This document shows, piece after piece, positions 1-64,000 of a stretch of 64,000 nucleotides of DNA. Source of the DNA: Oceanidesulfovibrio indonesiensis (GTDB lineage Bacteria > Desulfobacterota > Desulfovibrionia > Desulfovibrionales > Desulfovibrionaceae). Within the stretch, counting starts at the first letter, position 1. Each line of letters begins with the position of its first letter. A program made the position numbers and the translations under genes. The stretch lies in the NCBI RefSeq assembly GCF_007625075.1, contig NZ_QMIE01000001.1, positions 372,001 to 436,000 of the forward strand, written 5' to 3'. The notes below the pieces were generated by a model that did no database searches, was not told the origin of the DNA, and saw nothing but the letters and a program-made list of their open reading frames with translations.

Positions 1-663
1 GATCAGGTCCTTGTCCCTCGCACCCGGCTTTCGAACCCAGAACTCGCGGAACCAGGGGAACTCTTCGCCCTCGGACAGAGCTGTGTTCACGGCCAGGCCG
101 CGTGCGGAGAGTCCATACTGGTGATCCTTACCCACGGCGCGGAAGTAGCTCGCGCCGAGAAACACCAGGAACTCATCGTAATACTTGCGCGTCTTGATGG
201 GGCCGTGAATGCGGAAACCGGCAGCGCCCACCTCGGTCGGCAGGTTCTCGGCCAGGGTGCGGTTGGCGCCATAGGTGAACATCTCCTTGGTCGCGTTGAG
301 TTCCCGGACCGTGCCGCCTTCGACGAGGTTGATGGTAATTGGTGATTGATAGAGGAATCCGGGATGGAAAAGCTGCATCTCGAATGGCAGTTTATCGGAC
401 CCCCAGATGGCTTCCTCGGGTTTGAAGCGGATGTCGCGCCATGTGTCGTAGTTCAACGGCGCGAACTGCTCGGGCAGCGGGGGCGGCTCCGTATAAGGGG
501 CCTGGCTCAGCTCCTTCGCCAGATCGATGACCGTGTTGTAGGAAAAATCCGCTGCAGCCGCATCCGGGGGGAGGATGCAACGAGGCATCATATGGAGCAC
601 GGCAGTCAGACACACAACTATTCCGACGAGAGCGGGTCCGAAGTTCGGAATTCTCAGCTTCAT
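1..663 (-). CDS. opgG: Periplasmic glucan biosynthesis protein OpgG/MdoG, N-terminal part (cut by window edge)
   Basis: OpgG is a periplasmic protein needed to make osmoregulated periplasmic glucans, acting on the beta-glucan backbone exported by OpgH. Translating the minus strand from the ATG at 663 gives 221 open codons up to the window edge. The product has a hydrophobic N-terminus (about residues 9-25), then FSYNTVIDLAKELSQAPY, YDTWRDIRFKPEEAIW, ELQ/FHPGF-like and FLGASYFRAVGK segments and a GLSARGLAVNTA block, which match the conserved start of the OpgG/OpgD family. The C-terminal half, including the immunoglobulin-like domain, lies outside. The next gene on this strand, probably the glucosyltransferase opgH, cannot be seen. 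No clear promoter was found upstream. The family call is strong; choosing OpgG over OpgD is less certain. Confidence 0.88.
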   Translation of the reverse strand, partial: MKLRIPNFGPALVGIVVCLTAVLHMMPRCILPPDAAAADFSYNTVIDLAKELSQAPYTEPPPLPEQFAPLNYDTWRDIRFKPEEAIWGSDKLPFEMQLFHPGFLYQSPITINLVEGGTVRELNATKEMFTYGANRTLAENLPTEVGAAGFRIHGPIKTRKYYDEFLVFLGASYFRAVGKDHQYGLSARGLAVNTALSEGEEFPWFREFWVRKPGARDKDLI

Positions 664-1050
664 GCTATTTCTCACAAGGTGCTGTGTCATGCATTCGCAC
701 GCCACAATGCTGAACACTGCGAGTCGGGTGCGGATATCGCGCCGCACGACCGGAATGTTCGCGTGTAGTTGTCAGGAGTGGTTTCAAAACCTTGCAGCCT
801 TCCGTGTGCCAGCCGTTCCCGTTGCGCCGCCGGCCTGCGAGCACCGGCCGCTGGAGACCTTTCACAGTTCCTGGCCACAGCTCCGAAGTCCGGATTTGGA
901 TGCCGGAAAAGCCGCTTCGGGCATGCTAATGTACCTCCAGGGGCGAAGCGGTCGGGCCGTCCTCTCGGCAGCACCGCCAGAGGGTTCAATCAAGCATATT
1001 CCAATATGCTTGGGCCATTTTCGTGGGGCAAGCGGTATAATACGGATATT
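664..1050. other. Intergenic region upstream of opgG
   Basis: This 387-bp stretch lies between the opgG start and the end of the next minus-strand gene. I see no convincing ORF; the open frames have no credible start or composition. The one distinct structure is the large inverted repeat at 991-1012. A TATAAT at 1035-1040 on the plus strand has no good -35 partner. Confidence 0.5.
991..1012. repeat. 22-bp inverted repeat (10-bp arms, 2-bp centre)
   Basis: Arm CAAGCATATT at 991-1000 is exactly mirrored by AATATGCTTG at 1003-1012, with only CC between them. It starts 38 bp beyond the stop of the minus-strand gene at 1051. It could fold as a transcript-end hairpin, but no T-run follows on either strand, so a protein binding site is equally possible. 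Confidence 0.55.
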
Positions 1051-1428
1051 TTACCCCGTGGGGGTGGGCCTGGATGCGGCGAACCGGACGAGATCGTCGT
1101 AAATGCGCTGGGTTTCATCCACTGTGAGATCTTCCGCCACGAGAAGGAACGGGTAATCCTCCCGAAATTTTGCGGCCCAGGGTTTCTTCGAAAGCTCTTC
1201 CCAGACGCCCCACTCGCCGTAGGTAATCACACCGCCACGCGTCATGAGGCTGACGTGGAAGGTGTCGCAATCGTAGGGATCGCCTTCCACCATGGGGGAG
1301 TCGTCGTAAGGCCGGCGAGCCTGGATGGAAACAGTGAACCAGGGCTCCAGGATAATGTCATCATAACACATCTTCGTTGGGTCTTCCGGGTACAGCACGG
1401 TGAGACGTGAGCGAAAATCGTCAGCCAT
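1051..1428 (-). CDS. Conserved hypothetical protein, 125 aa
   Basis: I do not recognise a family. The product is a soluble, acidic, aromatic-rich 125-residue protein with no signal peptide or membrane segment. The start at 1428 is well supported: AAGGAGATACAG lies directly upstream, placing the ribosome binding site at a normal distance. Features include an FTVSIQARRPYDDSP stretch, GVITYGEWGVWEEL in the middle, and a C-terminal segment (LTVDETQRIYDDLVRFA) that reads as an amphipathic helix. Codon use and base composition match the neighbours, so it is likely a real resident gene. It stands between opgG and cytochrome c3 on the same strand but appears to be its own unit. Confidence 0.7.
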   Translation of the reverse strand: MADDFRSRLTVLYPEDPTKMCYDDIILEPWFTVSIQARRPYDDSPMVEGDPYDCDTFHVSLMTRGGVITYGEWGVWEELSKKPWAAKFREDYPFLLVAEDLTVDETQRIYDDLVRFAASRPTPTG

Positions 1429-1562
1429 CTGTATCTCCTTGGGGGCTTGATCGGGCGGGTTGAGTAACCGATTTCATGGGGCCTGACAACGAGTTATGTA
1501 AAACCTGTATAAAATGTCAGGACTTGGTAGGTACGTCTGTTTCTAGGCGTGAGCCTCTCCAT

Positions 1563-1597
1563 GTAAAAAGCCGGCCTCCAGAAAAGGAGACCGGCTT
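1563..1597 (-). terminator. Rho-independent terminator of the cytochrome c3 gene
   Basis: On the minus strand an AAGCCGG-type stem closes on CCGGCTT around a TTTTCT loop and is followed directly by a T-run. It lies about 25 nt after the cytochrome c3 stop codon at 1621. Confidence 0.85.
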
Positions 1598-1620
1598 GGT
1601 GTCGTCGTATTCGGTGCTGC

Positions 1621-2025
1621 TTATTTGGGATGGCAGGCGGAGCCCATGCAGCCGGTGAGCTGCTTCTTGAGCTCGATGTCGTCGCCAGCGGTTTCGAGGT
1701 GGCAGGACACGCAGGTGGGCTTGGAGCCGGCCTTGCGATCGTGAACGACCTTGTACCAGGACATGTCGGCCTGCTTGTCGGCGGCGTCGTGGCAGCCTTC
1801 GGCTACACAGCTGGCATACTGCTGCTCGCCTTCCACATGGTGGCAGGTGGCGCAGTCCACGGAGGTGTGCGTGCTGTGGTTGAAGGTAGTGGTGTAGCCT
1901 TTGGGATCATCAGTATGATCGAGAACGAGGCCATCCGCCGGAGCTTCCTCAGCATAGATGGACGGGAGGGCAAAAGCCAGAACCAGGGCGGCCGCCGTGA
2001 GGCAAGCCAGGAGGGATTTCTTCAT
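1621..2025 (-). CDS. cycA: Tetraheme cytochrome c3, periplasmic
   Basis: Cytochrome c3 is the abundant periplasmic electron carrier of Desulfovibrio, taking electrons from periplasmic hydrogenases and formate dehydrogenases and passing them to membrane redox complexes. The 134-residue precursor has a signal peptide ([20 protein letters not shown], cleaved near SIYAEE) and a mature domain of about 110 residues. Four heme attachment sites occur in the typical order: CATCH, CVAEGCH (CxxxxCH), CVSCH and CMGSACH (CxxxxCH). NHSTH and VHDRK supply likely axial histidines. The open frame extends upstream, but the ATG at 2025 is preceded by CAAGGAGAATGCGGC and directly begins the signal peptide, so I chose it. 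It stands alone with its own terminator. Confidence 0.97.
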
Positions 2026-2180
2026 GCCGCATTCTCCTTGGCAATCGCTAAAAAGGGTTGCACGAGCTCGAAAACGAAACCTGTCCAAAAAACCGAGGCG
2101 CTCCATGAAGGGCAGCGCCGCCAGAGTTCAACTCTGCACATTGCATAAAGTAGCTAATAGCACGGAAGTACTGTAGAGTG

Positions 2181-4196
2181 TCAAGGAAAACACGTGTTGT
2201 CGTAGATGGGAATGGACGCTGTGGCGCGTGTGAAAGCATGCTCCTCGCTCTCGATGACGAGACGTCCGGAATGCTCCTTCATGATGGCGTGGCTGATGGA
2301 AAGACCGAGGCCGGTTCCCTCGTTGCTCGGCTTGGTGGAAAAGAACGGGCTGAGGATGCGGTCCATGATGGCAGGCGGTATTCCGGGGCCGTTATCGATG
2401 ACGCGGATATCCACGAAAGCGCCTTCGTTGCGCTGCACGGTCTCGGCTTCGATGCGCATGAGCCGTTCTTCGCGTTCTTCCTGGCGGGCCACGGCGTACA
2501 GCGCGTTGGTCATCAGGTTGAGCAGGACCTGTCGGATCTCCTGGGCCCGCGCCTTGATGCGCGGCAGGGACTCGTCCACATCCACCTCCACGGTCACATT
2601 GTCGCGGCGGATGCGGTTTTCCAGAAGTTGCAGGGCATCGTCCACCACTTCCCGAACATTCACCGGTTCGAAGGTATCGGACCGGGAACGCGCGAAAGCG
2701 AGCAGTTTGGAGACGATACGGCTCACCCGCTCGCCCTCGAGGATGATCTTGGCCGAGAGTTCGTGCACGGTTTCGACATCGTTTTCCTCGCGAATGATCT
2801 CCGCGTAGTTCACGATGCCGTTGAGGGGGTTGTTGATCTCGTGCGCCACGCCGGCGGCGAGCTCGCCCAGCGCAGCCAGCTGGCCGGCGCGCATGGATTC
2901 GGCCTCCAGCCATTTTCTTTCGCTCACGTCCGTGCGGATGGCGCATGCCGCGAAGGGGTGGCCGGCATCGTCCAGCAACGGAAAAGCCGTGGTCATGTAA
3001 GTGCGCACTTCACCGTCCAGCACGATGGATTCCTCATCCCCTACAGGAGCGCGCTCGGCCAGGGCCTTGTCTTCCAGAACGCGCATTGCCTCGGCGTTTT
3101 CCGGCCCAAGCATCGCGTTGCGCGCCTTGCCCTGAACATGCTTCGTATCCGGAGCGAACAGGCGCAAGAACTGGCGGTTCGCCATGATGAATCTACCGTG
3201 CGCATCCACCAGGCTGATAGCCGAGGGCGAGTGATCCAGGATGCCCTGAAGCCGTTCGTGGCTTTCGCGCAACGCGGCCTCCGCCGCTGTGCGCTCCTCG
3301 ATCTCGCGCATCAGCTTGCGGTTGGTGTTGTCCAGGTCCTCCGTGCGCTGGCGCACGCGTTCTTCGAGCTCGTCCTTGGCCCGGGAAAGAGCCGCCTCGG
3401 CGCGGGATCTGTTGTGGATTTCCTTTTCCAGTTCCGTGACGCTGCGATCCATGGACGCGGTCATCTCGTTGAGGCTGCGCGCCATGAACCCCAATTCGTC
3501 CGGCCTCTCCATCATCTTGTCGGGCATGCGCGAGCTCAACTCGCCGCTGGTGATGCGTTGCATCACGCCGGCAGCGACCTGGAGATGCGAGAAAACGAGC
3601 CGCCGGAAGCACAGGATGATGGCCAGAGACGTGACGGCGACGCCGACTGCCGAGGCCAGCAGGAGCGCCCGCAGGAACTCGCGGCTTTGCTCGGTGGCGG
3701 CATGCTTGTCCACACTGATGTATGCGAAGACGAAGGCTGCGCCGTCCGCCGCGTTGCGAACCGGATACGCCGAAATGAGTTTCTGCCGGCCGTTCTCCTC
3801 AACTTCGCGCACGAACCCGCCTTCGCGAGCCAGACCGAACCATTCTGCCTGGATATGTTCGATATCGCGGATGTGTTGTCCCAGCTTGCCTTGGTCCGTG
3901 GCGTGGTAGACCACCCCGGTGAAGCCGACGATCATGGCTTCCTCGAATCCCCGGCCCACGAGCCGAGCGAGCAGTTGCTCGTCGTTCACGGTGTCGTACG
4001 CCACCACGCCGCGGCTCAGCAGATCCGAAACGGCGTGCAACCGTTTGCTCAATTCCTCGTCCGCGTGGGATTCGTAGATATCCACGTAAACGAGCCCGAT
4101 GGCCAGGAATATGGCAAGTTCCAGCGCGACGATAATGAGACCGAGCCGGAATGCCAGGCTGTGGCGGGAGAACGGTTCAGGCAGGTGTTGTGCCAT
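2181..4196 (-). CDS. Membrane-bound PAS sensor histidine kinase
   Basis: Two-component sensor kinase of 671 residues. A membrane segment at about 18-38, a periplasmic sensing region at about 40-173 and a second membrane segment at about 177-201 lead into a HAMP-like linker (about 202-255), a coiled coil (about 255-312) and one PAS domain (about 315-430). The HisKA box contains the phospho-acceptor at His452 in GVAHEINNPLNG. The ATP-binding domain shows the N box (LMTNALYAV), G1 (DNGPGIP), F box (FFSTKP) and G2 (GTGLGLS). No response regulator is adjacent, so the partner is encoded elsewhere. It starts only 6 bp after the stop of the solute-binding-protein gene, so the two are almost certainly co-transcribed. 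Confidence 0.93.
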   Translation of the reverse strand: MAQHLPEPFSRHSLAFRLGLIIVALELAIFLAIGLVYVDIYESHADEELSKRLHAVSDLLSRGVVAYDTVNDEQLLARLVGRGFEEAMIVGFTGVVYHATDQGKLGQHIRDIEHIQAEWFGLAREGGFVREVEENGRQKLISAYPVRNAADGAAFVFAYISVDKHAATEQSREFLRALLLASAVGVAVTSLAIILCFRRLVFSHLQVAAGVMQRITSGELSSRMPDKMMERPDELGFMARSLNEMTASMDRSVTELEKEIHNRSRAEAALSRAKDELEERVRQRTEDLDNTNRKLMREIEERTAAEAALRESHERLQGILDHSPSAISLVDAHGRFIMANRQFLRLFAPDTKHVQGKARNAMLGPENAEAMRVLEDKALAERAPVGDEESIVLDGEVRTYMTTAFPLLDDAGHPFAACAIRTDVSERKWLEAESMRAGQLAALGELAAGVAHEINNPLNGIVNYAEIIREENDVETVHELSAKIILEGERVSRIVSKLLAFARSRSDTFEPVNVREVVDDALQLLENRIRRDNVTVEVDVDESLPRIKARAQEIRQVLLNLMTNALYAVARQEEREERLMRIEAETVQRNEGAFVDIRVIDNGPGIPPAIMDRILSPFFSTKPSNEGTGLGLSISHAIMKEHSGRLVIESEEHAFTRATASIPIYDNTCFP

Positions 4197-4202
4197 GTGC
4201 GG

Positions 4203-6134
4203 TCAGTTTTTCGCGGGAGGCAGCATATAGTATTGTGACGGATTGGTCGGCGCCGGCGTGGGGTAGGACCAGCCGTAAGGCATGAGCTTGGGAACATTGC
4301 GGAAGTTGTTCCGGACCAGGCCGTAGCCCTTGTCGCGCATGAACAGGCCGATGGCGTAGAACTGCTCCTCGGCTATGGACAATATGCGGTCCATCACGTC
4401 GCGCTGTTCCTCCGGGTCGCCCGTGGATTTCAGCGAGTCGAGCAGGGCGAGTTGCACGCGGACGGCTTCCGGCGGCCGCATGGCCAGGGGATGGTCAGGA
4501 TTGGCGCCCCACAGCGCCCAGGCCACGCCGTATATGGCCTCCAGGTTGCTCGGCAGGTAGAACTGGCTTTCCAGATACACGTCCAGTCCGCCTTCGCCGC
4601 CCACGAACAGCGCGTCATGCTTGTTCGCATCCTTTATCGCATACTCCTCGGCGCGGTCCACCTCCTGTATGGAAACATCGAGTCCCAGCGCGCGCCAATC
4701 TTCAAGGATGGGGTTCAGGATGAAGCTGTACGCCGGCTGGGACAGGACCGTGAAGGCCAGCGGCCTGCCGTCCGGCAACATGCGGATGGAGCTGTGCGCA
4801 TCCCGCCGCAGGCCCATGCCGTCGAGCAGGGATCCGGCGAGCTCCGGGTCGTACTCCAGGTACTGGGTCGCCATCCGCTCCCGGTAGAACGGGGACTCCG
4901 GCCGCGGCGCCACCTGGTAGGGCCGGAGGGTCTCCGGCTGCTGCTGTCTGGCGATGAGGCCCTTGCGGTCTATGCCGTGCGACAGTGCGCGTCGGAAATC
5001 CAGTGCCTGGAAGACGCTGCGCAGGACCGGGTCGCGGTGAGTCATGTTCACGCAGACCGTGTACGTGCTCGATCGGCTGGGCAGGGTCTGAAAAAAGGAG
5101 TAGCCGCCTTCCTCCATGTGCTCTTCAAGCAGCTGGCGGTTGCCTTCCTCGGCGATGTGGCGGTTCTGCATGTCGATATTGCCGGCGGCGGCCATGCGTT
5201 CCAGCCCGGCCTGATCCGTCACCGTATAGTGTAGAAGGTCGATATACGGCAGCTGCCGCCCCTGGATATCCACCTTCCAGTAGTAGGGGTTCCGGCTGGC
5301 CGTGAGCTCGGTGGTCGTTTCCGTGTAACCGGCGTCCAGTACCCAGGGATGCAGAGTGGGCAGCTCCGGGTTGCGGAAGCGGCTGGGATCGTCATAGTTG
5401 CCCACGGCACCGAACTGTTTGGTGAATAACTCGGCCCAGTCCTCCACGCCTTCCTCCCTGCAAAGGGCCTCGATGTCGGGGTTGTAGCGTTTGTGGAATC
5501 GGGACAGGTAATGTCTGGGATAGCTCGTGGGCTCGGAGCCCAGCGGATGGGCGAGCCGGCGCAGAAACAGGCCGTAGGGCTTGGCGAAAACGAAATCCAC
5601 GGTGTGCGCGTCCACCTTTTCCACCCGCACGGGCTCGCCGCCGGCCGTGAGCCATTCCGGCGGGGCGTCCGTCAGTTCCGGGTTCATGAGCACGTCTTCA
5701 TACCAGAACAGCAGATCGTCGGCGGTGAAGGGCTCGCCGTCCGACCAGCGCATGCCCTGGCGCAGCCGGAAGCGGTAGCGCATGTAGCTCTCGTCCGCCG
5801 AGACGGACGCGGCCACGTTAGGGACAACCCGCGTCCAGAGCGGATCCCAGCGCACGAGGTTCTCATAGCCCATGGTGCGGATGATGAGTGCATGGTCCCT
5901 GTTGCCGCGCATGCCCATGCGCCACATGCCGCCGTAGCGTCCAGGTCGTTCCACGGCGCGCACCAGGAGCGGCATGCCCGGCAGCCGTTCATGAACGGGC
6001 GGCAGGTTGCCGGCTCGCACCTGCGCGGCCAGGGCCGGCGCTTCGTCGAATCCTGCGGCAAGACATTGTGTGTGGAGGCTGAAAACACAAAAAAGGGGGA
6101 GAAAGAGAGCAACTAAGCGGAAACACTGAGTCAT
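4203..6134 (-). CDS. Extracellular solute-binding protein, family 5 (peptide/oligosaccharide type)
   Basis: Periplasmic receptor of the peptide/nickel ABC transporter class, 643 residues after choosing the ATG at 6134. That start has CGGGAG at a proper distance and begins directly with a signal peptide ending near HTQCLAAG. Family-5 hallmarks include the WSDGEPFTADDLLFWYEDV block, FRRALSHGIDRKGL in the middle and RNPYYWKVD. The length exceeds the usual 520-600 residues and resembles the larger YejA-like members. No permease or ATPase gene is next to it; the only partner is the sensor kinase 6 bp downstream. That arrangement suggests it may deliver ligand information to the kinase rather than, or as well as, feeding a transporter. 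Substrate unknown. Confidence 0.88.
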   Translation of the reverse strand: MTQCFRLVALFLPLFCVFSLHTQCLAAGFDEAPALAAQVRAGNLPPVHERLPGMPLLVRAVERPGRYGGMWRMGMRGNRDHALIIRTMGYENLVRWDPLWTRVVPNVAASVSADESYMRYRFRLRQGMRWSDGEPFTADDLLFWYEDVLMNPELTDAPPEWLTAGGEPVRVEKVDAHTVDFVFAKPYGLFLRRLAHPLGSEPTSYPRHYLSRFHKRYNPDIEALCREEGVEDWAELFTKQFGAVGNYDDPSRFRNPELPTLHPWVLDAGYTETTTELTASRNPYYWKVDIQGRQLPYIDLLHYTVTDQAGLERMAAAGNIDMQNRHIAEEGNRQLLEEHMEEGGYSFFQTLPSRSSTYTVCVNMTHRDPVLRSVFQALDFRRALSHGIDRKGLIARQQQPETLRPYQVAPRPESPFYRERMATQYLEYDPELAGSLLDGMGLRRDAHSSIRMLPDGRPLAFTVLSQPAYSFILNPILEDWRALGLDVSIQEVDRAEEYAIKDANKHDALFVGGEGGLDVYLESQFYLPSNLEAIYGVAWALWGANPDHPLAMRPPEAVRVQLALLDSLKSTGDPEEQRDVMDRILSIAEEQFYAIGLFMRDKGYGLVRNNFRNVPKLMPYGWSYPTPAPTNPSQYYMLPPAKN

Positions 6135-6442
6135 CCAAGGCTCCCGGGGAATCATGTGCTGGTTTCGACAACTGTTCATTCGGTTGTGTTTCGTTTCTGT
6201 CGTATGCGCCGCCACGCGCGACCGGATGTGCTCATTTCAAGCAAGAATCGCTGACGTTGCGATCTTTTTGAAAAAATATCCCCAATATTATTGGATTTCG
6301 CGCGGTTTCGCAACGAACTCAGGATTCGTGCACTGAATTATGGGCCCTATCGACACTGCTGTGTACTTCGCGAGCGGGCATGGTGTATGATGGAGGCTGG
6401 CTGAACCCCGGCATCAATACAAACAGCGTGCGGAGGAACATC
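6135..6442. other. Divergent intergenic region
   Basis: This 308-bp segment separates the solute-binding-protein gene (leftward) from the hydrolase gene (rightward) and should hold both promoters. An AT-rich patch at 6262-6300 contains the palindrome CCAATATTATTGG at 6282-6294 (6-bp arms, 1-bp centre), a possible operator. No promoter hexamer pair was convincing, and no ORF is credible. Confidence 0.4.
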
Positions 6443-7246
6443 ATGTCGTATCGCGCCACCATGCTTTGCATCGCGGCTGTCGCCCTGGTCCTGGTTCTCG
6501 ACGCCGGCGCGGCGCCGGCGGAAGTCGTGTCCGAAACCATCGAATACCAGCAGAACGGCCAGACCCTGGAGGGAGTGCTGGTTTACGACGACGCCGTGTC
6601 CGGCCCGCGGCCGGGCGTGGTGATCTTCCACGCCTGGTACGGTCCGGGCGAACACGAGAAGGAAACCGCCGTGCGGCTGGCGGAGCTGGGCTATGCCGCC
6701 TTCGTGGCCGACGTGTACGGCACGGGTGTGCGCGCTGCGGACAGCAAGGAGGCATCGCAACTGGCCACGACGTTCTACGATGACCGCGACCTCATGCAGG
6801 CACGCGCCCTGGCCGCGGTGGAGACATTGGGAGGCCGCGACGTGGCGGACCCGGAGAGGATGTTCGGCATCGGCTACTGTTTCGGCGGAGCCGTTGTGCT
6901 GGAAAGCGCCCGCGCGGGCGCCGACCTTCTCGGCGTTGTCAGCATCCACGGCACATTGCGTACCCCGCACCCCGAGGCCATGAGCAACTTCCAGGGTTCC
7001 GTGCTCGCCCTGCACGGCGCGGCCGATCCCGTAGTCCCGCCGGAGGAGGTGCGCGCCTTTCAGGACGAACTCACCGAGGCGGGCGTGGATTGGGTCTTCA
7101 TAAGCTACGGCGGTGCGGTGCATTCCTTCACCCACGAGTCGGCGGATTCCGAGGCGTCGCGGTACCATCCCCTGGCGGCGAAACGGGCGTGGCGCGACAT
7201 GCTCGCCTTCTTCGACGAGCGCCTTGAACACGCCGGCGGCAAGTAG
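6443..7246 (+). CDS. Secreted dienelactone-hydrolase family protein
   Basis: Alpha/beta hydrolase of the dienelactone hydrolase family, 267 residues. The ATG at 6443 follows GCGGAGGAACATC and begins a signal peptide (MSYRATMLCIAAVALVLVLD, cleaved near GAAPAE), so the enzyme acts in the periplasm. Visible family motifs are HAWYGPGEHEKE near the oxyanion region, the nucleophile elbow GYCFGG with a cysteine in place of serine as in dienelactone hydrolases, the acid loop HGAADPVVPPEE, and the catalytic histidine in AVHSFTH. Upstream in-frame ATGs lack a binding site and would bury the signal peptide. Specificity is unknown. The gene appears monocistronic, followed after about 200 bp by a membrane protein. 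Confidence 0.87.
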   Translation: MSYRATMLCIAAVALVLVLDAGAAPAEVVSETIEYQQNGQTLEGVLVYDDAVSGPRPGVVIFHAWYGPGEHEKETAVRLAELGYAAFVADVYGTGVRAADSKEASQLATTFYDDRDLMQARALAAVETLGGRDVADPERMFGIGYCFGGAVVLESARAGADLLGVVSIHGTLRTPHPEAMSNFQGSVLALHGAADPVVPPEEVRAFQDELTEAGVDWVFISYGGAVHSFTHESADSEASRYHPLAAKRAWRDMLAFFDERLEHAGGK

Positions 7247-7443
7247 CGGTTGACCGCGGAATGCTGCGGAGGGTAAGCCGCTACGGTCTGCCGCAGCCCG
7301 CAGTTCGGCTGCGCGGCATGAGGCGCTGCGCTGTCCCGGGAGTTGTCGCATGCGCCTCGAATGCGGCGCCCGTGCGCCCGGCAAGATCCGGCGCCACGCC
7401 TCACCATTGGTCGTAAACGCTTACAACCGCATTGGAACCGACT

Positions 7444-8184
7444 ATGAATCTCGATCAGATTGGATGGCTGCTGGTGGCCGGCGGCGCGTTGCTTGTGCTG
7501 GCGGATATGGGCTCCGCGGAATGGCGGAGCATGTTTCGTGGGATATTGGGCGAACGCATCGCCGCTTTGATCTCGCCTGCCGCCGTGATGCGCTCGGCAG
7601 GCAGGGTGCTGGAACGGGACGCGCGCCAGGCGCGCCGCTCCGCCAACGGTGAGGACGGTGCGGAAGCCGCCGAAGACAGTCTGACGCTTCGCGATTACCT
7701 GCTGCTGCTCAACCCTTACTCCGGAAGCGGTTTATCGCTGTTCCTCCTGGCGGCGCTTTTCGCAGGCACGCTGTTCGGCCTCTCGATCATCATCGTGTGG
7801 CTGTTCGGGCAGAACTTCTTCATCGCCAGCCGCACCAGCGTATTCTATGCGTCGTTGATATTCTCGGTCCTCACCCTGATCATCGGCCTGCTCATGCGCA
7901 CGGCGCCTGCCGGGAGGAGGTTGGGGCGGGCGTTGCGCGCGGCCTTCATCATTTCTCTGCTGTTCAACCCCCTGGTGCTCGCCGTGGTCGTGGCTCTGGC
8001 CATGGTCTGCATCGCCGTGTTCGTGGTCGGTCCGTGGATCGGCGCGGCCGCGCTGTCCGCCTTCTGGCTGGTGTTCGCCACCGTGGACGGCTCCAGAAAG
8101 GGAACGCTGGGCGAACTGGGCCCGCGCACCGTGGCGCTCGGCCTGATTGCGTTGGGCCTTTTGCTGCAGCTTATAGGGGGCTGA
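7444..8184 (+). CDS. Hypothetical multi-spanning membrane protein
   Basis: Unrecognised 246-residue membrane protein. Hydrophobic segments lie near residues 5-22, 95-117, 129-146, 162-203 (two close spans) and at the extreme C-terminus. Between the first two is a charged cytoplasmic stretch rich in Arg and Glu (LERDARQARRSANGEDG). The C-terminal part reads VDGSRKGTLGELGPRTVALGL before the last hydrophobic helix. No catalytic or transporter motif is visible. The first ATG of the frame is at 7444; a TTG twelve bases earlier is less likely. It sits about 200 bp after the hydrolase on the same strand, a loose linkage only. Confidence 0.7.
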   Translation: MNLDQIGWLLVAGGALLVLADMGSAEWRSMFRGILGERIAALISPAAVMRSAGRVLERDARQARRSANGEDGAEAAEDSLTLRDYLLLLNPYSGSGLSLFLLAALFAGTLFGLSIIIVWLFGQNFFIASRTSVFYASLIFSVLTLIIGLLMRTAPAGRRLGRALRAAFIISLLFNPLVLAVVVALAMVCIAVFVVGPWIGAAALSAFWLVFATVDGSRKGTLGELGPRTVALGLIALGLLLQLIGG

Positions 8185-8360
8185 AGACGAACGTCACATG
8201 CGTTTGATAGTGCGACAGAAGACGTTGTACGACATCGGAAACCTCAATCCGGGGGCTGCCTGCGCTCCGCGGCGTACTTTTCCCAACGTCTTGCCGACCT
8301 CCTCGTTCGGGTCTTGGGGGGTCGCATGGCAATAAGGCCGCGATAGCCCGATATCGCTTC

Positions 8361-9506
8361 CTACGCCGCGTCCAACGCCTCGAATAACCGCTCGATATCC
8401 GCTGACGTGTTCGCCAGATGCGGCGCCACGCGGATGCGGCCGTCACGCAGGGATACGGCGATGCTGGCTGCCAGCAGCGCGTCCACCGCGGCCGTGGCGT
8501 GCGGATGCTCGAAAGAGACGATGGCCGAGCGCTCGCCCGGGCCGTCCGGCGAGACAACCCGCAGCTTCCGCTCAGCGCAGCGTTTGCGGATGATGTCGCC
8601 CAGGGCCAGCGTGTGCGCATGGATTTTCTCCACACCGGCCTCTTCCAGCAGGGAGAGGGACGCGGAAAAGCCGTAGAGCGAGGCGATGTCCTGAGTGCCG
8701 GGTTCGAAGCGGGAGGCGTCCTGCTTGAGGTCGAAATCCAGTGTGATGGCTTCGCCGCCCTTCACGCTCTGCCAACCCACCACATGCGGGTGCAGCAACT
8801 CCTCGCGGGAGCGGCGCACGTACAGGACGCCGAAGCCGATAGGGCCGAGCAGCCACTTGTGGCCGCCCGCGGACAGGAAGTCTATGGCGGAGTCGTCCAC
8901 GTCCACCGGCATCGCGCCCAGGCTCTGGATCGCATCCACACAGAACAGCACGTCCCTCTCGCGGCAGAGCGCGCCGATTGCGTTCAGGTCACAGGCCGCG
9001 CCTGTGGCGAAATCCACCGAAGCCGCCATCAGCAGCCTGGGGGAGTGCTCATCCAGAATCCGTTTCACGTCATCAGTGCGCAGGCTGCCGTTTTCCCGGC
9101 GGTGCATGCGGACCACCTCCACGCCGCGGCGGGCAAGATTCTGCCAGGGAAAGACCACGGTGGGGAAATCCGGATAAGACACCGCGACGGTGTCCCCGGC
9201 GTTCCACTCCAGCCCCTCCGCGATGATGGAGAGGCCGTGGGAGGTGTTGCCGGTGAAGGCGATTTCGTCCGAGGACGCGCCGATGAGCCGTGCTGCGCGT
9301 GTCCTGGCGTCGTCGCGCACGGCAAGCCAGTCCGCCACGTACAGGGAGCCGTGCTGCATGCGGTCGTCCAGGTAGCGCTTGGTGGCCGCCACGCTGCGCG
9401 ACGGCAGGGGGGAGACCGCGGCGTGGTTCAGGTAGATCGATTTCTCGAACACAGGGAACTCACGGCGGAACCGTTCCGCACGCTGGTCTTGCAGTGTGGG
9501 ATGCAT
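8361..9506 (-). CDS. Aminotransferase class V (cysteine-desulfurase-like) PLP enzyme
   Basis: PLP enzyme of 381 residues in the class V/NifS-like fold. Evidence: the N-terminal YLNHAAVSPLPSRSV block, FTGNTSHGLSIIAEGL around the cofactor phosphate, the cofactor-contacting Asp in CVDAIQSLGA, and the Schiff-base lysine in SAGGHKWLLGPIGFGVLYV. It lacks an obvious cysteine loop typical of housekeeping IscS, so it probably belongs to the csd/isopenicillin-epimerase-like branch with an unknown small-molecule substrate. The start at 9506 overlaps the stop of the upstream formyltransferase (TGATG), implying translational coupling and a shared pathway. Confidence 0.88.
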   Translation of the reverse strand: MHPTLQDQRAERFRREFPVFEKSIYLNHAAVSPLPSRSVAATKRYLDDRMQHGSLYVADWLAVRDDARTRAARLIGASSDEIAFTGNTSHGLSIIAEGLEWNAGDTVAVSYPDFPTVVFPWQNLARRGVEVVRMHRRENGSLRTDDVKRILDEHSPRLLMAASVDFATGAACDLNAIGALCRERDVLFCVDAIQSLGAMPVDVDDSAIDFLSAGGHKWLLGPIGFGVLYVRRSREELLHPHVVGWQSVKGGEAITLDFDLKQDASRFEPGTQDIASLYGFSASLSLLEEAGVEKIHAHTLALGDIIRKRCAERKLRVVSPDGPGERSAIVSFEHPHATAAVDALLAASIAVSLRDGRIRVAPHLANTSADIERLFEALDAA

Positions 9507-10186
9507 CACGATGGATCCTTTGGTTCGGGTGCTGCGCCTTCCAGGTAGAAGCGGCGACCATGAAGTTCCATGCGCGCGCCGTCCCACCCGGGGTACGTGG
9601 TCGCCCGGATGCGGCGGGCCACCTCGCGCTCGTCCATCTCCGGGGTCACCACCTTGAGTGCGTCGAGATCCTTGCGCGTGTACGCCTTGCGTGTCCAGAC
9701 CTCCGGGCTCTGAGGCAGGGCCTCGCCGAGCAGGATGAGCGAGACGATGTCGTAGAACACGGCGGCGATGTGCGCATGGCAGCGCCGGGTGAGGGTGAGG
9801 ACCGTATCCGCCTGAAACACGGGGAAGCGCCGGACCTCCACGATGGGGCCGGCGTCCACCTGGGGAATCATGTGGTGGCAGGTCACGCCGTAGGAGGCCG
9901 CCTCGTGGTAAAGCGCCATGTTGGTGCAGCCGGCGCCGGGGTACTCGGGCGGGCCGGGATGGAAGTTGAGGCACGCGCGCCGTGCGCCTTGCAGCACCTC
10001 GGCCGGCAGGATCCACGGGCAGAGGTAGGAGAAGACGTAATCCCCGGTCCAGGATTCCAGCTCGTCCGGGAAGGGATCGCCAAGGGAAGCGAATATGATG
10101 GTGGGCGACTCGAACGCCGCGGCCGTGAATTCCGCGGCCGCCTGGCACAGGGCGTCGCCGTGCTTGCCGAGAAAGAGGATATCCAT
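9506..10186 (-). CDS. N-formyltransferase (methionyl-tRNA formyltransferase-like fold)
   Basis: Formyltransferase of 226 residues using 10-formyl-tetrahydrofolate. The core catalytic region is clear: NFHPGPPEYPGAG carries the Asn and His of the triad, and VTCHHMIPQVDAGPIV supplies the Asp. It is shorter than Fmt (about 310), lacks its C-terminal tRNA-binding domain, and resembles sugar-nucleotide or peptide N-formyltransferases. The ATG at 10186 (MDILFLGKHG) has a GGAG five bases upstream. It overlaps the class V aminotransferase by TGATG. A plausible reading is that one enzyme handles an amine and the other formylates it, perhaps in surface-sugar or peptide modification; this is inference. 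Confidence 0.82.
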   Translation of the reverse strand: MDILFLGKHGDALCQAAAEFTAAAFESPTIIFASLGDPFPDELESWTGDYVFSYLCPWILPAEVLQGARRACLNFHPGPPEYPGAGCTNMALYHEAASYGVTCHHMIPQVDAGPIVEVRRFPVFQADTVLTLTRRCHAHIAAVFYDIVSLILLGEALPQSPEVWTRKAYTRKDLDALKVVTPEMDEREVARRIRATTYPGWDGARMELHGRRFYLEGAAPEPKDPS

Positions 10187-10327
10187 TCGCGCTCCGCGTT
10201 CACAGGTGTTCGTGCGACGTGGGGTTGCCGGCGCTCCGTTGATACGCTCTGTTCCGGAATGCTCGCGCGAGAGCTCGTGCAGCATTCCGGGATTATCGTT
10301 TCTTCTTCCGCCGGAATATCTTCCGCC

Positions 10328-11467
10328 TCAGCTCTCCATCTCGTACCGGTAGACCCGCCAGGTCTTGTAGATTTCCGCCTCGAAGACCCTGTAGGCGCGC
10401 AGGGTTGCGCGGTTGGACTCCGCGATGAGGGAGCAGTCCCAGTTCTCCAGCGGGAATTTCAGAAATTCCATATATATGGACATCATGAGCGCCAGGTGGA
10501 TACGCCGGCCCTGGTGCTCCTTGCGCACGCCCATGATCAGGCTGCGGATGCGCCGCGGTGTGCGGTAGCGGGCCTCCCAGTACAGCCGGGCGATGCCCCA
10601 CGGCGTGAGCCGGCCGCGCATGGCTCGGATGGCCGGATTGATGTCCGGCGCGTTGATGAGATAGGCGATCATCTCGTCGTTCTCGTCAAAGGCCGCGCGC
10701 ATCAGGTTGGGCCGCAGCACCGGCTTGAGCTCCTTGAGGATGTGCTTGAACTCCTCGTTGGTGAACGGCACGTGGCCCCAGTTGGGCCCCCAGGCGTCGT
10801 TGAAGAGCCTGAGCGCCTCGTCCGAACGGGTGATGATCTCGTCGGCCGAGGGTTGGCGCATGGTGTAGCCGGTCTGCTCCAGAATCTGGGGCAGCCGTTC
10901 CTTGAAGTTGCCGCGAATCGGCAGGTCCTGCTTGGGCAGGCCGCCAAAGGCGTACCAGTCCTGCGCTTTGGTGAAGCCGTAGCCTTCCACGAGGTCCGGA
11001 TAGTAGGGCGGATTGTAGGTCTGGAGCAGGGCGGGCATGGTGTCGAAGCCGTCGACGAGGATGCCGACTTCCTCGTAGATGCCGAAGCCCATGGGGCCGA
11101 GGATGGCCTTCTTGCCGCGTTTGGCGAGCCATTGGCAGGCTGCGTCGAACAGCGCCCTGGACGCCTCGGGATTGTTCTCGCACTCGAAGAAGCCGAAGAA
11201 GCCCTCATCCGGGGAGTGGAGTTCCTCGTGCCGGGGATTCACGTGGGCGGAAAGCCGGCCCACGGGGCGTCCGCCGTCGTAGACCACGAAATACTGCGCC
11301 GTGCCGAACTTGTGGAACGGGCCTTTTTTCGGATCGAGCACGTCCTTCTGCTGGATCATGAGCGGCGGCACGTACAGCGGGTTGTCGCCTTGAACGAGAT
11401 AGGGGACCCGCAGAAAGTCCTTCATTTCCGGGTCGGTATAGGCAATGGGCTTGACGGTGATGCTCAA
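10328..11467 (-). CDS. GNAT-like acetyltransferase-fold protein, 379 aa
   Basis: Conserved bacterial protein resembling the GNAT acyltransferase superfamily, of unknown substrate. The best start is TTG at 11467, preceded by AAAAGGACGCGCCG; no in-frame ATG exists in a sensible place. The N-terminal part (ITVKPIAYTDPEMKDFLRVP, then GRPVGRLSAHVNPRH) has the usual acceptor-domain look. The middle holds GPMGFGIYEEVGILVDGFD and NPPYYPDLVEGYGFTKAQDW, and the C-terminal half has MGVRKEHQGRRIHLAL, resembling the acetyl-CoA pyrophosphate loop (R/Q-x-x-G-x-G/A). It lies 88 bp after an aminotransferase gene on the same strand. Confidence 0.75.
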   Translation of the reverse strand: MSITVKPIAYTDPEMKDFLRVPYLVQGDNPLYVPPLMIQQKDVLDPKKGPFHKFGTAQYFVVYDGGRPVGRLSAHVNPRHEELHSPDEGFFGFFECENNPEASRALFDAACQWLAKRGKKAILGPMGFGIYEEVGILVDGFDTMPALLQTYNPPYYPDLVEGYGFTKAQDWYAFGGLPKQDLPIRGNFKERLPQILEQTGYTMRQPSADEIITRSDEALRLFNDAWGPNWGHVPFTNEEFKHILKELKPVLRPNLMRAAFDENDEMIAYLINAPDINPAIRAMRGRLTPWGIARLYWEARYRTPRRIRSLIMGVRKEHQGRRIHLALMMSIYMEFLKFPLENWDCSLIAESNRATLRAYRVFEAEIYKTWRVYRYEMES

Positions 11468-11555
11468 CGGCGCGTCCTTTTGACAGAAATATGAATGACA
11501 ATAATTTGTAAACGTACGCTCTACACGGTGGGAAAACAACCCCTGCCGGTCGGCG

Positions 11556-12701
11556 TCAGGATGCCGGAACGACGGTCTCCACCCATGCCTCCAGCCGCGC
11601 CAGGGCTGGGCGCATGTCCATCCGGCCGAAGCCCACGCGGAAGTGCGGCCCCGGCATGCCGAACAGTGCGCCCGGCGCCACGAGCACGCCGGTTTCCTCA
11701 AGCAACCGCTGGGCGAACACCGCGGCGTCCGGCGGGGCGCCGCCGCCCAGGCGGGGGGACACGACCTCGGGAAATGCCAGGGGGCCGGCGGCCGGGCGGA
11801 TCCAGGAGAACAGATCCTCGCGGCGTTTGAAGAAGCCGTTGAGCAGAGACATGTTTTCGAGAACGATCCGCCGATTGCGGGCGACGAGCTTTTCCGGATC
11901 GTGCAGGGCGAGGCAGGCCAGGTATTCGGAGGGCCGGCTGCCGCAGATGGAGAGGTAGTCTTTCATGGCGGCCATGGCTTCCAGAACCTGCTGGTTGCGC
12001 GTGGCCACCCAGCCCACCCGCAGGCCGGGCAGACCGAAGGATTTGGACAGCACGCCCAGGGACACGGCCGTGTCGGAGAGGTCGCAGGCGGCCGGCAGCC
12101 GTGTGGCCGGATCGTACTCCAGGTAGCGGTAGACCTCGTCCGAAAAGAGGATGATGGAGCGCTCGGCGCAGAAGGCGGCGAGGTTCGCGAAGAACTCCCG
12201 GGAGGGCAGGTACCCCGTGGGATTGTGCGGAAAGTTCACGATGATCGCGCGGGTGGACGCATCGGCCTCGCGTGCCGGCAGGTCCGGGTCCGGGGCGAAG
12301 CCGTTCTGGGGCAGGAGCGGCCAGCCCGTGACGCGGCAGCCGCCTGCGCGGGGCAACTCGGCGAGAGACTGGTAGGCCGGCGTGGTTGTTATCACGTGGT
12401 CGCCCTGGTCGAGCATGGAATGCACGAAGGCGAAAATGGCCTCCTCCGCGCCGGTGAACACGAGCACGTTGCGCGCTTCGATGGTCTCGTACAGTTTGGC
12501 GATGGCTTCGCGCAGGGCGGGCTCGCCGTGGGAGTCGCCGTAGCGCAGCTGGAGGTTGAGCAGTCCCTGAAGGCCGTCCGGCGCGGCGCTTGTCAGTTCC
12601 TCCACGCGCACGGACTCGCAGTCCGAGCAGCAGAGCAGATAGGGTGCCGTGAATTCGTGTTCCGCAAAAAATCGTTCCAGGGCAAAGGGAGAAGGGCGCA
12701 T
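11556..12701 (-). CDS. Aminotransferase class I/II (aspartate-aminotransferase fold)
   Basis: PLP-dependent aminotransferase of 381 residues. Recognisable elements: LQLRYGDSHGEPALREAIA at the N-terminal side, the phosphate-binding GAEEAIFAF, the substrate-contacting Asn in VNFPHNPTGYLPS, the pyridine-N Asp in FSDEVYRYLEY, the Schiff-base lysine in LGVLSKSFGLPGLRVGW and the carboxylate-binding Arg in PHFRVGFGR. Substrate cannot be inferred. An ATG at 12725 lies inside the preceding gene; the ATG at 12701 has AGGA 11 bases upstream and is preferred. It begins 4 bp after the stop of the ammonium-channel/c-di-GMP protein, so the two are probably in one transcript, which hints at amino-nitrogen metabolism. 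Confidence 0.88.
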   Translation of the reverse strand: MRPSPFALERFFAEHEFTAPYLLCCSDCESVRVEELTSAAPDGLQGLLNLQLRYGDSHGEPALREAIAKLYETIEARNVLVFTGAEEAIFAFVHSMLDQGDHVITTTPAYQSLAELPRAGGCRVTGWPLLPQNGFAPDPDLPAREADASTRAIIVNFPHNPTGYLPSREFFANLAAFCAERSIILFSDEVYRYLEYDPATRLPAACDLSDTAVSLGVLSKSFGLPGLRVGWVATRNQQVLEAMAAMKDYLSICGSRPSEYLACLALHDPEKLVARNRRIVLENMSLLNGFFKRREDLFSWIRPAAGPLAFPEVVSPRLGGGAPPDAAVFAQRLLEETGVLVAPGALFGMPGPHFRVGFGRMDMRPALARLEAWVETVVPAS

Positions 12702-12705
12702 CGGG

Positions 12706-15700
12706 TCACGTGTCCTTGCTGTCATTTATTATGAAGTTCGCGCCGATGAGTTTGCGTGCGCCATCGGCGTCCAGCGGTCTGGAAAACATATATCCTTGGG
12801 CGTAGTCGCATGCCAGGGCCTTGAGGCGGTCGAACTGCGCCTGTTCCTCCACGCCTTCGGCCACCACGCACAGGCCCAGGGACTGGGCCAGGGTGACGAT
12901 GGAGCGGATGATCTCGGCGTTCTCCTCCTTGTGCGAGGACATGACGAAGGAGCGGTCGATCTTGAGCACGTCCACGGGAAAGCGCTGGAGATAGGAGAGG
13001 GACGAATAGCCGGTGCCGAAGTCGTCGATGACGAGTTGCACCCCGAGGGCCTTGAGCTGCAGGAGCCGTTCGAGGGATGTGGCCGTGTCCTGCACCAGGG
13101 CGCTTTCCGTGATCTCCAGCCGGAGTCGGTGCGGTTCGATTTCCGCCTGCTCCAGGGTGCGGGCCACGAAGTGCACGAGATCCGGCTGCTGGAGGTGCTT
13201 GCCGGAGAGATTCACGCTGAGCCCCACGTCGCCGGCGCCGGGAATCGCGGCGTCCCACCTGCGCAGTTGGCGTACCGAATGCTCCAGCACCCAATGCCCC
13301 AGGGGGATGATCAGTCCGGTCTCTTCCGCAAGGTGGATGAACGAGCCCGGCATGACGAGCCCCTGCTCCGGGTGGTTCCAGCGCACCAGGGCCTCGAAGT
13401 TCGCGACCATGCCGGTGTTCATGTCCACCAGGGGCTGGTAGTGCAGGGTGAGCTCGTCGCGCTGGAGTGCGCGGCGCAGATCGTTCTCCATGCGCAGAAT
13501 TCGCACCGCCTCCTTGTGCATCCGCGCAGAGAATATCTTGAAGCGGTTCTTGCCGGACTCCTTGGCGCGGTACATGGCGATGTCCGCATCGCGCAGCAGT
13601 TCGTCCGGGCTGGCGTAGTCCCTGGTCTTGAGCACGATGCCGATGGACGCGGAGCTGACAACCTCGTTGCCTTCCAGGGTAAAGGACGCCTGCATCACGC
13701 TCTTGATGCGCTTGGCGATCTGGATGACCTCGCGGTGGTTGGCGAAGTCTTCCAGCAGAATGGCGAACTCGTCGCCGCCGAGGCGGGCCACGGTGTCCAC
13801 GTTGCGCACGCAGGATTCCAGCCTGCGGGAGATGCCGATGAGCAGTTCGTCTCCGGCGAGGTGGCCGAGGCTGTCGTTGACCCATTTGAAGCGGTCCATG
13901 TCTATGAGCAGCACGGCGAAGTTGCGTTCCTTGCGCCGGATGGATCGCTTGAGGGCGCTGTCCAAGCGCTCCAGGAACAGGGCCCGGTTGGGCAGTTGGG
14001 TGAGAGGATCGTGGAACGCCTGATGGGAGAGCTGCTGCTCGAAGGCCTTGCGCTCGGAGATGTCCTCGTACAGATAGTAGACGCCTGCGATCTCGCCGTC
14101 GATGCGCACGGGATAGGCAAGAATGGAGACCGGGATGAGCCGGCCGTTCCGGTGCCGGCGGCAGGACTCCTTGTGGATGGCGGTCCCGGAGAAAACCTCC
14201 TTGCTCAGCGCTTCGGCCTCGTCCATGTGGCTTTCCGGCACAACGATGCGGCGGTTGTACTCGTTGCGCACCTCGTCCAGGCAGTAGCCGAAGAGGTTCT
14301 CGAAGGAGCGGTTCAGGTCCACTATCTTGCCGTGCCTGTCGATGAGCACGATGGCCAGGGGGGAGCTTTCGAACAGCTGGCGGAAGTACGCGCGCTGGAC
14401 GCCGAGATCGGCCTCGGCGCGTTTCAGATCGGAGACATCCGTGAGGCAGGCCAGGGAGCGGCTGCTTTCCGGAACCATGGAGACCGTGGCGAACACGGTC
14501 TTCACCTCGCCGGTTTTGGTTACGATCTCGCATTCATAGTTGCGCGGGGCGGAATCCGGCACGAGCCTGCGGCCGCGGTGGTACTCGATCATGCGGTCGC
14601 AGTCATTGGCCTGCACCAGCATGGTGAACGGCATCCGGCCCTCCACCTCCCGGCGGGAGTAGCCGGACAGTTTCTCCATCTCGGCGTTCATATAGACGAT
14701 GATGGTGTCGTCTTCGATAATCAGGGTGGCGGTGCCGCTGTTCTCGAAAAAGCTGCGGTACTGGATTTCCGAGGTGCGCAGGGCTTCCTCGGCTTCCCTG
14801 CGGGCTGTGATGTCCTGCACCGTTCCTTCGAAGTAGGCGATGCGGCCCTCCTGGTCGCGCACGGCCCTGGCGTTTTCGGAAATCCAGATGACGCGGCCGT
14901 CCTTGCGACGTATCTGCGACTCGAAAGACGCGACCACGCCGTCGCGGCGCATGATCTCCAGGAACTGGTCGCGGCGGTCCGGCTCTACGTACAGCTGCTC
15001 GCGGATGTCCCGCAGCCGGCGCACCATCTCCTCCGGCGTGTCGAAGCCGTAAATGCGCGCAAGTGCAGGGTTCACACGCAGGTACGTTCCTTCCTCCGAG
15101 GACTGGAAGATGCCCTCCACGGCGTTCTCGAAGATGCTGCGATAGTTGCGCTCGGCCGCGGCGAGTTCCTGCTGGGCGGCCCTGCGCTCTGAGATGTCCC
15201 GGAACGAGCCCACGAAAAACGTTTCGTTTCCGGCATGGGTGCGGGTGACGACGACTTCCACAGGAAACGCGGCTCCGTCGGCGCGGTGCGCGGTCAGTTC
15301 CAGGCGTCTGCCTTCTAGCAGGCTGCCCAGAATCGGCGGAGGCTTGCCGTTGCCGGCAAGCGGTTCGTCCATGCCCAGCAGTCTGGTCACGGGCATGCCG
15401 GCAAAGGCGGGTTGCGAGTAGCCGAACATGGATTCCGCCGCCGGGTTGGCGGAAAATATGGCGAGGGTGTCGCTGCCGAAGCTGATGATCGCGTCCGCGG
15501 CGGTGCGGATGACGGCTTCCGTCCTGGACACCGCCTCCTGCAACGCGTCCATCACCTGGTTATAGCGCGCGGCGATGTGGCCGACTTCGGTAAAAGGCTC
15601 CACGGGCACGCGCAGGGCGAGGTCCCTGGAGCGGACTTGTTCGTCCATGGCCTGGAACAGATCGGCGAGCTCGGTCCTTGCGCCGTGCTCGGAGACGTTG

Positions 15701-16875
15701 AGGCCCACGTCCTCCTGTTCCGGCGTCACGCGCAGGGGATGGAAGCGGTTGATGACCCGCAGGAGCGCCAGGGGAAAGCAGAAGGCCGCGACGAACGCCG
15801 CGAATATGCCGAGCATCTGCACGAAAAGCTGCGGCATGAACGCGAGGCCGGTGCCGATCAGCTCCGGGTCGCCGAACAGCGCCACGGCAAGAGTGCCCCA
15901 GATGCCGCAGAACAGGTGCACAGGCACGGCGGATACTGCGTCGTCTATGCGCAGTCGGTTCAGCAGCCATTCGGATGCGAGGCAGACCCAGCCGGCCACG
16001 GCGCCGATAATCACGGCATCCACCGCATCCACGCTGTGGCAGTTGGCCGTAATGGCAACGAGTCCGCCCAGGGAGCCGTTGATGAGGTACGTCACTCTGG
16101 GAAGCCGGGAGAGCAGCCAACCTGTCATGAGACACGAAACAGCGCCGGCGCCGCCGGCCAGCGTGGTGCGGGCGATGATGCCCGGGACCTCGGCGCTGAG
16201 CGCCAGGGTGGAGCCGCCGTTGAACCCGAACCAGCCGAACCAGAGCAGCAGCGTGCCGAGCACGGAAAGGGGCAGGTTGGAGCCGGTGAAATCCCGCGGC
16301 GGGCCGTCTTTTGGAAATTTTCCCTGGCGCGGACCGATGACGACGAGCGCGGCGAGGGCCAGCCAGCCGCCTACGCTGTGCACCACGGTGGAGCCGGCGA
16401 AGTCCACGAAGCCCATTGCGCCGAGCCAGCCCGTGAGCTCGCCTGTGCCCAGGCCGTTCCAGGCCCAGTGGCCGAACACGGGGTAGATAAGGGTGGAGAG
16501 CACGCCGGCTGTGATGAGGTACGAGGAGAAGCGCATCCGCTCGGCCACTGCGCCGGAGAATATGGTGGTGGCGGTGCCGCAGAACATGGCCTGGAAAAAG
16601 AAGAAGGAGGAGGCGAGGGAATCTGCGCCCAGCGCATGAATGAAGCCGTCGCGGCCTATCCAGCCGGCGGCCGAGGCACCGAACATGAGGCCGTAGCCCA
16701 GAATCCAGAAGCTCAGGACGGAGAAAGCGAAATCCGCCAGATTCTTGATGGCGACGTTGATGGAGTTTTTGGAGCGGGTCAGGCCGGATTCCAGACACAT
16801 GAACCCGGGCTGCATGAGGAAGACGAGCGCTGCGGCGAGGAGAATCCAGAACGAGTCGAGGAGCTGCTGTTCCAT
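12706..16875 (-). CDS. Ammonium channel (Amt) fused to PAS-GGDEF-EAL c-di-GMP signalling module
   Basis: A 1389-residue fusion. Residues 1-375 are a full Amt/Rh ammonium channel with about eleven membrane spans. The recruitment Asp (Asp158 in GFVDFAGS) and the twin pore histidines (His166 in VVHSVGG, His320 in AVPVHLFCG) are retained, so conduction looks possible. A HAMP-like linker (about 415-450) leads to four PAS domains (about 455-930). Next come a GGDEF domain with an intact RLGGDEF motif (near 1030) and an EAL domain with NFEALVRW (near 1158), DDFGTGYSSL and VAEGVEEQ. Both c-di-GMP synthesis and breakdown are therefore possible. It is probably an ammonium sensor acting through c-di-GMP. 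No strong binding site precedes the ATG at 16875. An aminotransferase follows after 4 bp. Confidence 0.95.
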   Translation of the reverse strand: MEQQLLDSFWILLAAALVFLMQPGFMCLESGLTRSKNSINVAIKNLADFAFSVLSFWILGYGLMFGASAAGWIGRDGFIHALGADSLASSFFFFQAMFCGTATTIFSGAVAERMRFSSYLITAGVLSTLIYPVFGHWAWNGLGTGELTGWLGAMGFVDFAGSTVVHSVGGWLALAALVVIGPRQGKFPKDGPPRDFTGSNLPLSVLGTLLLWFGWFGFNGGSTLALSAEVPGIIARTTLAGGAGAVSCLMTGWLLSRLPRVTYLINGSLGGLVAITANCHSVDAVDAVIIGAVAGWVCLASEWLLNRLRIDDAVSAVPVHLFCGIWGTLAVALFGDPELIGTGLAFMPQLFVQMLGIFAAFVAAFCFPLALLRVINRFHPLRVTPEQEDVGLNVSEHGARTELADLFQAMDEQVRSRDLALRVPVEPFTEVGHIAARYNQVMDALQEAVSRTEAVIRTAADAIISFGSDTLAIFSANPAAESMFGYSQPAFAGMPVTRLLGMDEPLAGNGKPPPILGSLLEGRRLELTAHRADGAAFPVEVVVTRTHAGNETFFVGSFRDISERRAAQQELAAAERNYRSIFENAVEGIFQSSEEGTYLRVNPALARIYGFDTPEEMVRRLRDIREQLYVEPDRRDQFLEIMRRDGVVASFESQIRRKDGRVIWISENARAVRDQEGRIAYFEGTVQDITARREAEEALRTSEIQYRSFFENSGTATLIIEDDTIIVYMNAEMEKLSGYSRREVEGRMPFTMLVQANDCDRMIEYHRGRRLVPDSAPRNYECEIVTKTGEVKTVFATVSMVPESSRSLACLTDVSDLKRAEADLGVQRAYFRQLFESSPLAIVLIDRHGKIVDLNRSFENLFGYCLDEVRNEYNRRIVVPESHMDEAEALSKEVFSGTAIHKESCRRHRNGRLIPVSILAYPVRIDGEIAGVYYLYEDISERKAFEQQLSHQAFHDPLTQLPNRALFLERLDSALKRSIRRKERNFAVLLIDMDRFKWVNDSLGHLAGDELLIGISRRLESCVRNVDTVARLGGDEFAILLEDFANHREVIQIAKRIKSVMQASFTLEGNEVVSSASIGIVLKTRDYASPDELLRDADIAMYRAKESGKNRFKIFSARMHKEAVRILRMENDLRRALQRDELTLHYQPLVDMNTGMVANFEALVRWNHPEQGLVMPGSFIHLAEETGLIIPLGHWVLEHSVRQLRRWDAAIPGAGDVGLSVNLSGKHLQQPDLVHFVARTLEQAEIEPHRLRLEITESALVQDTATSLERLLQLKALGVQLVIDDFGTGYSSLSYLQRFPVDVLKIDRSFVMSSHKEENAEIIRSIVTLAQSLGLCVVAEGVEEQAQFDRLKALACDYAQGYMFSRPLDADGARKLIGANFIINDSKDT

Positions 16876-17181
16876 GGTGCGAAGAGACCTTTACTCCATG
16901 CTCGCCGTGTGAGATGGGGTGTCCTGTCCGTAAGTCGGGTCGTGAAAGGCCCCCTCCTTCCGAATGGCTGCGAGACGTGCTACGACGTTCACTGGCTCTG
17001 CGGGCACGGAAAGCGTGCACGAGGATGCATGCGACGCTTCGCAACGGCAGCACAAACGGATGACCTACAGCGGGTCCTGGTGAGCGTCAAGCTATGATCC
17101 GCCGCGGCAAAGCGATTCCTGCAGCGGCCGGCGCCCCGCTCCGGCCGCGGTTGGCCGGCAGACAATGAAGACCACATCCCG
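16876..17181. other. Divergent intergenic region
   Basis: 306 bp between the leftward Amt fusion gene and the rightward potassium-uptake pair. It is GC-rich with several short inverted repeats. A TATGAT near 17092 lacks a recognisable -35, and I found no -24/-12 sigma-54 element of the kind often seen before ammonium transporter genes. No gene seen. Confidence 0.4.
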
Positions 17182-18537
17182 ATGCCTCCGAAACGGATAG
17201 TCACCCCCTTTTCTCTGCCGATCTACGCCTTCGGACTCGCGGCTGTTCTGGGGGCGCTGGCTCTGAGCCACCCCGCCTGCCTCGCGGACGGCTCCATCCG
17301 GCCAATCGACGCACTGTTTACGGCCACGTCCGCGGTCTGCGTCACGGGTCTCATAGTGGTGGACACGGGCACCTTTTTCACACCGCTTGGCCAGACCGTC
17401 ATCATGGTGCTCATCCAACTGGGCGGCCTGGGCATCATGACCTACACGAGCCTGGCGCTCATCCTGCTCCGGCGGCGCATCTCCATGACGGACCGCCTGG
17501 CCGTGGGACAGAGCCTGCTGCACGATCCGTCCTTCGACCTGCGGCGTTTCATCTTCCTCGTAATCAGCGGCTCGCTCGTGCTGGAGGCTGTGGGATGCCT
17601 GGCCCTTTGGGCGCTGGATCCCAGGGGATTCCACTTCTTTTCCGCCGCGTTCCATTCCATATCCGCGTTCTGCAACGCCGGCTTCGCCCTGCAGTCGGAC
17701 AGCCTCACTCGCTGGCATAACGATGTGGGCGTGAACCTCGTTTTCATGGCGCTGATCACCGTGGGCGGTCTGGGATTCACCGTGGTCAACGAGATTGTCC
17801 ACAAGGCGGCGGACAAAGCGCGCGGGAAGAAAATCGGCAGATTCACCTTCCACACGCGCACGGTGCTTTCCACCAGCGCCATGCTCGTGCTCGTGGGCAC
17901 GGGCGCCATCTTTCTGGGCGAACTTTTCGGACCGGCGGAAAACGGCGTGCCCATGCACGAGCGATTGCTCCATGCACTGTTCCAGTCCGTCACGTGCCGT
18001 ACGGCCGGGTTCAACACCGTGGACGTGGGCATGATGAGCAACGTGGCCCTGGTTTTCATGATGATGCTCATGTACGTGGGCGGGTCGCCCGGTTCCGCGG
18101 CCGGCGGCGCCAAAACCACCACGTTCCGCGCCGTGGTCGGCTTCGTGGTGTCGCAGATGAAGGGCCGACCACAGACAGTGGTGGGCAACCGCGCCCTGGA
18201 CCAGGAGACCATGAACAAAGCCATCACGCTGACCATCGTGGGCGGAATAACGGTGGCCCTGGCGACCCTGGTGCTGTCCATTACCGAATCGCACCTGGGG
18301 GCGGAAGGTCTGCACCGGGGCATGTTCCTGGAGCTCTTTTTCGAAGTGGTCTCGGCCTTCGGCACGGTGGGGCTGTCCACCGGGGTCACGCCCAAGCTCA
18401 CGGACACGGGCCGGGCGATCATCATCATGCTCATGTTCGTGGGCCGCCTCGGCCCCATCCTTTTCCTCACCGCCTTGCAGGAATGGCAGACGAAACCGCG
18501 CTACGCCTGGCCCGAGGAAGGGCTGATGATCGGCTGA
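17182..18537 (+). CDS. ktrB: Potassium uptake transmembrane subunit, KtrB/TrkH family
   Basis: Ion-conducting subunit of a Ktr/Trk potassium uptake system, 451 residues. Four repeated M1-P-M2 units show the four filter loops: TSAVCVTGLI, SISAFCNAGFAL, SVTCRTAGFNTV and VVSAFGTVGLSTG, each with the conserved glycine that lines the pore. The length suits KtrB rather than the longer E. coli TrkH (483). The ATG at 17182 has only a weak binding site (GAAGACCAC). The regulatory RCK subunit follows 19 bp downstream, forming a two-gene operon. Trk-type systems are usually driven by sodium or protons; the ion coupling cannot be read from sequence. Confidence 0.94.
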   Translation: MPPKRIVTPFSLPIYAFGLAAVLGALALSHPACLADGSIRPIDALFTATSAVCVTGLIVVDTGTFFTPLGQTVIMVLIQLGGLGIMTYTSLALILLRRRISMTDRLAVGQSLLHDPSFDLRRFIFLVISGSLVLEAVGCLALWALDPRGFHFFSAAFHSISAFCNAGFALQSDSLTRWHNDVGVNLVFMALITVGGLGFTVVNEIVHKAADKARGKKIGRFTFHTRTVLSTSAMLVLVGTGAIFLGELFGPAENGVPMHERLLHALFQSVTCRTAGFNTVDVGMMSNVALVFMMMLMYVGGSPGSAAGGAKTTTFRAVVGFVVSQMKGRPQTVVGNRALDQETMNKAITLTIVGGITVALATLVLSITESHLGAEGLHRGMFLELFFEVVSAFGTVGLSTGVTPKLTDTGRAIIIMLMFVGRLGPILFLTALQEWQTKPRYAWPEEGLMIG

Positions 18538-18556
18538 CGCGGATCAGGAGATGAAA

Positions 18557-19213
18557 ATGGCAAACAAGCTGGAAGTAGGCGTCATAGGGCTGGGCAAGTT
18601 CGGCATGGGCATGGCCGAGGCGCTGGTGGAACTCGGCCACAGCGTGGTGGGCGTGGACAAGCTGGAATCCAAGGTGAGCGCGGCGCGGGAGATCATGCCC
18701 CAGGTTTTCCAGGCCGACGGCACGGATCGAACGGCCCTGCAGCAGCTTGGCTTCGACCAGTTCGACTACGTCGTGGTCTCCAGCGGCCATTCCATGGAAG
18801 CATCCATTCTCATTACGCTGAACCTCAAGGAACTCGAAGTGCCGCACGTGTGGGTGAAGGCCATGAGCGAAGACCACGAGAAGATACTGCACAAGCTTGG
18901 CGCTGATTTCGTGGTCTTTCCCGAACGGTTCGTGGCCCGGCAGCTGGCGCACCGCATCGGCGTTCCGGGGTTGGTGCAGTACCTGCCGCTGGGCGGCGGC
19001 ATGACGCTGCAGGAACTTGTGGTCAAGGAATGGGACGGCAAGTCCCTGCGGGATCTGGACCTGACGAACAAATACGGCCTCCAGGTGGTGGCCGTGAAAG
19101 GGCACGACGATACGGAGTACAGCTTCGTGCCGGGTGCGGACAAGATTCTCTCCGAAGGAGACCTCCTGGTGACCATCGGCGCCGAGGACAGTCTCTCGGA
19201 GATCGAACCGTAA
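18557..19213 (+). CDS. ktrA: Potassium uptake regulatory subunit, KtrA/TrkA (RCK domains)
   Basis: Cytoplasmic RCK gating ring subunit for the adjacent KtrB. A Rossmann fold at the N-terminus carries the dinucleotide motif GVIGLGKFGMG and an acidic residue ending the second strand (VGVDK), consistent with ATP/ADP or NAD(H) binding. The C-terminal RCK_C subdomain begins near GGMTLQELVV. Length of 218 residues is normal for KtrA. An ATG at 18551 directly abuts the AGGAG binding site, whereas the second in-frame ATG at 18557 lies six bases from it, so 18557 is preferred (product begins MANKLEVG). Translation is likely linked to ktrB. Confidence 0.93.
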   Translation: MANKLEVGVIGLGKFGMGMAEALVELGHSVVGVDKLESKVSAAREIMPQVFQADGTDRTALQQLGFDQFDYVVVSSGHSMEASILITLNLKELEVPHVWVKAMSEDHEKILHKLGADFVVFPERFVARQLAHRIGVPGLVQYLPLGGGMTLQELVVKEWDGKSLRDLDLTNKYGLQVVAVKGHDDTEYSFVPGADKILSEGDLLVTIGAEDSLSEIEP

Positions 19214-19220
19214 CAGAGAG

Positions 19221-19243
19221 AAATGCGGGCATTGCACGCATTT
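19221..19243 (+). terminator. Possible terminator after ktrA
   Basis: AAATGCG and CGCATTT form a 7-bp stem 8 nt after the ktrA stop. No proper T-run follows, so this is a weak call. Confidence 0.3.
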
Positions 19244-19275
19244 ATGGACAAAAGCGCCATGAGGACGTAGAAATA

Positions 19276-19304
19276 TTGACAGGAAGCCATTTTTCCCGTA
19301 ATGT
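19276..19304 (+). promoter_or_regulatory. Sigma-70 promoter of the tetR-family gene
   Basis: A perfect TTGACA (19276-19281) is separated by 17 bp from TAATGT (19299-19304). The palindrome at 19302-19319 overlaps the -10 element, the usual layout for autorepression. Confidence 0.72.
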
Positions 19305-19319
19305 GAATTTATATTCACA
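19302..19319. promoter_or_regulatory. Palindromic operator, probable TetR-family autoregulatory site
   Basis: TGTGAATTTATATTCACA consists of 7-bp perfect arms around TTAT. It overlaps the -10 element and lies 12 bp before the regulator's first ATG. It resembles TetR-family operators by form; binding by this particular protein is inferred from position. Confidence 0.7.
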
Positions 19320-19331
19320 AAGGGGGCTTTC

Positions 19332-20000
19332 ATGATGCAGACAACGACCACCGTCACACCAGCCGGGCGGGAGCGGGCGCCGCGGCTCGACAACAAGACG
19401 CGCCGCGAGCAGATCGCCCAGGCCGCGTTGGACCTCGTTTCCACGCGCGGGTATCGTGCGCTTACAGTCAAGCGGCTTGCAGCCAAAGTGGGGCTCACGC
19501 CTTCCGGCCTGTACCGCCATTTTCCGGACAAGGCCGCCATCCTCGACGCGCTTCTGGAACTCGTGGCCGACGCCTTGCAAGGCAATGTGCAGCGGGCCGC
19601 CGCCATGAAGGGCTCGGCACTGGACAAGCTGGCCGCTTTGCTCCGGCTGCAGGTGGAGACCATCGGCACCAAAGGATTCGGCGCGCCCCGCTTATTTTTT
19701 TCGGACGATCTTTCCATGCGCCATCCGGAAAAGCAGACCCGGTTGCGCGAGATCATGGAGGAGTTCACAGGGGGCATTGCCGCGATCATGGCGCAGGGGC
19801 AGTCCGAGGGCTTGATCCGCGAGGACATCCCGTCCGCGAACCTCGGCATCATGTTCATGGGGCTGTTCCAGCCCGGCGCGCTGATGAACTACCTGCACCG
19901 CGGCGCGTTCGAGATGCAGCGCCAGGCTGAGGCCGCGTGGCGTGTATTCGCCGTGGGGCTCACAGCCAAGGGCGTCGAGGCCCCGTCGCTGTATTCCTGA
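19332..20000 (+). CDS. TetR/AcrR-family transcriptional regulator
   Basis: One-component repressor of 222 residues. An unusually long leader of about 22 residues precedes the TetR_N helix-turn-helix: REQIAQAALDLVSTRGYRAL, then TVKRLAAKVGLTPSGLYRHF as recognition helix region, then PDKAAILDALLE. The C-terminal ligand domain (about 75-215) is not assignable to a subfamily. The start has GGGGG 8-9 bp upstream; the second codon is also ATG, so 19335 is possible. A strong promoter with an overlapping palindrome precedes it. The gene stands alone between ktrA and a convergent minus-strand pair, so its regulon beyond itself is not obvious. Confidence 0.92.
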   Translation: MMQTTTTVTPAGRERAPRLDNKTRREQIAQAALDLVSTRGYRALTVKRLAAKVGLTPSGLYRHFPDKAAILDALLELVADALQGNVQRAAAMKGSALDKLAALLRLQVETIGTKGFGAPRLFFSDDLSMRHPEKQTRLREIMEEFTGGIAAIMAQGQSEGLIREDIPSANLGIMFMGLFQPGALMNYLHRGAFEMQRQAEAAWRVFAVGLTAKGVEAPSLYS

Positions 20001-20168
20001 TTTCCGCGGTTGCGTTGCGCGGCTGGCTTTCCGGACGCAGGGTTCATCGTCTGGCTTGCTGCGGGGTTTCTTCGCCCGGTCGAACCTGCTGAGTCCCGTG
20101 CCATTCTTTGTCGCCGGCGACAACACGATCGACGGAGGCGTCGCTTCTTCGACTCGATGAGGCCTTCC

Positions 20169-20585
20169 TCATTCTTCGGGCGTCGGCGATCCTTCCCGCA
20201 GGGCGATGAGCCCACGTTGGCCCAGCTCCTTGATGAAGGCGCTCACCGACATCTCCGCTTCCCGATGGCCTAGCCTGTATTCGGCAGCGAAATCGTCCAC
20301 GATATCGCGCACAGTGTGCGCGCCGTCCATGAGCTCCCAGGCCCGGGTGCCCATCTCGTCCAGCTCCAGCTTTTTTTTCATGGGCCTGTCGTCCCAGGTG
20401 CCCATGCGCCGGGCGTATTTTGCGAACCAGGGCTTGTAGTTGATGTCGTAGACGAGGCGGACGTAGCCTTCCTCGGTGCGTTCTTCAGCAACACGGTCGC
20501 TGCGCACCGGCCGCGCGGCCAGCGCCTCTGCCCGGCTGATGGTGGGGGCGGTCTGCGTGCGTTTCTTTTTTCTAAACAACTTCAT
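20169..20585 (-). CDS. PqqD-like (RRE-fold) protein
   Basis: Product of 138 residues with a basic N-terminus (MKLFRKKKR) followed by a PqqD/RRE-like domain at about 55-135: LELDEMGTRAWELMDGAHTVRDIVDDFAAEY and SAFIKELGQRGLIAL fit the winged-helix pattern with a Glu-rich linker. PqqD-type domains bind precursor peptides for radical SAM or other modifying enzymes, but none is adjacent here. The ATG at 20585 overlaps the last codons of the preceding 309-residue gene; a TTG at 20606 is an alternative. The two are almost certainly translated together. Role unknown. Confidence 0.75.
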   Translation of the reverse strand: MKLFRKKKRTQTAPTISRAEALAARPVRSDRVAEERTEEGYVRLVYDINYKPWFAKYARRMGTWDDRPMKKKLELDEMGTRAWELMDGAHTVRDIVDDFAAEYRLGHREAEMSVSAFIKELGQRGLIALREGSPTPEE

Positions 20586-21501
20586 AGCTGGAGCATACCT
20601 TGTCAAACTCCTCGTCCGTCAGTGGGACAGGCCCTTCCATGCGCACGGAAAGGATTTTGGATTCTTCATCGGCAAGCGCCAGCGCAAGGCGGAAGGGCCG
20701 CCGCCGGCCGATGCCGAAGTGGCGCAATATCCAGGCGCTCAGCCCCCGGGGCCAGGACCTGCCCAGCACGATCCAGCCGGAGGCCGATTCTGTCTGCGTG
20801 GCGGCAGTGAGATTCAACCCCTTGAAAAAGGATCCTGCCCAATCCTGCAGGCTGCTGTCCTTCAGCACCAGTCTGGCCGGGCCGAGCCGTTCCAGCGAGA
20901 GGCGCGTGTGCTTTCCGCAGATGAATTCAATCCGGAAGTGGCCAGGCTTAAAGGAGAACGTCTTGACCGTAAGCCGGCCGGGCAGGACTGCGCGCAGTCC
21001 AAAGACCGACCATGGACGCTCGCCGTTTTGCGGATGGCAACGGGCTGTGGACAGGGTGCGGGCAAGCTCTTCGGCGTCCCCGGGTTGCGGATCCGGGAAG
21101 GTGCGCAGCATCAATGCGATGTCCGATTCGGCATGGTGCAGCAGTGCGCCGGGCAGGGATGTTTGGGCAGCGCGGTCGGTCCAGGCGAAGGTGCGGGTCT
21201 GGAAGCCGTGCTTGCCCAGCTTGTCCAAGGCGCGTTTGAACGGCTTGGGGACCGGCGCTTCGTCCGAACCGGTGCGGATGGCGGCGGCGCGTTTCACCTG
21301 CGATGCGGCCTTGTTCAGCCGTTTGTCCAGCCGGTATGTCCCCTGGGTGTGTTGCCAGCGACACTCCAGTCTGGGACCGCGGTCGTTTTCGAAGCGGACG
21401 AAGTCCTTCTCCAGGGCCACGGGCTCCCAGCTTTCGGGGATGCGGAGGGAGAACCCGGCCCACGCGAAGAGAGCCGTGCCGTTTGCATCTTTCACAGGCA
21501 T
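20572..21501 (-). CDS. Hypothetical protein, 309 aa, partner of the PqqD-like gene
   Basis: I recognise no family. The protein is soluble, without signal peptide or membrane helix. It opens with ALFAWAGFSLRIPESWEPV, a pattern seen in small-molecule or lipid-binding beta-rich domains, and contains LECRWQHTQGTYRLDKRLNKA, a central region with HAESDIALMLRTFPDPQ, and IEFICGKHTRLS towards the C-terminus. Several beta-strand-like segments alternate with Arg-rich loops. It overlaps the PqqD-like gene by 14 bp, suggesting the two products act together. The start ATG at 21501 has no strong binding site. Confidence 0.6.
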   Translation of the reverse strand: MPVKDANGTALFAWAGFSLRIPESWEPVALEKDFVRFENDRGPRLECRWQHTQGTYRLDKRLNKAASQVKRAAAIRTGSDEAPVPKPFKRALDKLGKHGFQTRTFAWTDRAAQTSLPGALLHHAESDIALMLRTFPDPQPGDAEELARTLSTARCHPQNGERPWSVFGLRAVLPGRLTVKTFSFKPGHFRIEFICGKHTRLSLERLGPARLVLKDSSLQDWAGSFFKGLNLTAATQTESASGWIVLGRSWPRGLSAWILRHFGIGRRRPFRLALALADEESKILSVRMEGPVPLTDEEFDKVCSSYEVV

Positions 21502-21534
21502 GGAGAGTCGCCGTCGTCCTGGGCGATGCGGCGC

Positions 21535-22158
21535 TTAATGCCCCGGCTGGTGCGGCACGAAATTTGAGATCTCGAGTTCGTCAGCCGGCACCGGTGTGGC
21601 CGGCGGATGCTTCTCCTCCAGGCGGGCGTGGTAGCATTCGTACTCGTCCATCCATAAAGTGTGCATGACCATCTTGATGGAGACGCCGGGGCGCATTCCG
21701 GGGTCCTTGCTGTATGTGAGAACGATGTTGATGCGTTGGCCGCCGTCCGAAATCATCCACTTCCAGGAACGCACCGTACGGAATGCGTCTCCCTGCCACT
21801 CGTCGGGTTTGCCGAATTTCTTTTCGTAGAGCTTGTACAGTTTGTCGAAAAGACCGATGTCCTTGTCATCGAACTTGAATTTGGCGCCGATGAGCGTGCC
21901 GGGCCGGGCGCAGTTGCCGAAGGTGACGCTGCCGCCGCGTATGCCCGGAATCTCTCTGTGCTTGAGGTTCACTTCCGTGAGGAAAGGCGCATCTGCCAGC
22001 CTTGTAGCGCTGTTCATCCAGAGCATGTCTTCAAACTGGGCAACGTCCTCGCCCAAGGTGATGCCGAGCAGTGAGCGTGGCAGATCGGCAAGGGCTGGTC
22101 CCGGCGCCGCCAGCAGGGCGACGATGGCCACGACAAGGATGAGGGGCTTTGTATTCAT
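21535..22158 (-). CDS. Secreted hypothetical protein
   Basis: Unrecognised 207-residue protein with a clear signal peptide (MNTKPLILVVAIVALLAAPG, cleaved near GPALADLPRS). The mature part begins LLGITLGEDVAQFEDML, a pattern found in small periplasmic proteins that track gene-family repeats of the form G-x-x-L-G. It holds two cysteines (FGNCARPGT and DEYECYH) that could form a disulfide. The ATG at 22158 fits the signal peptide but lacks a good binding site; an in-frame ATG at 22197 (MDIKPRSEY) would give a longer leader. Divergent from the next gene. Confidence 0.65.
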   Translation of the reverse strand: MNTKPLILVVAIVALLAAPGPALADLPRSLLGITLGEDVAQFEDMLWMNSATRLADAPFLTEVNLKHREIPGIRGGSVTFGNCARPGTLIGAKFKFDDKDIGLFDKLYKLYEKKFGKPDEWQGDAFRTVRSWKWMISDGGQRINIVLTYSKDPGMRPGVSIKMVMHTLWMDEYECYHARLEEKHPPATPVPADELEISNFVPHQPGH

Positions 22159-22403
22159 AGTGGAGAAAAAATACTCGGATCGCGGCTTGATGTCCATATG
22201 CCCCAGCGACTTCAGGGGAGCCCGGACCACGATGCGCAAGGCTTTGCGGTCCCGGTGCATTTCGGGTATTTGCCATGCGCCTGGAAAGGTATATGTATAA
22301 AATTACATGCGGGAGGAGCGGCCTCCCGATTCACGTCGTTTTCGGCAAGGAGTCATTATCAGTGAATTACGAAGATGTCAGAGCGCGACAATCAGGAAGA
22401 CTG

Positions 22404-22883
22404 ATGAGTTCATGCATTTGTATCGATGCAGGTCGAGCCGTTCCGAAGTCTGTCCTCAGTCTGGTGCTGTTTTTTTCCGCGGCCCTGCTGCTCTGTACGT
22501 TTACTGCCATGCGCGCTGGCGCGTTCGAATACCTGGAGATCCCCGAAAAATGTCAGGTCATCGATGCGCTCAATCCGTTTCCGGATATTTCCGACTGGAA
22601 CCTTGTGGAGGAACAGGACATGGCGGTCATGGAGGACAACTCCATACGAATGTGCCGCCGCAAGACCTTCATACATGAAGACAGCAACCGTCGGTTGTTC
22701 GTGGTCTACTTCAAAGGAAAGCCCGAACTCTATTGGTACAGCGCTCCTACGGGCGGCGAGAAGAAAAAAGAGCTGAGCGAAATGTTCCCCGGCGATGAAT
22801 CCGAGGATCCGCATAAAGCCAGCGATTATATGGAGCAGAGCAAGAAGAATATCGACATGGATTTCGGGCTGCTGCGTTTTTGA
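22404..22883 (+). CDS. Secreted or membrane-anchored hypothetical protein
   Basis: Unrecognised 159-residue product. The ATG at 22404 has CAGGAAGACTG directly upstream and a hydrophobic segment at about 17-34 (VLSLVLFFSAALLLCTFTAM), either a signal peptide or an anchor. The mature region (EYLEIPEKCQVIDALNPFPD onward) is acidic, with two cysteines (EKCQV and RMCRR) and a lysine-rich stretch GGEKKKELSEMFPGDE. The frame is open upstream to 22275, but that extension has no binding site. A TATAAAAT box at 22296-22303 may belong to its promoter, though no -35 matches. Confidence 0.6.
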   Translation: MSSCICIDAGRAVPKSVLSLVLFFSAALLLCTFTAMRAGAFEYLEIPEKCQVIDALNPFPDISDWNLVEEQDMAVMEDNSIRMCRRKTFIHEDSNRRLFVVYFKGKPELYWYSAPTGGEKKKELSEMFPGDESEDPHKASDYMEQSKKNIDMDFGLLRF

Positions 22884-22999
22884 GTGTCGCCGCCGAAGGT
22901 GTCTGCCCGGGGCCGCCAATGCTGACAGGTTTCGTTTCTGTCCATGTTCCAGCGGCGGCCGCTTTCTGACGGATATAAGGTTCCGCTTGGCTTTTTTCA

Positions 23000-23036
23000 G
23001 AACCCGCCACCTGGATCGAGTTCAGGCGGCGGGTTC
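23000..23036 (+). terminator. Terminator-like hairpin
   Basis: GAACCCGCC at 23000-23008 pairs with GGCGGGTTC at 23028-23036, with an inner CCTG/CAGG stem. GTGTTTG follows on the plus strand, a weak T-run. It lies between a plus-strand gene ending at 22883 and a minus-strand operon ending at 23106, so it could insulate them. Confidence 0.4.
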
Positions 23037-23105
23037 GTGTTTGCGCGATCAGCATGTATGTTGATGAAGGATGCGCGGCACGCATCTCTGTCCCGGCTGG
23101 AGGGA

Positions 23106-23441
23106 TCACAGCTTGCCGAGGGCGGCCTGTCTGTCCGAGTAGATGTCGAAGAGCCTGTCGTAGCCGGAGATTTCGAAAATCTCCAGGATATAGTCCCGCA
23201 AACCGCTGATGGCCACGGTGCCGTCGTTCTTCTTTTTGAGCCGCTGGTAGGCCATGACGAGTATCCTGAGGCCCGAGCTGTTGATGTATTCGAGTTCGTG
23301 GAAGTCGAACAGCAGCTTCGATTCCCCGCGTTCGAGAGCGGCGAGCACCTGCTCTTCGAGCCCCTGGGTCTCGCTTGAGTCCAGGCGGCCCTTGACGGTG
23401 ATGACGACGACGCCGCCTTCCTGGCTGTTGGATACTGACAT
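23106..23441 (-). CDS. STAS-domain anti-sigma-factor antagonist (RsbV-like)
   Basis: Single STAS domain of 111 residues, the partner-switching antagonist type. Segments VVVITVKGRLDSSETQGLEEQ and LLFDFHELEYINSSGLRILVM match SpoIIAA/RsbV, and the conserved phospho-acceptor serine lies in NSSGLR. AGGAG sits 10 bases before the ATG at 23441. It is the last gene of a seven-gene operon and follows its presumed kinase by 27 bp. No sigma factor and no PP2C phosphatase are nearby, so the output of this switch is unclear; it may regulate the transport proteins of the operon rather than transcription. Confidence 0.9.
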   Translation of the reverse strand: MSVSNSQEGGVVVITVKGRLDSSETQGLEEQVLAALERGESKLLFDFHELEYINSSGLRILVMAYQRLKKKNDGTVAISGLRDYILEIFEISGYDRLFDIYSDRQAALGKL

Positions 23442-23468
23442 CGATATGTGCTCCTTGTCGCTTCCGGC

Positions 23469-23927
23469 TCATTGCCGGTCGACGAATTCATCGGGGTCTA
23501 TGGTTTTGTGGATTTCCAGGACGTTCATGCCGTTTTCGCGGCGGTATTCGATGGAATCCACAAGATTGCGCACGAGATGGATGCCCATGCCGCCCACGGG
23601 CTTTCGCCGTTGCTCCACCGGGATGTCGAGTTCCGGCACCGGCGCGGTGGTCAGGTCGAACGGTCTGGCCTTGTCCTTGATGAGTATGACGAGGACATTG
23701 CCTTCGAGATGCAGATCCACGTTGATGCAGTGCTGGCTGCAATCTCCGTAACCGTACTTGGCGGTATTGGTGACCACCTCGTCCACCACCAGGGTCATCT
23801 GGTAGGCGAGCCTGTCCGAAAGCCCGTGCCGCCGGGCGAACTCTTCGAGCTGGCCGGCCGAGCTGCCGAAGTCGCATTTCTGCTCCTTCACGAGGAAGCG
23901 GACATTTTGTTTGTCATCCGGGCTCAT
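23469..23927 (-). CDS. Anti-sigma regulatory kinase, RsbW-like ATPase
   Basis: Serine kinase/anti-sigma-type protein of 152 residues with a single GHKL ATPase domain. The N-box equivalent TLVVDEVVTNTAKYGY has the catalytic Glu and magnesium-binding Asn, the G1-like segment is IKDKARPFD, and GGMGIHLVRNLVDSIEY matches the G2 region of the RsbW/BtrW family. It should phosphorylate the neighbouring STAS protein. It starts 36 bp after the stop of the upstream membrane protein. An N-terminal extension (KQNVRFLVKEQKCDFGSSAG) precedes the domain. Orphan status without a phosphatase is unusual. Confidence 0.88.
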   Translation of the reverse strand: MSPDDKQNVRFLVKEQKCDFGSSAGQLEEFARRHGLSDRLAYQMTLVVDEVVTNTAKYGYGDCSQHCINVDLHLEGNVLVILIKDKARPFDLTTAPVPELDIPVEQRRKPVGGMGIHLVRNLVDSIEYRRENGMNVLEIHKTIDPDEFVDRQ

Positions 23928-23963
23928 GGAGATTGCCGCCGTGCATTGCGCACCAGTTACAGG

Positions 23964-25919
23964 CTAATAGGCGAGTCTTCCCAGAGACTTGAGTATGAGC
24001 GTGCAGCCCATGGCGAACATGCCGGCGAGCCCCATGCCGCATGAGAATCCCGCCAGAAGGACAGGCGCGTAGTGACGCCAGTTCTTGCCGTATTTCTTGA
24101 AGAAGTAGAACCGGCCGACAAGCGCCCCGACCACCTCCAGTATGACGCCGTGCGGAGTGGATTGGCCCAGACCGCGCACCACGCCGTACACCAGCAGCAC
24201 TGGCAGGCCGAAGAGGTTGAGCAGGAAGTAAATCAGCAAGCCGAAGCCAAGCCCGGCGCTGAGTGTCTCCATGGAAAGAGCTTGGAAGAACAAGGAGTTG
24301 CCTTCCAGTGTGGAGGTCTGGAGCAAAAGGCCGTTGAGCGCCTGGAGGTGCCATAGTTCCTGGGCGTAAGGATAGCTGCCGGAAGGGATGGGCGCCAGCC
24401 GCCAGAGGAACTGCGAAAAAAGCAGGGATGCGATCATGACCACGGGGAAGACCACGATTTCGGCCTTGATGATTCCGCGCAGGCTGGTGCCGGTAAGTTC
24501 TATCTCCCGGAAGTGGACCGTGGCGTCGCCGTAGTTGTGTATGGGGATGGGTGCGTACCAGATTTCGATGCCCTGGTAGCCAAAGTACTTGGCGCCGGCT
24601 ATGAAGCTCGCCTCGCGCACCAGGGGCAGGCTCACGAACTGGCCGGCTATGCCTTCCATGCGCGCCGAGATGTACGAGATGATCGGCGTGTACAAGAAGC
24701 CGTACACGACGAAAAAGTACCACGGGAAGTTGGGCACCAGGTACACGCACATGGCGATGTAAGCCAGTGTGGAGACGACGTAAATGGCTATTGAAACCCA
24801 GAAGTTGATGTCCCCGCGGTCCCTTGGCGGGTTGAAGAGCAGAGAGAAATCCAGTGTGCCCGAGACGCCGCGGAAAGATTTGATCACGTGGTAGATGCCG
24901 ATCACGCCGATGGCCAGACCAAGGCCGATGCCGAAGCTCATGTAAAAATCGAAGTTGTTGGCGAATACCGTTTCCACGGTGGCCATGCCCTGGTGCCAGC
25001 GGTGCAGGATTCCGAAATCGTACAGAATGGGGTTGGCGATGATGGTGATGATGAGTCCCACCAGTCCGCCGATGACAGCCCAGAACGGCAGCACCATGCC
25101 GATGAACACAAGTCCAAGATCAAGCTGCAGGCCAGTGGCCACGGCCGGCAGCGCGTCCTCCGTGTACTGGGTCAGCTCGATCCACGGTATGGGAATAAGC
25201 CGGATGGGCTCGGTGAACAGCAATCCGGACAAGGCCGGCAACAGCACGTAGATCGAGCCGAAAAGCAGCCCGATGACCCCGCCGATGGAGAATATTCGCC
25301 ACTTCCAGCCGGTTTTCTTATCCTCCGTGGACTCCGCCAGGGCCATGGTGCCCAGAGCGGCCACCGGCGCCATGGGGAACGGCAGCTTTTCCACATCCGA
25401 TGTGATGCGGTACAGGGCGTAGCCAAGCCCGAAGTGGTCGATTCGCTGGATGAGCTGCGACCCCACGAGCAGCAATATGGGTATGAGCCAGTCGCGATGG
25501 AAGAATGTCCGCTCCAGCAGGGAGTCGGACCCGGGCTGAGGCGCGATCCATGTGGGAATGTACTCTGTGATCCCCAGCATCTTGGCCGCGTCGGACTGCA
25601 CGAGATACTGGTTCCATAGAAGGCCAGAAAACGGTGAGGCAAGCGCGGCGCCTGCCATGTAATAGAGCAGGAATATCTCCTGCTGCTTGAGCTCGGTGTA
25701 GGACCGCTTGGCGATCTCGGCGAAGAGGATGATGGTGACCCAGCGGGCGGCAGGGCCGATGCCCTGGCCGATAACGAGCTGGAGATACATCGACCCCGGC
25801 ATCATCAAAAAGCCGATGAACACGGCGCCGACGATGGTCTTCCAGTCGAAGCCTTCTTCAAATTTGTCGGGTGGCTGTAGTAAGTCCCGATATTCTTTGA
25901 GTTCTTTGTCGTCGTACAT
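23964..25919 (-). CDS. Large multi-spanning membrane protein, possibly OPT-like transporter
   Basis: A 651-residue integral membrane protein with more than a dozen hydrophobic segments. A cytoplasmic N-terminus (YDDKELKEYRDLLQPPDKFEEG) precedes the first span (IVGAVFIGFLMMPGSMYLQL). The segment YTELKQQEIFLLYYMAG and the long cytoplasmic linker SFRGVSGTLDFSLLFNPPRDRG are distinctive. The architecture resembles the oligopeptide-transporter (OPT) superfamily, but I cannot assign a transporter class firmly. Its ATG lies 3 bp after the stop of another large membrane protein and has no binding site of its own, indicating coupled translation. The two may form a hetero-complex. Substrate unknown. Confidence 0.7.
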   Translation of the reverse strand: MYDDKELKEYRDLLQPPDKFEEGFDWKTIVGAVFIGFLMMPGSMYLQLVIGQGIGPAARWVTIILFAEIAKRSYTELKQQEIFLLYYMAGAALASPFSGLLWNQYLVQSDAAKMLGITEYIPTWIAPQPGSDSLLERTFFHRDWLIPILLLVGSQLIQRIDHFGLGYALYRITSDVEKLPFPMAPVAALGTMALAESTEDKKTGWKWRIFSIGGVIGLLFGSIYVLLPALSGLLFTEPIRLIPIPWIELTQYTEDALPAVATGLQLDLGLVFIGMVLPFWAVIGGLVGLIITIIANPILYDFGILHRWHQGMATVETVFANNFDFYMSFGIGLGLAIGVIGIYHVIKSFRGVSGTLDFSLLFNPPRDRGDINFWVSIAIYVVSTLAYIAMCVYLVPNFPWYFFVVYGFLYTPIISYISARMEGIAGQFVSLPLVREASFIAGAKYFGYQGIEIWYAPIPIHNYGDATVHFREIELTGTSLRGIIKAEIVVFPVVMIASLLFSQFLWRLAPIPSGSYPYAQELWHLQALNGLLLQTSTLEGNSLFFQALSMETLSAGLGFGLLIYFLLNLFGLPVLLVYGVVRGLGQSTPHGVILEVVGALVGRFYFFKKYGKNWRHYAPVLLAGFSCGMGLAGMFAMGCTLILKSLGRLAY

Positions 25920-25922
25920 GAT

Positions 25923-27941
25923 TTACGCCGGGAATACCTGGTAGCTCATGCCTGTTATCATTCCGATGATCGCATACAAGCCGCCCATGAGGAAGTCGGC
26001 GAGGATGAAGCCCAGGAACACATTGCGCACCTTGCGGAACAGCGCCGTGCCGCCGTAGTGCAGGCACAGGTGGTTGCACAGCCAGCCCACGAAGAAGCTG
26101 AACCAGAGGATATCCATGGCCGAACTGTACGCCATGAGGTAGCCGAGGGGGTGGATGGGCCACCACACGAAGCGGTAATAGCCCAGCACGAGGACGAGCA
26201 TCACGGCCGCGCCCACGAGAGAGAAGTTGATGATCCAGCGCGAGCCCTCAGAAGGCACTTCCACCAGCCGTTGCGCGCTCTCGTACATGGTGAGGGTGGT
26301 GCGTGAGGCCCAGTCCAGACGAAGGTCGCGGATGCCATACTTGTGGGCGAGGTACAGCATGGCCAGAAAGCTCACCGCCACGGCAGCCGTGAGCATCACC
26401 ACCAGACCCAGAAAGAACAGCCGCCGCGCTTTGACCTCCTCGCCCACCTTGGAGGCGTGGAACAGCGAGGGCATGAGGGATTCCCGAAGGTCCAGGAACA
26501 GCATTTTCTGCATCACCATGGCCACCACAAGGCCGACTCCGCCGAAGAATTTGGAACCGAAGGCTGCAAGCGTGCCGTCCAGCGGCGCCGCCGTGAGCGT
26601 GAAGTAGGGCACGCCGCCCTGGCACACGATGCGGCTGGCCACGATGCTGAAGGCGAACAGGACAATGGGCGTGACGATTGCCGGCAGCGGCGGCATGCCG
26701 AACACCCAGCACCACACGGACAGCAGTGCAAGCCCCAGCACCGCGCCCCAGAAGGCCAGCGGCGCCGGGAACCATTCTGCGGAGTGCTCGTCCAGACCGC
26801 GGTCTTCCAGGGTTCCCTGTTCGGCCGAGTCCACTTTTCCCCGCAGGCCCACGCTGCGCAGGATCACGTAGCCGAAGTGCTGCCGGCCAAGCCAGACGAG
26901 GAAGAAAAAGAAAACCACGGTGGCGCCTATGACCTGCGCTTCTTCCGGCCGGGCCATGCTGGGACCGAAGGTGGTCCCCAGGGCGGCGGCCGGCACCTGG
27001 ATGCCGATGGCCGACAGCAGGCCGAAGGACAACCCGCCCAGCAGAAAGAAGAACCAGAAGCTGAAGGATATCTGCCGCGTGGTCAGGAAGGCGAAACCGA
27101 TGAACGCCGGATAGATGTATATCTTCAGGTTGTGGTAGCCGGAAAAGAGCCCGAACTTGGGGAAGTACGTGCCGGCAATGAACAGGGTGGGAAGCCGGGG
27201 CACCGACGGGTAGTAGAAGTTCAGCCCGTTCACCGTGTGCAAAAAGACCACCAGGACGAGGCCCATGAGCAGGTACTTGTTGCCCAGGAACTTGCCGAAT
27301 GCGCCTTCATCAAAGCTCTCGGCCATCATCTGCGGCAACCGCAGCAGCGGGAAGTTGACCCGTTCGTTGACCACCCACTGGTTGCCGAAGAGGTTCACCA
27401 GACACAGCATCACACCGTAGCACAACAGGATGAACAGCCCCCAGGTGATGAGCGGCGGAAGCCACACGCCCCAGGGCACGTTGACGAGGACCTCGAAAAT
27501 GCCCATGTCGCGGCCGTTCTCCAGGCCGTTGAACAGGGTTTCGATGGCGGCCGGGTCGGCCGGATACCAGCTTTGGGGGAGCAGTGGATGCAGCACCTCC
27601 TCCCAGCGGTTGGCAGCGTTGGCGAAGTAGTGTGGAGCTGTGACGTTGAAGAAGAACGTACGCGCCAGACCCGTGTACGAAATGCCCGAGACAACCACCA
27701 TGAGAATCCAGGTAACGAGCATCTCGATGCCGGTGAGCAGCTTGTATCCTTTGAACAGCCGCGCGACCACGGCGGAGATCATGAACAGCCAGGAGACGAT
27801 GAAGAACGGCGCAAGCGGAAAGTGCCCGCCGCCCAGAGGAGTGCCGCCGAGATAGACGTTGAAGTACGGTGTGATGGCCGTGATGCCCAGGCCGAAGCCG
27901 GCGCCGAGCAGCAGGGAACGGAGTCGAATGGGCCGTGTCAT
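25923..27941 (-). CDS. Large multi-spanning membrane protein, DUF6785-like
   Basis: A 672-residue integral membrane protein resembling the DUF6785/DUF6784 families. It starts with RSLLLGAGFGLGITAITPYFNVYLGGTPLGGG, a proline- and glycine-rich first hairpin typical of that family, then VNERVNFPLLRLPQMM in a cytoplasmic loop and many hydrophobic spans. A charged loop near 380-400 (DSAEQGTLEDRGLDEHSAEW) divides the N- and C-terminal halves. Function is unknown. The start overlaps the stop of the giant FtsX fusion gene (ATGA), and the next membrane protein follows 3 bp later, so all three are co-translated. Confidence 0.75.
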   Translation of the reverse strand: MTRPIRLRSLLLGAGFGLGITAITPYFNVYLGGTPLGGGHFPLAPFFIVSWLFMISAVVARLFKGYKLLTGIEMLVTWILMVVVSGISYTGLARTFFFNVTAPHYFANAANRWEEVLHPLLPQSWYPADPAAIETLFNGLENGRDMGIFEVLVNVPWGVWLPPLITWGLFILLCYGVMLCLVNLFGNQWVVNERVNFPLLRLPQMMAESFDEGAFGKFLGNKYLLMGLVLVVFLHTVNGLNFYYPSVPRLPTLFIAGTYFPKFGLFSGYHNLKIYIYPAFIGFAFLTTRQISFSFWFFFLLGGLSFGLLSAIGIQVPAAALGTTFGPSMARPEEAQVIGATVVFFFFLVWLGRQHFGYVILRSVGLRGKVDSAEQGTLEDRGLDEHSAEWFPAPLAFWGAVLGLALLSVWCWVFGMPPLPAIVTPIVLFAFSIVASRIVCQGGVPYFTLTAAPLDGTLAAFGSKFFGGVGLVVAMVMQKMLFLDLRESLMPSLFHASKVGEEVKARRLFFLGLVVMLTAAVAVSFLAMLYLAHKYGIRDLRLDWASRTTLTMYESAQRLVEVPSEGSRWIINFSLVGAAVMLVLVLGYYRFVWWPIHPLGYLMAYSSAMDILWFSFFVGWLCNHLCLHYGGTALFRKVRNVFLGFILADFLMGGLYAIIGMITGMSYQVFPA

Positions 27942-30900
27942 GCCGTTTCACCTTCGCCGCTGAAACCGTGCTCTGGTTGCCAGCCCTCGCTTTTGCGCAG
28001 CTTTTCGCGCAACTCCTCCTCGTAGCTCATGCGCGCCTTCTCCTCCAGAGAACGCCATACGAGCAGCTGTTTGCGCAAGGCGTTGAGGAAGGACTTGCTC
28101 AGGTTCCTCCAGACGGTGTGCTCGCCCGCCTCGCGGTAGAGATGGACCTTGATCTGCCGGAATCCGGGATAGTCCTCTGCCGGACAGAAAACCAGGGTCA
28201 CGCGCTGGCGCACGCCGAAATCGAACGGCGCGAGCCATGTGCGCATGGTCATGGTGAAGCAGACGTCCTCGTCGCTGGACAGCTCCCTTGCAAATTCGGG
28301 CAGATCCTTGCTCGTGGTGAACTCGTAGTCCATGTCCGCGCTGGAGAAAAGCCCGTGCGAAATGTCTCTGTGCGCTTCGTAGTAGTCCAGCAGGAATCCG
28401 CCGGCCGTGCCCAGTTCGCTTGTCTTCACCAGGAAGGGCAGGGTCACGGTGAGCTCGTTGCCCTTGGGGTCGGGCATGGTCCAGGAGCGGTTCACGTCCG
28501 GTATGGCGATATTGGCCGCCACCCGGGAGGGATAGATGACCGAAATGAGCACCACGGCCATCACGAGCAGCATCGCGGCCACGCCGGCCATGGACGAGTA
28601 GTTGGCGGTCATGCCGGCCCAGATGGGTGTGCCGGCCAGGAATCCGGCCGCCGTCTGCGCTCCCAGGTAGCCGAGCACCACGCTTATCACCGCAAAGGCC
28701 AGAGACTCCGCCACGAACAGGAACGAAACATGCGAAGGCGCCAGCCCCACCGAGGTGTAGACCGCGATTTCCCCTTTGCGCTCATATACTGAGCCGATCA
28801 TGGTGTTGAGCACGATGAGCACGGAGATGACGAGCGGAATGATGATGTTGGGCACGCCGGAGTATGATATCTGGTCCGCGGCGAAGTAGAGGGCCGTGCC
28901 TTCGTCGTCGCCCACGAAGAGCATGAGGCCGAAGCGGTCCGAAAGCCACCTGCCCAGTTCGGTCACGTCCTGGCTCTCGTGGGGTTTGAGCGCGATGCCC
29001 TTGAGCCGGCCGCCGCCGCCCAGTCCGCCGCCGCCTTTGGTGATGGCGAGAAGGGCGGTGTGGTACATGACGACCACCTGCTCTGCCGGGATGTGCTCGT
29101 ACCGGCCCTGGAAGCTCATGAGATCCTCGCCGGACTCGAAGGTGTCCGCCTCCACCTGGGCCACGTCCATGAAGGATTCGGACGGATAGATGACGGGCGT
29201 GATGGGTTCGCCGTCCAGGTCGCGATACCGCTCGTACTCCGCGGCGTCGAAACAGCCAACCACTTCGAAGTCCATGCCCCATATCTCCACGCGCCGTCCT
29301 TCCGGCGTGGAGAGGTCCACGTTGAGGATCTGGGCCATGCGCTCCGGGATGACCACGGCGTTTCGCTCGTCCTCCCGGAGCCAGCGGCCGCGGGTGAGGG
29401 TGGCGTCCAGCCCGCTCACCTGGGGCTCCATCTCGGAGAGCCCCACCACGCCGCGCGCGGAGAAGATTTCATCGCCCTTGTGCACGGGCACCAGGTGGGG
29501 CCGGGAGATGTCCTGCGGCGTTACGTACCACACCCGGGGCGCCACGATTCCCTTGCCATGGAACATGTCCCGCGCGGCGTTGAGCGATTCGCGGGCCATG
29601 TCCTTCCAGCCGATGTTCTTCAGCAGGATGCCTTCGTAGGCTGCCGTATCGCTGAACATGGTGCGCGAGTGCTGGCGCACGGACTTCACCGCCGTGAAGT
29701 TCATGATGGTGAAGGTGAGGATGATGAGCGTGACCGCCGTGAGCGCTGTGCGGATGGGCCGTCGCCTGAGGTTGGAGACGCCCAGGGTGAACGCGGCCAT
29801 GAACGCGCCGAACCTGGATATTTCCGAGGTCTTCAGGTGGCGGGATCTTCGTTGCAGCTCGGTCATTTCCCGTTCGAAGCGGAAGAATATGATGAGCGAT
29901 ACGAGGAACGAGAGGCCCACGATGAAGAAGGCGATGATGACCACCAGCGGGCTGTAAGTAAGCTGGAAGGCCGGGTGGATGGCGTAGATGACCCCGATGA
30001 TGCCCACCAGAATGCCGAGGAACGCCAGGATGCGCTTGTGGATGTTCGCATAGCCGAAGAGCAGCCGCTCCATGCAGTAGGCGAACGGCGCGAAAAGCGC
30101 CACGTAGAACAGCACGCCCACGAGCACGTCTTTTTGCGTCTTGTCCACGTCGTTGTACACGCGGGTGGCCATGGCCCAGGAGGACCTGGATTTTTCCATG
30201 AACACGTCCCACTGCATGTCGGACTTGGCTGTCTCGGCCGCCTCCAGCGCGGCGCGTCCTTCGTCCATCAGGGCGCGCAGCCGGTTGTTCACGATGCCCT
30301 TTTCCTCAAGGTTCTCCAGCCGCGGCGTCACCAGATGCCACATGTCCCTGGCCGCCTGGTAGGCGGTGTAGGGGATGAGCGGCCAGTCAGCCGGGAGAAA
30401 GCCTCTGCCCTGGGGTTTTTCTTCCGAGGCGTTGAGCAGGATCATCTTGCGACCGAGCACCGTGTCGGACAGCGCCGCCTTGAACGGCACGCCCGGCTCC
30501 ACGAAAATGGCGTTGATGGTGGAGGCCCAGGTGTCCAGCCGGCTGTACCAGAACCGTAGCGGCTCGGCTTCGGTGCGCGCGTCGAACAGGTCGATGCGCG
30601 TCATGTACTTGAACGTCCGCGGCTCCAGCGTGTTGAAAAGGTTGGACTGCGCGCAGGTGAACATCACGAGGTCCGTTTCCATGAAGGAACGCACCATTTT
30701 GACCCGGTAGGCGGATAAACCGGTCTGCGCCTTGTCCACGGCCCACTGGACCCGCCCCGTGTCATCGAACCTGTATGGTTCCAGGATGGCCTTGTGGTTC
30801 GTGTGTTTGCGGTCCGCCAGACCAGCCACCCGGAAGAAGCCCATGGAGTCCACCATGGCGTAGAAGCGGGAGTCGCCCTGATAGCAGAGCACCACAGTGC

Positions 30901-32860
30901 CCTGGGCAGGCAGGTCCGGGAAGAGTTCACCCTGTCGCAGCAGATTGGCACGGCCCGTGAGCATGGCGATGCCCTTGCGCGGCCTGGGTGATCTCATGGG
31001 CACGTCGCCGCCGGCCATGGACTCTGCCAGGTGGCGGACAACCTCGCCCTGTTGCTCCAGGTAGTCGAAGTCCACGTCCTCGATGGTGTCGTACGGCGTG
31101 CCCCAGTTGGGTCGGGCATCGTGCAGCGTTGCCATGGTCAGGCCGATCATGCCGGCCATGGCAGGCACCTCGCCCGCCAGGTCGGGCTGGTCCGGCAGGT
31201 AGCTCTGCCACGTGCGCAGCCGGCTGGGCCGCAGAGTGTCGCGGTAGAGGTCCGGTCCGCCCTGGTTGAGCAATTCCTCGTTGGCGGCCATGAGGTAGGT
31301 GTCCAGATCGGAATAGGACCGGGCGCGGTTCACGTCCGAGCGAAGGTCGTAGAGCCAGCCGCGGTCGAAGGAGCCGACGCCGTCGCCGTGGCTGGAGAGG
31401 TGCAGGGAGATGGAAGCTGCGATCTGGAAGCCGCCGAACCGGCTGCGCACGGTGCTGGCTGCTCGCTGCATGCGGACCTGGCGATTCGCGTCGTCGCGTC
31501 TGGCTTGTTGCTCCGCCAGGGCTTCGGGCACTATCTTCATGAGCCGTTCGCGGTCCGCGGGGGGGATGCCTTCGTAGGTGCTCAGCCAGCTCAACTGGCG
31601 CAGTTGGGCACGTTGGTCCGCCAGGGTCTGGAGGAGTTCGGAGTCGACATTGGCCCTGTCCAGCAGGCGCAGCCGCATCAGACGCGTGGAAATTTTGTCC
31701 ACACGGGTCTTGATGATCTGATTGATGGCGTCGCGGGCCAGTTGTTCGGCCTCCTGGTCCGAGTGGTCCAGAGGGTCTTCGCGCTCCAGCGCCTTAACCG
31801 TATCGGCGGCGGTCTTGGCGCGGTTGCGCAGGTCCATCTGGTAGGATCGGGCATAGCGGCCGCTCAGCTCCAGCGCCATGACGAACTCGCGCATGCCGGC
31901 CTGGGCCTGGCTGTGACCGGAAGTGGCCAGCAGCAGCACGTTGCGTTTAGGCGGGTTCCTGCCGAAATGCTCGGCCAGGTCCAGAAGCCGCGCCACGGAG
32001 ACAGCTTCGTCCGCTCCCGGAGAGGCGCCGGGAACGTAGCCCGTGGAGTCGTAAAACGCTTCAAAGATGACGAGCTGGTCTTCGTACTGTTCATCGCTGC
32101 CCGGAATGAAGCAGTAGACGTTCTCGGCCGTGGCGTCTTCCCAGGCGATGTCGTTGGTCAGCGTTACCCGAACGCCGAGGTCGCCTTTCTCGATATCCTG
32201 CATGGGGCCGAAGAGTGATTCGGCCTCGGCTTTGGGCATCCAGAACCGGGGAAAGTCGATGGGGGTGAGTTCGAGCTTGTCCTCGAAGAACCAGCGCGGT
32301 GCGGACTCCGTGATGGCCGGATCGTCCAGGTAGATGAGGGCGCGCGCACCGAGCATCGCCGCGTTCATCCAGTTCTTGCCCGAGTCCAGGTCCATGAGGA
32401 CCACGGCGTCCTGGATCTCGGCGCCGTTGAAGTCCTTGAGCTCGCCGGGCCCCACGTAGACCACCCGACGCGGCGGTTCGCCCGGAGGCATGGTGCCCGG
32501 GGCCACGGCGTTCATGATGAGGGGGTGGAGGGTGGCGCGCTTGCCCGTGTTTTCCACGGAAATTTCGCTGCCGAAGTGCCTGCGCGCGGGAATTCGGAAG
32601 GGCTGCGTGTCCACGATGCGGCCCTGGCCTTCGTCGCCCAACCCCTGGAAAGGCTCGGGCGGAACGAGCCGTTCGAAGGTTTCGGCCACAAACGCCGCGG
32701 CCTTCTTGCTCCCCTCGCTGCCCACGCTGCGGTCTCCGTAGGAGGCCAACTCCCCGATGACTTCGCGCGCATCCAGTGCTGCTGCCGGAGCGACCCAGCA
32801 CAGGCTGCAGAGCGTAAGGAAAAGTACCGCGCCAAGGCGGCTGACGCGTGCTGCGGTCAT
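27938..32860 (-). CDS. Giant ABC permease: M28-peptidase-like ectodomain fused to FtsX/MacB-type permease
   Basis: A 1640-residue protein. A signal peptide (about 1-28) leads to a periplasmic region of roughly 900 residues. It begins with a PA-like insert (about 130-215) inside an M28 aminopeptidase-like fold. The metal ligands are lost: the usual HYD is FYD at 269-271, the GxD aspartate remains (Asp284), the catalytic EE pair is SGH (near 314), and the late histidine of the YHT motif is replaced in PYDTIED. The C-terminal half has paired hydrophobic segments, an FtsX first span (RTALTAVTLIILTFTIMNFT), a MacB-like periplasmic domain, three terminal FtsX spans and a further cytoplasmic tail of about 170 residues. 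It overlaps the ATPase gene (ATGA). Likely a mechanotransmission ABC subunit rather than a protease. Confidence 0.85.
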   Translation of the reverse strand: MTAARVSRLGAVLFLTLCSLCWVAPAAALDAREVIGELASYGDRSVGSEGSKKAAAFVAETFERLVPPEPFQGLGDEGQGRIVDTQPFRIPARRHFGSEISVENTGKRATLHPLIMNAVAPGTMPPGEPPRRVVYVGPGELKDFNGAEIQDAVVLMDLDSGKNWMNAAMLGARALIYLDDPAITESAPRWFFEDKLELTPIDFPRFWMPKAEAESLFGPMQDIEKGDLGVRVTLTNDIAWEDATAENVYCFIPGSDEQYEDQLVIFEAFYDSTGYVPGASPGADEAVSVARLLDLAEHFGRNPPKRNVLLLATSGHSQAQAGMREFVMALELSGRYARSYQMDLRNRAKTAADTVKALEREDPLDHSDQEAEQLARDAINQIIKTRVDKISTRLMRLRLLDRANVDSELLQTLADQRAQLRQLSWLSTYEGIPPADRERLMKIVPEALAEQQARRDDANRQVRMQRAASTVRSRFGGFQIAASISLHLSSHGDGVGSFDRGWLYDLRSDVNRARSYSDLDTYLMAANEELLNQGGPDLYRDTLRPSRLRTWQSYLPDQPDLAGEVPAMAGMIGLTMATLHDARPNWGTPYDTIEDVDFDYLEQQGEVVRHLAESMAGGDVPMRSPRPRKGIAMLTGRANLLRQGELFPDLPAQGTVVLCYQGDSRFYAMVDSMGFFRVAGLADRKHTNHKAILEPYRFDDTGRVQWAVDKAQTGLSAYRVKMVRSFMETDLVMFTCAQSNLFNTLEPRTFKYMTRIDLFDARTEAEPLRFWYSRLDTWASTINAIFVEPGVPFKAALSDTVLGRKMILLNASEEKPQGRGFLPADWPLIPYTAYQAARDMWHLVTPRLENLEEKGIVNNRLRALMDEGRAALEAAETAKSDMQWDVFMEKSRSSWAMATRVYNDVDKTQKDVLVGVLFYVALFAPFAYCMERLLFGYANIHKRILAFLGILVGIIGVIYAIHPAFQLTYSPLVVIIAFFIVGLSFLVSLIIFFRFEREMTELQRRSRHLKTSEISRFGAFMAAFTLGVSNLRRRPIRTALTAVTLIILTFTIMNFTAVKSVRQHSRTMFSDTAAYEGILLKNIGWKDMARESLNAARDMFHGKGIVAPRVWYVTPQDISRPHLVPVHKGDEIFSARGVVGLSEMEPQVSGLDATLTRGRWLREDERNAVVIPERMAQILNVDLSTPEGRRVEIWGMDFEVVGCFDAAEYERYRDLDGEPITPVIYPSESFMDVAQVEADTFESGEDLMSFQGRYEHIPAEQVVVMYHTALLAITKGGGGLGGGGRLKGIALKPHESQDVTELGRWLSDRFGLMLFVGDDEGTALYFAADQISYSGVPNIIIPLVISVLIVLNTMIGSVYERKGEIAVYTSVGLAPSHVSFLFVAESLAFAVISVVLGYLGAQTAAGFLAGTPIWAGMTANYSSMAGVAAMLLVMAVVLISVIYPSRVAANIAIPDVNRSWTMPDPKGNELTVTLPFLVKTSELGTAGGFLLDYYEAHRDISHGLFSSADMDYEFTTSKDLPEFARELSSDEDVCFTMTMRTWLAPFDFGVRQRVTLVFCPAEDYPGFRQIKVHLYREAGEHTVWRNLSKSFLNALRKQLLVWRSLEEKARMSYEEELREKLRKSEGWQPEHGFSGEGETA

Positions 32861-33651
32861 GCGTCGGCCCCTTCCTCCCTGGTTTGATCTGCACCTGGGG
32901 TGACATCCTCGCCGTCCTTGCCGATGCTGCCAACGGAGATGTCCAGTTCGTCGCGGCGTTCGATCTTGTGCACGCGGCCGTCCCGAATCCAGACAACGCG
33001 ATCCGAGACGTTGAGCATCTTATAGTCGTGGGTGGCGGATATGACAGTGACGCCGCGGTCCTGGCTCAGGGTCTTGAGCAGGTCGATGATTTCCGCGCCG
33101 GTCTTGAGGTCCAGGTTGCCGGTGGGTTCGTCGGCCAGGACGATGGCCGGATCGTTGGCCAGGGAGCGGGCGATGGCGACGCGCTGCTGCTGGCCGCCGG
33201 AAAGCTCCAGGGGCTTGTGCTGGAACCTCTCGCCCAGGCCCACCAGCTTGAGCAGCTCGATGCCTTTGTCCGCTGCCACCTCGGCGTTCATGCCGGCGAA
33301 GGTCATGGGCAGGGTTACGTTCTCCAGGGCGGTCATCACCGGGATAAGGTTGAAGGTCTGGAAAATGTAGCCGATCTTGCGGTTTCGCAGCCAGGCCAGC
33401 TCGTAGGCGTCAAGCTGGGATATGTCGACTTCGTCGATGAAGACCTTGCCGTCGCTGGGCTTGTCCAGTCCGCCGATCATGTTGAACAGGGTGGATTTAC
33501 CCGATCCGGAAGGCCCCATGATGGAGATGTACTCACCGGCGTAGATTTCCAGGTCCACGCCTTTGAGCGCCTGAACCTGGACCTTGCCCATGCGGAATTC
33601 CTTCTTCACGCCCAGGGCCCGGACTATGATGTGTGCCGTGGATTGCGTCAT
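32857..33651 (-). CDS. ABC transporter ATPase, LolD/MacB type
   Basis: Nucleotide-binding subunit of 264 residues for FtsX-type permeases. Walker A is GPSGSGKST, the Q-loop lies in IGYIFQTFNLIP, the signature is LSGGQQQRVAIARSL, Walker B is IVLADEPTGNLD, and the H-loop is in VISATHDYKML. The Q-loop wording and GNLD are characteristic of the LolD/MacB/FtsE group. A C-terminal extension of about 30 residues (RRDELDISVGSIGKDGED) exceeds the typical LolD length of about 230. It sits between the small FtsX gene (16 bp upstream) and the giant fusion (ATGA overlap), and probably energises both permeases together. Confidence 0.95.
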   Translation of the reverse strand: MTQSTAHIIVRALGVKKEFRMGKVQVQALKGVDLEIYAGEYISIMGPSGSGKSTLFNMIGGLDKPSDGKVFIDEVDISQLDAYELAWLRNRKIGYIFQTFNLIPVMTALENVTLPMTFAGMNAEVAADKGIELLKLVGLGERFQHKPLELSGGQQQRVAIARSLANDPAIVLADEPTGNLDLKTGAEIIDLLKTLSQDRGVTVISATHDYKMLNVSDRVVWIRDGRVHKIERRDELDISVGSIGKDGEDVTPGADQTREEGADA

Positions 33652-33667
33652 GTCGTATCTGTACCGC

Positions 33668-34369
33668 CTAGTGTTCTGCGCTCATGGCGACGACCGGCTG
33701 CATCCGCGCCGCCACCACTGCGGGGTAGAAGACGCCGACGAGGCTGAGGAGCAGGCCCGCGGCCACGGACATGCCGAGGGAGACGAGCACGTCCGAAAAA
33801 GCCAGGCCGGCCACGGAATTCCACCCGAAGCGGATAAGCCCGTTGAGCACTGAAAAGAAAAAGCCGACCAGCGCGCCGGCAAAGGAGCCGACCAGTCCCT
33901 GCATGCCTGCTTCCAGCAGGAAGAGGCGCAGGACGATGGAGTCCAGCGCGCCCAGGCATTTCATGATGCCGATCTCGCGGAACCGTTCCGTGACGGACAT
34001 GAGCTGTGCATTGACGATGCCGACCGTGCACACGAGCAGAGAGAGGATCACGATCCAGCGCTCTTTGGCGCCGGTGCCCACGGTCATGGCGGCCTCGTCC
34101 ACGTCGAACCCGGCCTCGATGAGCTGCTCGGCCGCGGCAGCGCCGCCGGCGTTCAGAAATCCCTGGGCCAGATCGGTGGTGGTGAGGATGAAATTGAGGA
34201 AAGCCACGGCCAGCACCAGGCTGAGCACCGTGATGAGTGAGCGGAAGAAGCGCACCCTGAGATTCTTGAAGCTGATCTCCAGGGACTTGGCCCACGGCAG
34301 GACGATCTGCCGTTTGATGGACTCCCCGCCTGTGGATGTTGGTGGGGAGTATTGATCAGTCGGGCTCAT
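33668..34369 (-). CDS. Short FtsX-like ABC permease
   Basis: A 233-residue permease, first gene of the seven-gene operon. The ATG at 34369 has CACGGAGAAAGC upstream. The N-terminal cytoplasmic stretch (about 1-30) leads to a juxtamembrane segment SLEISFKNLRVRFFRSLITV and the first span. The periplasmic loop is only about 70 residues, much smaller than in MacB or LolC, and three spans follow, with ERFREIGIMKCLGAL between the first two as in FtsX coupling helices. A standard MacB periplasmic domain is missing; the giant fusion may supply the ectodomain, making a heterodimeric permease. Confidence 0.87.
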   Translation of the reverse strand: MSPTDQYSPPTSTGGESIKRQIVLPWAKSLEISFKNLRVRFFRSLITVLSLVLAVAFLNFILTTTDLAQGFLNAGGAAAAEQLIEAGFDVDEAAMTVGTGAKERWIVILSLLVCTVGIVNAQLMSVTERFREIGIMKCLGALDSIVLRLFLLEAGMQGLVGSFAGALVGFFFSVLNGLIRFGWNSVAGLAFSDVLVSLGMSVAAGLLLSLVGVFYPAVVAARMQPVVAMSAEH

Positions 34370-34542
34370 GCTTTCTCCGTGCCGTACGCGCGCCGTCGGT
34401 GTCCGTTGAACGCGGAAGCCGCGGATGACGGAGCGTGCGTGGTATCGCGCATCTCGGCCTGGTGGCGGACGATGCGCTCCAAAGGAAACGCCTTCTAGTG
34501 TATCGCAGACTTGCTGCGTCAAATCAAGTGCAACAGGGGCTG

Positions 34543-35379
34543 TCAGCGGCCCGGAATGGATCGCAGCCCGGCGAGCCGGACCTCCTGAAAATCGGCGAGC
34601 GCGGTAAGAAGCGTTTCGAGAAACACGGCGGCGGCCTCGTTCATTCGCTGGTGGTGGATCATGACGCCGCAGACCGGGAGCCGGAGTCCGGCGGCGAGCT
34701 CATCCAGGAGCGCATCCATGCCGGCATCGGGGTCATCCTCCCGCCGGGTATGCAGATCAACGAGCACGGGAAACTCTGCGAGTGTCGGCGGAGCAGCGGG
34801 CAGAGCGCCGCCGTCGCGGGACACGGCGATGAAGTCGAGGTCGGCCAGCAGCTCCAGGGTTTCGGCGTCGCAGCGGTTCCATGGCGGCGTGAACACCGGC
34901 AGGAATGCATCGCCGAACAGGCCGGTCATCCGCGATCGGGCGGTTTCCAGATCACGCTGTTTGGCTTTGCGGGGGCGGGACGGCCCGAATTCGCATTTTT
35001 TTGGGGGTTTTCCGCCTGATACAAGCGGTTCGCCGGGTTCCGCGGTCTCGTGGTTCACGTGCCGCCAGCCGTGCACATGGAAATCCACACGAGCCGGCCC
35101 CGAGGCCAGTTTCAGGAGTCCCGCGGCGCGGGGAGAGGAAATCCATGCCGGCGTCACGGCGGCATCCAGGGGCGCTCCGCGGTCATGGAAAATTCGAAAC
35201 ATCCGATCGCACCGTTCTCCGGGCGCGGCCACGTCGTCCGCGCGGAAGAACAACTGCGGACCGGAATCCAGCGGCCACCCGGCCAACCCTCGGCGCACGG
35301 CATCTTCGATGCGTTCGGCGAGGCGGTCCCTGTCCCACGCCCGCAGCCACAGTGGTGATGGTTCGTGCTTGACGATCAT
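34543..35379 (-). CDS. Polysaccharide-deacetylase-like (NodB-fold) protein
   Basis: A 278-residue protein resembling the carbohydrate esterase 4/NodB superfamily. Visible features: LFFRADDVAAPG with the Asp pair of motif 1, DFHVHGWRHVNHE with histidines of motif 2, FTPPWNRCDAETLELL of motif 3, and MIHHQRMNE near the C-terminus. No signal peptide is present, so it is cytoplasmic, as in proteins acting on lipid- or nucleotide-linked sugars. The start at 35379 overlaps the stop of the upstream glycosyltransferase (ATGA). It is the last gene of the six-gene glycan operon. True deacetylase activity is inferred. Confidence 0.78.
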   Translation of the reverse strand: MIVKHEPSPLWLRAWDRDRLAERIEDAVRRGLAGWPLDSGPQLFFRADDVAAPGERCDRMFRIFHDRGAPLDAAVTPAWISSPRAAGLLKLASGPARVDFHVHGWRHVNHETAEPGEPLVSGGKPPKKCEFGPSRPRKAKQRDLETARSRMTGLFGDAFLPVFTPPWNRCDAETLELLADLDFIAVSRDGGALPAAPPTLAEFPVLVDLHTRREDDPDAGMDALLDELAAGLRLPVCGVMIHHQRMNEAAAVFLETLLTALADFQEVRLAGLRSIPGR

Positions 35380-36599
35380 GGCCGGCCCCTGAAAGACGCG
35401 GCGAGCTGTTCGATGAACCGGGCGCTTTGGGCGGCGCCGTCGAGCCGTATGCCGTGGTCGGGCTGCTCGTGCATGCGGTGTGTGCGGATGGCCGTTTCCA
35501 TGCGTTGGGCCAGGCGGTCCGGTTCGAGGTCGGCAGGGTCCAGGATTCCGAGGGCGCCGCGCGTTTCGAGCCGCGTGGCGCGCATCCGCTGTTCGCGGTT
35601 CTGGTCGAAGGGCATGACCAGCCCGTATGTGCCCGCGGCAAGCAGCGCCATGGTGGTGTTGTAGCCGGCCATGGAGACGGAAAGCTCGGCGGCGTCCAGG
35701 AACGCTGGGAAGCGGTTCGTGAAGCGAGCGCAGTGGATGTGGCCTGTCGTGTTGTTCTCCTTGTCCATATTTGTGGACTGGGCGAGGGCGCAGAGGGCGT
35801 CCAGCGAGGATTCTTCAGCGAAGGGTCCGGTGAAGGCGAAGAGCCGGTGCGGAAGCCTGGGCGCGAGACGCGCGGAGGCGGCCACTGCCGCGGCAACGAT
35901 GTCCTGGCCAACGGCGCCGCCGCCGGCGCTGGCCACAATGAGCGGCTCCTTGGGTGCGATGCCGAGCTCTGCGCGCAAGGCGGCGCCGGCGCCACGGACC
36001 GGCTCCTCCACCACATAGCCGGTGTAGCCGATTTCGGCGCGCATCTCGTTCATGCGCGGGAAGGTTTCGTCGAAGCGCACAAGGTCCGGGTCGCTGTGGA
36101 TCATGAGGCCGTCGAACAACTCGTTCATCCAGCGTAGCACGCGCTTTTCGAACTTGGCCTGGTCGGACTTCTCCACCAGAATGTCCCGCACGCTGCACAC
36201 GGCCGGGCCGCGACCCATGGCCTTGAATTGTTCCAGCGCCGGAACCAGCTCGAAGGCGAAGCGTTTGCGGCCGAAGGGGAAGAGTTCCACCACGAAGACG
36301 TCGGGTCGCGTATCTTCCAGAATGGCGAGCAGCGACTTGCGCCGTTCGTCCTCGATGCGTTCGATGCGGGCCTTTTCTTCTTCGGGGTCCTGCTCCTGCG
36401 GCACAAAGTTGCGGAACTCGGCATCCATCATCAGCGGCGGCAGCAGACGGTGCTCCACGTGGTCCGGCAGGGGGGCATCAACGGGGGAGCCGCCGGAGAC
36501 CATGACGACCTCGTGGTCTGCAAGGGCGCGCGCCAGGGCGAGGCTGCGGAAGAAATGGCCAACGCCGAGCACGTGCTGGCTGTAGTGGAGAATCTTCAT
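35376..36599 (-). CDS. Glycosyltransferase, COG4671/MurG-like GT-B fold
   Basis: A 407-residue GT-B protein. The N-terminal MKILHYSQHVLGVGHFFRSLALARAL has the GxGHxxRS motif, and the C-terminal half contains a donor-binding region with ASAGGGAVGQDIV, AELSVSMAGYNTTMALLAAG and PFDQNREQRMRA, as in MurG and the COG4671 group. A central charged helix (QDPEEEKARIERIEDERRK) is an insertion. The ATG at 36599 overlaps the phosphatase stop. It is one of two proteins of this type in the operon (the other at 39792). Soluble or membrane-peripheral. Sugar unknown. Confidence 0.85.
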   Translation of the reverse strand: MKILHYSQHVLGVGHFFRSLALARALADHEVVMVSGGSPVDAPLPDHVEHRLLPPLMMDAEFRNFVPQEQDPEEEKARIERIEDERRKSLLAILEDTRPDVFVVELFPFGRKRFAFELVPALEQFKAMGRGPAVCSVRDILVEKSDQAKFEKRVLRWMNELFDGLMIHSDPDLVRFDETFPRMNEMRAEIGYTGYVVEEPVRGAGAALRAELGIAPKEPLIVASAGGGAVGQDIVAAAVAASARLAPRLPHRLFAFTGPFAEESSLDALCALAQSTNMDKENNTTGHIHCARFTNRFPAFLDAAELSVSMAGYNTTMALLAAGTYGLVMPFDQNREQRMRATRLETRGALGILDPADLEPDRLAQRMETAIRTHRMHEQPDHGIRLDGAAQSARFIEQLAASFRGRP

Positions 36600-37207
36600 G
36601 CGAGAGGCTCGTTGAGCTTGTCCAGGGTGAGCACCCCGCCCTTCGCGGCAACACGATGCAGGTGGTACGGCTGCAGCGGGTTTCCTTCCTCGGGCAGGTA
36701 CTCCATGGCGAGCAGGTGGTGGGTCACGGCCATGAGCACTCCGGTGTGGCAGACCACCAGGACGCGTTCGCCGGGGTAGCGCTCCGCCGCATCCCGCAAC
36801 GCGTTCAGCGAGCGCTCCAGCACATCCACACGGCTTTCGCCTCCCGGGGGGCGGAACTCCCAGCCCATGGCCTCCTGATATTCCACAGCCCCGGGCTGGT
36901 TCGCGCGCAGTTCGCGCACCGTGCTGCCCACCCAGCGGCCCCAGTCCTGCTCGCGCAATCTGCAATCATACGCTACGGGCAGGCGCAGCGTTTCGTTGAC
37001 CAGGTCGGCGGTGTCTCGTGCCCGGGTCAGGTCGCTGGCGATGATGCGTTCGTAGCCCCGGCCGGCCAGACTGCGGCCCCAGCCGCGAGCTGCTTCGCGG
37101 CCTTCCGGGGTGAGCACGGTGTCCTCCTGCCCCTGGATTATCCTGGCGCGGTTCCATTCCGTCTCGGCGTGGCGGATGAGGCCCAGCAGGGTGCGTTCAG
37201 CGCTCAT
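36596..37207 (-). CDS. Histidine phosphatase (phosphoglycerate-mutase superfamily)
   Basis: A 203-residue branch-1 histidine phosphatase. The RHG-equivalent motif is LIRHAETEWN with the phospho-histidine and catalytic arginine, followed by IIASDLTRARDTA, the EQDWGRWVG segment with the acid, and VVCHTGVL with the second histidine. It resembles CobC/GpmB-type phosphatases. It lies between glycosyltransferase genes and overlaps both (ATGA at each end), so its substrate is probably a phospho-sugar or a phosphorylated lipid-linked intermediate of the same pathway. That is inference from position. Confidence 0.9.
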   Translation of the reverse strand: MSAERTLLGLIRHAETEWNRARIIQGQEDTVLTPEGREAARGWGRSLAGRGYERIIASDLTRARDTADLVNETLRLPVAYDCRLREQDWGRWVGSTVRELRANQPGAVEYQEAMGWEFRPPGGESRVDVLERSLNALRDAAERYPGERVLVVCHTGVLMAVTHHLLAMEYLPEEGNPLQPYHLHRVAAKGGVLTLDKLNEPLA

Positions 37208-38376
37208 TGGGTGGCCTCCGGCGCGGCGGACGTGGTGGGCGCGGCGTGGCCCTCGGTCCGTCCCGTGGCGCCGAGGCATGATTCCATGATCCGCTCCATG
37301 CGCACGTAGTTGCGGTCGCGGTCGTGCTCGGCCAACACCCGCCGGCGTGCGGCCAGTCCCATCTCCACCCGTCTGGAATGGTCGGTGACCAGAGTGCGGA
37401 GGGCGTCGGTGAAGGCTTCCATGTCCCACGCCGGGGTGAGAAAGCCCGTCTGCCCGTGGGCAATGCACTCGGCGGCGCCCCAGCGATCCCAGCCCACGGC
37501 GGGCAGGCCGGCGCACTGCGCCTCCAGGTAGGCCATGCCGAGCCCTTCGTTGATGCCGGGAAAGGCGTAGCAGTCCGAAGCGGAGTAGACGGCCGGCAGC
37601 TCCACGGACGAGATGCGGCCGACGAAGCGCGCCTTGCCGGGCAGGTGATCGTCCGCGAGGTGGGTGAGGGCCTTTCGTTCCGGGCCGTCGCCGACAACCA
37701 CATAGCGAAACTCGATGCCTTCCTTGTGCAGCCTGCCCAGGGCGCGGATGACGTGCGCTACGCCTTCGCTCTTGGTGCCGGTGCGCAGCATGGCCACGGT
37801 GAGCACGATGGGCACGTCCGCTCCGGTGTTCCAGCGCACGCGCAAGAGGAGCCGGGCGTCGTTGTCCGGGGTGAAGCGCTGCGTCTCCACGCCGGGGCGG
37901 ATGTATGTGGCGCGGTCTTCCGGCAGGATGCGCAGGAGGTTCTCGTACTCCGGCCGCTTGAGGGTGAAGCAATGGGCGGCCGCGCGCAGGCTCTTCATGT
38001 TGAGCGCGTAGCCCGGCCGGGTAAGAAGCTTCTTGCGGCGGCGGGAGGCATAGGCCGAGCCGAAATGGAACACCGGCATGCCCTGCGCGGCGGCGAGCGG
38101 ACCGAGGAGGTCCGGCGCGCGGTAATAGCTGTGGTACACGAGCACGGCGTCCGGCTGCCCTTTTTTCAGGATGTCGAGGAACTCCTGCCGGGCTTTGAAC
38201 AGGGCCGGCAGCTTCCACGGCCGCAGCCATATCCACCTGGACGAGAAATGCGTGGTGTCCGCCACGGTATGGCCGCGGCGGCGCAGGAAATCGATGATCG
38301 ACCGCGCGATGGCGGTGTCCCCGGAGGGCCTGGGGTGGTTCAGCGGAACGAAAGGCGTGTAGAAGGCGAGGCGCAT
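37204..38376 (-). CDS. Glycosyltransferase family 4
   Basis: A 390-residue GT-B glycosyltransferase. The N-terminal acceptor domain opens with MRLAFYTPFVPLNHPRPSGD and the donor domain has VPIVLTVAMLRTGTKSEGVAHVI, YVVVGDGPERKAL, the ARFVGRIS block and FPGINEGLGMAYLEAQCAGLPAVG, the E-x7-E donor-binding motif of the family. The last 20 residues (GRTEGHAAPTTSAAPEATQ) are a low-complexity tail. It overlaps the phosphatase gene downstream and follows another family 4 gene by 15 bp. Confidence 0.9.
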   Translation of the reverse strand: MRLAFYTPFVPLNHPRPSGDTAIARSIIDFLRRRGHTVADTTHFSSRWIWLRPWKLPALFKARQEFLDILKKGQPDAVLVYHSYYRAPDLLGPLAAAQGMPVFHFGSAYASRRRKKLLTRPGYALNMKSLRAAAHCFTLKRPEYENLLRILPEDRATYIRPGVETQRFTPDNDARLLLRVRWNTGADVPIVLTVAMLRTGTKSEGVAHVIRALGRLHKEGIEFRYVVVGDGPERKALTHLADDHLPGKARFVGRISSVELPAVYSASDCYAFPGINEGLGMAYLEAQCAGLPAVGWDRWGAAECIAHGQTGFLTPAWDMEAFTDALRTLVTDHSRRVEMGLAARRRVLAEHDRDRNYVRMERIMESCLGATGRTEGHAAPTTSAAPEATQ

Positions 38377-38391
38377 CGCGGAACGGCCCTC

Positions 38392-39795
38392 CTACGCGGA
38401 CGGCCGATCGAGCTGGCCTTGTGTGGATTGTTCGTCGGAAGACGTGTCGTCGTCAAGCGCATCTCCCGGGCGGGCAGGGGGCTCCGGAGCGGGAGCGAAA
38501 GCGCCCCCAGGTATCAGCTCGCCGAGGCCGGTGTGGTCGGTGAAGACGCTCGCGAGCTTCCGGATTTCCCGGGTGTTGTCGAACACCTGCTCCACGCGTT
38601 TCCGCGCTTCCGGGATGATCTGCCCGCGCAGTTCCTGGTCCGTGAGCAGACGGTAGATGTTGGCGGCCAGGGCCGCCGGATTGCCGGATGGGCAGAGCAA
38701 ACCGGTGGATTCGTGCTCCACAAGTTCCGGGATGCCGGAGACGTCCGTGGCGGCCACGGGCACGCCCATGGCCATGGCCTCGGCCACCACGTTGGGTATG
38801 CCGTCGCGGTCGCCGTTTTTGGCCACCTCGCAGCCGAGCACGAAACAGTCGGCCTTTTCGTACAGCCTGAGCACGCCGTCGTGGGCCAGGGTTCCGGCCA
38901 GATCCACACGCTCATTGATGGGGGATTCGTCGATGCGCTTCTTCAGCCTTCGCTTCAACTCGCCGTCGCCTACCAGGGTCCAGGTGAAGTCCACGCCGTC
39001 GTCAGCCAGCTTTTCCAGAGCCTCCAGGATGGTGAACAGACCTTTTTTGGGCACGAACCGCGCAACAGTGAGGATGGAGTATGGCGGCTCGGCATGGAGG
39101 TGGCGGCCGTTGGCCGAGAACAGGTCGAGGTCGATGCCATGGTAGACGCAGGCCACGGGCTTGTCCGCAAAACCATGGTCGGCGGCGATCTTCTCCAGGG
39201 TGCGGCGGTTGTACTGCGTGCACGTGACCACGAAGGCGGCGCGGGCCATTTTTTCGGCCACCCGATCGGGCTTCTGCGTGTAGATGTCCTTGGCGTGGGC
39301 GGTGAAGCTGAAGTCCAGCCCGGAGAGCACAGAGGCGTACTGCGCCACGGACGTGGGCGAGTGGGCGAAGTGGGCGTGCAGGTGCGCGATGTTGGTGCGG
39401 GGCAGGAATTTGTGGACCAGCAAGCCGCCCTGGAGCAGGTGTTTTATCGCAGCCTTTGTGCTGCTGGCGCCGGGCAGACGTTCCCGCAGCAGCCGTATGC
39501 CGGCGGCGTATCGCCTGGGATGCTTCAGGAAGAGCAGGATGTTGTGGTACAGAAATCGGTGCAGGTTGCGGTAGAGATGCTCGGGCAGGTAGCTCACCGA
39601 TGCCTGAATGCGCCTGACGTTCTCGTGGGTGAAGGACTCCCTCGGCTTGCGCATGGAGATGATGTGGATGTCGAAGCCGAGTTCTTCGAGCAGCCGTATC
39701 TCGTTGGCGATGAAGGTTTCGGAAATGCGGGGATAGCCTTTGAGCACGAGGCCCAGTTGCCGGCCCGCAGTTCGGGGCGCGGTTTTCCTGCTCAT
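38392..39795 (-). CDS. Glycosyltransferase family 4, WcaL/AmsK-like
   Basis: A 467-residue GT-B enzyme. Its beginning (LGLVLKGYPRISETFIANEI) is typical of the colanic-acid-type WcaL branch, with HLHAHFAHSPTSVAQYAS and FTAHAKDIYTQ in the acceptor domain, and SILTVARFVPKKGLFTILEAL, WTLVGDGELKRRL and GIPNVVAEAMAMGVPVAATDVSGIPEL in the donor domain. A C-terminal low-complexity tail of about 45 residues, rich in Pro and Asp, follows. The ATG at 39795 overlaps the upstream gene (ATGA). Acceptor and donor sugars unknown. Confidence 0.9.
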   Translation of the reverse strand: MSRKTAPRTAGRQLGLVLKGYPRISETFIANEIRLLEELGFDIHIISMRKPRESFTHENVRRIQASVSYLPEHLYRNLHRFLYHNILLFLKHPRRYAAGIRLLRERLPGASSTKAAIKHLLQGGLLVHKFLPRTNIAHLHAHFAHSPTSVAQYASVLSGLDFSFTAHAKDIYTQKPDRVAEKMARAAFVVTCTQYNRRTLEKIAADHGFADKPVACVYHGIDLDLFSANGRHLHAEPPYSILTVARFVPKKGLFTILEALEKLADDGVDFTWTLVGDGELKRRLKKRIDESPINERVDLAGTLAHDGVLRLYEKADCFVLGCEVAKNGDRDGIPNVVAEAMAMGVPVAATDVSGIPELVEHESTGLLCPSGNPAALAANIYRLLTDQELRGQIIPEARKRVEQVFDNTREIRKLASVFTDHTGLGELIPGGAFAPAPEPPARPGDALDDDTSSDEQSTQGQLDRPSA

Positions 39796-40973
39796 GTCTC
39801 TTCCCTGCGGAAATCGGAGAGCCGCGAGCGCATGACCTCAAGGCCGGTCATGTCGAAGGCGTCTATGGCCTGACGCATGGGCTGCTGGGCCTCTATGGCG
39901 TCCATGACCGCCGTGTACAGGGATTCCGGGTCGAGGTCGCTCCAGGGCAGATAGCGGCACAGGCCGCGGTCCGAGAGCACCTGGGCGCGGATGCGCTGCT
40001 CCATGCGGGGCGATTCCCGCGGGATGATGAGCGAGGGCTTCTTGAGGGAAAGCGTCTCGCAGACCGTGTTGTAGCCGCCCATGGACACGATGATGTCCGC
40101 CTTGGCCATTTCCTTTTCGATCTTGCGCGAGAAACCCGTGAACAGAACGCCCAGGGACCTGGCGCGCACGGCGATTTCGTCGCGCATGTCCGGGGGCAGG
40201 AATGGTCCCGAAATCATGGTGGACTTGAGCGGCGCGTCCGGATGATTCTCCAGCATGCGCAGGTAGGAGTCCAGCACCGGGTAACCGTCGCCGCCGCCGC
40301 CGGTGGTCACAACCACCTTGTGGCGGTCGTCGTTCTTCTCCAGCCGCCTGCCGAAGTGCCTGGGCGGCACGGCGCGGGGGATGTATCCGGTGAAGAGCAT
40401 CTTTTTGCTGATGGCGTCCGGAATCCTGTACTCGGTGATGGGGTCGTAGATGTCCTGCGTGCCGTAGACCCATATTTCCGAGTAGAGGTCTTCGAGTGCG
40501 CGGTAGTACTCGCGCTGCATCCACTCCTGGATGGTGGATTCGGCGTCGTCCAGGATGTCCCGCAGGCCGAGGATGACCTTGGTGCCGGGACGCGTTTTCT
40601 TGAACCAGCGCAGGGTGGGCTCCACCTCGTTCTTCAGGCCCAGCGGCACCTTGTCCACGATGAACAGCTTGGGGTCGAACGCGCGGGCCGTGGCCGTGAT
40701 GATGTTGCGGCGGATGTGCAGCGCGTGCTTGGCGTTCACCTTGATGGAATGGGGCACGTAGACCGAGTTCGACTTCTTGATCATCCCGGGGATGCGCACG
40801 AAGTCCACACCTTCCGGAAAGGTGAAACGGCCCACGATGGGCGAGCCTGTGAGGATGAGGATATTGACCCCCGGTCCCAGCAGGTGGGACGCGATGGCCA
40901 TGGTTCGCCGGATGTGTCCCAGACCGTAGGTGTCATGGGAGTACATGAGGATGTTGTAGGTGGACGGGGGCAT
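39792..40973 (-). CDS. Glycosyltransferase, COG4671/MurG-like; first gene of the glycan operon
   Basis: A 393-residue GT-B protein related to the one at 35376. The N-terminus has YSHDTYGLGHIRRTMAIASHL, and the C-terminal half has VVVTTGGGGDGYPVLDSYLRML, ADIIVSMGGYNTVCETLSL and IPRESPRMEQRIRAQVL, which form the nucleotide-sugar site. The conserved DKVPLGLKNEVEPTLRWFKK segment lies in the middle. The gene has a promoter about 75 bp upstream and leads an operon of six genes with ATGA overlaps or short gaps. Confidence 0.86.
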   Translation of the reverse strand: MPPSTYNILMYSHDTYGLGHIRRTMAIASHLLGPGVNILILTGSPIVGRFTFPEGVDFVRIPGMIKKSNSVYVPHSIKVNAKHALHIRRNIITATARAFDPKLFIVDKVPLGLKNEVEPTLRWFKKTRPGTKVILGLRDILDDAESTIQEWMQREYYRALEDLYSEIWVYGTQDIYDPITEYRIPDAISKKMLFTGYIPRAVPPRHFGRRLEKNDDRHKVVVTTGGGGDGYPVLDSYLRMLENHPDAPLKSTMISGPFLPPDMRDEIAVRARSLGVLFTGFSRKIEKEMAKADIIVSMGGYNTVCETLSLKKPSLIIPRESPRMEQRIRAQVLSDRGLCRYLPWSDLDPESLYTAVMDAIEAQQPMRQAIDAFDMTGLEVMRSRLSDFRREET

Positions 40974-41047
40974 GGCGTCTCGCTGGGCATCGGATCGGCC
41001 GGCCGAGTTGGGTTCCTGTGTGGAATGCGCCGGCAGAACGGGGGGAC

Positions 41048-41075
41048 TCTATAAGGAATGACAGGCAGATGTCTA
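41048..41075 (-). promoter_or_regulatory. Sigma-70-type promoter of the glycan operon
   Basis: On the minus strand TAGACA (41075-41070) is followed by a 16-bp spacer and TATAGA (41053-41048), together a near-consensus pair. The transcript would begin near 41041, about 65 nt before the ATG at 40973. Confidence 0.55.
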
Positions 41076-41184
41076 CCGTCTGGGCGCAATTCCTTCGAGG
41101 CCCGCCACTCTTGACTTCGCAGGTCCTTTCTCTTAGCCATCTAGATTGGCCCACAAGACCTGCACCCAAACAATCAAGGATACC

Positions 41185-41904
41185 ATGGACGCTGCAGCAC
41201 AGCAAAAACGGCTCGCGGAGCTCATTTCCAGCATCTCCCACCCGGATCTCTGGCGGCCTGTGGAAGAAGTGGAGCAGGTCCTCGCCACCGGCTCCATCGA
41301 AGGGACCGGCGACCCCAACACCGAAGATTTTCTTTTGATCGACGTAACCGGCAAGGAGATTCTCGATCTGGGCTGCAACGTTGGCTACTACTCCTACCTC
41401 GCGCTCAAGCGCGGCGCAAAGAACGTGGTGGGCGAGGACATTGTGCCAGAAGCCCTGGAAATAGCCCGCATCCTGGGCGACAAGCACGGCTGCGCCGGCG
41501 CCGAGTTCCGAAAGGGCAGCTTCTTCACCCGCAACGGCGAGAAGCACGAGATGGTCTTCTTCCTGGACATCATCGGCAACAATTCCGTTCGCGAAGGGCG
41601 AGCCGTGGACCAGTTCGACGCTGCGGTGCGGCCCGTGGGCAAGGAGCTGGTCATCTCTTTGCGGCCGGTGTTCGTGCCGGAGCGGCACCTGGCCAACCTG
41701 AACGGCGCGCCGCCGCTGCCGCAGATATGGGCGGAGCTCGCGCAGACGTACGGCGAGAAGTACTGCCGCGGCGACAGATTCCACTTTCTGGAATGGGCCG
41801 CGGACCGTCTGGGAGAGGGCTGGACCATAACCCCGCTGCCCACGCCGGAGATGGCGCACTCCATCCGCAAGCAGATATTCCACATCGTCCGCACCGACGG
41901 ATAG
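41185..41904 (+). CDS. SAM-dependent methyltransferase, CmoB-like (DUF1698)
   Basis: Class I methyltransferase of 239 residues. The ATG at 41185 has AAGGA upstream; an ATG at 41146 has none. SAM motif I is ILDLGCNVGYYSYLALKRGA, close to the CmoB tRNA-modification family, with the acidic motif II residue in NVVGEDIVPEAL. CmoB normally exceeds 320 residues and uses carboxy-SAM, so this shorter protein is more likely a homologue used on another substrate. It leads a plus-strand trio with an acyltransferase and a glycosyltransferase, suggesting methylation in glycan assembly. Confidence 0.82.
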   Translation: MDAAAQQKRLAELISSISHPDLWRPVEEVEQVLATGSIEGTGDPNTEDFLLIDVTGKEILDLGCNVGYYSYLALKRGAKNVVGEDIVPEALEIARILGDKHGCAGAEFRKGSFFTRNGEKHEMVFFLDIIGNNSVREGRAVDQFDAAVRPVGKELVISLRPVFVPERHLANLNGAPPLPQIWAELAQTYGEKYCRGDRFHFLEWAADRLGEGWTITPLPTPEMAHSIRKQIFHIVRTDG

Positions 41905-41920
41905 AGGCCGGGACGCGGCC

Positions 41921-42478
41921 ATGGTCAAGGTTCCCTACCTGAGCGACATCGCGGAGCACGACACCCGCCTGACCGCTGGCGAACACAGCTACGGCGAGAT
42001 CGAGATCAACGGTTCGGGCGCGCATGTATACGTGGGCAGGTTCTGCTCCATCGCGGAGAACGTCCGCGCGGTGATCGTGGGACACAACCTGGACCACGTC
42101 TCCACCTATCCATTCAACGCCCTGTTCCATGACTGGCCCGAGGCGCGGGAGCTCTCCGGCCACCCTGTGTGCAAGGGAGATATCGTTATCGGGAACGACG
42201 TCTGGCTGGGGCAGGACGTGCTCCTCCTGGGCGGCGTGACCATAGGCGACGGCGCCGTGGTTGGCGCGGGAGCGGTGGTCAGCAAGGACGTGCCGCCATA
42301 CGCCGTGGCGGTCGGGAATCCGGCCCGGGTGGTGAAGCGCCGGTTCTCCGATTCCGAGATCGAGACGCTGCTGCGCATCCGCTGGTGGGACTGGCCGCTG
42401 GAGAAGGTTCGCGCCAACGTCCATCTGCTCATGAGCGGAGACGTGGGCGCACTGGTCCGGGTCGCGGAGCAGCCATGA
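41921..42478 (+). CDS. Hexapeptide-repeat acyltransferase (CatB/xenobiotic acetyltransferase type)
   Basis: Left-handed beta-helix acyltransferase of 185 residues. Repeats are visible in HVYVGRFCSIAENVRAVIVG and in GDIVIGNDVWLGQDVLLLGG / VTIGDGAVVGAGAVVSKDV. GHNLDHVSTYPFN contains the catalytic histidine loop, and PYAVAVGNPARVVKRRF ends the helix, as in CatB and VatD-like enzymes. In this setting it probably O-acetylates a sugar in surface glycan rather than an antibiotic. It begins 16 bp after the methyltransferase and overlaps the next gene (ATGA). Confidence 0.92.
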   Translation: MVKVPYLSDIAEHDTRLTAGEHSYGEIEINGSGAHVYVGRFCSIAENVRAVIVGHNLDHVSTYPFNALFHDWPEARELSGHPVCKGDIVIGNDVWLGQDVLLLGGVTIGDGAVVGAGAVVSKDVPPYAVAVGNPARVVKRRFSDSEIETLLRIRWWDWPLEKVRANVHLLMSGDVGALVRVAEQP

Positions 42479-43401
42479 CCTCGTTCGTTCCCGAGGCGGC
42501 CCTGTCACTCGGCGTTGTCGCGGAGCGCAAATATTTTCTGCCCTACCGGGACGCCATGGTCCGCGCGGTGAACGACGAAGGATTCGAGGCTCGCGCGCTC
42601 ACGGACATCGACTACGAAAACCATGGCGACCTGGACGCATTCCTCGTCATCGGTCCGCATAAGTACCGCGGCAGGTTGAAGCATCACGACAGGCACATCT
42701 TCGCCGCCGTACAGACCGAGCAGTTCCCCACGCCAGAAGCCGGCGCGTACACGTTCGGCAAGGAACGTTACGCGATCTTTCAGGAATTTGCGCCCGAATA
42801 CGATGTGATCTTCGAGTGGCACCGCAACACGGCGCGGTTCCTGGCGAAACGTTATGGCCACATCGTCTGGCTGCCGTATGGGAGCTTCGGAGAGATGCTG
42901 TACCCGGAGTGCGAGTCCGGCGCGGAACGCGAACCCGAGTACGATTTCGTGTTCATCGGCGCGCTGGGAGGCGTTGACGGCAGGCGGGACAAGCTTATCG
43001 ACGCGCTGGCCACACGCTGGTCCATCCACCCGGAAAGCCAGGGCGTGTGGGGCGCTAAAAAGGGCAGGGCGCTGGCGAACTCGCGCATCGCCCTGAACAT
43101 CCACTTCGACCACGGCGCCACGTTCGAGTCCCCACGGCTGTTCGAATACCTCTCCAACGGCCGGTTCACCCTCTCGGAGACAGCCGCCGACCCGCACCCG
43201 TTTGTGGAGGGCCGGGACTACGCCGCCTTCTTCGCCAATCAGCTGGTGGACAAGGCCGCGTGGTGGCTGGACCACCCGGAAGAGCGGGCTCGCGTGGCCG
43301 CGCAGGGCAGGGAGACGGCGCATCGCCATCCCATCGAAAAATCGGCGCGCGCGGTCATCCGCCGGCTGCTCGTGGAGAAGGCGCGGCGGAAGATGTCGTA
43401 A
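42475..43401 (+). CDS. CgeB-like glycosyltransferase
   Basis: A 308-residue protein resembling the CgeB/DUF3880-type glycosyltransferases. Features: an N-terminal segment ending in LDAFLVIGPHKY, then FAAVQTEQFPTPEAG, YDVIFEWHRNTARFL, and IVWLPYGSFGEML; the donor domain has DFVFIGALGGVDGRRDKLIDAL, SRIALNIHFDHGATFESPRLFEYLSNG and the terminal block DYAAFFANQLVDKAAWWLDHPEERARVA, a hallmark of the family. The ATG at 42475 overlaps the acyltransferase stop (ATGA). Last gene of the plus-strand trio; beyond it base composition drops sharply. Confidence 0.85.
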   Translation: MTSFVPEAALSLGVVAERKYFLPYRDAMVRAVNDEGFEARALTDIDYENHGDLDAFLVIGPHKYRGRLKHHDRHIFAAVQTEQFPTPEAGAYTFGKERYAIFQEFAPEYDVIFEWHRNTARFLAKRYGHIVWLPYGSFGEMLYPECESGAEREPEYDFVFIGALGGVDGRRDKLIDALATRWSIHPESQGVWGAKKGRALANSRIALNIHFDHGATFESPRLFEYLSNGRFTLSETAADPHPFVEGRDYAAFFANQLVDKAAWWLDHPEERARVAAQGRETAHRHPIEKSARAVIRRLLVEKARRKMS

Positions 43402-43467
43402 GGTGTATTGTTCTGGCTCTTTATATTAGCTGTGCAATGGCGGTAAGTGTATGGACGAGAATGATTT

Positions 43468-43704
43468 TTGACTTTGTTGTTAAGGCTCATCCTGGTAGCG
43501 TTATTGTCAGCAGGTAGTGCTATTGCTCTCTTTCAGTCCTTCGGGAAGAAATTGATAGAGTCAAAATTTAATAAAGAGCTTGAAGCATTCAAAGCACAGA
43601 GCCAAAAAGAATTAGAATTGTTTAAACCGCATAATATTTATGAGTTTAATGTTTTGACAACGCGCAAGGTAAAGTGGATAGAGAAAGAGCAGGATGTTCT
43701 TTAA
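43468..43704 (+). CDS. Short membrane-anchored ORF, probably truncated
   Basis: A 78-residue reading frame in AT-rich DNA, starting TTG at 43468 with only a weak GAG upstream. A hydrophobic segment (about 3-24, RLILVALLSAGSAIALFQSF) is followed by a charged helical stretch (LIESKFNKELEAFKAQSQKELELFK) with coiled-coil character. This matches the opening of longer membrane proteins of about 200 residues that continue past the segment RKVKWIEKEQDVL. The stop after that segment suggests a truncated remnant. Composition and codon use differ from the surrounding genes, consistent with acquired DNA. Confidence 0.4.
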   Translation: MTLLLRLILVALLSAGSAIALFQSFGKKLIESKFNKELEAFKAQSQKELELFKPHNIYEFNVLTTRKVKWIEKEQDVL

Positions 43705-43770
43705 CGCTCGATCGCAGCGCATTACTATTCAGAATGTATATTTTATTCAGGTTTCAACAGTGTCCAATCC

Positions 43771-44103
43771 TTAACTCAGAATAGGAACCAGTCGCGCCAA
43801 AGCCTCGTTCACCAACTCCTCACTGGCGCGGCCTTTGACGACAAGGTTTCGCGCCTGCCAGTCCAGGCTCCGGGTCTGATCCACCAGGACCACTCCATAG
43901 CATCGTTCGCCCTCTGGAATGGGCACCTCGAAAGGATAGCCTTTTTGCTGCTTGGTGATGGGGGCTGCAAAAGCAAACCCCGTGATCTGGTTGAATTTCT
44001 GGGGCGACAAGACCAGGGCGAAGCGTTCTCCCTGTTGCTCGTGGCCGGCTTGGGGATTGAAGTCGAGGTGCACGAAGTCTCCGCGATCAGGAATGCTGGT
44101 CAC
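43771..44103 (-). CDS. mazF: MazF/PemK-family toxin (endoribonuclease)
   Basis: Toxin of a type II toxin-antitoxin pair, 110 residues, the normal MazF size. RGDFVHLDFNPQAGHEQQGERFALVLSP is the standard N-terminal block containing the catalytic-region arginine, followed by ITGFAFAAPITKQQKGYPFEVPI and YGVVLVDQTRSLDWQARN, which matches the conserved D-Q-x-R-S-x-D-W motif of ChpB/MazF. It overlaps mazE (ATGA). MazF cleaves mRNA at short specific sequences; the recognised site cannot be predicted. Confidence 0.95.
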   Translation of the reverse strand: MTSIPDRGDFVHLDFNPQAGHEQQGERFALVLSPQKFNQITGFAFAAPITKQQKGYPFEVPIPEGERCYGVVLVDQTRSLDWQARNLVVKGRASEELVNEALARLVPILS

Positions 44104-44351
44104 AGAATTTCCCTGCCCTTGGGAGTTCCCCAGTCAACAGCGTCGTGCTTGTTTTCTTCCGTAACCTGATCGAGCAGCTCGTTCAGCGTATATTTCGGCG
44201 TCTTTTGCACTTTTTTGAGATACAGCCCGTCTTCCGAGACTTCGATGCGCACGGCGTCGCCAGCCTTGAGCCCCAGCGTATCCGCAGTTCCTTTTGGAAT
44301 GCGCAGGCCCAGGCTGTTGCCCCAACGTGCAATGGTAGTATCCGTGGACAT
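44100..44351 (-). CDS. mazE: MazE-family antitoxin
   Basis: Antitoxin of 83 residues: an AbrB/SpoVT-type swapped-hairpin DNA-binding domain (IARWGNSLGLRIPKGTADTL, then GLKAGDAVRIEVSEDGLYLKK) and an acidic flexible tail (TLNELLDQVTEENKHDAVDW) that binds and blocks MazF. AAGGAATTGTC lies upstream of the ATG at 44351. The pair has its own promoter and palindromic operator 27 bp upstream, the usual conditional-cooperativity layout. Confidence 0.95.
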   Translation of the reverse strand: MSTDTTIARWGNSLGLRIPKGTADTLGLKAGDAVRIEVSEDGLYLKKVQKTPKYTLNELLDQVTEENKHDAVDWGTPKGREIL

Positions 44352-44377
44352 GACAATTCCTTGTTTTTTAAACCATA

Positions 44378-44394
44378 GATATACACTGTATATC
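44378..44394. promoter_or_regulatory. Palindromic operator of mazEF
   Basis: GATATACACTGTATATC is a perfect palindrome with 8-bp arms and a single central base. It overlaps the mazE promoter -10 element, as expected for autoregulation by the MazE-MazF complex. Confidence 0.78.
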
Positions 44395-44415
44395 CGTCAG
44401 GCTCCCACCGGTCAA
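44387..44415 (-). promoter_or_regulatory. Sigma-70 promoter of mazEF
   Basis: On the minus strand TTGACC (44415-44410), a 17-bp spacer and TATACA (44392-44387). Both hexamers and the spacing fit consensus well, about 36 bp before the mazE ATG. Confidence 0.72.
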
Positions 44416-44465
44416 CCGATTTCACAATTCACATACCATCGAGAATAGTTTTGCTCTCAAAAAGC

Positions 44466-44519
44466 TTGACTTTCAAACTATCTCGGAGTTAGGAGTTTTC
44501 CACTTACTTTGAAAGTCAA
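44466..44519. repeat. 12-bp inverted repeat upstream of the metal ATPase gene
   Basis: TTGACTTTCAAA at 44466-44477 is exactly mirrored by TTTGAAAGTCAA at 44508-44519, separated by 30 bp that hold a GGAGTT-type direct repeat. The right arm ends 16 bp before the ATG at 44536. It may be a regulator site or an mRNA hairpin that hides or exposes the start; a remnant of a mobile-element end is also possible. Confidence 0.55.
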
Positions 44520-44535
44520 ACAATCGGAGTTGGGA

Positions 44536-46377
44536 ATGATCGGGCGACATGGCAATCTGCACGTCTACAGGGAGCTTTTTCAATCCAAGGATTTTTACAG
44601 GGTTCTGGCAGGGGCGCTGCTCATCCCCATAGCCTACCTGTTCGAGAACACGGCAGTGCCCGCGGCGCCCTCGCTTTCGTTCGGCGACGTGCTGCTGCTC
44701 GCCTCCATCGCGATCAATGGCTTGCCCATCATCATCGAGGCCGCCAAAGGGCTGATGGCCAGAGAGATAAATGTGGACGAACTGGTGAGCATCGCCATTA
44801 TCGCCTGCATCATCAACGGCTACTATGCAGAGGGGGCCATAGTCAGCGCCATCATGGTTATTGGCGCGCTGGTGGAGGAGGCGGTCAGCGACAGCGCCAG
44901 AAACTCCATCCGCGCACTGGTGGAAGTGACCCCGGAAACGGCAGTGCTGGAGGTGCGCGGCGCAGAAAAGCCAGTCGCCGTCAAGGACGTGAAACGAGGC
45001 GACATCCTGGTCATTCGCGCGGGGGACACCATCCCTGTTGATGGAACCGTCATCGAGGGTGGGACTTCGGTGAACGAGGCGTCCATCACCGGCGAGTCCA
45101 TCCCGATCGTTAAAAGCCTGCATGACGAGGTGTACGCCGGCACGATCAGCGTGGACGGGTTTATCAGGGTCCGCGCCGAGCGCGTGGGCGAGGACTCCAC
45201 GATCGGACGCATCATCCAGATGGTGCAGGTTGCAGAGCAGCAAAAGACAGAAAGCGCCAAGATCGTGGACAAGTACGCTACCTGGTTCACCCCGATTATT
45301 CTGGCAATAGCCGCACTGACATATATTGTGACCAAAGACATTAGCCGTGCCATCACAATGCTGATAGTGGGATGTCCGTGCTCTTTCCTGCTGGCGAGCC
45401 CTGTATCCACAGTTGCAGCCATTGGCCGGGCCGCGAAGGCCGGCATTCTGGTCAAGGGCGGGAAGTATCTGGAGCACATCGCGACCGCATCCGGATACTT
45501 TTTCGACAAGACAGGGACCATCACCCAGGGGGAACCGGAAATCGTGGAAATCCACACCACCGACGGATATTCCAGGGAGGGACTTCTCGCCGTGGCGGCG
45601 GCTATCGAGAAATGCAGCCTGCATCCTCTGGGAATCGCCATCGTGGAAACGGCGGAATCGATGAGCCTCGAACTGCCCAAGGCAACGGAAATACACACTG
45701 TGGCGGGGCGTGGCATTTCCGGCCGAATCGCGGAGCAGTACGTGGAAATCTCCACGAGCCAGGAATCCGACGACAGGGGCTATACCAATGTGGACGTCAT
45801 CGTGGACGGCGATGTCTGCGGCACCATCAGTTTTCTGGACAGGCCCAGAAAGACTGCGGAAAAAACCATACGGGAATTGCGGGCCGAAGGGGTCGACGAC
45901 ATTCTCATAATATCCGGCGACCAACTGCCCTCAGTGCGCAAGGTTGCACAGGATGTCGGCATCCAACAGTTTTACGCCACCCAGAAACCGGACGAGAAGC
46001 TCGACAAGATCAAGTCATACACCAAGGGCGAGGTGGTCTACATCGGCGACGGCATCAACGACGCTCCGGCTTTGAAAGCGGCTTCAATCGGCATTGCCAT
46101 GGGGCTGCGCGGCGCGGATGTTGCGCTGGAGACGGCCGATATAGTCCTCATGAACGACCGGCTGGATCAGTTGCCCTTTCTGATTCGTCTCGGGCGCAGA
46201 ATGTCCCGCATCATCAAGATCAACATTCTGCTCAGCTTCGGAATCAACGCCGTGGCTCTGGTCGCCAGTTTCTACGGGCTGCTCACCCCCATCCTCGGCG
46301 CGATAACGCACAACATCGGCTCTGTGCTTGTGGTGTGCCTCGCCACATCCATAAGCTTTACCAAAGAAAGCAAATAG
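44536..46377 (+). CDS. Heavy-metal P1B-type ATPase
   Basis: Metal-exporting P-type ATPase of 613 residues without an N-terminal metal-binding HMA domain. The ATG at 44536 has CGGAGTTGGG before it; the open frame extends to TTG 44509. Catalytic motifs are intact: TGES in the actuator, CPCSF in the transmembrane metal site (usual form CPCAL), the phosphorylated Asp in FDKTGTIT, HPLG in the nucleotide domain and GDGINDAPAL. The last membrane helices carry KINILLSFGIN and ITHNIGSVLVV; the His-Asn pair resembles zinc/manganese exporters of the CtpC type rather than copper pumps. Codon use matches the core genome, so it is probably not part of the mazEF islet. Confidence 0.93.
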   Translation: MIGRHGNLHVYRELFQSKDFYRVLAGALLIPIAYLFENTAVPAAPSLSFGDVLLLASIAINGLPIIIEAAKGLMAREINVDELVSIAIIACIINGYYAEGAIVSAIMVIGALVEEAVSDSARNSIRALVEVTPETAVLEVRGAEKPVAVKDVKRGDILVIRAGDTIPVDGTVIEGGTSVNEASITGESIPIVKSLHDEVYAGTISVDGFIRVRAERVGEDSTIGRIIQMVQVAEQQKTESAKIVDKYATWFTPIILAIAALTYIVTKDISRAITMLIVGCPCSFLLASPVSTVAAIGRAAKAGILVKGGKYLEHIATASGYFFDKTGTITQGEPEIVEIHTTDGYSREGLLAVAAAIEKCSLHPLGIAIVETAESMSLELPKATEIHTVAGRGISGRIAEQYVEISTSQESDDRGYTNVDVIVDGDVCGTISFLDRPRKTAEKTIRELRAEGVDDILIISGDQLPSVRKVAQDVGIQQFYATQKPDEKLDKIKSYTKGEVVYIGDGINDAPALKAASIGIAMGLRGADVALETADIVLMNDRLDQLPFLIRLGRRMSRIIKINILLSFGINAVALVASFYGLLTPILGAITHNIGSVLVVCLATSISFTKESK

Positions 46378-46383
46378 CGTTGC

Positions 46384-46419
46384 GAGGGCTTGGGGAAAGG
46401 ACAGGTTTCCCAGGCCCTC
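46384..46419 (+). terminator. Terminator-like hairpin after the ATPase gene
   Basis: GAGGGCTTGGGGAAA and TTTCCCAGGCCCTC form a long stem 7 nt after the ATPase stop, followed by CGCTTTGAGCTT, a weak T-run. It lies between convergent genes, so it may act in both directions. Confidence 0.5.
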
Positions 46420-46461
46420 ACGCTTTGAGCTTCTGGCCGGCTTTCCCGGCCCTGTATGAAC

Positions 46462-47718
46462 TTACGAGGGCTTCGAGACAAGCACCGGCGTCACGGTGCG
46501 TCTGGATCGCGGCAGGATGGCCGTGGTGGATCGCGGCCAGCCGGCAGGGGATTCGCCCGCGTTCAGGTTCGCTTCGAGCTGCTCCAGAAAGCGCTTATCC
46601 AGCTTGTGCGCGTCCGAGTCCATGAACTCGCGGACCACGGCCCGGGCAGGCGGGAACTGTCCGCGCAGGGCCAGGGCTGCGGCCAGGTTGCCGGCGGCGT
46701 ACGGGTCTGTGGGGTCGTCGGCGACTGCCTGGCGGAATTCGGCCTCGGCTCGCTCGGTTTCGCCTGCTTCCCACAGGATCATGCCTTGGTTGATGCGCGC
46801 CGTGGACATGGCCGGGTCGGTCGCCAGGGCCTCTGCGTACAGTGCGCGTGCTTCGCCCGCATTGCCCACGTTGGCTTTCTTGATGCCCTCGAACTGGCAG
46901 CTTTCCGCGCCGGCGAGCACCACATGGTTCGGACCCAGGCACGGGCAGCGCCGCGCCCGGCAGGGCATGGGCTCCTCGTATAGTGCGATGCCGGTGAGCA
47001 GGTTGCCCATCACGGTCTTTTCCCCGGCGCAGCGGTAGACCGTGCCGTCCGGCTCCATCCGGATGAAGCTGCGTCCGCCGTTGCAGAGCACGCCGCAGAA
47101 ATCGAACACGGTCTTCTTGCCGGCGTCCGGATGGTCGCTGAAGTGGGCCTTGGCCTCGGCCGGATAGGCGGCCGGGTACTCGCGGTCCTCGTGTACGCCC
47201 TTGAACGGCCGGGGGGTGATGGTCACGCCCTGTTCGGCCAGGCGGTCGCGGTCCTCGGCGTAGCGGTGGATGAGGTCCGGGTGCAGCACGTAGTTGACCA
47301 CCACGTTGAAGCCGCGGCCGGTGAGTTCGTTCACGTTGCGCACAAAGGCGTCCATGCCGCCCCGGCGCTCGCGCTCTTCCACGTGCAGGGCCACGTAGAG
47401 ATCGTGCACGCGCTTTGGGTCTATCTGTCTGGCGAAGCGGGCGACTTCTTTGGTGAGACTCAGGTTCGTGTCCACGGAGACCTTATGCGTTTCGGTCAGC
47501 GCGGCGCAGAGGTCCACGAAATTCGGATAGAGGAAAGGCTCGCCGCCGGTCATTCCCACGACCCACTCCCGGCCGGTGCCGTCGAGGAACTGCCTGAGCC
47601 GGTCCACTGGCAGGTTTTCCTGCACCGGGCTGTTGTCGTGCGGATAATAGCAGTAATGACACCGGAAATTGCACTTCCGCGTCATGTTCCACATGAGGTA
47701 GTTTTTTGCTTTGGCCAT
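46462..47718 (-). CDS. Radical SAM enzyme with C-terminal TPR repeats
   Basis: A 418-residue protein. The radical SAM cluster motif is CNFRCHYC (Cys16, Cys20, Cys23), with GGEPFLYP as the SAM-binding GGE segment. A second cysteine-rich region (CGVLCNGG, YRCAGEK, then RARRCPCLG) resembles a SPASM/twitch auxiliary cluster domain. Residues after about 295 form two TPR-like repeats (GEARALYAEALATDPAMS, ETERAEAEFRQAVADDPTD), and a basic tail ends the protein. The ATG at 47718 has CGGAGTCTCC upstream. No obvious peptide substrate gene lies next to it. Function unknown; SPASM enzymes often modify peptides. Confidence 0.85.
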   Translation of the reverse strand: MAKAKNYLMWNMTRKCNFRCHYCYYPHDNSPVQENLPVDRLRQFLDGTGREWVVGMTGGEPFLYPNFVDLCAALTETHKVSVDTNLSLTKEVARFARQIDPKRVHDLYVALHVEERERRGGMDAFVRNVNELTGRGFNVVVNYVLHPDLIHRYAEDRDRLAEQGVTITPRPFKGVHEDREYPAAYPAEAKAHFSDHPDAGKKTVFDFCGVLCNGGRSFIRMEPDGTVYRCAGEKTVMGNLLTGIALYEEPMPCRARRCPCLGPNHVVLAGAESCQFEGIKKANVGNAGEARALYAEALATDPAMSTARINQGMILWEAGETERAEAEFRQAVADDPTDPYAAGNLAAALALRGQFPPARAVVREFMDSDAHKLDKRFLEQLEANLNAGESPAGWPRSTTAILPRSRRTVTPVLVSKPS

Positions 47719-48060
47719 GGAGACTCCGTCCGGATTGGGAAGAAGGAACCCTAGCGCAAGGAGGGCGGCGGGCCAAGGGGGAATGTGGCTGGACCGGAAA
47801 AATGCTGCATAATGCAACGCTGCCCTGATGAATAAGGCTTTTGTTCGGCCCGGAATGCAGCATGAGCATCCCGGACGTGCGGCGCGATCGGATTCAAAGT
47901 GAAGCTGCTATCACCATACGCCATTCATTTTCTTGACATGAAACACTAAAAAATTGTTAAGGTATGGAATGGCTGCACGCTGCCGTAGTTTGCGGTCGCA
48001 GAAGGGGGGCCGCTTTGAGACGTGGCCGTAAACTGCAATGGAGTTCGGGCGAACAACACC
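47719..48060. other. Divergent intergenic region
   Basis: 342 bp between the leftward radical SAM gene and the rightward response regulator. It includes an AT-rich block at 47925-47970 with the likely response-regulator promoter, and a TGCATAATGCA palindrome near 47808. I see no ORF of its own. Confidence 0.45.
47933..47962 (+). promoter_or_regulatory. Possible promoter of the response-regulator gene
   Basis: A perfect TTGACA (47933-47938) is followed after 18 bp by TTAAGG (47957-47962), a poor -10. The AT-rich surroundings support a promoter. Confidence 0.4.
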
Positions 48061-49044
48061 ATGACCAAGGCCTTGATACAAGACGCCATGCGCATCCTCA
48101 TCGTGGATGATTCGGACACGGCGCGGATGCTGCTGCAAACCATCCTCCAGCAAGCCGGCTACACCAATCTGGTGACGGCGCGCGTTGCAAGGGAGGCGCT
48201 GGAAGTGCTCGGCCTGCGGGGCGACAGGCCTCGGGATGTCGATTTCGACTGCATTCTCATGGACATCAACATGCCAGGCATGGACGGCATCGAGGCCACG
48301 CGCATCATCAAGGAAGACCCGGATTTCAAGGACATCCCTGTCATCATGGTTACGGCCAGCGAAGACGAGGCGAACCTGGAAAAGGCCTTCGAAAGCGGGG
48401 CCACCGATTACATCAACAAACCCGTGCGACAGATCGAACTCACCGCGCGGATCGGCTCGGTGCTCAGGCTCAAGCACGAGATGGACATGCGCAAGTCCCG
48501 CGAGCGGGAACTGGAAAACCTGACACGGACATTCCAGGAACTGTCCAATCTGGACGGCCTCACAGGCGTAGCCAACCGCCGCCGGTTCGACGACGTGTAC
48601 GACAGGGAGTGGCGCAGCGCCCGCCGCGACAACGCGGACATCTCGCTGCTCATGCTCGATATCGATTTCTTCAAGGCGTACAATGACCGCTACGGCCACT
48701 TGAAAGGAGACGCCTGCCTGACCAGGGTGGCGCAGTGTCTGAACAAAGAGATCAAACGGCCGAGGGACCTCGTGGCGCGATACGGCGGCGAGGAGTTCGC
48801 GCTCATCCTCCCCGAGACGGACCTGGACGGCGCCCACCGTATAGCCGAGAGCATTCGCCAGCGTGTGCTCGAACTGAACATCGAGCACGCGGATTCGGAA
48901 ACAGGGGTGGTCACTGTGAGCGTTGGCGTGGCCTCGGGAAAGCCCTCGGGCATGCCCTCGCCGGCCGATCTTCTGGCAAGCTCGGACAAGGCGCTCTACC
49001 GCGCCAAGCTGGAAGGCCGCAACCGGGTGTGCCTGGCGGAATGA
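48061..49044 (+). CDS. Response regulator with GGDEF domain (diguanylate cyclase, PleD-like)
   Basis: A receiver-GGDEF protein of 327 residues from the ATG at 48061. The receiver has MRILIVDDSDTARMLL with the acidic pocket, the phospho-acceptor Asp in CILMDINMPGMDG, the Thr/Ser in VMVTASEDE and the Lys in DYINKPVR. A helical linker (MDMRKSRERELENLTRTFQE) leads to the cyclase domain with ARYGGEEFALILPET (GGEEF, active form), DIDFFKAYNDRYGH and DKALYRAKLEGRN. Phosphorylation should stimulate c-di-GMP synthesis. No inhibitory RxxD is evident before the motif. The start is uncertain: GTG 48022, ATG 48061 and ATG 48088 are all possible, and none has a good binding site. Confidence 0.92.
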   Translation: MTKALIQDAMRILIVDDSDTARMLLQTILQQAGYTNLVTARVAREALEVLGLRGDRPRDVDFDCILMDINMPGMDGIEATRIIKEDPDFKDIPVIMVTASEDEANLEKAFESGATDYINKPVRQIELTARIGSVLRLKHEMDMRKSRERELENLTRTFQELSNLDGLTGVANRRRFDDVYDREWRSARRDNADISLLMLDIDFFKAYNDRYGHLKGDACLTRVAQCLNKEIKRPRDLVARYGGEEFALILPETDLDGAHRIAESIRQRVLELNIEHADSETGVVTVSVGVASGKPSGMPSPADLLASSDKALYRAKLEGRNRVCLAE

Positions 49045-49071
49045 CAGGACGGCGCCGGCTGCCGCGCAGGC

Positions 49072-49722
49072 TCAGTTTTCGCTGTCGGCAACCTGCTCTG
49101 CGATATCCAGCTCCAGCTGCGCGAACATGGCGGCGAAAGCCGCTTCCATGGCCTGAACAACGCCGGCGGCGCCCTCTCCTTCCACCGATGCGCGCTCGGA
49201 GTACGTGCGATCCATGATGATGGAGTACTCCATGCCGTCGTCCCGGATGAGGGTGGCGTGCAGCCGGGCCATGGTCTGCGATGGCTTGGCGGAGTAGTCC
49301 GCATACAACTCTTCGATATTCGTCTCCAGGACATAGAGGCTGTCCGTGCTGCTGCTTGGCGGAAGCACGGCGGCGAACAGTCCGGCGTCCCGTATCCAGC
49401 GGGTCATGGCCTGGCTCACCTGGTCCGCGGGTGGGGCCAGGAAGAGGTGGTAGTAGTCCGTGACGAACGCGCCGTCTTCGAGTTTGTAGACGAGCTCACG
49501 CGAGCTGAAGCTTGGGGCGGCGGTGAGTCGCCGAATCTTTATGCGCTCGGACAGGGGCTTCTCCAGCAGCGGAGCGCCGTCCCGCAACGGGTTCAGCGTG
49601 TAGTAACGCTTGCTCGGGCTCGGTTGCGAGAGCTCGCCCAGACAGCCTGCAGCAAGCAGCGTCACGGCCAGCAGGGCCATGGTCGCCAGCAGCCGCAGGG
49701 CGGCGTATCGGAAAGGCCTCAT
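49072..49722 (-). CDS. PqiC-like lipoprotein (ABC-type transport auxiliary)
   Basis: Outer-membrane lipoprotein of 216 residues that works with MCE-type transporters. The lipobox LAAGC occurs at about 24-28 after a signal peptide. The mature part begins RYYTLNPLRDGAPLLEK, the usual opening of the PqiC/ABC_trans_aux family, and has SSRELVYKLEDGAFVTDYYHLFLAPP and MARLHATLIRDDGMEYSIIMDRTYSE. It overlaps the MCE gene (ATGA), completing a four-gene set of permease, ATPase, MCE protein and lipoprotein. Confidence 0.88.
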   Translation of the reverse strand: MRPFRYAALRLLATMALLAVTLLAAGCLGELSQPSPSKRYYTLNPLRDGAPLLEKPLSERIKIRRLTAAPSFSSRELVYKLEDGAFVTDYYHLFLAPPADQVSQAMTRWIRDAGLFAAVLPPSSSTDSLYVLETNIEELYADYSAKPSQTMARLHATLIRDDGMEYSIIMDRTYSERASVEGEGAAGVVQAMEAAFAAMFAQLELDIAEQVADSEN

Positions 49723-50876
49723 CGTTTATCCTCCAGGGGAGCTTCCGGCGGCGGCTCGCCGAAGAAGAGCCGTGCGGGATTCTGCTTCACGTCGCCGGTC
49801 AGCTCGTCCAGATTGCGGAGTACGCTCCGAAGGTCTTCCACCAGTGCGGACACGTCGTCTCGTTCGTTGATGACGAGATCGTCCAGGCTGCGGAGCAAGC
49901 GCTTGAGCTGCACGGCGGCCTTGCGGATTTCCATGGACGCCTGCTGGACGTTGTCCAGGGTTTCCGGAAGCTTGTCCGCGCCTTTCTGGAGCTGCGGGTT
50001 GTCCAGGAAGTCGTCCAGAGCGGTGGCGGCGCGGTCGAATTTCGCGGCCGCATCCCGCACGGTGTTGACGATTTCGTGCAGATTCTGCTCGTTGTCTTCA
50101 AGGATGCGCCGTGCCGCGGAGACGCTGGCCGAGGCATTGGGTATGAGGGTGTCGGCCTCGGGCGCGTTGAGCAGGGTGTTCACGCGGTGCAGGATGTCGC
50201 GCAGCTCGGAGAGGTTCTGGCCGACGAGTTCGCCCAGGGTGGCCACGTCCGCTTCCTGCAACGCCTTGTCCAGGCTCTGCACGAAACTCTGGATGGTCTG
50301 GATGAGGGACTGGAAGTCCATGTCGTCAAGCTTCTTGAAGAGCCGGGAGATGGAGTCGAAAGCGCTTTCCAGGCGGCTCAGCGTGGACGGGGCCGAGGGA
50401 ATGTACAGGGTATCCGGCTCCCAGGTTAGCGGGAGCTGGGGGTTGGCCTGGGGATCGAAGAAGTTGACCTCCAGGTAGCCCACGCCGGTGAGCCCCTGGG
50501 TGGTCATGCGCACTCGCAACCCCTGCGCCACGAGCTTGGGCACGGTAGTCTCGATGTCCCGGTCGTTGAGGAAGTTCTCCATGGTCTTCTCGGAGAGTTC
50601 CATGCCGACGAGCACGTACCGTCCGGTATCGCCTTTCGGGTCGTACCGTTGGGAGAGGAAGCCGATGCGCTTGACGCGGCCTATCTGCACGCCCCGAAAC
50701 TTGACGGGCGCGCCCACATCCAGACCCTGCACGGACTCGTTGAAGTACGTCTCCGCCGGGATGGTGTTTTCGCGCCACAGAGCGCCTGCCCCCAGCACGG
50801 CGGCTGTGCCCAGTATGAGCAGTGAGCCGACGATAATGAAAAGCCCAAGCTTGAAATGGTTGGTGGTGTCGCTCAT
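49719..50876 (-). CDS. MCE-domain protein, MlaD/PqiB-like, with long helical tail
   Basis: A 385-residue lipid-transport protein. One membrane anchor (about 9-33) precedes a single MCE domain (about 42-125: VQGLDVGAPVKFRGVQIGRV, RVRMTTQGLTGVGYLEVNFF). Residues from about 160 to 360 are a long helical region with heptad character, resembling the needle-like tunnels of other MCE proteins that bridge the periplasm. The ATG at 50876 overlaps the ATPase stop. Hexamers of such proteins make a hydrophobic channel for phospholipids. Longer than MlaD in the second locus (149 residues). Confidence 0.92.
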   Translation of the reverse strand: MSDTTNHFKLGLFIIVGSLLILGTAAVLGAGALWRENTIPAETYFNESVQGLDVGAPVKFRGVQIGRVKRIGFLSQRYDPKGDTGRYVLVGMELSEKTMENFLNDRDIETTVPKLVAQGLRVRMTTQGLTGVGYLEVNFFDPQANPQLPLTWEPDTLYIPSAPSTLSRLESAFDSISRLFKKLDDMDFQSLIQTIQSFVQSLDKALQEADVATLGELVGQNLSELRDILHRVNTLLNAPEADTLIPNASASVSAARRILEDNEQNLHEIVNTVRDAAAKFDRAATALDDFLDNPQLQKGADKLPETLDNVQQASMEIRKAAVQLKRLLRSLDDLVINERDDVSALVEDLRSVLRNLDELTGDVKQNPARLFFGEPPPEAPLEDKR

Positions 50877-51640
50877 GTCTGGCTCGTCGTCTCGGCTTGC
50901 CTCAGGAAGAACTGCCGCACGCGTTCGTTCTCGGACGTATCCCGGAGCGTGCGGGGATCGCCTTCGGCTAGTATCTTTTTCGTTGTCTTGTCCAGCATGA
51001 TGATCCGATCCGCCACCGTATAGATGGATGCGAGTTCGTGGGTGACGATGACGAAGGTCATGCCCAGCGATGCCCTGAGGTCCAGGATAAGCCGGTCGAT
51101 CTCGGCCGAGGTCACCGGATCCAGGCCGGCGGAGGGTTCGTCCAGAAAGAGTATGGGCGGGTCGAGGGCCATGGCCCTGGCAATGGCCGCGCGCTTCTGC
51201 ATGCCGCCGGAAAGTTCCGAGGGCATGCGTCCTTCGGTGCCGGCCAGCCCCACCAGGGAAAGCTTCATGCGGCAGATCAGGTCCATGGCCTCGTCCGGCA
51301 GGTTGGTGAACTCCTCCAGAGGCAGGCGCACGTTCTGCAAGAGTGTCATGGAGCCGAACAGCGCGCCGGACTGGTACATCACGCCGATGCGCGAAAGCAG
51401 CTTTTGCCGCGTCCGGCCCGAGGCTGTGGAGATGTCCTGGTCCTCGATGTAGATGTGGCCGGTTGCCGGCTTGTACAGGCCGATCATGTGCTTGAGCAGG
51501 GTGGATTTGCCGCAGCCCGAGCCGCCCAGGATCACGAAAATCTCTCCGCGCTGCACCGTAAAATCGATATCGTCGATGATCACGGTGTTGCCGTATGCGG
51601 CGGTGAAGTTTTCCACGCGGATGATCGTTTCGCTCGCCAT
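50873..51640 (-). CDS. ABC transporter ATPase, MlaF-type (first MCE system)
   Basis: A 255-residue ATPase of the MlaF type. Walker A GGSGCGKST, Q-loop YQSGALFGSMTLLQNV (characteristic of MlaF), signature LSGGMQKRAAIARAMAL, Walker B ILFLDEPSAGLDP and H-loop VTHELASIY. The ATG at 51640 overlaps the last base of the permease gene. It should power the permease encoded immediately upstream and transfer of lipids through the MCE protein. Confidence 0.95.
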   Translation of the reverse strand: MASETIIRVENFTAAYGNTVIIDDIDFTVQRGEIFVILGGSGCGKSTLLKHMIGLYKPATGHIYIEDQDISTASGRTRQKLLSRIGVMYQSGALFGSMTLLQNVRLPLEEFTNLPDEAMDLICRMKLSLVGLAGTEGRMPSELSGGMQKRAAIARAMALDPPILFLDEPSAGLDPVTSAEIDRLILDLRASLGMTFVIVTHELASIYTVADRIIMLDKTTKKILAEGDPRTLRDTSENERVRQFFLRQAETTSQT

Positions 51641-52752
51641 CAGATACCCAGCATGTAGAAAGTGACCGCCATGATGCCGTCGGCAACGGCGATGAGCACG
51701 AGTCCGGAGACCACGGACGAGGTGGTGGACGCGCCTACGGCGCGGGCTCCGGTGCCGGTGGACAGACCGCGGTGGCAGCCGATGCCAGCCACCAGGATGC
51801 TGAACACGAACGCCTTGAACAATCCGCCGATCACGTCGCCCATGGTGAGGGACGCTACCACCCGCTGCGTGTACGTGGTGAAAGAGTAACCGAATCCCAT
51901 GACCACGATCGCGCCGCCGGCCAGGGCGAAGAGGTTGAAGAACATGGTGAGCAGCGGCGTGACAGCCATGGCCGCCAGTACACGCGGCACGGCGAGAAAG
52001 CTCAGCGGATTGAGGCCCATGGTGGTCAGGGCGTTTATTTCTTCGTTGACCTTCATGGTGCCGATCTCGGCTGCGAAGGCCGAGCCGGACCGGCCAGCCA
52101 GCAGAATGGCCGTGACCAGTGCGCCGAGTTCGCGGACCATGGCGATGCCGAGCATGTCGGCTATGTAGATGTCTGCGCCGAAGCGCTGAAGAGGTATGGC
52201 GGACTGAAACGCCATGATCAGGCCCATGAGCGAGCCGATGAGCGCGACGATGGGCAGGGCGTTGGCCCCGGCGGATTCGGCAATGGCGATGGTGTCCTTC
52301 CAGCGGATCTTGTGCGGCATGAGCACGGCCGCCGCGAATGCCTGGCCGGCTGCTCCCACGAAACCGATGAGATCGCGGAAGTCCCGCCAGAAGGCGTAAG
52401 CGGCGCGGCCCACATCCTCGGGCAGCGACCAGCGCGGCTGCTCCTGCTCCCGGGCTTTGGCCAGCCGCTCCGGGTCGAAGGGTTGGAGCTGGGAGGCGAA
52501 GTCCGGGTTGAGCCCCTGCCTCTGGATACGGCCGCCGCGCTGCAGGGTGGTTATTTCGATCTCCATGACCAGGGCCGCTCCGGCGCCGTCCAGGTACTCC
52601 ACGCCGGAGAGGTCCAGCACGGAAATGGCGGCCTTGTCCACGGCGGCCACGGCCTCGTCCCAGACCTGGGCGACGCCTTTGGCGTCCAGTCGTCCTTTCA
52701 GGGAAAGGGTCGATCCGCTCGCGGCGGCTGTGGCTCTGGGGGCATCGGTCAC
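51640..52752 (-). CDS. MlaE-family permease with N-terminal STAS-like domain
   Basis: A 370-residue fusion. The GTG at 52752 has CGGAG about ten bases upstream; no ATG is suitably placed. A STAS-like domain (about 10-100: TLSLKGRLDAKGVAQVWDEA, ISVLDLSGVEYLDGAGAALVM) resembles MlaB fused to its permease. The MlaE domain has ALIGSLMGLIMAFQSAIPLQRFG, MVRELGALVTAILLAGRSGSAFAAEIGTMK and NEEINALTTMGLNPLSFLAVPR, all hallmark segments. It begins the first MCE operon, so the separate MlaB of E. coli is replaced by the fused domain. Confidence 0.93.
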   Translation of the reverse strand: MTDAPRATAAASGSTLSLKGRLDAKGVAQVWDEAVAAVDKAAISVLDLSGVEYLDGAGAALVMEIEITTLQRGGRIQRQGLNPDFASQLQPFDPERLAKAREQEQPRWSLPEDVGRAAYAFWRDFRDLIGFVGAAGQAFAAAVLMPHKIRWKDTIAIAESAGANALPIVALIGSLMGLIMAFQSAIPLQRFGADIYIADMLGIAMVRELGALVTAILLAGRSGSAFAAEIGTMKVNEEINALTTMGLNPLSFLAVPRVLAAMAVTPLLTMFFNLFALAGGAIVVMGFGYSFTTYTQRVVASLTMGDVIGGLFKAFVFSILVAGIGCHRGLSTGTGARAVGASTTSSVVSGLVLIAVADGIMAVTFYMLGI

Positions 52753-52834
52753 GTGCAATGGCTCCGGGCTCAATGGCGGCTGGTCAATCCTGAAAACCCT
52801 ACTGCATGGCGTAATGGGGCACAAGGGGGAGTGG

Positions 52835-53512
52835 CTAGACGGCGGTATCGACCGCGGACGCCGGATTCCGGTCGGCAGGCGGCTCGGCAGCCCCGTACGC
52901 AGCGAGACCGTTTGTACGGCGCTGCTGCACGAGCTCCATGCGCGCTTCGGTCTCCATGGCCTGCGCCCTGGCGGCCACGGCCTGGTCCTGGCCCGAGGGC
53001 TGGGCCGGGGCGAGAGCGGCGCGGCGAATGGCCTGCGCTTTCTCCACGGTGGCTTGGGGGTCGCCTTGCACCTTTGCCGTGTCGATGGAGACCTCGCCGG
53101 ATACGGCGTACTGTTGGCCGTCCGGTCCCTGGGTATGGGTGTAGCGGGCGCCGCCCACCACAAGGCCGCCGCCGGCTGCAATGTGCGCCTGCTCGTGGGA
53201 GCGCACTTCCTGGTCGCGCTGCTGCAACTCCGTGAGTTTGGCGAGTTCCGCCGCAGAGAGTTCTCTTACGTCGCGCGGGTTCAAGCCGGCCTCGACAGCC
53301 ACGGCCGATACGGCTGTCGTGTTGGAGCCGGATGAAGGGAGCGGGCGGGCGGCCCCGGACGGTTGCTCATGGCCTGCATTTCCCGCGGCGTTATCGCCAA
53401 TCGACTGGCGCGTTCGGGTAGTGCGGAGGGCGGCGGGCTGTTGTTCCGACCCTGCGGCCTGGGTGTTCGGTGCAGGCGTTTGCCCGAGTATTGTGCTGAG
53501 GACCTGGTCCAT
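52835..53512 (-). CDS. SprA-related protein with HExxH motif (possible metalloprotease)
   Basis: A 225-residue protein matching the SprA-related family. The core has LTELQQRDQEVRSHEQAHIAAGG, an HExxH zinc-protease-like motif (HEQAH), then GGARYTHTQGPDGQQYAVSGEVSID and GDPQATVEKAQAIRRAALAPAQPS. The N-terminal 80 residues are low complexity, and no signal peptide is present. Proteolysis is unproven. It lies between the two MCE transport operons but has its own ATG at 53512. Confidence 0.8.
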   Translation of the reverse strand: MDQVLSTILGQTPAPNTQAAGSEQQPAALRTTRTRQSIGDNAAGNAGHEQPSGAARPLPSSGSNTTAVSAVAVEAGLNPRDVRELSAAELAKLTELQQRDQEVRSHEQAHIAAGGGLVVGGARYTHTQGPDGQQYAVSGEVSIDTAKVQGDPQATVEKAQAIRRAALAPAQPSGQDQAVAARAQAMETEARMELVQQRRTNGLAAYGAAEPPADRNPASAVDTAV

Positions 53513-53587
53513 GTCCGATTTCCTGGGAGATACAATTCACCACGTATCGTCCTTATCGGCAGGTTGCTGGACAGACTTGAGGGGCTG

Positions 53588-53626
53588 ATAAAAAAAGCGC
53601 GGAAGGTGTGACCCTCCCGCGCTTTG
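53588..53626 (-). terminator. Rho-independent terminator after mlaA
   Basis: On the minus strand an AAAGCGCGGGAGG stem pairs with CCTTCCGCGCTTT and a TTTTTTT run follows. It begins about 24 nt after the mlaA stop and ends the second MCE operon. Confidence 0.88.
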
Positions 53627-53649
53627 CAGAGTTCGATTTCGGATGCCTG

Positions 53650-54636
53650 TTACCTGGCGATCTTGTTCCGGCGCATCTGGATATAGGCGTCACGCATGGC
53701 CGCGTAGGGCGAAATCGCCGTGGCCTTGAAGTCGTCGTAGTAGTCCAGCTGGAACGAGATGTAGTTGAACTTCTGGTAGGCCCAGACACCGTACTCGGTC
53801 CACCATTGCCATGGTTCCGATTGCCAGAACGGCCACGGAGCAATGTAGGTGATAGGGTTGAAAAACGTGCTGTCCACTCCCATGCCGATGCCGTCGCGCA
53901 GAGTGGTGGGCCCCAGGATCGGAAGCACGAGGTAGAACCCGTCTCCGAAACCCCATACGGCGAGAGTCTGGCCGAAGTCTTCCGTGTCCGTTTCGACGAT
54001 TCCCTTCTTGTCGTTGAAGGTGCCGGCGAAACCCAGGAATCCGAAGGCAGTGTTGCCGATGAAGCGGGACATGTGCACCCCTGCCCCCTTGAACTTCCCC
54101 TGGAGCAGGGAGTTGGCGATGTACATGGGCGCCTTGAGGTTGTCGAAGAAGTTGCGCACGCCGACGCGCGCCTTCACAGGCATCACGTAGTTGTAGCCGC
54201 GGCCCAGTGGCTGGAGGACGCCTGTGTATAAAGCGTCGTTGAAGTTGAACCAGAAACGGTTCCAGCCGGCCAGCGGGTCGGCTACAGTGGCGTATTCATC
54301 GTACTCGTCATAGTACTCGTACTCGTCCGCCGCCAGACCGGTATGGCGAAGGCCGCCATTGGCGACGAAATCGAATGCGAGGTCGGTATCGTCGAAGAAG
54401 AAGGGGTGGAGATCGAGAAGGCCGAACTCGTCGAAACCTGCCGCGGGCCCTCCAGTGCGCCCGGCCACCAGGGCATCCCTGGCGAGCGCGTCCTCGTCTG
54501 CATGGTCGGCGATCCGGCTGGCGGCTGGCTCCGAAGGCTGGGATGCGATATCCGGGCCGGGGGCGCGTTGCGCCGAGCAGGCAGAACCGACGGCAAAGAC
54601 GAGAGAGAGGAGAAGCAGCGACAGGATACGGTTCAT
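53650..54636 (-). CDS. mlaA: MlaA/VacJ-family outer-membrane lipoprotein
   Basis: MlaA removes phospholipids from the outer leaflet of the outer membrane and passes them to MlaC. The 328-residue precursor has a signal peptide and lipobox (VGSAC at about 16-20). An Asp/Glu/Tyr-rich linker of about 100 residues (for example EYEYYDEYDEY) precedes the MlaA domain, longer than in E. coli. Family segments: DPLAGWNRFWFNFNDALYT, RVGVRNFFDNLKAPMYIANSLLQ, RFIGNTAFGFLGFAG, DTEDFGQTLAVWGF and GFYLVLPILGPTTLRDGIGM. It follows mlaC by 20 bp and has a strong terminator. Confidence 0.95.
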   Translation of the reverse strand: MNRILSLLLLSLVFAVGSACSAQRAPGPDIASQPSEPAASRIADHADEDALARDALVAGRTGGPAAGFDEFGLLDLHPFFFDDTDLAFDFVANGGLRHTGLAADEYEYYDEYDEYATVADPLAGWNRFWFNFNDALYTGVLQPLGRGYNYVMPVKARVGVRNFFDNLKAPMYIANSLLQGKFKGAGVHMSRFIGNTAFGFLGFAGTFNDKKGIVETDTEDFGQTLAVWGFGDGFYLVLPILGPTTLRDGIGMGVDSTFFNPITYIAPWPFWQSEPWQWWTEYGVWAYQKFNYISFQLDYYDDFKATAISPYAAMRDAYIQMRRNKIAR

Positions 54637-54656
54637 AATGGCTCCGGAAGCGTTGC

Positions 54657-55247
54657 TCAGGATTTACTGCGTTGCTTGGCGGCCCTTTCCTTGAGCACGG
54701 AGATGAGCTCGTCCGGGGTCTTGTTGATCATGAGTTCCTGGAACTGGGAGCGATAGTTCTGCACGAGGCTGACGCCTTCGATGATCACATCATATATGCG
54801 CCATTGGTCGCTCGTATCTTCCATGCGGTAGTTGATGGGCAACCGCTGGGCGCTGCTCACGACTTCGGTGCGGATTTCCACCTGATTCGCTCGCATGGAA
54901 CTTGTCGAAAGATATTCAACGCGCTGGTTGCTGTACTTTTCCAGAGCGTCCCGGTAGGTGGCCTCCAGCAACTGGGACATGGCATCGGCCGCCTCTTCCC
55001 TTTGCTGCGCAGAGAATTGCCGCCAGTGCACGCCCAGTGCGCGGGCTGTGAGCGCCTTGAAGTCGAAGATCGCGTGGATTTCGGAGCGGAGTTGCTCCTC
55101 GTCCAGAGTCGGCTGCTCCAGAAGCGAAAGAATGTTGTTTATGGCGTTGCGCAGAGCGGACTCCGCGTCTTGCGTTGCGTCGGCTTGGGCAAGGCCGGGA
55201 AGGCACAGGCACGCGAGCAGTGCGGCTATGATGCAGGTTTTCTTCAT
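54657..55247 (-). CDS. mlaC: MlaC-family periplasmic phospholipid carrier
   Basis: Soluble shuttle between MlaA and MlaFED, 196 residues. Signal peptide about 1-22 (ends QADATQDA). The mature part has IFDFKALTARALGVHWRQFSAQQREEAADA, the usual MlaC opening, and VEYLSTSSMRANQVEIRTEV, YRMEDTSDQWRIYDVIIEGVSLVQNYRSQF, which form the lipid-binding NTF2-like fold. The basic C-terminus (KERAAKQRSKS) is short. It follows mlaD by about 20 bp in the operon. Confidence 0.95.
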   Translation of the reverse strand: MKKTCIIAALLACLCLPGLAQADATQDAESALRNAINNILSLLEQPTLDEEQLRSEIHAIFDFKALTARALGVHWRQFSAQQREEAADAMSQLLEATYRDALEKYSNQRVEYLSTSSMRANQVEIRTEVVSSAQRLPINYRMEDTSDQWRIYDVIIEGVSLVQNYRSQFQELMINKTPDELISVLKERAAKQRSKS

Positions 55248-55268
55248 GGGTTACGACACTCCTCGTTT

Positions 55269-55718
55269 TCAGGATACGCCGCCGAAGACGTATTTGCTGA
55301 TGAGCTCTTCAATGTCGAGGGCGGACTCCGTATCCACTATCATCTCTCCGTCGGCCAGGGTGTCCGGAGCGCCGCCCGGTGTGAGTTTGATGTACTTGTC
55401 GCCGATCAGGCCGCTTGTCTTGACAGAAGCGATGGTGTCCTCGGAGAGCTCCACGCCCTTGCCGATGCGCATGGAAACCAGCGCAGCGTAGGTTTGCGGG
55501 TCGAGCTGAATGGCTGAAACCTTGCCCACGCGCACGCCTGCCACTTCCACTTCCGCGCCGGCCTTGAGCCCGGAAACCGAGCTGAACCGGGCTTGGACCA
55601 CATAGTCGTCCCCGCCGATTACCTCCATCTTGCCGAGCTTGATGGTGAGGTATCCCACGCAGAGCAGGCCGACGAGCACAAACACTCCGACCCAGGATTC
55701 CTTGGTGTATTTCTTCAT
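55269..55718 (-). CDS. mlaD: MlaD-family MCE protein (short)
   Basis: Inner-membrane-anchored MCE protein of 149 residues, the short single-domain type. One span (about 10-28, WVGVFVLVGLLCVGYLTIKLG) is followed by an MCE domain with ARFSSVSGLKAGAEVEVAGVRVG and SVKTSGLIGDKYIKLTPGG. It forms hexameric rings through which lipid passes. The ATG at 55718 (MKKYTKES) is preferred, with ATG 55730 as the alternative; neither has an ideal binding site. It follows the ATPase gene by about 80-90 bp. Confidence 0.93.
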   Translation of the reverse strand: MKKYTKESWVGVFVLVGLLCVGYLTIKLGKMEVIGGDDYVVQARFSSVSGLKAGAEVEVAGVRVGKVSAIQLDPQTYAALVSMRIGKGVELSEDTIASVKTSGLIGDKYIKLTPGGAPDTLADGEMIVDTESALDIEELISKYVFGGVS

Positions 55719-55808
55719 GGCCGATTCCATACGAACATGACGGTCCAGTTCGCAATTCTTTTCATCATATATAGGGATTCACAACGCATGGCAACATCAG
55801 GGGAAACT

Positions 55809-56573
55809 TCAGGCCGGGACGTCTTCTGGTTCGGGGTCGCGGTTCAGGAAGCGGCGCAGGTACGGATCGTCCGAGGTCTCCATGCCCTGGAGGTCGCCTG
55901 CGTATGCCACACGGCCCTCGTTGAGCACGAGCACATGGTCGGCTATCTCGCGCAGGCTGGCCAGATCGTGGCTGACCACGACCATGGTCGAGCCCAGCCT
56001 CTCCTGCATGCGCTTGAGCAACCGGTCCATGGTCGCGGCGTTCACCGGGTCCAGGCCGGAAGTGGGTTCGTCGCATAAAAGAAGGGGCGGGTCGCTTACG
56101 ATGGAGCGCGCCAGGCCGCCGCGTTTCTTCATGCCGCCGGAAAGTTCGCTGGGGTAGTAGCCGCCGAATTCCGCCAGACCCACAAGTCCGAGCTTGTGGT
56201 GGACGATCTCCATGATTTTCTTCTCCGAGAGCTTTGTATGCTCCTTGAGCGGCAGGGCCACGTTGTCTTCCAGCGTGAGCGAGCCGAGCAGGGCGCCGTC
56301 CTGGAACAAAGCTCCCATCTTTCGCCGCATGGCCCGAAACTCCGATCGAGGCAGGGAGTAGAGGTCGCGGCCGCCGATGAGGATGCGGCCCTTCATGGGT
56401 TTCATCAGTCCGAGAATGTGCTTGAGCAGGGTGGACTTGCCGCAGCCCGATCCGCCGAGGATAACCGATGTCTTGCCGGCCGGCAGAGCGTCGGAGACGC
56501 CTTCGAGCACCACGTGGTCGCCGTATCCGAGGGTCAGGTCGTCGAGAGTTATTTCCCAGGAAGATGTGTCCAC
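55809..56573 (-). CDS. mlaF: ABC transporter ATPase, MlaF-type (second MCE system)
   Basis: A 254-residue ATPase for the second MCE system. Walker A GGSGCGKST, Q-loop FQDGALLGSLTLEDNV, signature LSGGMKKRGGLARSIVS, Walker B LLLCDEPTSGLDP, H-loop VVSHDLASL. The GMKKRGGLAR signature context is the standard MlaF form. It lies 20 bp after mlaE. It resembles the ATPase at 50873 but is not a recent duplicate, judging from many differences. Confidence 0.95.
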   Translation of the reverse strand: MDTSSWEITLDDLTLGYGDHVVLEGVSDALPAGKTSVILGGSGCGKSTLLKHILGLMKPMKGRILIGGRDLYSLPRSEFRAMRRKMGALFQDGALLGSLTLEDNVALPLKEHTKLSEKKIMEIVHHKLGLVGLAEFGGYYPSELSGGMKKRGGLARSIVSDPPLLLCDEPTSGLDPVNAATMDRLLKRMQERLGSTMVVVSHDLASLREIADHVLVLNEGRVAYAGDLQGMETSDDPYLRRFLNRDPEPEDVPA

Positions 56574-56593
56574 GGCGTGCGATCCTTAGAGGC

Positions 56594-57400
56594 TTACAAC
56601 AAAAAAGAGGTCAGGATGTAGTCGGAAATGAGAATCAGGACGCAGGACACCACAACACCGGCGGTGGTCGCGTTGCTCACGCCCTCGGGCCCGGAGCCGT
56701 CGCGGCGCATGTGGGTGAAATACCCCATGTAGCAGCAGATGGTGGAGACGATGACCGCGAACATGATGGATTTGTAGAAGCCGCCCATGACGTCGTACAG
56801 TTCAACCGCGGCATAGATGCGATGGAAGTAGGCGCCTGCGTTGATGTCCAGAAGCACAACACCCGTGAGGTAGCCGCCGAATATGCCGATGACGTCGAAC
56901 ATGGCCGTGAGCAGGGGAAAGCTGATGAGGCTGGCGATGATGCGCGGGTTGACCAGGTAGCCCATGGCCGGGATGTCCATGACCTCAAGGGCGTCGATCT
57001 GGTCGGAAATGCGCATGACGCCGATCTCCGCCGTCATGGAGGAGCCGGCGCGGCCCGTGAGCATGATGGCGGTGAGCACCGGGCCGAGCTCGCGGATCAG
57101 CGAGAGCGCCACGGCGGCGCCCAGCAGCCCTTCGGACCCGAACTTGACGAGCGTGTAATAGCCCTGGATGCCCAGAACCATGCCCGTGAACAGACCGATA
57201 AGCGCGATGACGAATACGGATTTGACGCCGATGAAGTATATCTGGCGGATGATCTTGCCGAACTGTCCGCGCGCGGTCCATCCGCTGACAAGACCGTGGG
57301 CGAAGAAGAGCACCGCGGCGCCCATTTCTCCCACCGCGCGTATGGCCGGCCGGCCGAGCGCTGCAAGGGAAGACGTTATCACGGATGGTGTGCTGGGCAT
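56594..57400 (-). CDS. mlaE: MlaE-family phospholipid ABC permease
   Basis: A 268-residue permease without the STAS domain seen in the first system. Hallmark segments: ALIGLFTGMVLGIQGYYTLVKFG, SLIRELGPVLTAIMLTGRAGSSMTAEIGVMR, DQIDALEVMDIPAMGYLVNPRI and VMGGFYKSIMFAVIVSTICCYMGYF. It begins the operon mlaE-mlaF-mlaD-mlaC-mlaA. No mlaB gene is adjacent, so the STAS subunit may come from elsewhere or be absent. Confidence 0.95.
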   Translation of the reverse strand: MPSTPSVITSSLAALGRPAIRAVGEMGAAVLFFAHGLVSGWTARGQFGKIIRQIYFIGVKSVFVIALIGLFTGMVLGIQGYYTLVKFGSEGLLGAAVALSLIRELGPVLTAIMLTGRAGSSMTAEIGVMRISDQIDALEVMDIPAMGYLVNPRIIASLISFPLLTAMFDVIGIFGGYLTGVVLLDINAGAYFHRIYAAVELYDVMGGFYKSIMFAVIVSTICCYMGYFTHMRRDGSGPEGVSNATTAGVVVSCVLILISDYILTSFLL

Positions 57401-57448
57401 GGAGATGAAGAGCTAAAGGACTCCGTCACGGTGCATGGGGCCCGGAAG

Positions 57449-57476
57449 AAAAAAGGCCCGGGACGGGAACGAGCCT
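57449..57476 (-). terminator. Rho-independent terminator after the arginine decarboxylase gene
   Basis: On the minus strand AAGGCTCG pairs with CGGGCCTT (one G-T wobble) around a nine-base loop, followed by TTTTTT. It lies about 118 nt after the decarboxylase stop and just before mlaE. Confidence 0.6.
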
Positions 57477-57593
57477 TCCGATGCTCTGTTCCAGAGAAAG
57501 ATGGCGCTTCGGAAGCCATCTGCTGGTGGAGCATTGAATGCTCATGCCTTTCCCGGGCCGCGAAGTCAAGGCGGACCCGCCGGCGTGACGGCG

Positions 57594-58145
57594 CTACGGC
57601 AGAAACACCACGGCGGAGATCGTCGTGGTCCACATGTTGCCGACGCCCTTGGTCACGCAGGGCAGGGAGCGGGAGTCGATGATCTTGCCGCTCATGAGAT
57701 ATATCTCGCGACGTTCGTCGTAGGCGGTTTCGGGATCGAATTCGATACCCTGGGTGGTGGCGAGCATGGTGGAAGCGAGGTCCTCGGCAAAGTCGCCGAT
57801 CTCGGATTCTTCCTGGCCGAAGGCCGTGTGCTCGGAAATATATCCATAATGCTCGTGGTTGGCCGGGAACGCCATGCCCACGCAGGAGCCCACGAGGCGG
57901 CCCTTTTCGTTGGTGGCGTTGCGGGCCATCACGCAAAAGGTGATCTGGCCGGCCTTGAGCTGCTGCACCCCTTCCTGGATATCCACCAGCTTGCAGTTGG
58001 GCGGGTATATGGACGAGACATACACCAGGTTCTGCTTTTCAATGCCGGCTTCGCGCAGGGCGAGCTCGAAGGACTGCAGTTTGTTCTTATGGACGCCGAT
58101 GCCCTTGGTGAAGAAGGCGCGGGTCGGTACAAAGGATGGATGCAT
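57594..58145 (-). CDS. Pyruvoyl-dependent arginine decarboxylase
   Basis: PvlArgDC makes agmatine from arginine, the first step to putrescine in some bacteria and archaea. The 183-residue product has the self-cleavage site in LVYVSSIYPPNCKLVD, where the second serine becomes the pyruvoyl group, and the family's other conserved runs: KNKLQSFELALREAGI, FCVMARNATNEKGRLVGSCVGMAFP and HEHYGYISEHTAFGQ. It is independent of PLP. It has its own terminator and lies about 160 bp after a SPOR-domain gene on the same strand. Expected subunits after cleavage are about 5 and 14 kDa. Confidence 0.92.
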   Translation of the reverse strand: MHPSFVPTRAFFTKGIGVHKNKLQSFELALREAGIEKQNLVYVSSIYPPNCKLVDIQEGVQQLKAGQITFCVMARNATNEKGRLVGSCVGMAFPANHEHYGYISEHTAFGQEESEIGDFAEDLASTMLATTQGIEFDPETAYDERREIYLMSGKIIDSRSLPCVTKGVGNMWTTTISAVVFLP

Positions 58146-58305
58146 TGTGTTTCGCTCCTCCCATGGCTTTATGGTTTCTTCAAGGAGCGGGAAAGTAGCA
58201 GGGAACGAACCGCTCGTAAACGAGAAAAGCGCAGTGCGCTCAGAATTTTTTTAACACGAAAACGCGCAGTTCGGAACCCGTGGCGGAGCTTCTTTAAGAA
58301 TCTGC

Positions 58306-59157
58306 TTATATTGGCTTTTTTTGACGGAGAATGATTCGGTCCACGCCGATTTCCGCAAGCCGCGTCCTGAGCTGGCGGGTGTCTTCCGGCCGGCCCTGGA
58401 AGTGAACCATGACCCGGTGCCAGGTCTTGCTCTCGCCCGCGCTTTCCTGGAGGCTGGATTTCAATCCGAGGCCGCTCAGCTGACCGCGAAACTTTTCCGC
58501 GGACTTGGGATCGGCAAAGGCAGCCACCTGGTAAATGTAATCGTATACCTGCTGGTCGCCGTCGTCGGCGTCGTCGGCAGCTGTCCCGGGCTGGGGCGTC
58601 GCGGCCTTGGCCGGTTCACTCGTGGGGGCGGGCTCGGGCGGATCGAGCAGGTCGGATTTCGTGGCCGATGCGGCGGCGGTCTGTTTCTGGGCTGTCTGGG
58701 GCGGCGCCTTGGCTTCCGCGGCCTGCTGCGATGCAGCCGGCTTTTCCTGCGGCGCCTTTTTCTGAGCGGTCTGTTGCTGGCCTGCCTGCTGGGAAGCAGC
58801 CTTTTCAGGCGTCTTCACGGGAGTGCGGGATGCGGGCTCCGTCTTGCCGTTCTCCGTGGCTGTCGGCGCATCCTCCTTGAGCGAATCGTAGAACTGGAGC
58901 TCCTCGGCCTTGAGCACGTCGTTGTTCGAACCGGCGGCGGCCTGGTCCTTTTTGTCGGACGGCATGATGCGCGCAAGCTCCGGCACATTCTGCTCGGGCC
59001 TGTAGCCACGGCCCACGAGCACACCGAAAATGAAGACCCAGGTGACGCCGATGAGCAGCACCGCGACGGTCGCCACCCAGCCGATCATGCTCAGTTCGAG
59101 CTTGTACCGCTTACCGGAGTCTTCTGCCTTCTGCTTTTTGCCGAGTTCGAAACGCAT
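58306..59157 (-). CDS. SPOR-domain membrane protein (FtsN-like architecture)
   Basis: A 283-residue protein with a short cytoplasmic N-terminus, one membrane span (about 25-48, MIGWVATVAVLLIGVTWVFI), a long Ala/Gln/Lys/Pro-rich periplasmic linker (about 90-205) and a C-terminal SPOR domain (about 207-283: YIYQVAAFADPKSAEKFRGQL and HRVMVHFQGRPEDTRQLRTRL). SPOR domains bind denuded peptidoglycan at division sites, so a role in septation or cell-wall remodelling is likely. It begins 25 bp after argS, so the two are probably co-transcribed. Confidence 0.9.
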   Translation of the reverse strand: MRFELGKKQKAEDSGKRYKLELSMIGWVATVAVLLIGVTWVFIFGVLVGRGYRPEQNVPELARIMPSDKKDQAAAGSNNDVLKAEELQFYDSLKEDAPTATENGKTEPASRTPVKTPEKAASQQAGQQQTAQKKAPQEKPAASQQAAEAKAPPQTAQKQTAAASATKSDLLDPPEPAPTSEPAKAATPQPGTAADDADDGDQQVYDYIYQVAAFADPKSAEKFRGQLSGLGLKSSLQESAGESKTWHRVMVHFQGRPEDTRQLRTRLAEIGVDRIILRQKKPI

Positions 59158-59182
59158 ACCAGCCTCCTTGCTTCACCCGCGA

Positions 59183-60862
59183 CTACATCCGCTCCGGCGC
59201 ATTGACGCCGAGGAGTCCGAGCCCTGTGCGAATCACCTGAGCCACCACGGACAGCAGCAGCATCCTTGCCACGACGGTCTGCTCGTCGCCGGCGGCAAGC
59301 ACAGGGTGCGCCGTATAATATCTGTGCAGCGATCCGGCCAGTTCCAGAAGATAGCCGCTTACGTGGTGCGGACTCAGGTTCCTGGCGGCCGCGGCCACCG
59401 CATCCGGGAACTGGTCCAGCTGGCGGAGCAGGGCGAGGTCTTCGGGGGTGTTCAGCGCGGCGAGAGTTTCCGGCGTCGCATCGGCAAGGCCGGGAACGGC
59501 GCGTCCTTCTTCCACGGCCTTGCGCATGAGCGAATGGATGCGCGCGTGTGCGTACTGGACGTAGAAGACCGGGTTGTCCATGGTTTTGGACTTGACCAGC
59601 TCAAGATCGAAATCGAGTTTGGAATCGCTCTTGCGCGAGAGGAAGATGAACCGCGCCGCGTCCGCGCCTACTTCCTGCACCACGTCGGCCAGGGTCTCGA
59701 ACTCCCCGGCCCGGGTGGACATGGCGACCTGCTCGCCTCCGCGCAGCAGGTTCACGAGCTGCACGAGCACAATTTCGAGGTCGTCGCGGCTGCGGCCCAG
59801 TGCTTCCACCGCCGCTTTCATGCGCGGCACGTAGCCGTGGTGGTCCGCGCCCCAGATGTCCACGACGAGGTCGAAGCCGCGGGAGTATTTGTCCGCATGG
59901 TAGGCGATGTCCGAGGCGAAATATGTCAGGCTGCCGTCGGACTTGCGCAGCACCCGGTCCTTGTCGTCGCCGAACAGGGTGGATTTGAACCAGAAGGCGC
60001 CGCCTTCCTCGTAGGCCCGGCCTTCGGCCTGGAGGGCTGCAAGGGTTTTCTCCACGGCGCCTGCCTCCACGAGGCTCTTCTCGGAGAACCACACCTGGTG
60101 CTCCACGCCGAAGTCCTGCAGATCCTTTTTGATGCCTTCGAGGATTTCATCCATGGCCACCTGGCGGCAGATATCCACGGCGCACTGCCTGGCGTCAGGA
60201 TCGTCGCCCACGGCAACGTCGCCCAGCTCGGGGTGGCGCATCAGCACGTTAGCCGCGATGTCCTTGATGTAGTCGCCTCTGTAGCAGTCCTCGGGCAGGT
60301 CCACGTCCACCTTGAGGGACTGCTGCAAGCGCACCCACACCGACATGCCGAGCAGGTTCATCTGCCGGCCGGCGTCGTTCACGTAGTATTCGGTCTCCAC
60401 GTCATGGCCGGTGAAGCGCAGGATGCGGGCCAGGCTGTCGCCCAGAGCTGCGCCGCGGCCGTGGCCTATGTGCAGGGGGCCGGTGGGATTGGCGGAGACG
60501 TACTCCACCTGGACCTTCTTGCCGCTGCCCACGTTTACGTGGCCGTACTGCTCGCCTGCCTGGATAATCTCCGGAACGGCCTGCTGCCAGAAGGAGGGCG
60601 AGAAGGTGGCGTTGACGAAGCCGGGGCCGGCGATTTCCACGCGCTCGACCTCCGGATGGGAGACGAGATCGTCGGCCATCTTCTGCGCCAGGTCGCGCGG
60701 CTTGGTCTTGGCCTGTCCGGCGAGGACCATGGCGAGGTTGGAGGCCATGTCGCCGAACTGCTTGTCCTTGGGCGGTTCGAGGCTGGCCTTTTCCGGCCAT
60801 TCCAGGCCTGCCTGGCGGACATGGTCCGCAAGGAGCCGGGTGAACAGAGTGAGTGCGCGCAT
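59183..60862 (-). CDS. argS: Arginyl-tRNA synthetase
   Basis: Charges tRNA-Arg. The 559-residue product has the N-terminal Add1 domain ([24 protein letters not shown]), the class I HIGH motif in [36 protein letters not shown], the [17 protein letters not shown] segment of the catalytic/anticodon junction and the DALR anticodon domain at the C-terminus ([26 protein letters not shown]). KMSK is not visible as such, as in many ArgRS enzymes. The ATG at 60862 gives the conserved N-terminus; the frame is open further upstream but without a fit to the family. Confidence 0.97.
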
Positions 60863-60879
60863 ATGAATTGTTCTCGAAA

Positions 60880-60896
60880 AGAGAGTAAATCTCTCT
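60880..60896 (-). promoter_or_regulatory. Leader hairpin just upstream of argS
   Basis: On the minus strand AGAGAG-ATTTA-CTCTCT is followed by TTTC, 18 nt before the argS ATG. It could act as an attenuator or limit initiation; it may also be fortuitous. Confidence 0.3.
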
Positions 60897-61071
60897 AAAA
60901 AAATTCTAGATTCTCCGATGCCCTCTATCACGCCTCGATTCGGCATGCAATACGTCGCGCTGGAAAAGGCAATGTTCCGGGCGGCATGCATCGCATTGCG
61001 GCCGATGGACCGCGAGGCCTGCAGGCAGGGTCATGGAGCGGCCGTCGCCAGTGCGAACGCGGCGGAGCGGA

Positions 61072-62028
61072 TCAGGCGGAGAATACGTCCCGCACTGATT
61101 CCGGTTCCATTACGCTCGCTGTCTCATATTCTTTGTCCTTGCCCAGGCACGCCGCGGTGAGCTTGGCGAGGACGTTCTTTGGTCCGAGTTCGACGAACTG
61201 CCGGGCGCCGGCCTGCCAGAGGCCGTCCACGATCTCGATGAAGCGCACAGGCGAGGTCATCTGCCGGGCCATGATGTCCATGACTGCCAAGGGATCGGAC
61301 TCGGGGCCAGCCGTCACGTTGAAGTACACGGGCCGTTTCGGGGCGCTCCAGGAGAGCTTTTTCATGAAGCCTCCGAGTTCGGCCGCGGCCTCCTGCATGA
61401 GCGGGCTGTGGAACGCGCCGGAGACAGGCAGCCTTATAAGCCGGCCCTTGCGTTCCTTCACGGGCTGCGCCATGGCGTCCACGGCTTCGGCCTCGCCGCT
61501 CACCACGTACTGCGTGGGAGAGTTGCGGTTGGCCAGCACCAGCAGCTTGCCGGTGGATTCGCCCACCTCCTGCACCAGTTCTTCCACGGCGCCTTCGTCC
61601 AGCTTGAGCACTGCGGCCATGGCGCCTCTGCCTTCGGGGTCGGCCTCGGCCATCAAACGGCCGCGCAGGGAAACGGTCTCGATGACGTCTTCCAGAGAGA
61701 GGACCCGCGCCGCTGCCAGAGCGCTGAACTCGCCCAGGCTGTGCCCTGTCATGAGCGCGGTGGCGGCGTGTTGGTCCAGCACCGGCTCGAACGCCATGTA
61801 CACGCTGATGTTGACAACGGTGAGAGCCGGCTGCAAGTAGCGTGTCTCGGCCATTGCGTCGGCGTCGCCGTCCCAGTAGATTTCGCGCAGGGCGGCGCCG
61901 GAGGCGGACTCCGCTTTTTTCCAGAGGGCCATGACGTCGCTGGAAGCCTCTGCAAGGCTGCGGCCCATGCCCGGTTCCTGAGAGCCCTGGCCGGGGAACA
62001 GCAGGGCGGTGGTGGTCGTGGGGTCCAT
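61072..62028 (-). CDS. fabD: Malonyl-CoA:ACP transacylase
   Basis: Loads malonyl groups onto acyl carrier protein for fatty-acid synthesis. The 318-residue protein has LLFPGQGSQEPGMGRSLA at the N-terminus, the nucleophile Ser in TGHSLGEFSALAAA, the substrate-binding Arg in SLRGRLMAEA, the catalytic His in PVSGAFHSPLM and a C-terminal QFVELGPKNVLAKL. All are standard for FabD. It does not sit with other fab genes here; argS follows on the same strand and rsmG is divergent. The ATG at 62028 has AAGGAGTG upstream, supporting the start. Confidence 0.96.
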   Translation of the reverse strand: MDPTTTTALLFPGQGSQEPGMGRSLAEASSDVMALWKKAESASGAALREIYWDGDADAMAETRYLQPALTVVNISVYMAFEPVLDQHAATALMTGHSLGEFSALAAARVLSLEDVIETVSLRGRLMAEADPEGRGAMAAVLKLDEGAVEELVQEVGESTGKLLVLANRNSPTQYVVSGEAEAVDAMAQPVKERKGRLIRLPVSGAFHSPLMQEAAAELGGFMKKLSWSAPKRPVYFNVTAGPESDPLAVMDIMARQMTSPVRFIEIVDGLWQAGARQFVELGPKNVLAKLTAACLGKDKEYETASVMEPESVRDVFSA

Positions 62029-62170
62029 ACAGACACTCCTTTCTTAAGGAATGGATTGCGCCGGCCGGAGGGATATTCTCGCGCACGGCGGGGAATGGGT
62101 ACTAAAACATGCGGCCGTGTATGGCAACCGCCTTGCGAAACGGCGGCGCCACGGCTTTTCGGAGATATGC

Positions 62171-62902
62171 ATGGCGAAGCAGATTGTCACGGCAGGGCAG
62201 GTCATCGACTGGCTGACGCCCGCGGCGCAGGCCGCCGGGCTGGCGCAGGAAGAGCTTGAAACCGCCGCGCCGCTTCTGTCGCGCTACGGCGAGCTGCTGC
62301 TGGGCTGGGGCGCGTCCATGAACCTGGTGGGCGTCAAGCAGCCGCGGCGGCTCATGGAAGAGCTCGTGGCGGACAGCCTGCATCTGGCGGGATTCCTGCG
62401 GGAGCATCATCCCGGGGCGGCGCTCACCTACGACCTCGGCGCCGGCGCCGGCCTGCCCGGCATCCCCCTGCGCTTTTTTTATGGCAGCGGCGAGCACGTG
62501 ATGGCCGAGGTGCGCGAGAAGCGCGTCATCTTTCTGCGCTACGCCATAGCCGAGCTGGGGCTGCAGAACGTGCGCGTGGTGCACGGGCCTGCCGAAGAAC
62601 TCATCGCCGGGAAGCAGGCGGACATCGTAACTGCGCGGGCGTTTCTGCCCTGGCCGGAGCTGTTGCGCCTGGTGGCCGGCGACGATCCGGAAAAATGCGC
62701 GGCTCTGGTGTCGGGGGGCAGGGTGGTCGTGCTGGCCTCGGAACCGCCGCCGGCGGCGGATGATCCGCGCGTCCCCGCTATCCTGCAGGCCGATGCCTGG
62801 CGTCGCTACGAGACGGCTGCCGGCGAGCGCTATTTCTGGTCCTTTTCCTCGTCTTCCTCGTCCGAGTCGTCGCTTTTCATACCAGCGAGCACGCCCAGGT
62901 AG
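62171..62902 (+). CDS. rsmG: 16S rRNA (guanine-N7) methyltransferase RsmG
   Basis: RsmG methylates G527 of 16S rRNA. The 243-residue product from the ATG at 62171 (GGAGATATGC upstream) has WGASMNLVGVKQPRRLMEELVADS, the SAM motif LTYDLGAGAGLPGIPLRFF and TARAFLPWPELLRLV. The family normally ends soon after the segment GERYFW; here about 20 further residues follow (a serine-rich stretch, then a short tail), and these are the antisense of the acidic C-terminus of the convergent neighbour gene. The gene overlaps that neighbour by 73 bp. The upstream open frame to 62051 is not needed. Confidence 0.93.
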   Translation: MAKQIVTAGQVIDWLTPAAQAAGLAQEELETAAPLLSRYGELLLGWGASMNLVGVKQPRRLMEELVADSLHLAGFLREHHPGAALTYDLGAGAGLPGIPLRFFYGSGEHVMAEVREKRVIFLRYAIAELGLQNVRVVHGPAEELIAGKQADIVTARAFLPWPELLRLVAGDDPEKCAALVSGGRVVVLASEPPPAADDPRVPAILQADAWRRYETAAGERYFWSFSSSSSSESSLFIPASTPR

Positions 62903-63081
62903 CTGTTCTTGAAAATGAGCTTGGTGGCGAGTTCGTCCGCCTTCTCGGCGATGTCCATGACCTTTTCGAGCAGGTCGAGGATCTCGTAGCGACGGTCTTC
63001 CTCGGCGTTCTCGAAGTCGAAGGCGAGATCGCCCGAGTCGATGTATTCTTCCAGCTTGCTCAGACATTCCTTGTGAGTCAT
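62830..63081 (-). CDS. Small acidic protein, 83 aa
   Basis: I recognise no named family. An 83-residue acidic protein with a helical N-terminal part (THKECLSKLEEYIDSGDLAF, then ILDLLEKVMDIAEKADELATKL) and a highly acidic tail (SDDSDEEDEEKDQK). AAAGGAACGATC lies upstream of the ATG at 63081, a strong start. It overlaps rsmG tail to tail by 73 bp, the overlap covering its tail and a few residues before. Short acidic tails occur in nucleic-acid-mimic or chaperone-like proteins, but no role can be assigned. Confidence 0.75.
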   Translation of the reverse strand: MTHKECLSKLEEYIDSGDLAFDFENAEEDRRYEILDLLEKVMDIAEKADELATKLIFKNSYLGVLAGMKSDDSDEEDEEKDQK

Positions 63082-63543
63082 GATCGTTCCTTTCGTATTC
63101 GGTGCTCCGGCTTAAGGAGCCTGGGTGCGTGGACCGCGGAAGCGGCCCTCTAACGAGAATCCGCACGGATTCCTGGCGCATGGAACGCGGCGACACCTCT
63201 GCGTCCGCAGCCGGCTGCCACAGGCAGCAATCCCGAAGCCGTATCCTTTCTACACGGCGGCGTCCGGTGCATGAGCGAATCGGCGTACATGGTGTGGCGC
63301 GATGCGAGATACTAACGCAGAGGCAGGCAGCGGGCAATTATTCACCCGAGACCACCCTGCAGGATGTAAGAAGCGGCATCAAAACTGTAAACATCGCTGC
63401 ACAGGCGCAATATGCCTGGACATGATGCGCCGCCGCAAGCATTAAAATCCGGCAAGTCGATCGCATCGCCTTGTCATTTTGGAACAAGTTCCCTATTTCT
63501 GCGGTACTCCCACACGAAACGACAATATACGCGGACACCTCAC
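63082..63543. other. Intergenic region before the STT3 gene
   Basis: 462 bp with no credible gene. It contains the palindrome GGAACAAGTTCC (63481-63492) between TTGTCA and TATTTC spaced 17 bp apart, a weak promoter candidate for the oligosaccharyltransferase gene. The remainder shows nothing I can interpret. Confidence 0.4.
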
Positions 63544-64000
63544 GTGCACTCATATTTCGACATATTTCACTCTCGTCGCGGCCGTTTCGGCCAGGAATGG
63601 AAAGCCATCGTCGCCATCTGCGCCATCGTGCTGCTGGCCGGAACAGCCGTGCGCATGCAGGAGCTGCCGTCCTGGAACCAGGAAGCGTACAAAGTCGCGG
63701 GCGAGTTCATCATGGGAACGCACGACGCCTACCACTGGCTGGCCGGCGCTCTGGGCTTCGGCACCGCGGCGGATCAGCCGCCGTCCCGGTTGCTGCGTGT
63801 GGTGAGCGGGCTGACCGGATTCTCCGCAGGGAACACGGGATTTTTTCTGCCGGCGGTGTTCGGCGGGCTCGTGGGCGCGGCCACGGTGCTCTGGGCCTGG
63901 GCTCTCGGGGGCCTGCGCGCCGGGCTGGTCGCCGGCGTGGTCGCAACCATGGCTCCGGGATACTACTACCGCAGCCGCCTGGGGTACTACGACACGGACA
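63544..64000 (+). CDS. STT3/PglB-family oligosaccharyltransferase, N-terminal part (cut by window edge)
   Basis: Membrane oligosaccharyltransferase that moves a lipid-linked glycan to Asn of secreted proteins. From GTG 63544 the frame stays open to the window edge (152 codons). A cytoplasmic basic start (HSRRGRFGQEWK) is followed by the first span, then the periplasmic DAYHWLAGALG with the acidic metal-site residue, and the second conserved acidic site in YYYRSRLGYYDTD, the classic STT3/PglB motif. The catalytic WWDYG motif would be downstream. The GTG lacks a strong binding site, and another start may be used. Desulfovibrio is known to have PglB-type N-glycosylation. Confidence 0.85.
   Translation, partial: MHSYFDIFHSRRGRFGQEWKAIVAICAIVLLAGTAVRMQELPSWNQEAYKVAGEFIMGTHDAYHWLAGALGFGTAADQPPSRLLRVVSGLTGFSAGNTGFFLPAVFGGLVGAATVLWAWALGGLRAGLVAGVVATMAPGYYYRSRLGYYDTD

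Follow-up and report, generated by a model that had tools for sequence, protein, structure and literature searches.

Five genes, encoding a short FtsX permease, a LolD/MacB-type ATPase, a giant FtsX protein, a DUF6785/DUF6784 membrane protein and an OPT-like membrane protein, make up a constant unit in Oceanidesulfovibrio indonesiensis and its relatives. They specify what is apparently an undescribed five-part membrane machine of many sulfate-reducing bacteria and relatives, and for at least one of its two partner membrane proteins a structural model predicts the architecture of a plant iron-chelate transporter. Literature searches, including those with DUF6785, DUF6784 and the Pfam accessions, found no description of the gene set and no case of an OPT carrier coupled to an ABC engine, in agreement with an earlier sequence-only reading, which knew of no described system with this set. 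The genes were analysed in a window of 64,000 nucleotides, and all coordinates given here are positions in that window.

Seven open reading frames with ATG starts were confirmed on the minus strand of the window. The junctions from gene 1 to gene 7, taken from the coordinates, were a gap of 16 bp, two overlaps of 4 bp each and gaps of 3, 36 and 27 bp, so that the run of seven leftward genes with overlaps or gaps of at most 36 bp reported in the sequence-only reading stands. Third-position GC was 0.78-0.86 across all seven. The first two genes had been swapped in that reading, which put the ATPase at 34369-33668 and the short FtsX at 33651-32857; by Pfam, gene 1 (33668..34369) is the short FtsX permease X1 (233 aa; PF02687, E 2.1e-14) and gene 2 (32857..33651) is the LolD/MacB-type ATPase (264 aa; PF00005, ABC_tran, E 2.2e-34). 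X1 is without a large periplasmic domain, only about 35 aa separating its first two hydrophobic stretches, and gene 2 carries motifs which we take to be Walker A, the Q-loop, LSGGQ, Walker B and the H-loop. The earlier view of all seven genes as one unit could not be kept, as the unit that is constant consists of genes 1 to 5, with an RsbW/STAS pair downstream in only 16 of 72 loci.

The five core genes were found in the same order and on the same strand in 68 of the 74 loci that have 9.5 kb or more of upstream DNA, and the DUF6785 protein, the full-length giant and the OPT-like protein occurred in an identical set of 20 of 297 Desulfobacterota genomes, spread over 11 families. The unit is thus conserved well beyond Desulfovibrio, which the sequence-only reading had proposed to check by gene neighbourhoods. 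In three genomes (G295, G254 and G073) core parts were present together even though they lay on different contigs; X1 adjoining the ATPase and the giant was not found in G295 and G254. Within the family of the window itself, 3 of 11 sampled genomes were core-positive. Among 59 relatives, gene 5 was present in 13 and the giant in those 13 and in G301, whose contig stops just beyond the DUF6785 gene. Of the core proteins, that of gene 5 was conserved best in terms of mean distance (0.22), with 79-85% identity across 80 named loci, the best 80 of 224 relatives, which belong by title to Desulfobacterota, a few being titled only Deltaproteobacteria, Proteobacteria or Pseudomonadota. DUF6785 is also present in Planctomycetota and Verrucomicrobiota. 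A single scan of viral contigs confirmed no relative of the DUF6785 protein, and 72,556 plasmid records contained no match to this protein or to gene 5. The core is almost certainly a real functional unit.

In these counts, L028-L032, duplicates of named loci, were omitted from the conservation analysis of the giant (69 proteins) onward; L142 and L149, whose contigs are as long as those of L057 and L122, were omitted from the gene-order and neighbour counts only, and the split reading frames of L047 and L071 were each counted as one gene for gene order. Gaps in the locus survey (66 loci) were measured from profile match to profile match. The A1, A3, A5, A6 and A7 profiles were built on core-bearing loci, and distant relatives elsewhere could escape them, while PF20581 is an existing Pfam model and was not made in this analysis. 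Short ectodomain matches only were obtained in 38 genomes of the 297-genome search; the long reading frames in six of these are presumably, as judged by eye, of an M1 peptidase, M28 and PDZ type and not FtsX proteins.

The giant FtsX protein (gene 3, 27938..32860; 1640 aa) matched FtsX (E 7e-10), Peptidase_M28 (E 2e-7) and MacB_PCD (E 1e-5; 26.3 bits against a cut-off of 27). Hydropathy and the conservation across 69 proteins showed an ectodomain, three extra hydrophobic stretches, an FtsX core and a conserved C-terminal extension; in the window protein the FtsX core extends over about aa 1035-1454 (28499..29758, by Pfam and hydropathy), and the MacB-like periplasmic domain sits between its first two hydrophobic stretches. 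The ectodomain (aa 28-905, 30146..32779) gave an AlphaFold2 model with pLDDT 92.5 and pTM 0.92, in which an M28 fold, a PA domain, a long helical insertion and a C-terminal beta domain can be recognized, with structural matches by Foldseek (E 1.5e-17) and VIA (Z 28.3 to 6hc6). Assignment to the M28 fold was based on the Pfam M28 score (31.1 bits, cut-off 21.3) and on the VIA superposition on 1amp (Z 27.4, 258 residues, rmsd 2.5). Both histidine ligands and the Glu-Glu pair are absent, none of the 69 proteins retaining either; 66 of the 69 still have the Asp of the PGAD motif, and the position of a further Asp ligand was not found. The active-site columns were confirmed by alignment with two active enzymes, and an active peptidase was rejected because of this loss. 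The ectodomain is a predicted catalytically dead pseudo-peptidase because the histidine ligands and the Glu-Glu pair are lost in 69 of 69 proteins. The protease-like ectodomain of the sequence-only reading was therefore correct as to the fold, with the PA domain in addition, and not as to the catalytic residues.

The transferrin receptor is an inactive peptidase relative, and with other M28 relatives that bind and do not cut it likewise has an M28 fold, a PA domain and an active site stripped of catalytic residues. The ectodomain resembles it at the fold level (VIA Z 25.9 to 3kas, the PA part also matching in sequence at E about 1e-4), a resemblance which implies no link with iron or transferrin. 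The giant differs from the transferrin receptor in being bacterial and fused to FtsX and in having the long helical insertion and the extra beta domain.

Genes 4 and 5 had been left as unassigned membrane proteins of 650-670 residues, but neither is entirely without an assignment. Gene 4 (25923..27941; 672 aa) matched DUF6785 (PF20581, E 5.3e-156) and DUF6784 (PF20580, E 2.8e-32), and its model (pLDDT 89.6) aligned with barley Yellow stripe 1 (YS1; 7wsr) at Z 22.0 over 551 residues, with rmsd 4.3 and 12% identity, the next structure reaching only Z 4.3. Judged from this model, the DUF6785/6784 protein very probably has the fold of the OPT/YSL transporters (YS1, 7wsr/7wst), and yet Pfam OPT (PF03169) at E 0.01 matched none of 44 DUF6785 relatives. 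Gene 5 (23964..25919; 651 aa) matched PF03169 itself near threshold (E 9e-6; 25.0 bits, just below the cut-off of 25.8). This family matched 1 of 16 gene 5 relatives at E 0.01 and a single one in another set of 10, and in the genome search it matched gene 5, below the cut-off, in one of the six core genomes covered. Gene 5 is probably OPT-related, and we infer an OPT fold for it as well. As recognizable sequence relatives of each other, gene 5 and DUF6785 were rejected (hhalign probability <1%). Profiles of four OPT proteins from two phylum genomes gave long but non-significant alignments with gene 5 and DUF6785, and an OPT-protein profile in hmmsearch at E 10 matched no relative of either; these tests are weak because the profiles are shallow. 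Sequence and profile searches of the PDB with genes 4 and 5 gave no match.

The core falls among the Type VII (FtsX/MacB) ABC systems, both permease genes (1 and 3) scoring above the PF02687 cut-off, and the best NCBIfam matches of the ATPase by score were LolD, MacB and DevA. The scores remained below the equivalog cut-offs for LolCDE (LolD 231.4 against 307.75 bits, lolCE 47.3 against 362.45) and for MacB (217 and 55.4 against 966 bits), and the ATPase and permease are on separate genes. FtsX-type permeases with a LolD/MacB-type ATPase are likewise found in LolCDE, MacAB-TolC, FtsEX-EnvC, YbbAP-TesA and BceAB-BceS, and the expectation of an envelope machine was borne out by the domain content. 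Type VII systems are reported to act in the periplasm via partner proteins, the partner being a hydrolase for YbbAP and a membrane protein for BceAB (PMC12646458), both comparable to the core. In the present core, however, the hydrolase-like domain is part of the permease itself and its active site is lost, and an OPT-fold protein and an OPT-like protein are constantly associated.

The explanation that we tentatively favour, as one falling somewhat short of probable, is an inner-membrane machine made of an ABC engine, a ligand-binding arm and an OPT pair. The two FtsX proteins and the ATPase would form a Type VII, or mechanotransmission, ABC engine, the dead M28 and PA ectodomain of the giant would bind a ligand rather than cut it, and the DUF6785/6784 and OPT-like proteins would be a second transporter unit of OPT fold. 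YS1 is reported to be a homodimer with elevator-like transport (PMC9691689); by analogy the OPT pair would most simply be a heterodimer, with the difference that two different proteins are always together here and are linked with an ABC engine. Driven by ATP, the ectodomain could move so as to capture a periplasmic ligand, peptide-like or chelate-like, and pass it to the OPT pair, which would then carry it across the membrane. That the core proteins form a complex, that the two large membrane proteins carry a substrate, and the direction of transport and the ligand class all belong to the inferred part of this model, and ligand capture with import through the OPT pair is possible but somewhat doubtful. 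The more specific form, a hybrid transporter in which an ABC engine is mechanically coupled via the transferrin-receptor-like dead peptidase to a heterodimeric OPT-fold carrier that is driven or gated by ATP hydrolysis, is unlikely. The RsbW/STAS pair, the GT28 and deacetylase-like genes and the trio C7-C5-C6 would be accessory.

Five neighbouring genes, all on the minus strand, belong to a wider set around the core. Downstream lie C7 (21535..22260), with a signal-like N-terminus and present in 17 of 297 genomes; C5 (20572..21501), in 10 of 297; and C6 (20169..20606), with a PqqD-like, RiPP-recognition-type domain (PF05402, E 6.4e-12) and found downstream in 36 of 72 loci. All genomes with C7 or C5 are within the 20 core genomes, and family searches placed neither gene in a known family. 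PDB searches gave no match for the C7 profile and only E 0.2 or worse for C9 and C5. Upstream, C9 (34543..35379) is DUF2334/polysaccharide-deacetylase-like, Pfam DUF2334 being detected in C9 of relative L094 and not in the window protein, and C8 (35376..36965) is a GT28-type glycosyltransferase (PF04101, E 1.6e-7) whose start is uncertain, as the N-terminal part of the listed reading frame is unconserved in the alignment. The GT28 and deacetylase-like genes fit glycoconjugate export equally with import.

A machine for the export or extraction of an envelope glycoconjugate is rather unlikely, but it is the alternative that survives best. The GT28 and deacetylase-like enzymes would make a lipid-linked sugar or glycopeptide for the OPT-fold pair to move outward, and the Type VII ABC proteins with the dead-peptidase arm would pull the product from the membrane, much as lipoproteins are extracted by LolCDE. 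In agreement with this, 33 of 70 loci have C8 upstream and 31 of 70 have C9, C9 is strong in 18 of the 20 core genomes, and further glycosyltransferases are encoded upstream within the window; extraction is also reported among the established tasks of Type VII ABC systems (PMC12646458). On the other hand, C9 is missing in the core genomes G213 and G277 and is strong in G255, which is without the core, and YS1, the one structure with a good match to the DUF6785 protein, is described as an importer (PMC9691689).

The remaining two genes of the run are an RsbW-like HATPase kinase (gene 6, 23469..23927; HATPase_c_2, E 6.4e-24) and an RsbV-like single-domain STAS protein (gene 7, 23106..23441; PF01740, E 6.2e-17; TIGR00377, 67 bits, cut-off 53.45), as had been recognized before. 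The STAS motif is conserved, with a serine preceding its GLR in the window protein. A HATPase_c_2 kinase likewise adjoins a single-domain STAS protein in RsbW/RsbV partner-switch pairs, but here the pair is accessory to a membrane core and the kinase is below the equivalog cut-offs (RsbW 39.7 against 145 bits, SpoIIAB 26.4 against 135). A 14-bp hairpin on the minus strand 3' of the STAS gene (23000..23036; z -5.06, none of 200 shuffles folding equally well) is not followed by a U-run on the transcribed strand and is absent from the list of terminators; it is possibly a transcript end or stabiliser. Leaving out L051, which has a STAS gene without RsbW, the pair was downstream of the core in 16 of 72 loci, in 5 on the same strand and in 11 on the opposite strand, and absent within the fetched stretch in the other 56. 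It is thus a recurrent accessory to the core, and the proposal that the machine has its own phospho-switch as a fixed part is not supported; the switch may tune the activity of the core where it occurs.

A sensing complex like BceAB-BceS, in which the ectodomain would bind an envelope signal and the complex report inward with RsbW/STAS as one output, could account for the recurrence of the pair and for an ectodomain that resembles a binding domain, but the loci without the pair and two 650-aa carrier-like proteins, which would be superfluous for sensing, make it quite improbable. Separate neighbours, common by descent and with no joint function, can be given almost no weight: the genomes are all from one phylum, related genomes are not independent and the profiles built on core-bearing loci could miss distant relatives, but the same 20 genomes over 11 families, the 3 positives among 11 in the family of the window, the joint presence even when unlinked and the independent Pfam model PF20581 already contradict this explanation within the phylum.

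For the inner-membrane machine that we tentatively favour, the computation shows the gene content and order, the co-occurrence, the loss of catalytic residues, the predicted M28 and PA fold and the predicted OPT fold of DUF6785. A predicted fold is now assigned to DUF6785 and DUF6784, both Pfam families whose function is unknown, and a transferrin-receptor-like, predicted dead peptidase is placed on a bacterial ABC permease. The core of five proteins and several linked families are distributed jointly across a major group of sulfate and sulfur bacteria. Should the parts assemble into one complex, an OPT carrier working as a separate partner of an ABC engine would extend the known range of partners of Type VII ABC systems.

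The seven ORFs proposed by the sequence-only reading were all present in their places in the window, all on the minus strand, with neighbouring ORFs either lying 3-36 bp apart or sharing 4 bp, and a third-position GC of 0.78-0.86 in every one supports all seven as coding. The first two genes kept their proposed identities in reversed order, gene 1 encoding the short FtsX (X1) and gene 2 the ATPase. By Pfam, genes 1 and 3 carry an FtsX domain, and gene 3 also carries Peptidase_M28; gene 4 has DUF6785 and DUF6784, gene 6 has HATPase_c_2 and gene 7 has STAS. Genes 4 and 5, previously read as unassigned membrane proteins, do encode membrane proteins but are at least partly assignable, the former to DUF6785/DUF6784 and the latter through an OPT match near the threshold. 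Upstream of the operon, at a distance of about 15 kb, lies a lipid-asymmetry set (MlaD, MlaE and MlaA; window 49722-54636), whose MlaE carries an N-terminal STAS_2 domain. Also in the window are a protein with TPR repeats and Radical SAM (46465-47817) and a single 1389-aa ORF with ammonium transporter, PAS, GGDEF and EAL domains (12709-16875), possibly an ammonium-sensing c-di-GMP enzyme.

Loci were collected from a phylum-wide sample, named genomes (the best 80 of 224 relatives) and near relatives, and families were mapped on them with profiles derived from those same loci. Gene 5 was found in 105 loci, 74 of which had at least 9.5 kb upstream. The five core genes (X1, ATPase, giant FtsX, DUF6785 and gene 5) occurred in identical order and strand in 68 of these 74, with median spacings between profile matches of 61, 64.5, 45 and 42 bp. 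Conserved order past Desulfovibrio, the check suggested for a functional unit, was observed within the phylum, the named carriers including, by record title, Desulfovibrio relatives, Desulfobacterales, relatives of Desulfocapsa and Desulfofustis, and a Syntrophobacterales genome (L058). Among the six exceptions, X1 was not found in L084 and L111, only the DUF6785 and OPT-like genes were present in L098, L035 and L045, and only gene 5 in L090. In another locus (L027:6600-9300), about 2.8 kb of additional sequence separates the giant from the DUF6785 gene.

The proposed seven-gene unit held for these five genes but not for the kinase and STAS genes, which followed the core in only 16 of the 72 loci that extend 6 kb or more downstream. 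The pair was on the strand of the core in five loci (the window, L141, L144, L150 and L057) and on the opposite strand in 11, 1.9-3.5 kb away behind the linked families C7, C5 and C6; it also occurred in L077, L104 and L110, with shorter downstream DNA. The same-genus relative L141 has the whole set in identical order. C7, C5 and C6 were jointly downstream in 29 of the 72 loci.

Co-occurrence was examined in one phylum, in 297 evenly drawn genomes that are not independent where related, and with profiles derived from core-bearing loci except PF20581. DUF6785 above the cut-off, the full giant ectodomain (E below 1e-250) and the OPT-like protein were each found in 20/297 genomes, the identical 20, from 11 families. 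Weak extra matches were a DUF6785 fragment (G001), a second short OPT-like match (G000) and, in 38 more genomes, short matches to the ectodomain that score below 48 bits. The window's own family had the set in 3 of 11 sampled genomes. In a sample of 59 relatives, gene 5 was found in 13 and the full giant in 14, with short weak matches in two more; in the extra giant-bearing relative (G301) the contig ends just past the DUF6785 gene. In G295, G254 and G073 the parts were all present although spread over different contigs; for G295 and G254, profile mapping found no X1 next to the ATPase and giant. G106 has all parts, with the giant and gene 5 about 15 kb apart. C7 (17/297) and C5 (10/297) were confined to the 20 core genomes, often far from the core. 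Strong matches to the deacetylase-like family C9 came from 18 of the 20 plus G255, and weak ones from three other genomes; G213 and G277 lack it and have three C7-family copies each.

After a signal-like N-terminus, the giant continues with an ectodomain spanning aa 28-905, three hydrophobic stretches at about aa 910-997 and the FtsX core, which includes a MacB-like domain (core at aa 1035-1454); the C-terminal extension that follows is conserved. The confidently predicted ectodomain structure (pLDDT 92.5, pTM 0.92) resembles PA-domain-bearing M28 aminopeptidases (Foldseek E 1.5e-17), namely BSAP (VIA Z 28.3, 378 residues, rmsd 5.0) and the Aeromonas enzyme (Z 27.4, 258 residues, rmsd 2.5), and also the transferrin receptor (Z 25.9, 388 residues, rmsd 6.8). 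The "protease-like" description agrees with the predicted M28 fold and PA domain, but the active site is missing in all 69 proteins compared (68 relatives and the window). None keeps the first metal His, replaced by Phe in 55, or the last one, replaced by Gly in 63, and the Glu-Glu pair is likewise lost throughout, mostly to Gly-His; W586, T588, P589 and D591 are retained in all 69. Alignment with two active enzymes confirmed these as the expected columns. An M28 peptidase is ruled out by these residues despite the fold, and the ectodomain is most likely a binding domain. Long secreted-looking proteins of other Desulfobacterota (L159-L164), judged by eye, appear to combine an M28-like part and a PDZ domain with a peptidase of M1 type.

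For the gene 4 model (pLDDT 89.6, pTM 0.92), the only PDB matches by Foldseek at E 0.001 or better were two chains of barley Yellow stripe 1, an OPT/YSL transporter (7e-8 and 2e-7). The match extends over 551 residues (VIA Z 22.0, rmsd 4.3) despite 12% identity; the next-best entry had Z 4.3. The OPT assignment is less certain for gene 5, which scored 25.0 bits against a Pfam cut-off of 25.8, with OPT matched by 1/16 relatives and 1/10 of a second set. A PF03169 search of 94 genomes matched gene 5 in one of the six core genomes included (G073, 18.7 bits) and not in the window's own, and profiles of four OPT proteins from the 94 gave no significant match to gene 5 or DUF6785. Among the core proteins, conservation is highest for gene 5 (mean distance 0.22), followed by the ATPase (0.29), X1 and DUF6785 (about 0.7) and the giant (0.91).

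The ABC part is filed in the Type VII superfamily and not under LolCDE or MacB, whose scores or architecture it does not match. One account describes Type VII systems as spending ATP on periplasmic work via partner proteins (PMC12646458), and another describes YS1 as a homodimer with a proposed elevator-like working (PMC9691689). The genes of GT28, deacetylase-like and PqqD-like type may point to a glycan or peptide-like ligand. An MsbA-like exporter (L113:4160-6748) and a cyclic-nucleotide-binding protein (L118:13348-13878) form a recurrent pair adjoining the core in many loci. In the most economical model, we infer that the core proteins form one complex, in which the dead-peptidase arm of the giant would bind the ligand, ATP-driven movement would release it and the OPT-fold pair would carry it across the membrane. 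In the main rival explanation, a glycoconjugate would instead be moved outward or extracted. Literature searches found no mention of DUF6785, DUF6784 or their Pfam accessions and, with combined terms, no description of this gene set. A coupled ABC-OPT machine, if true, would be more than a variation on known systems.
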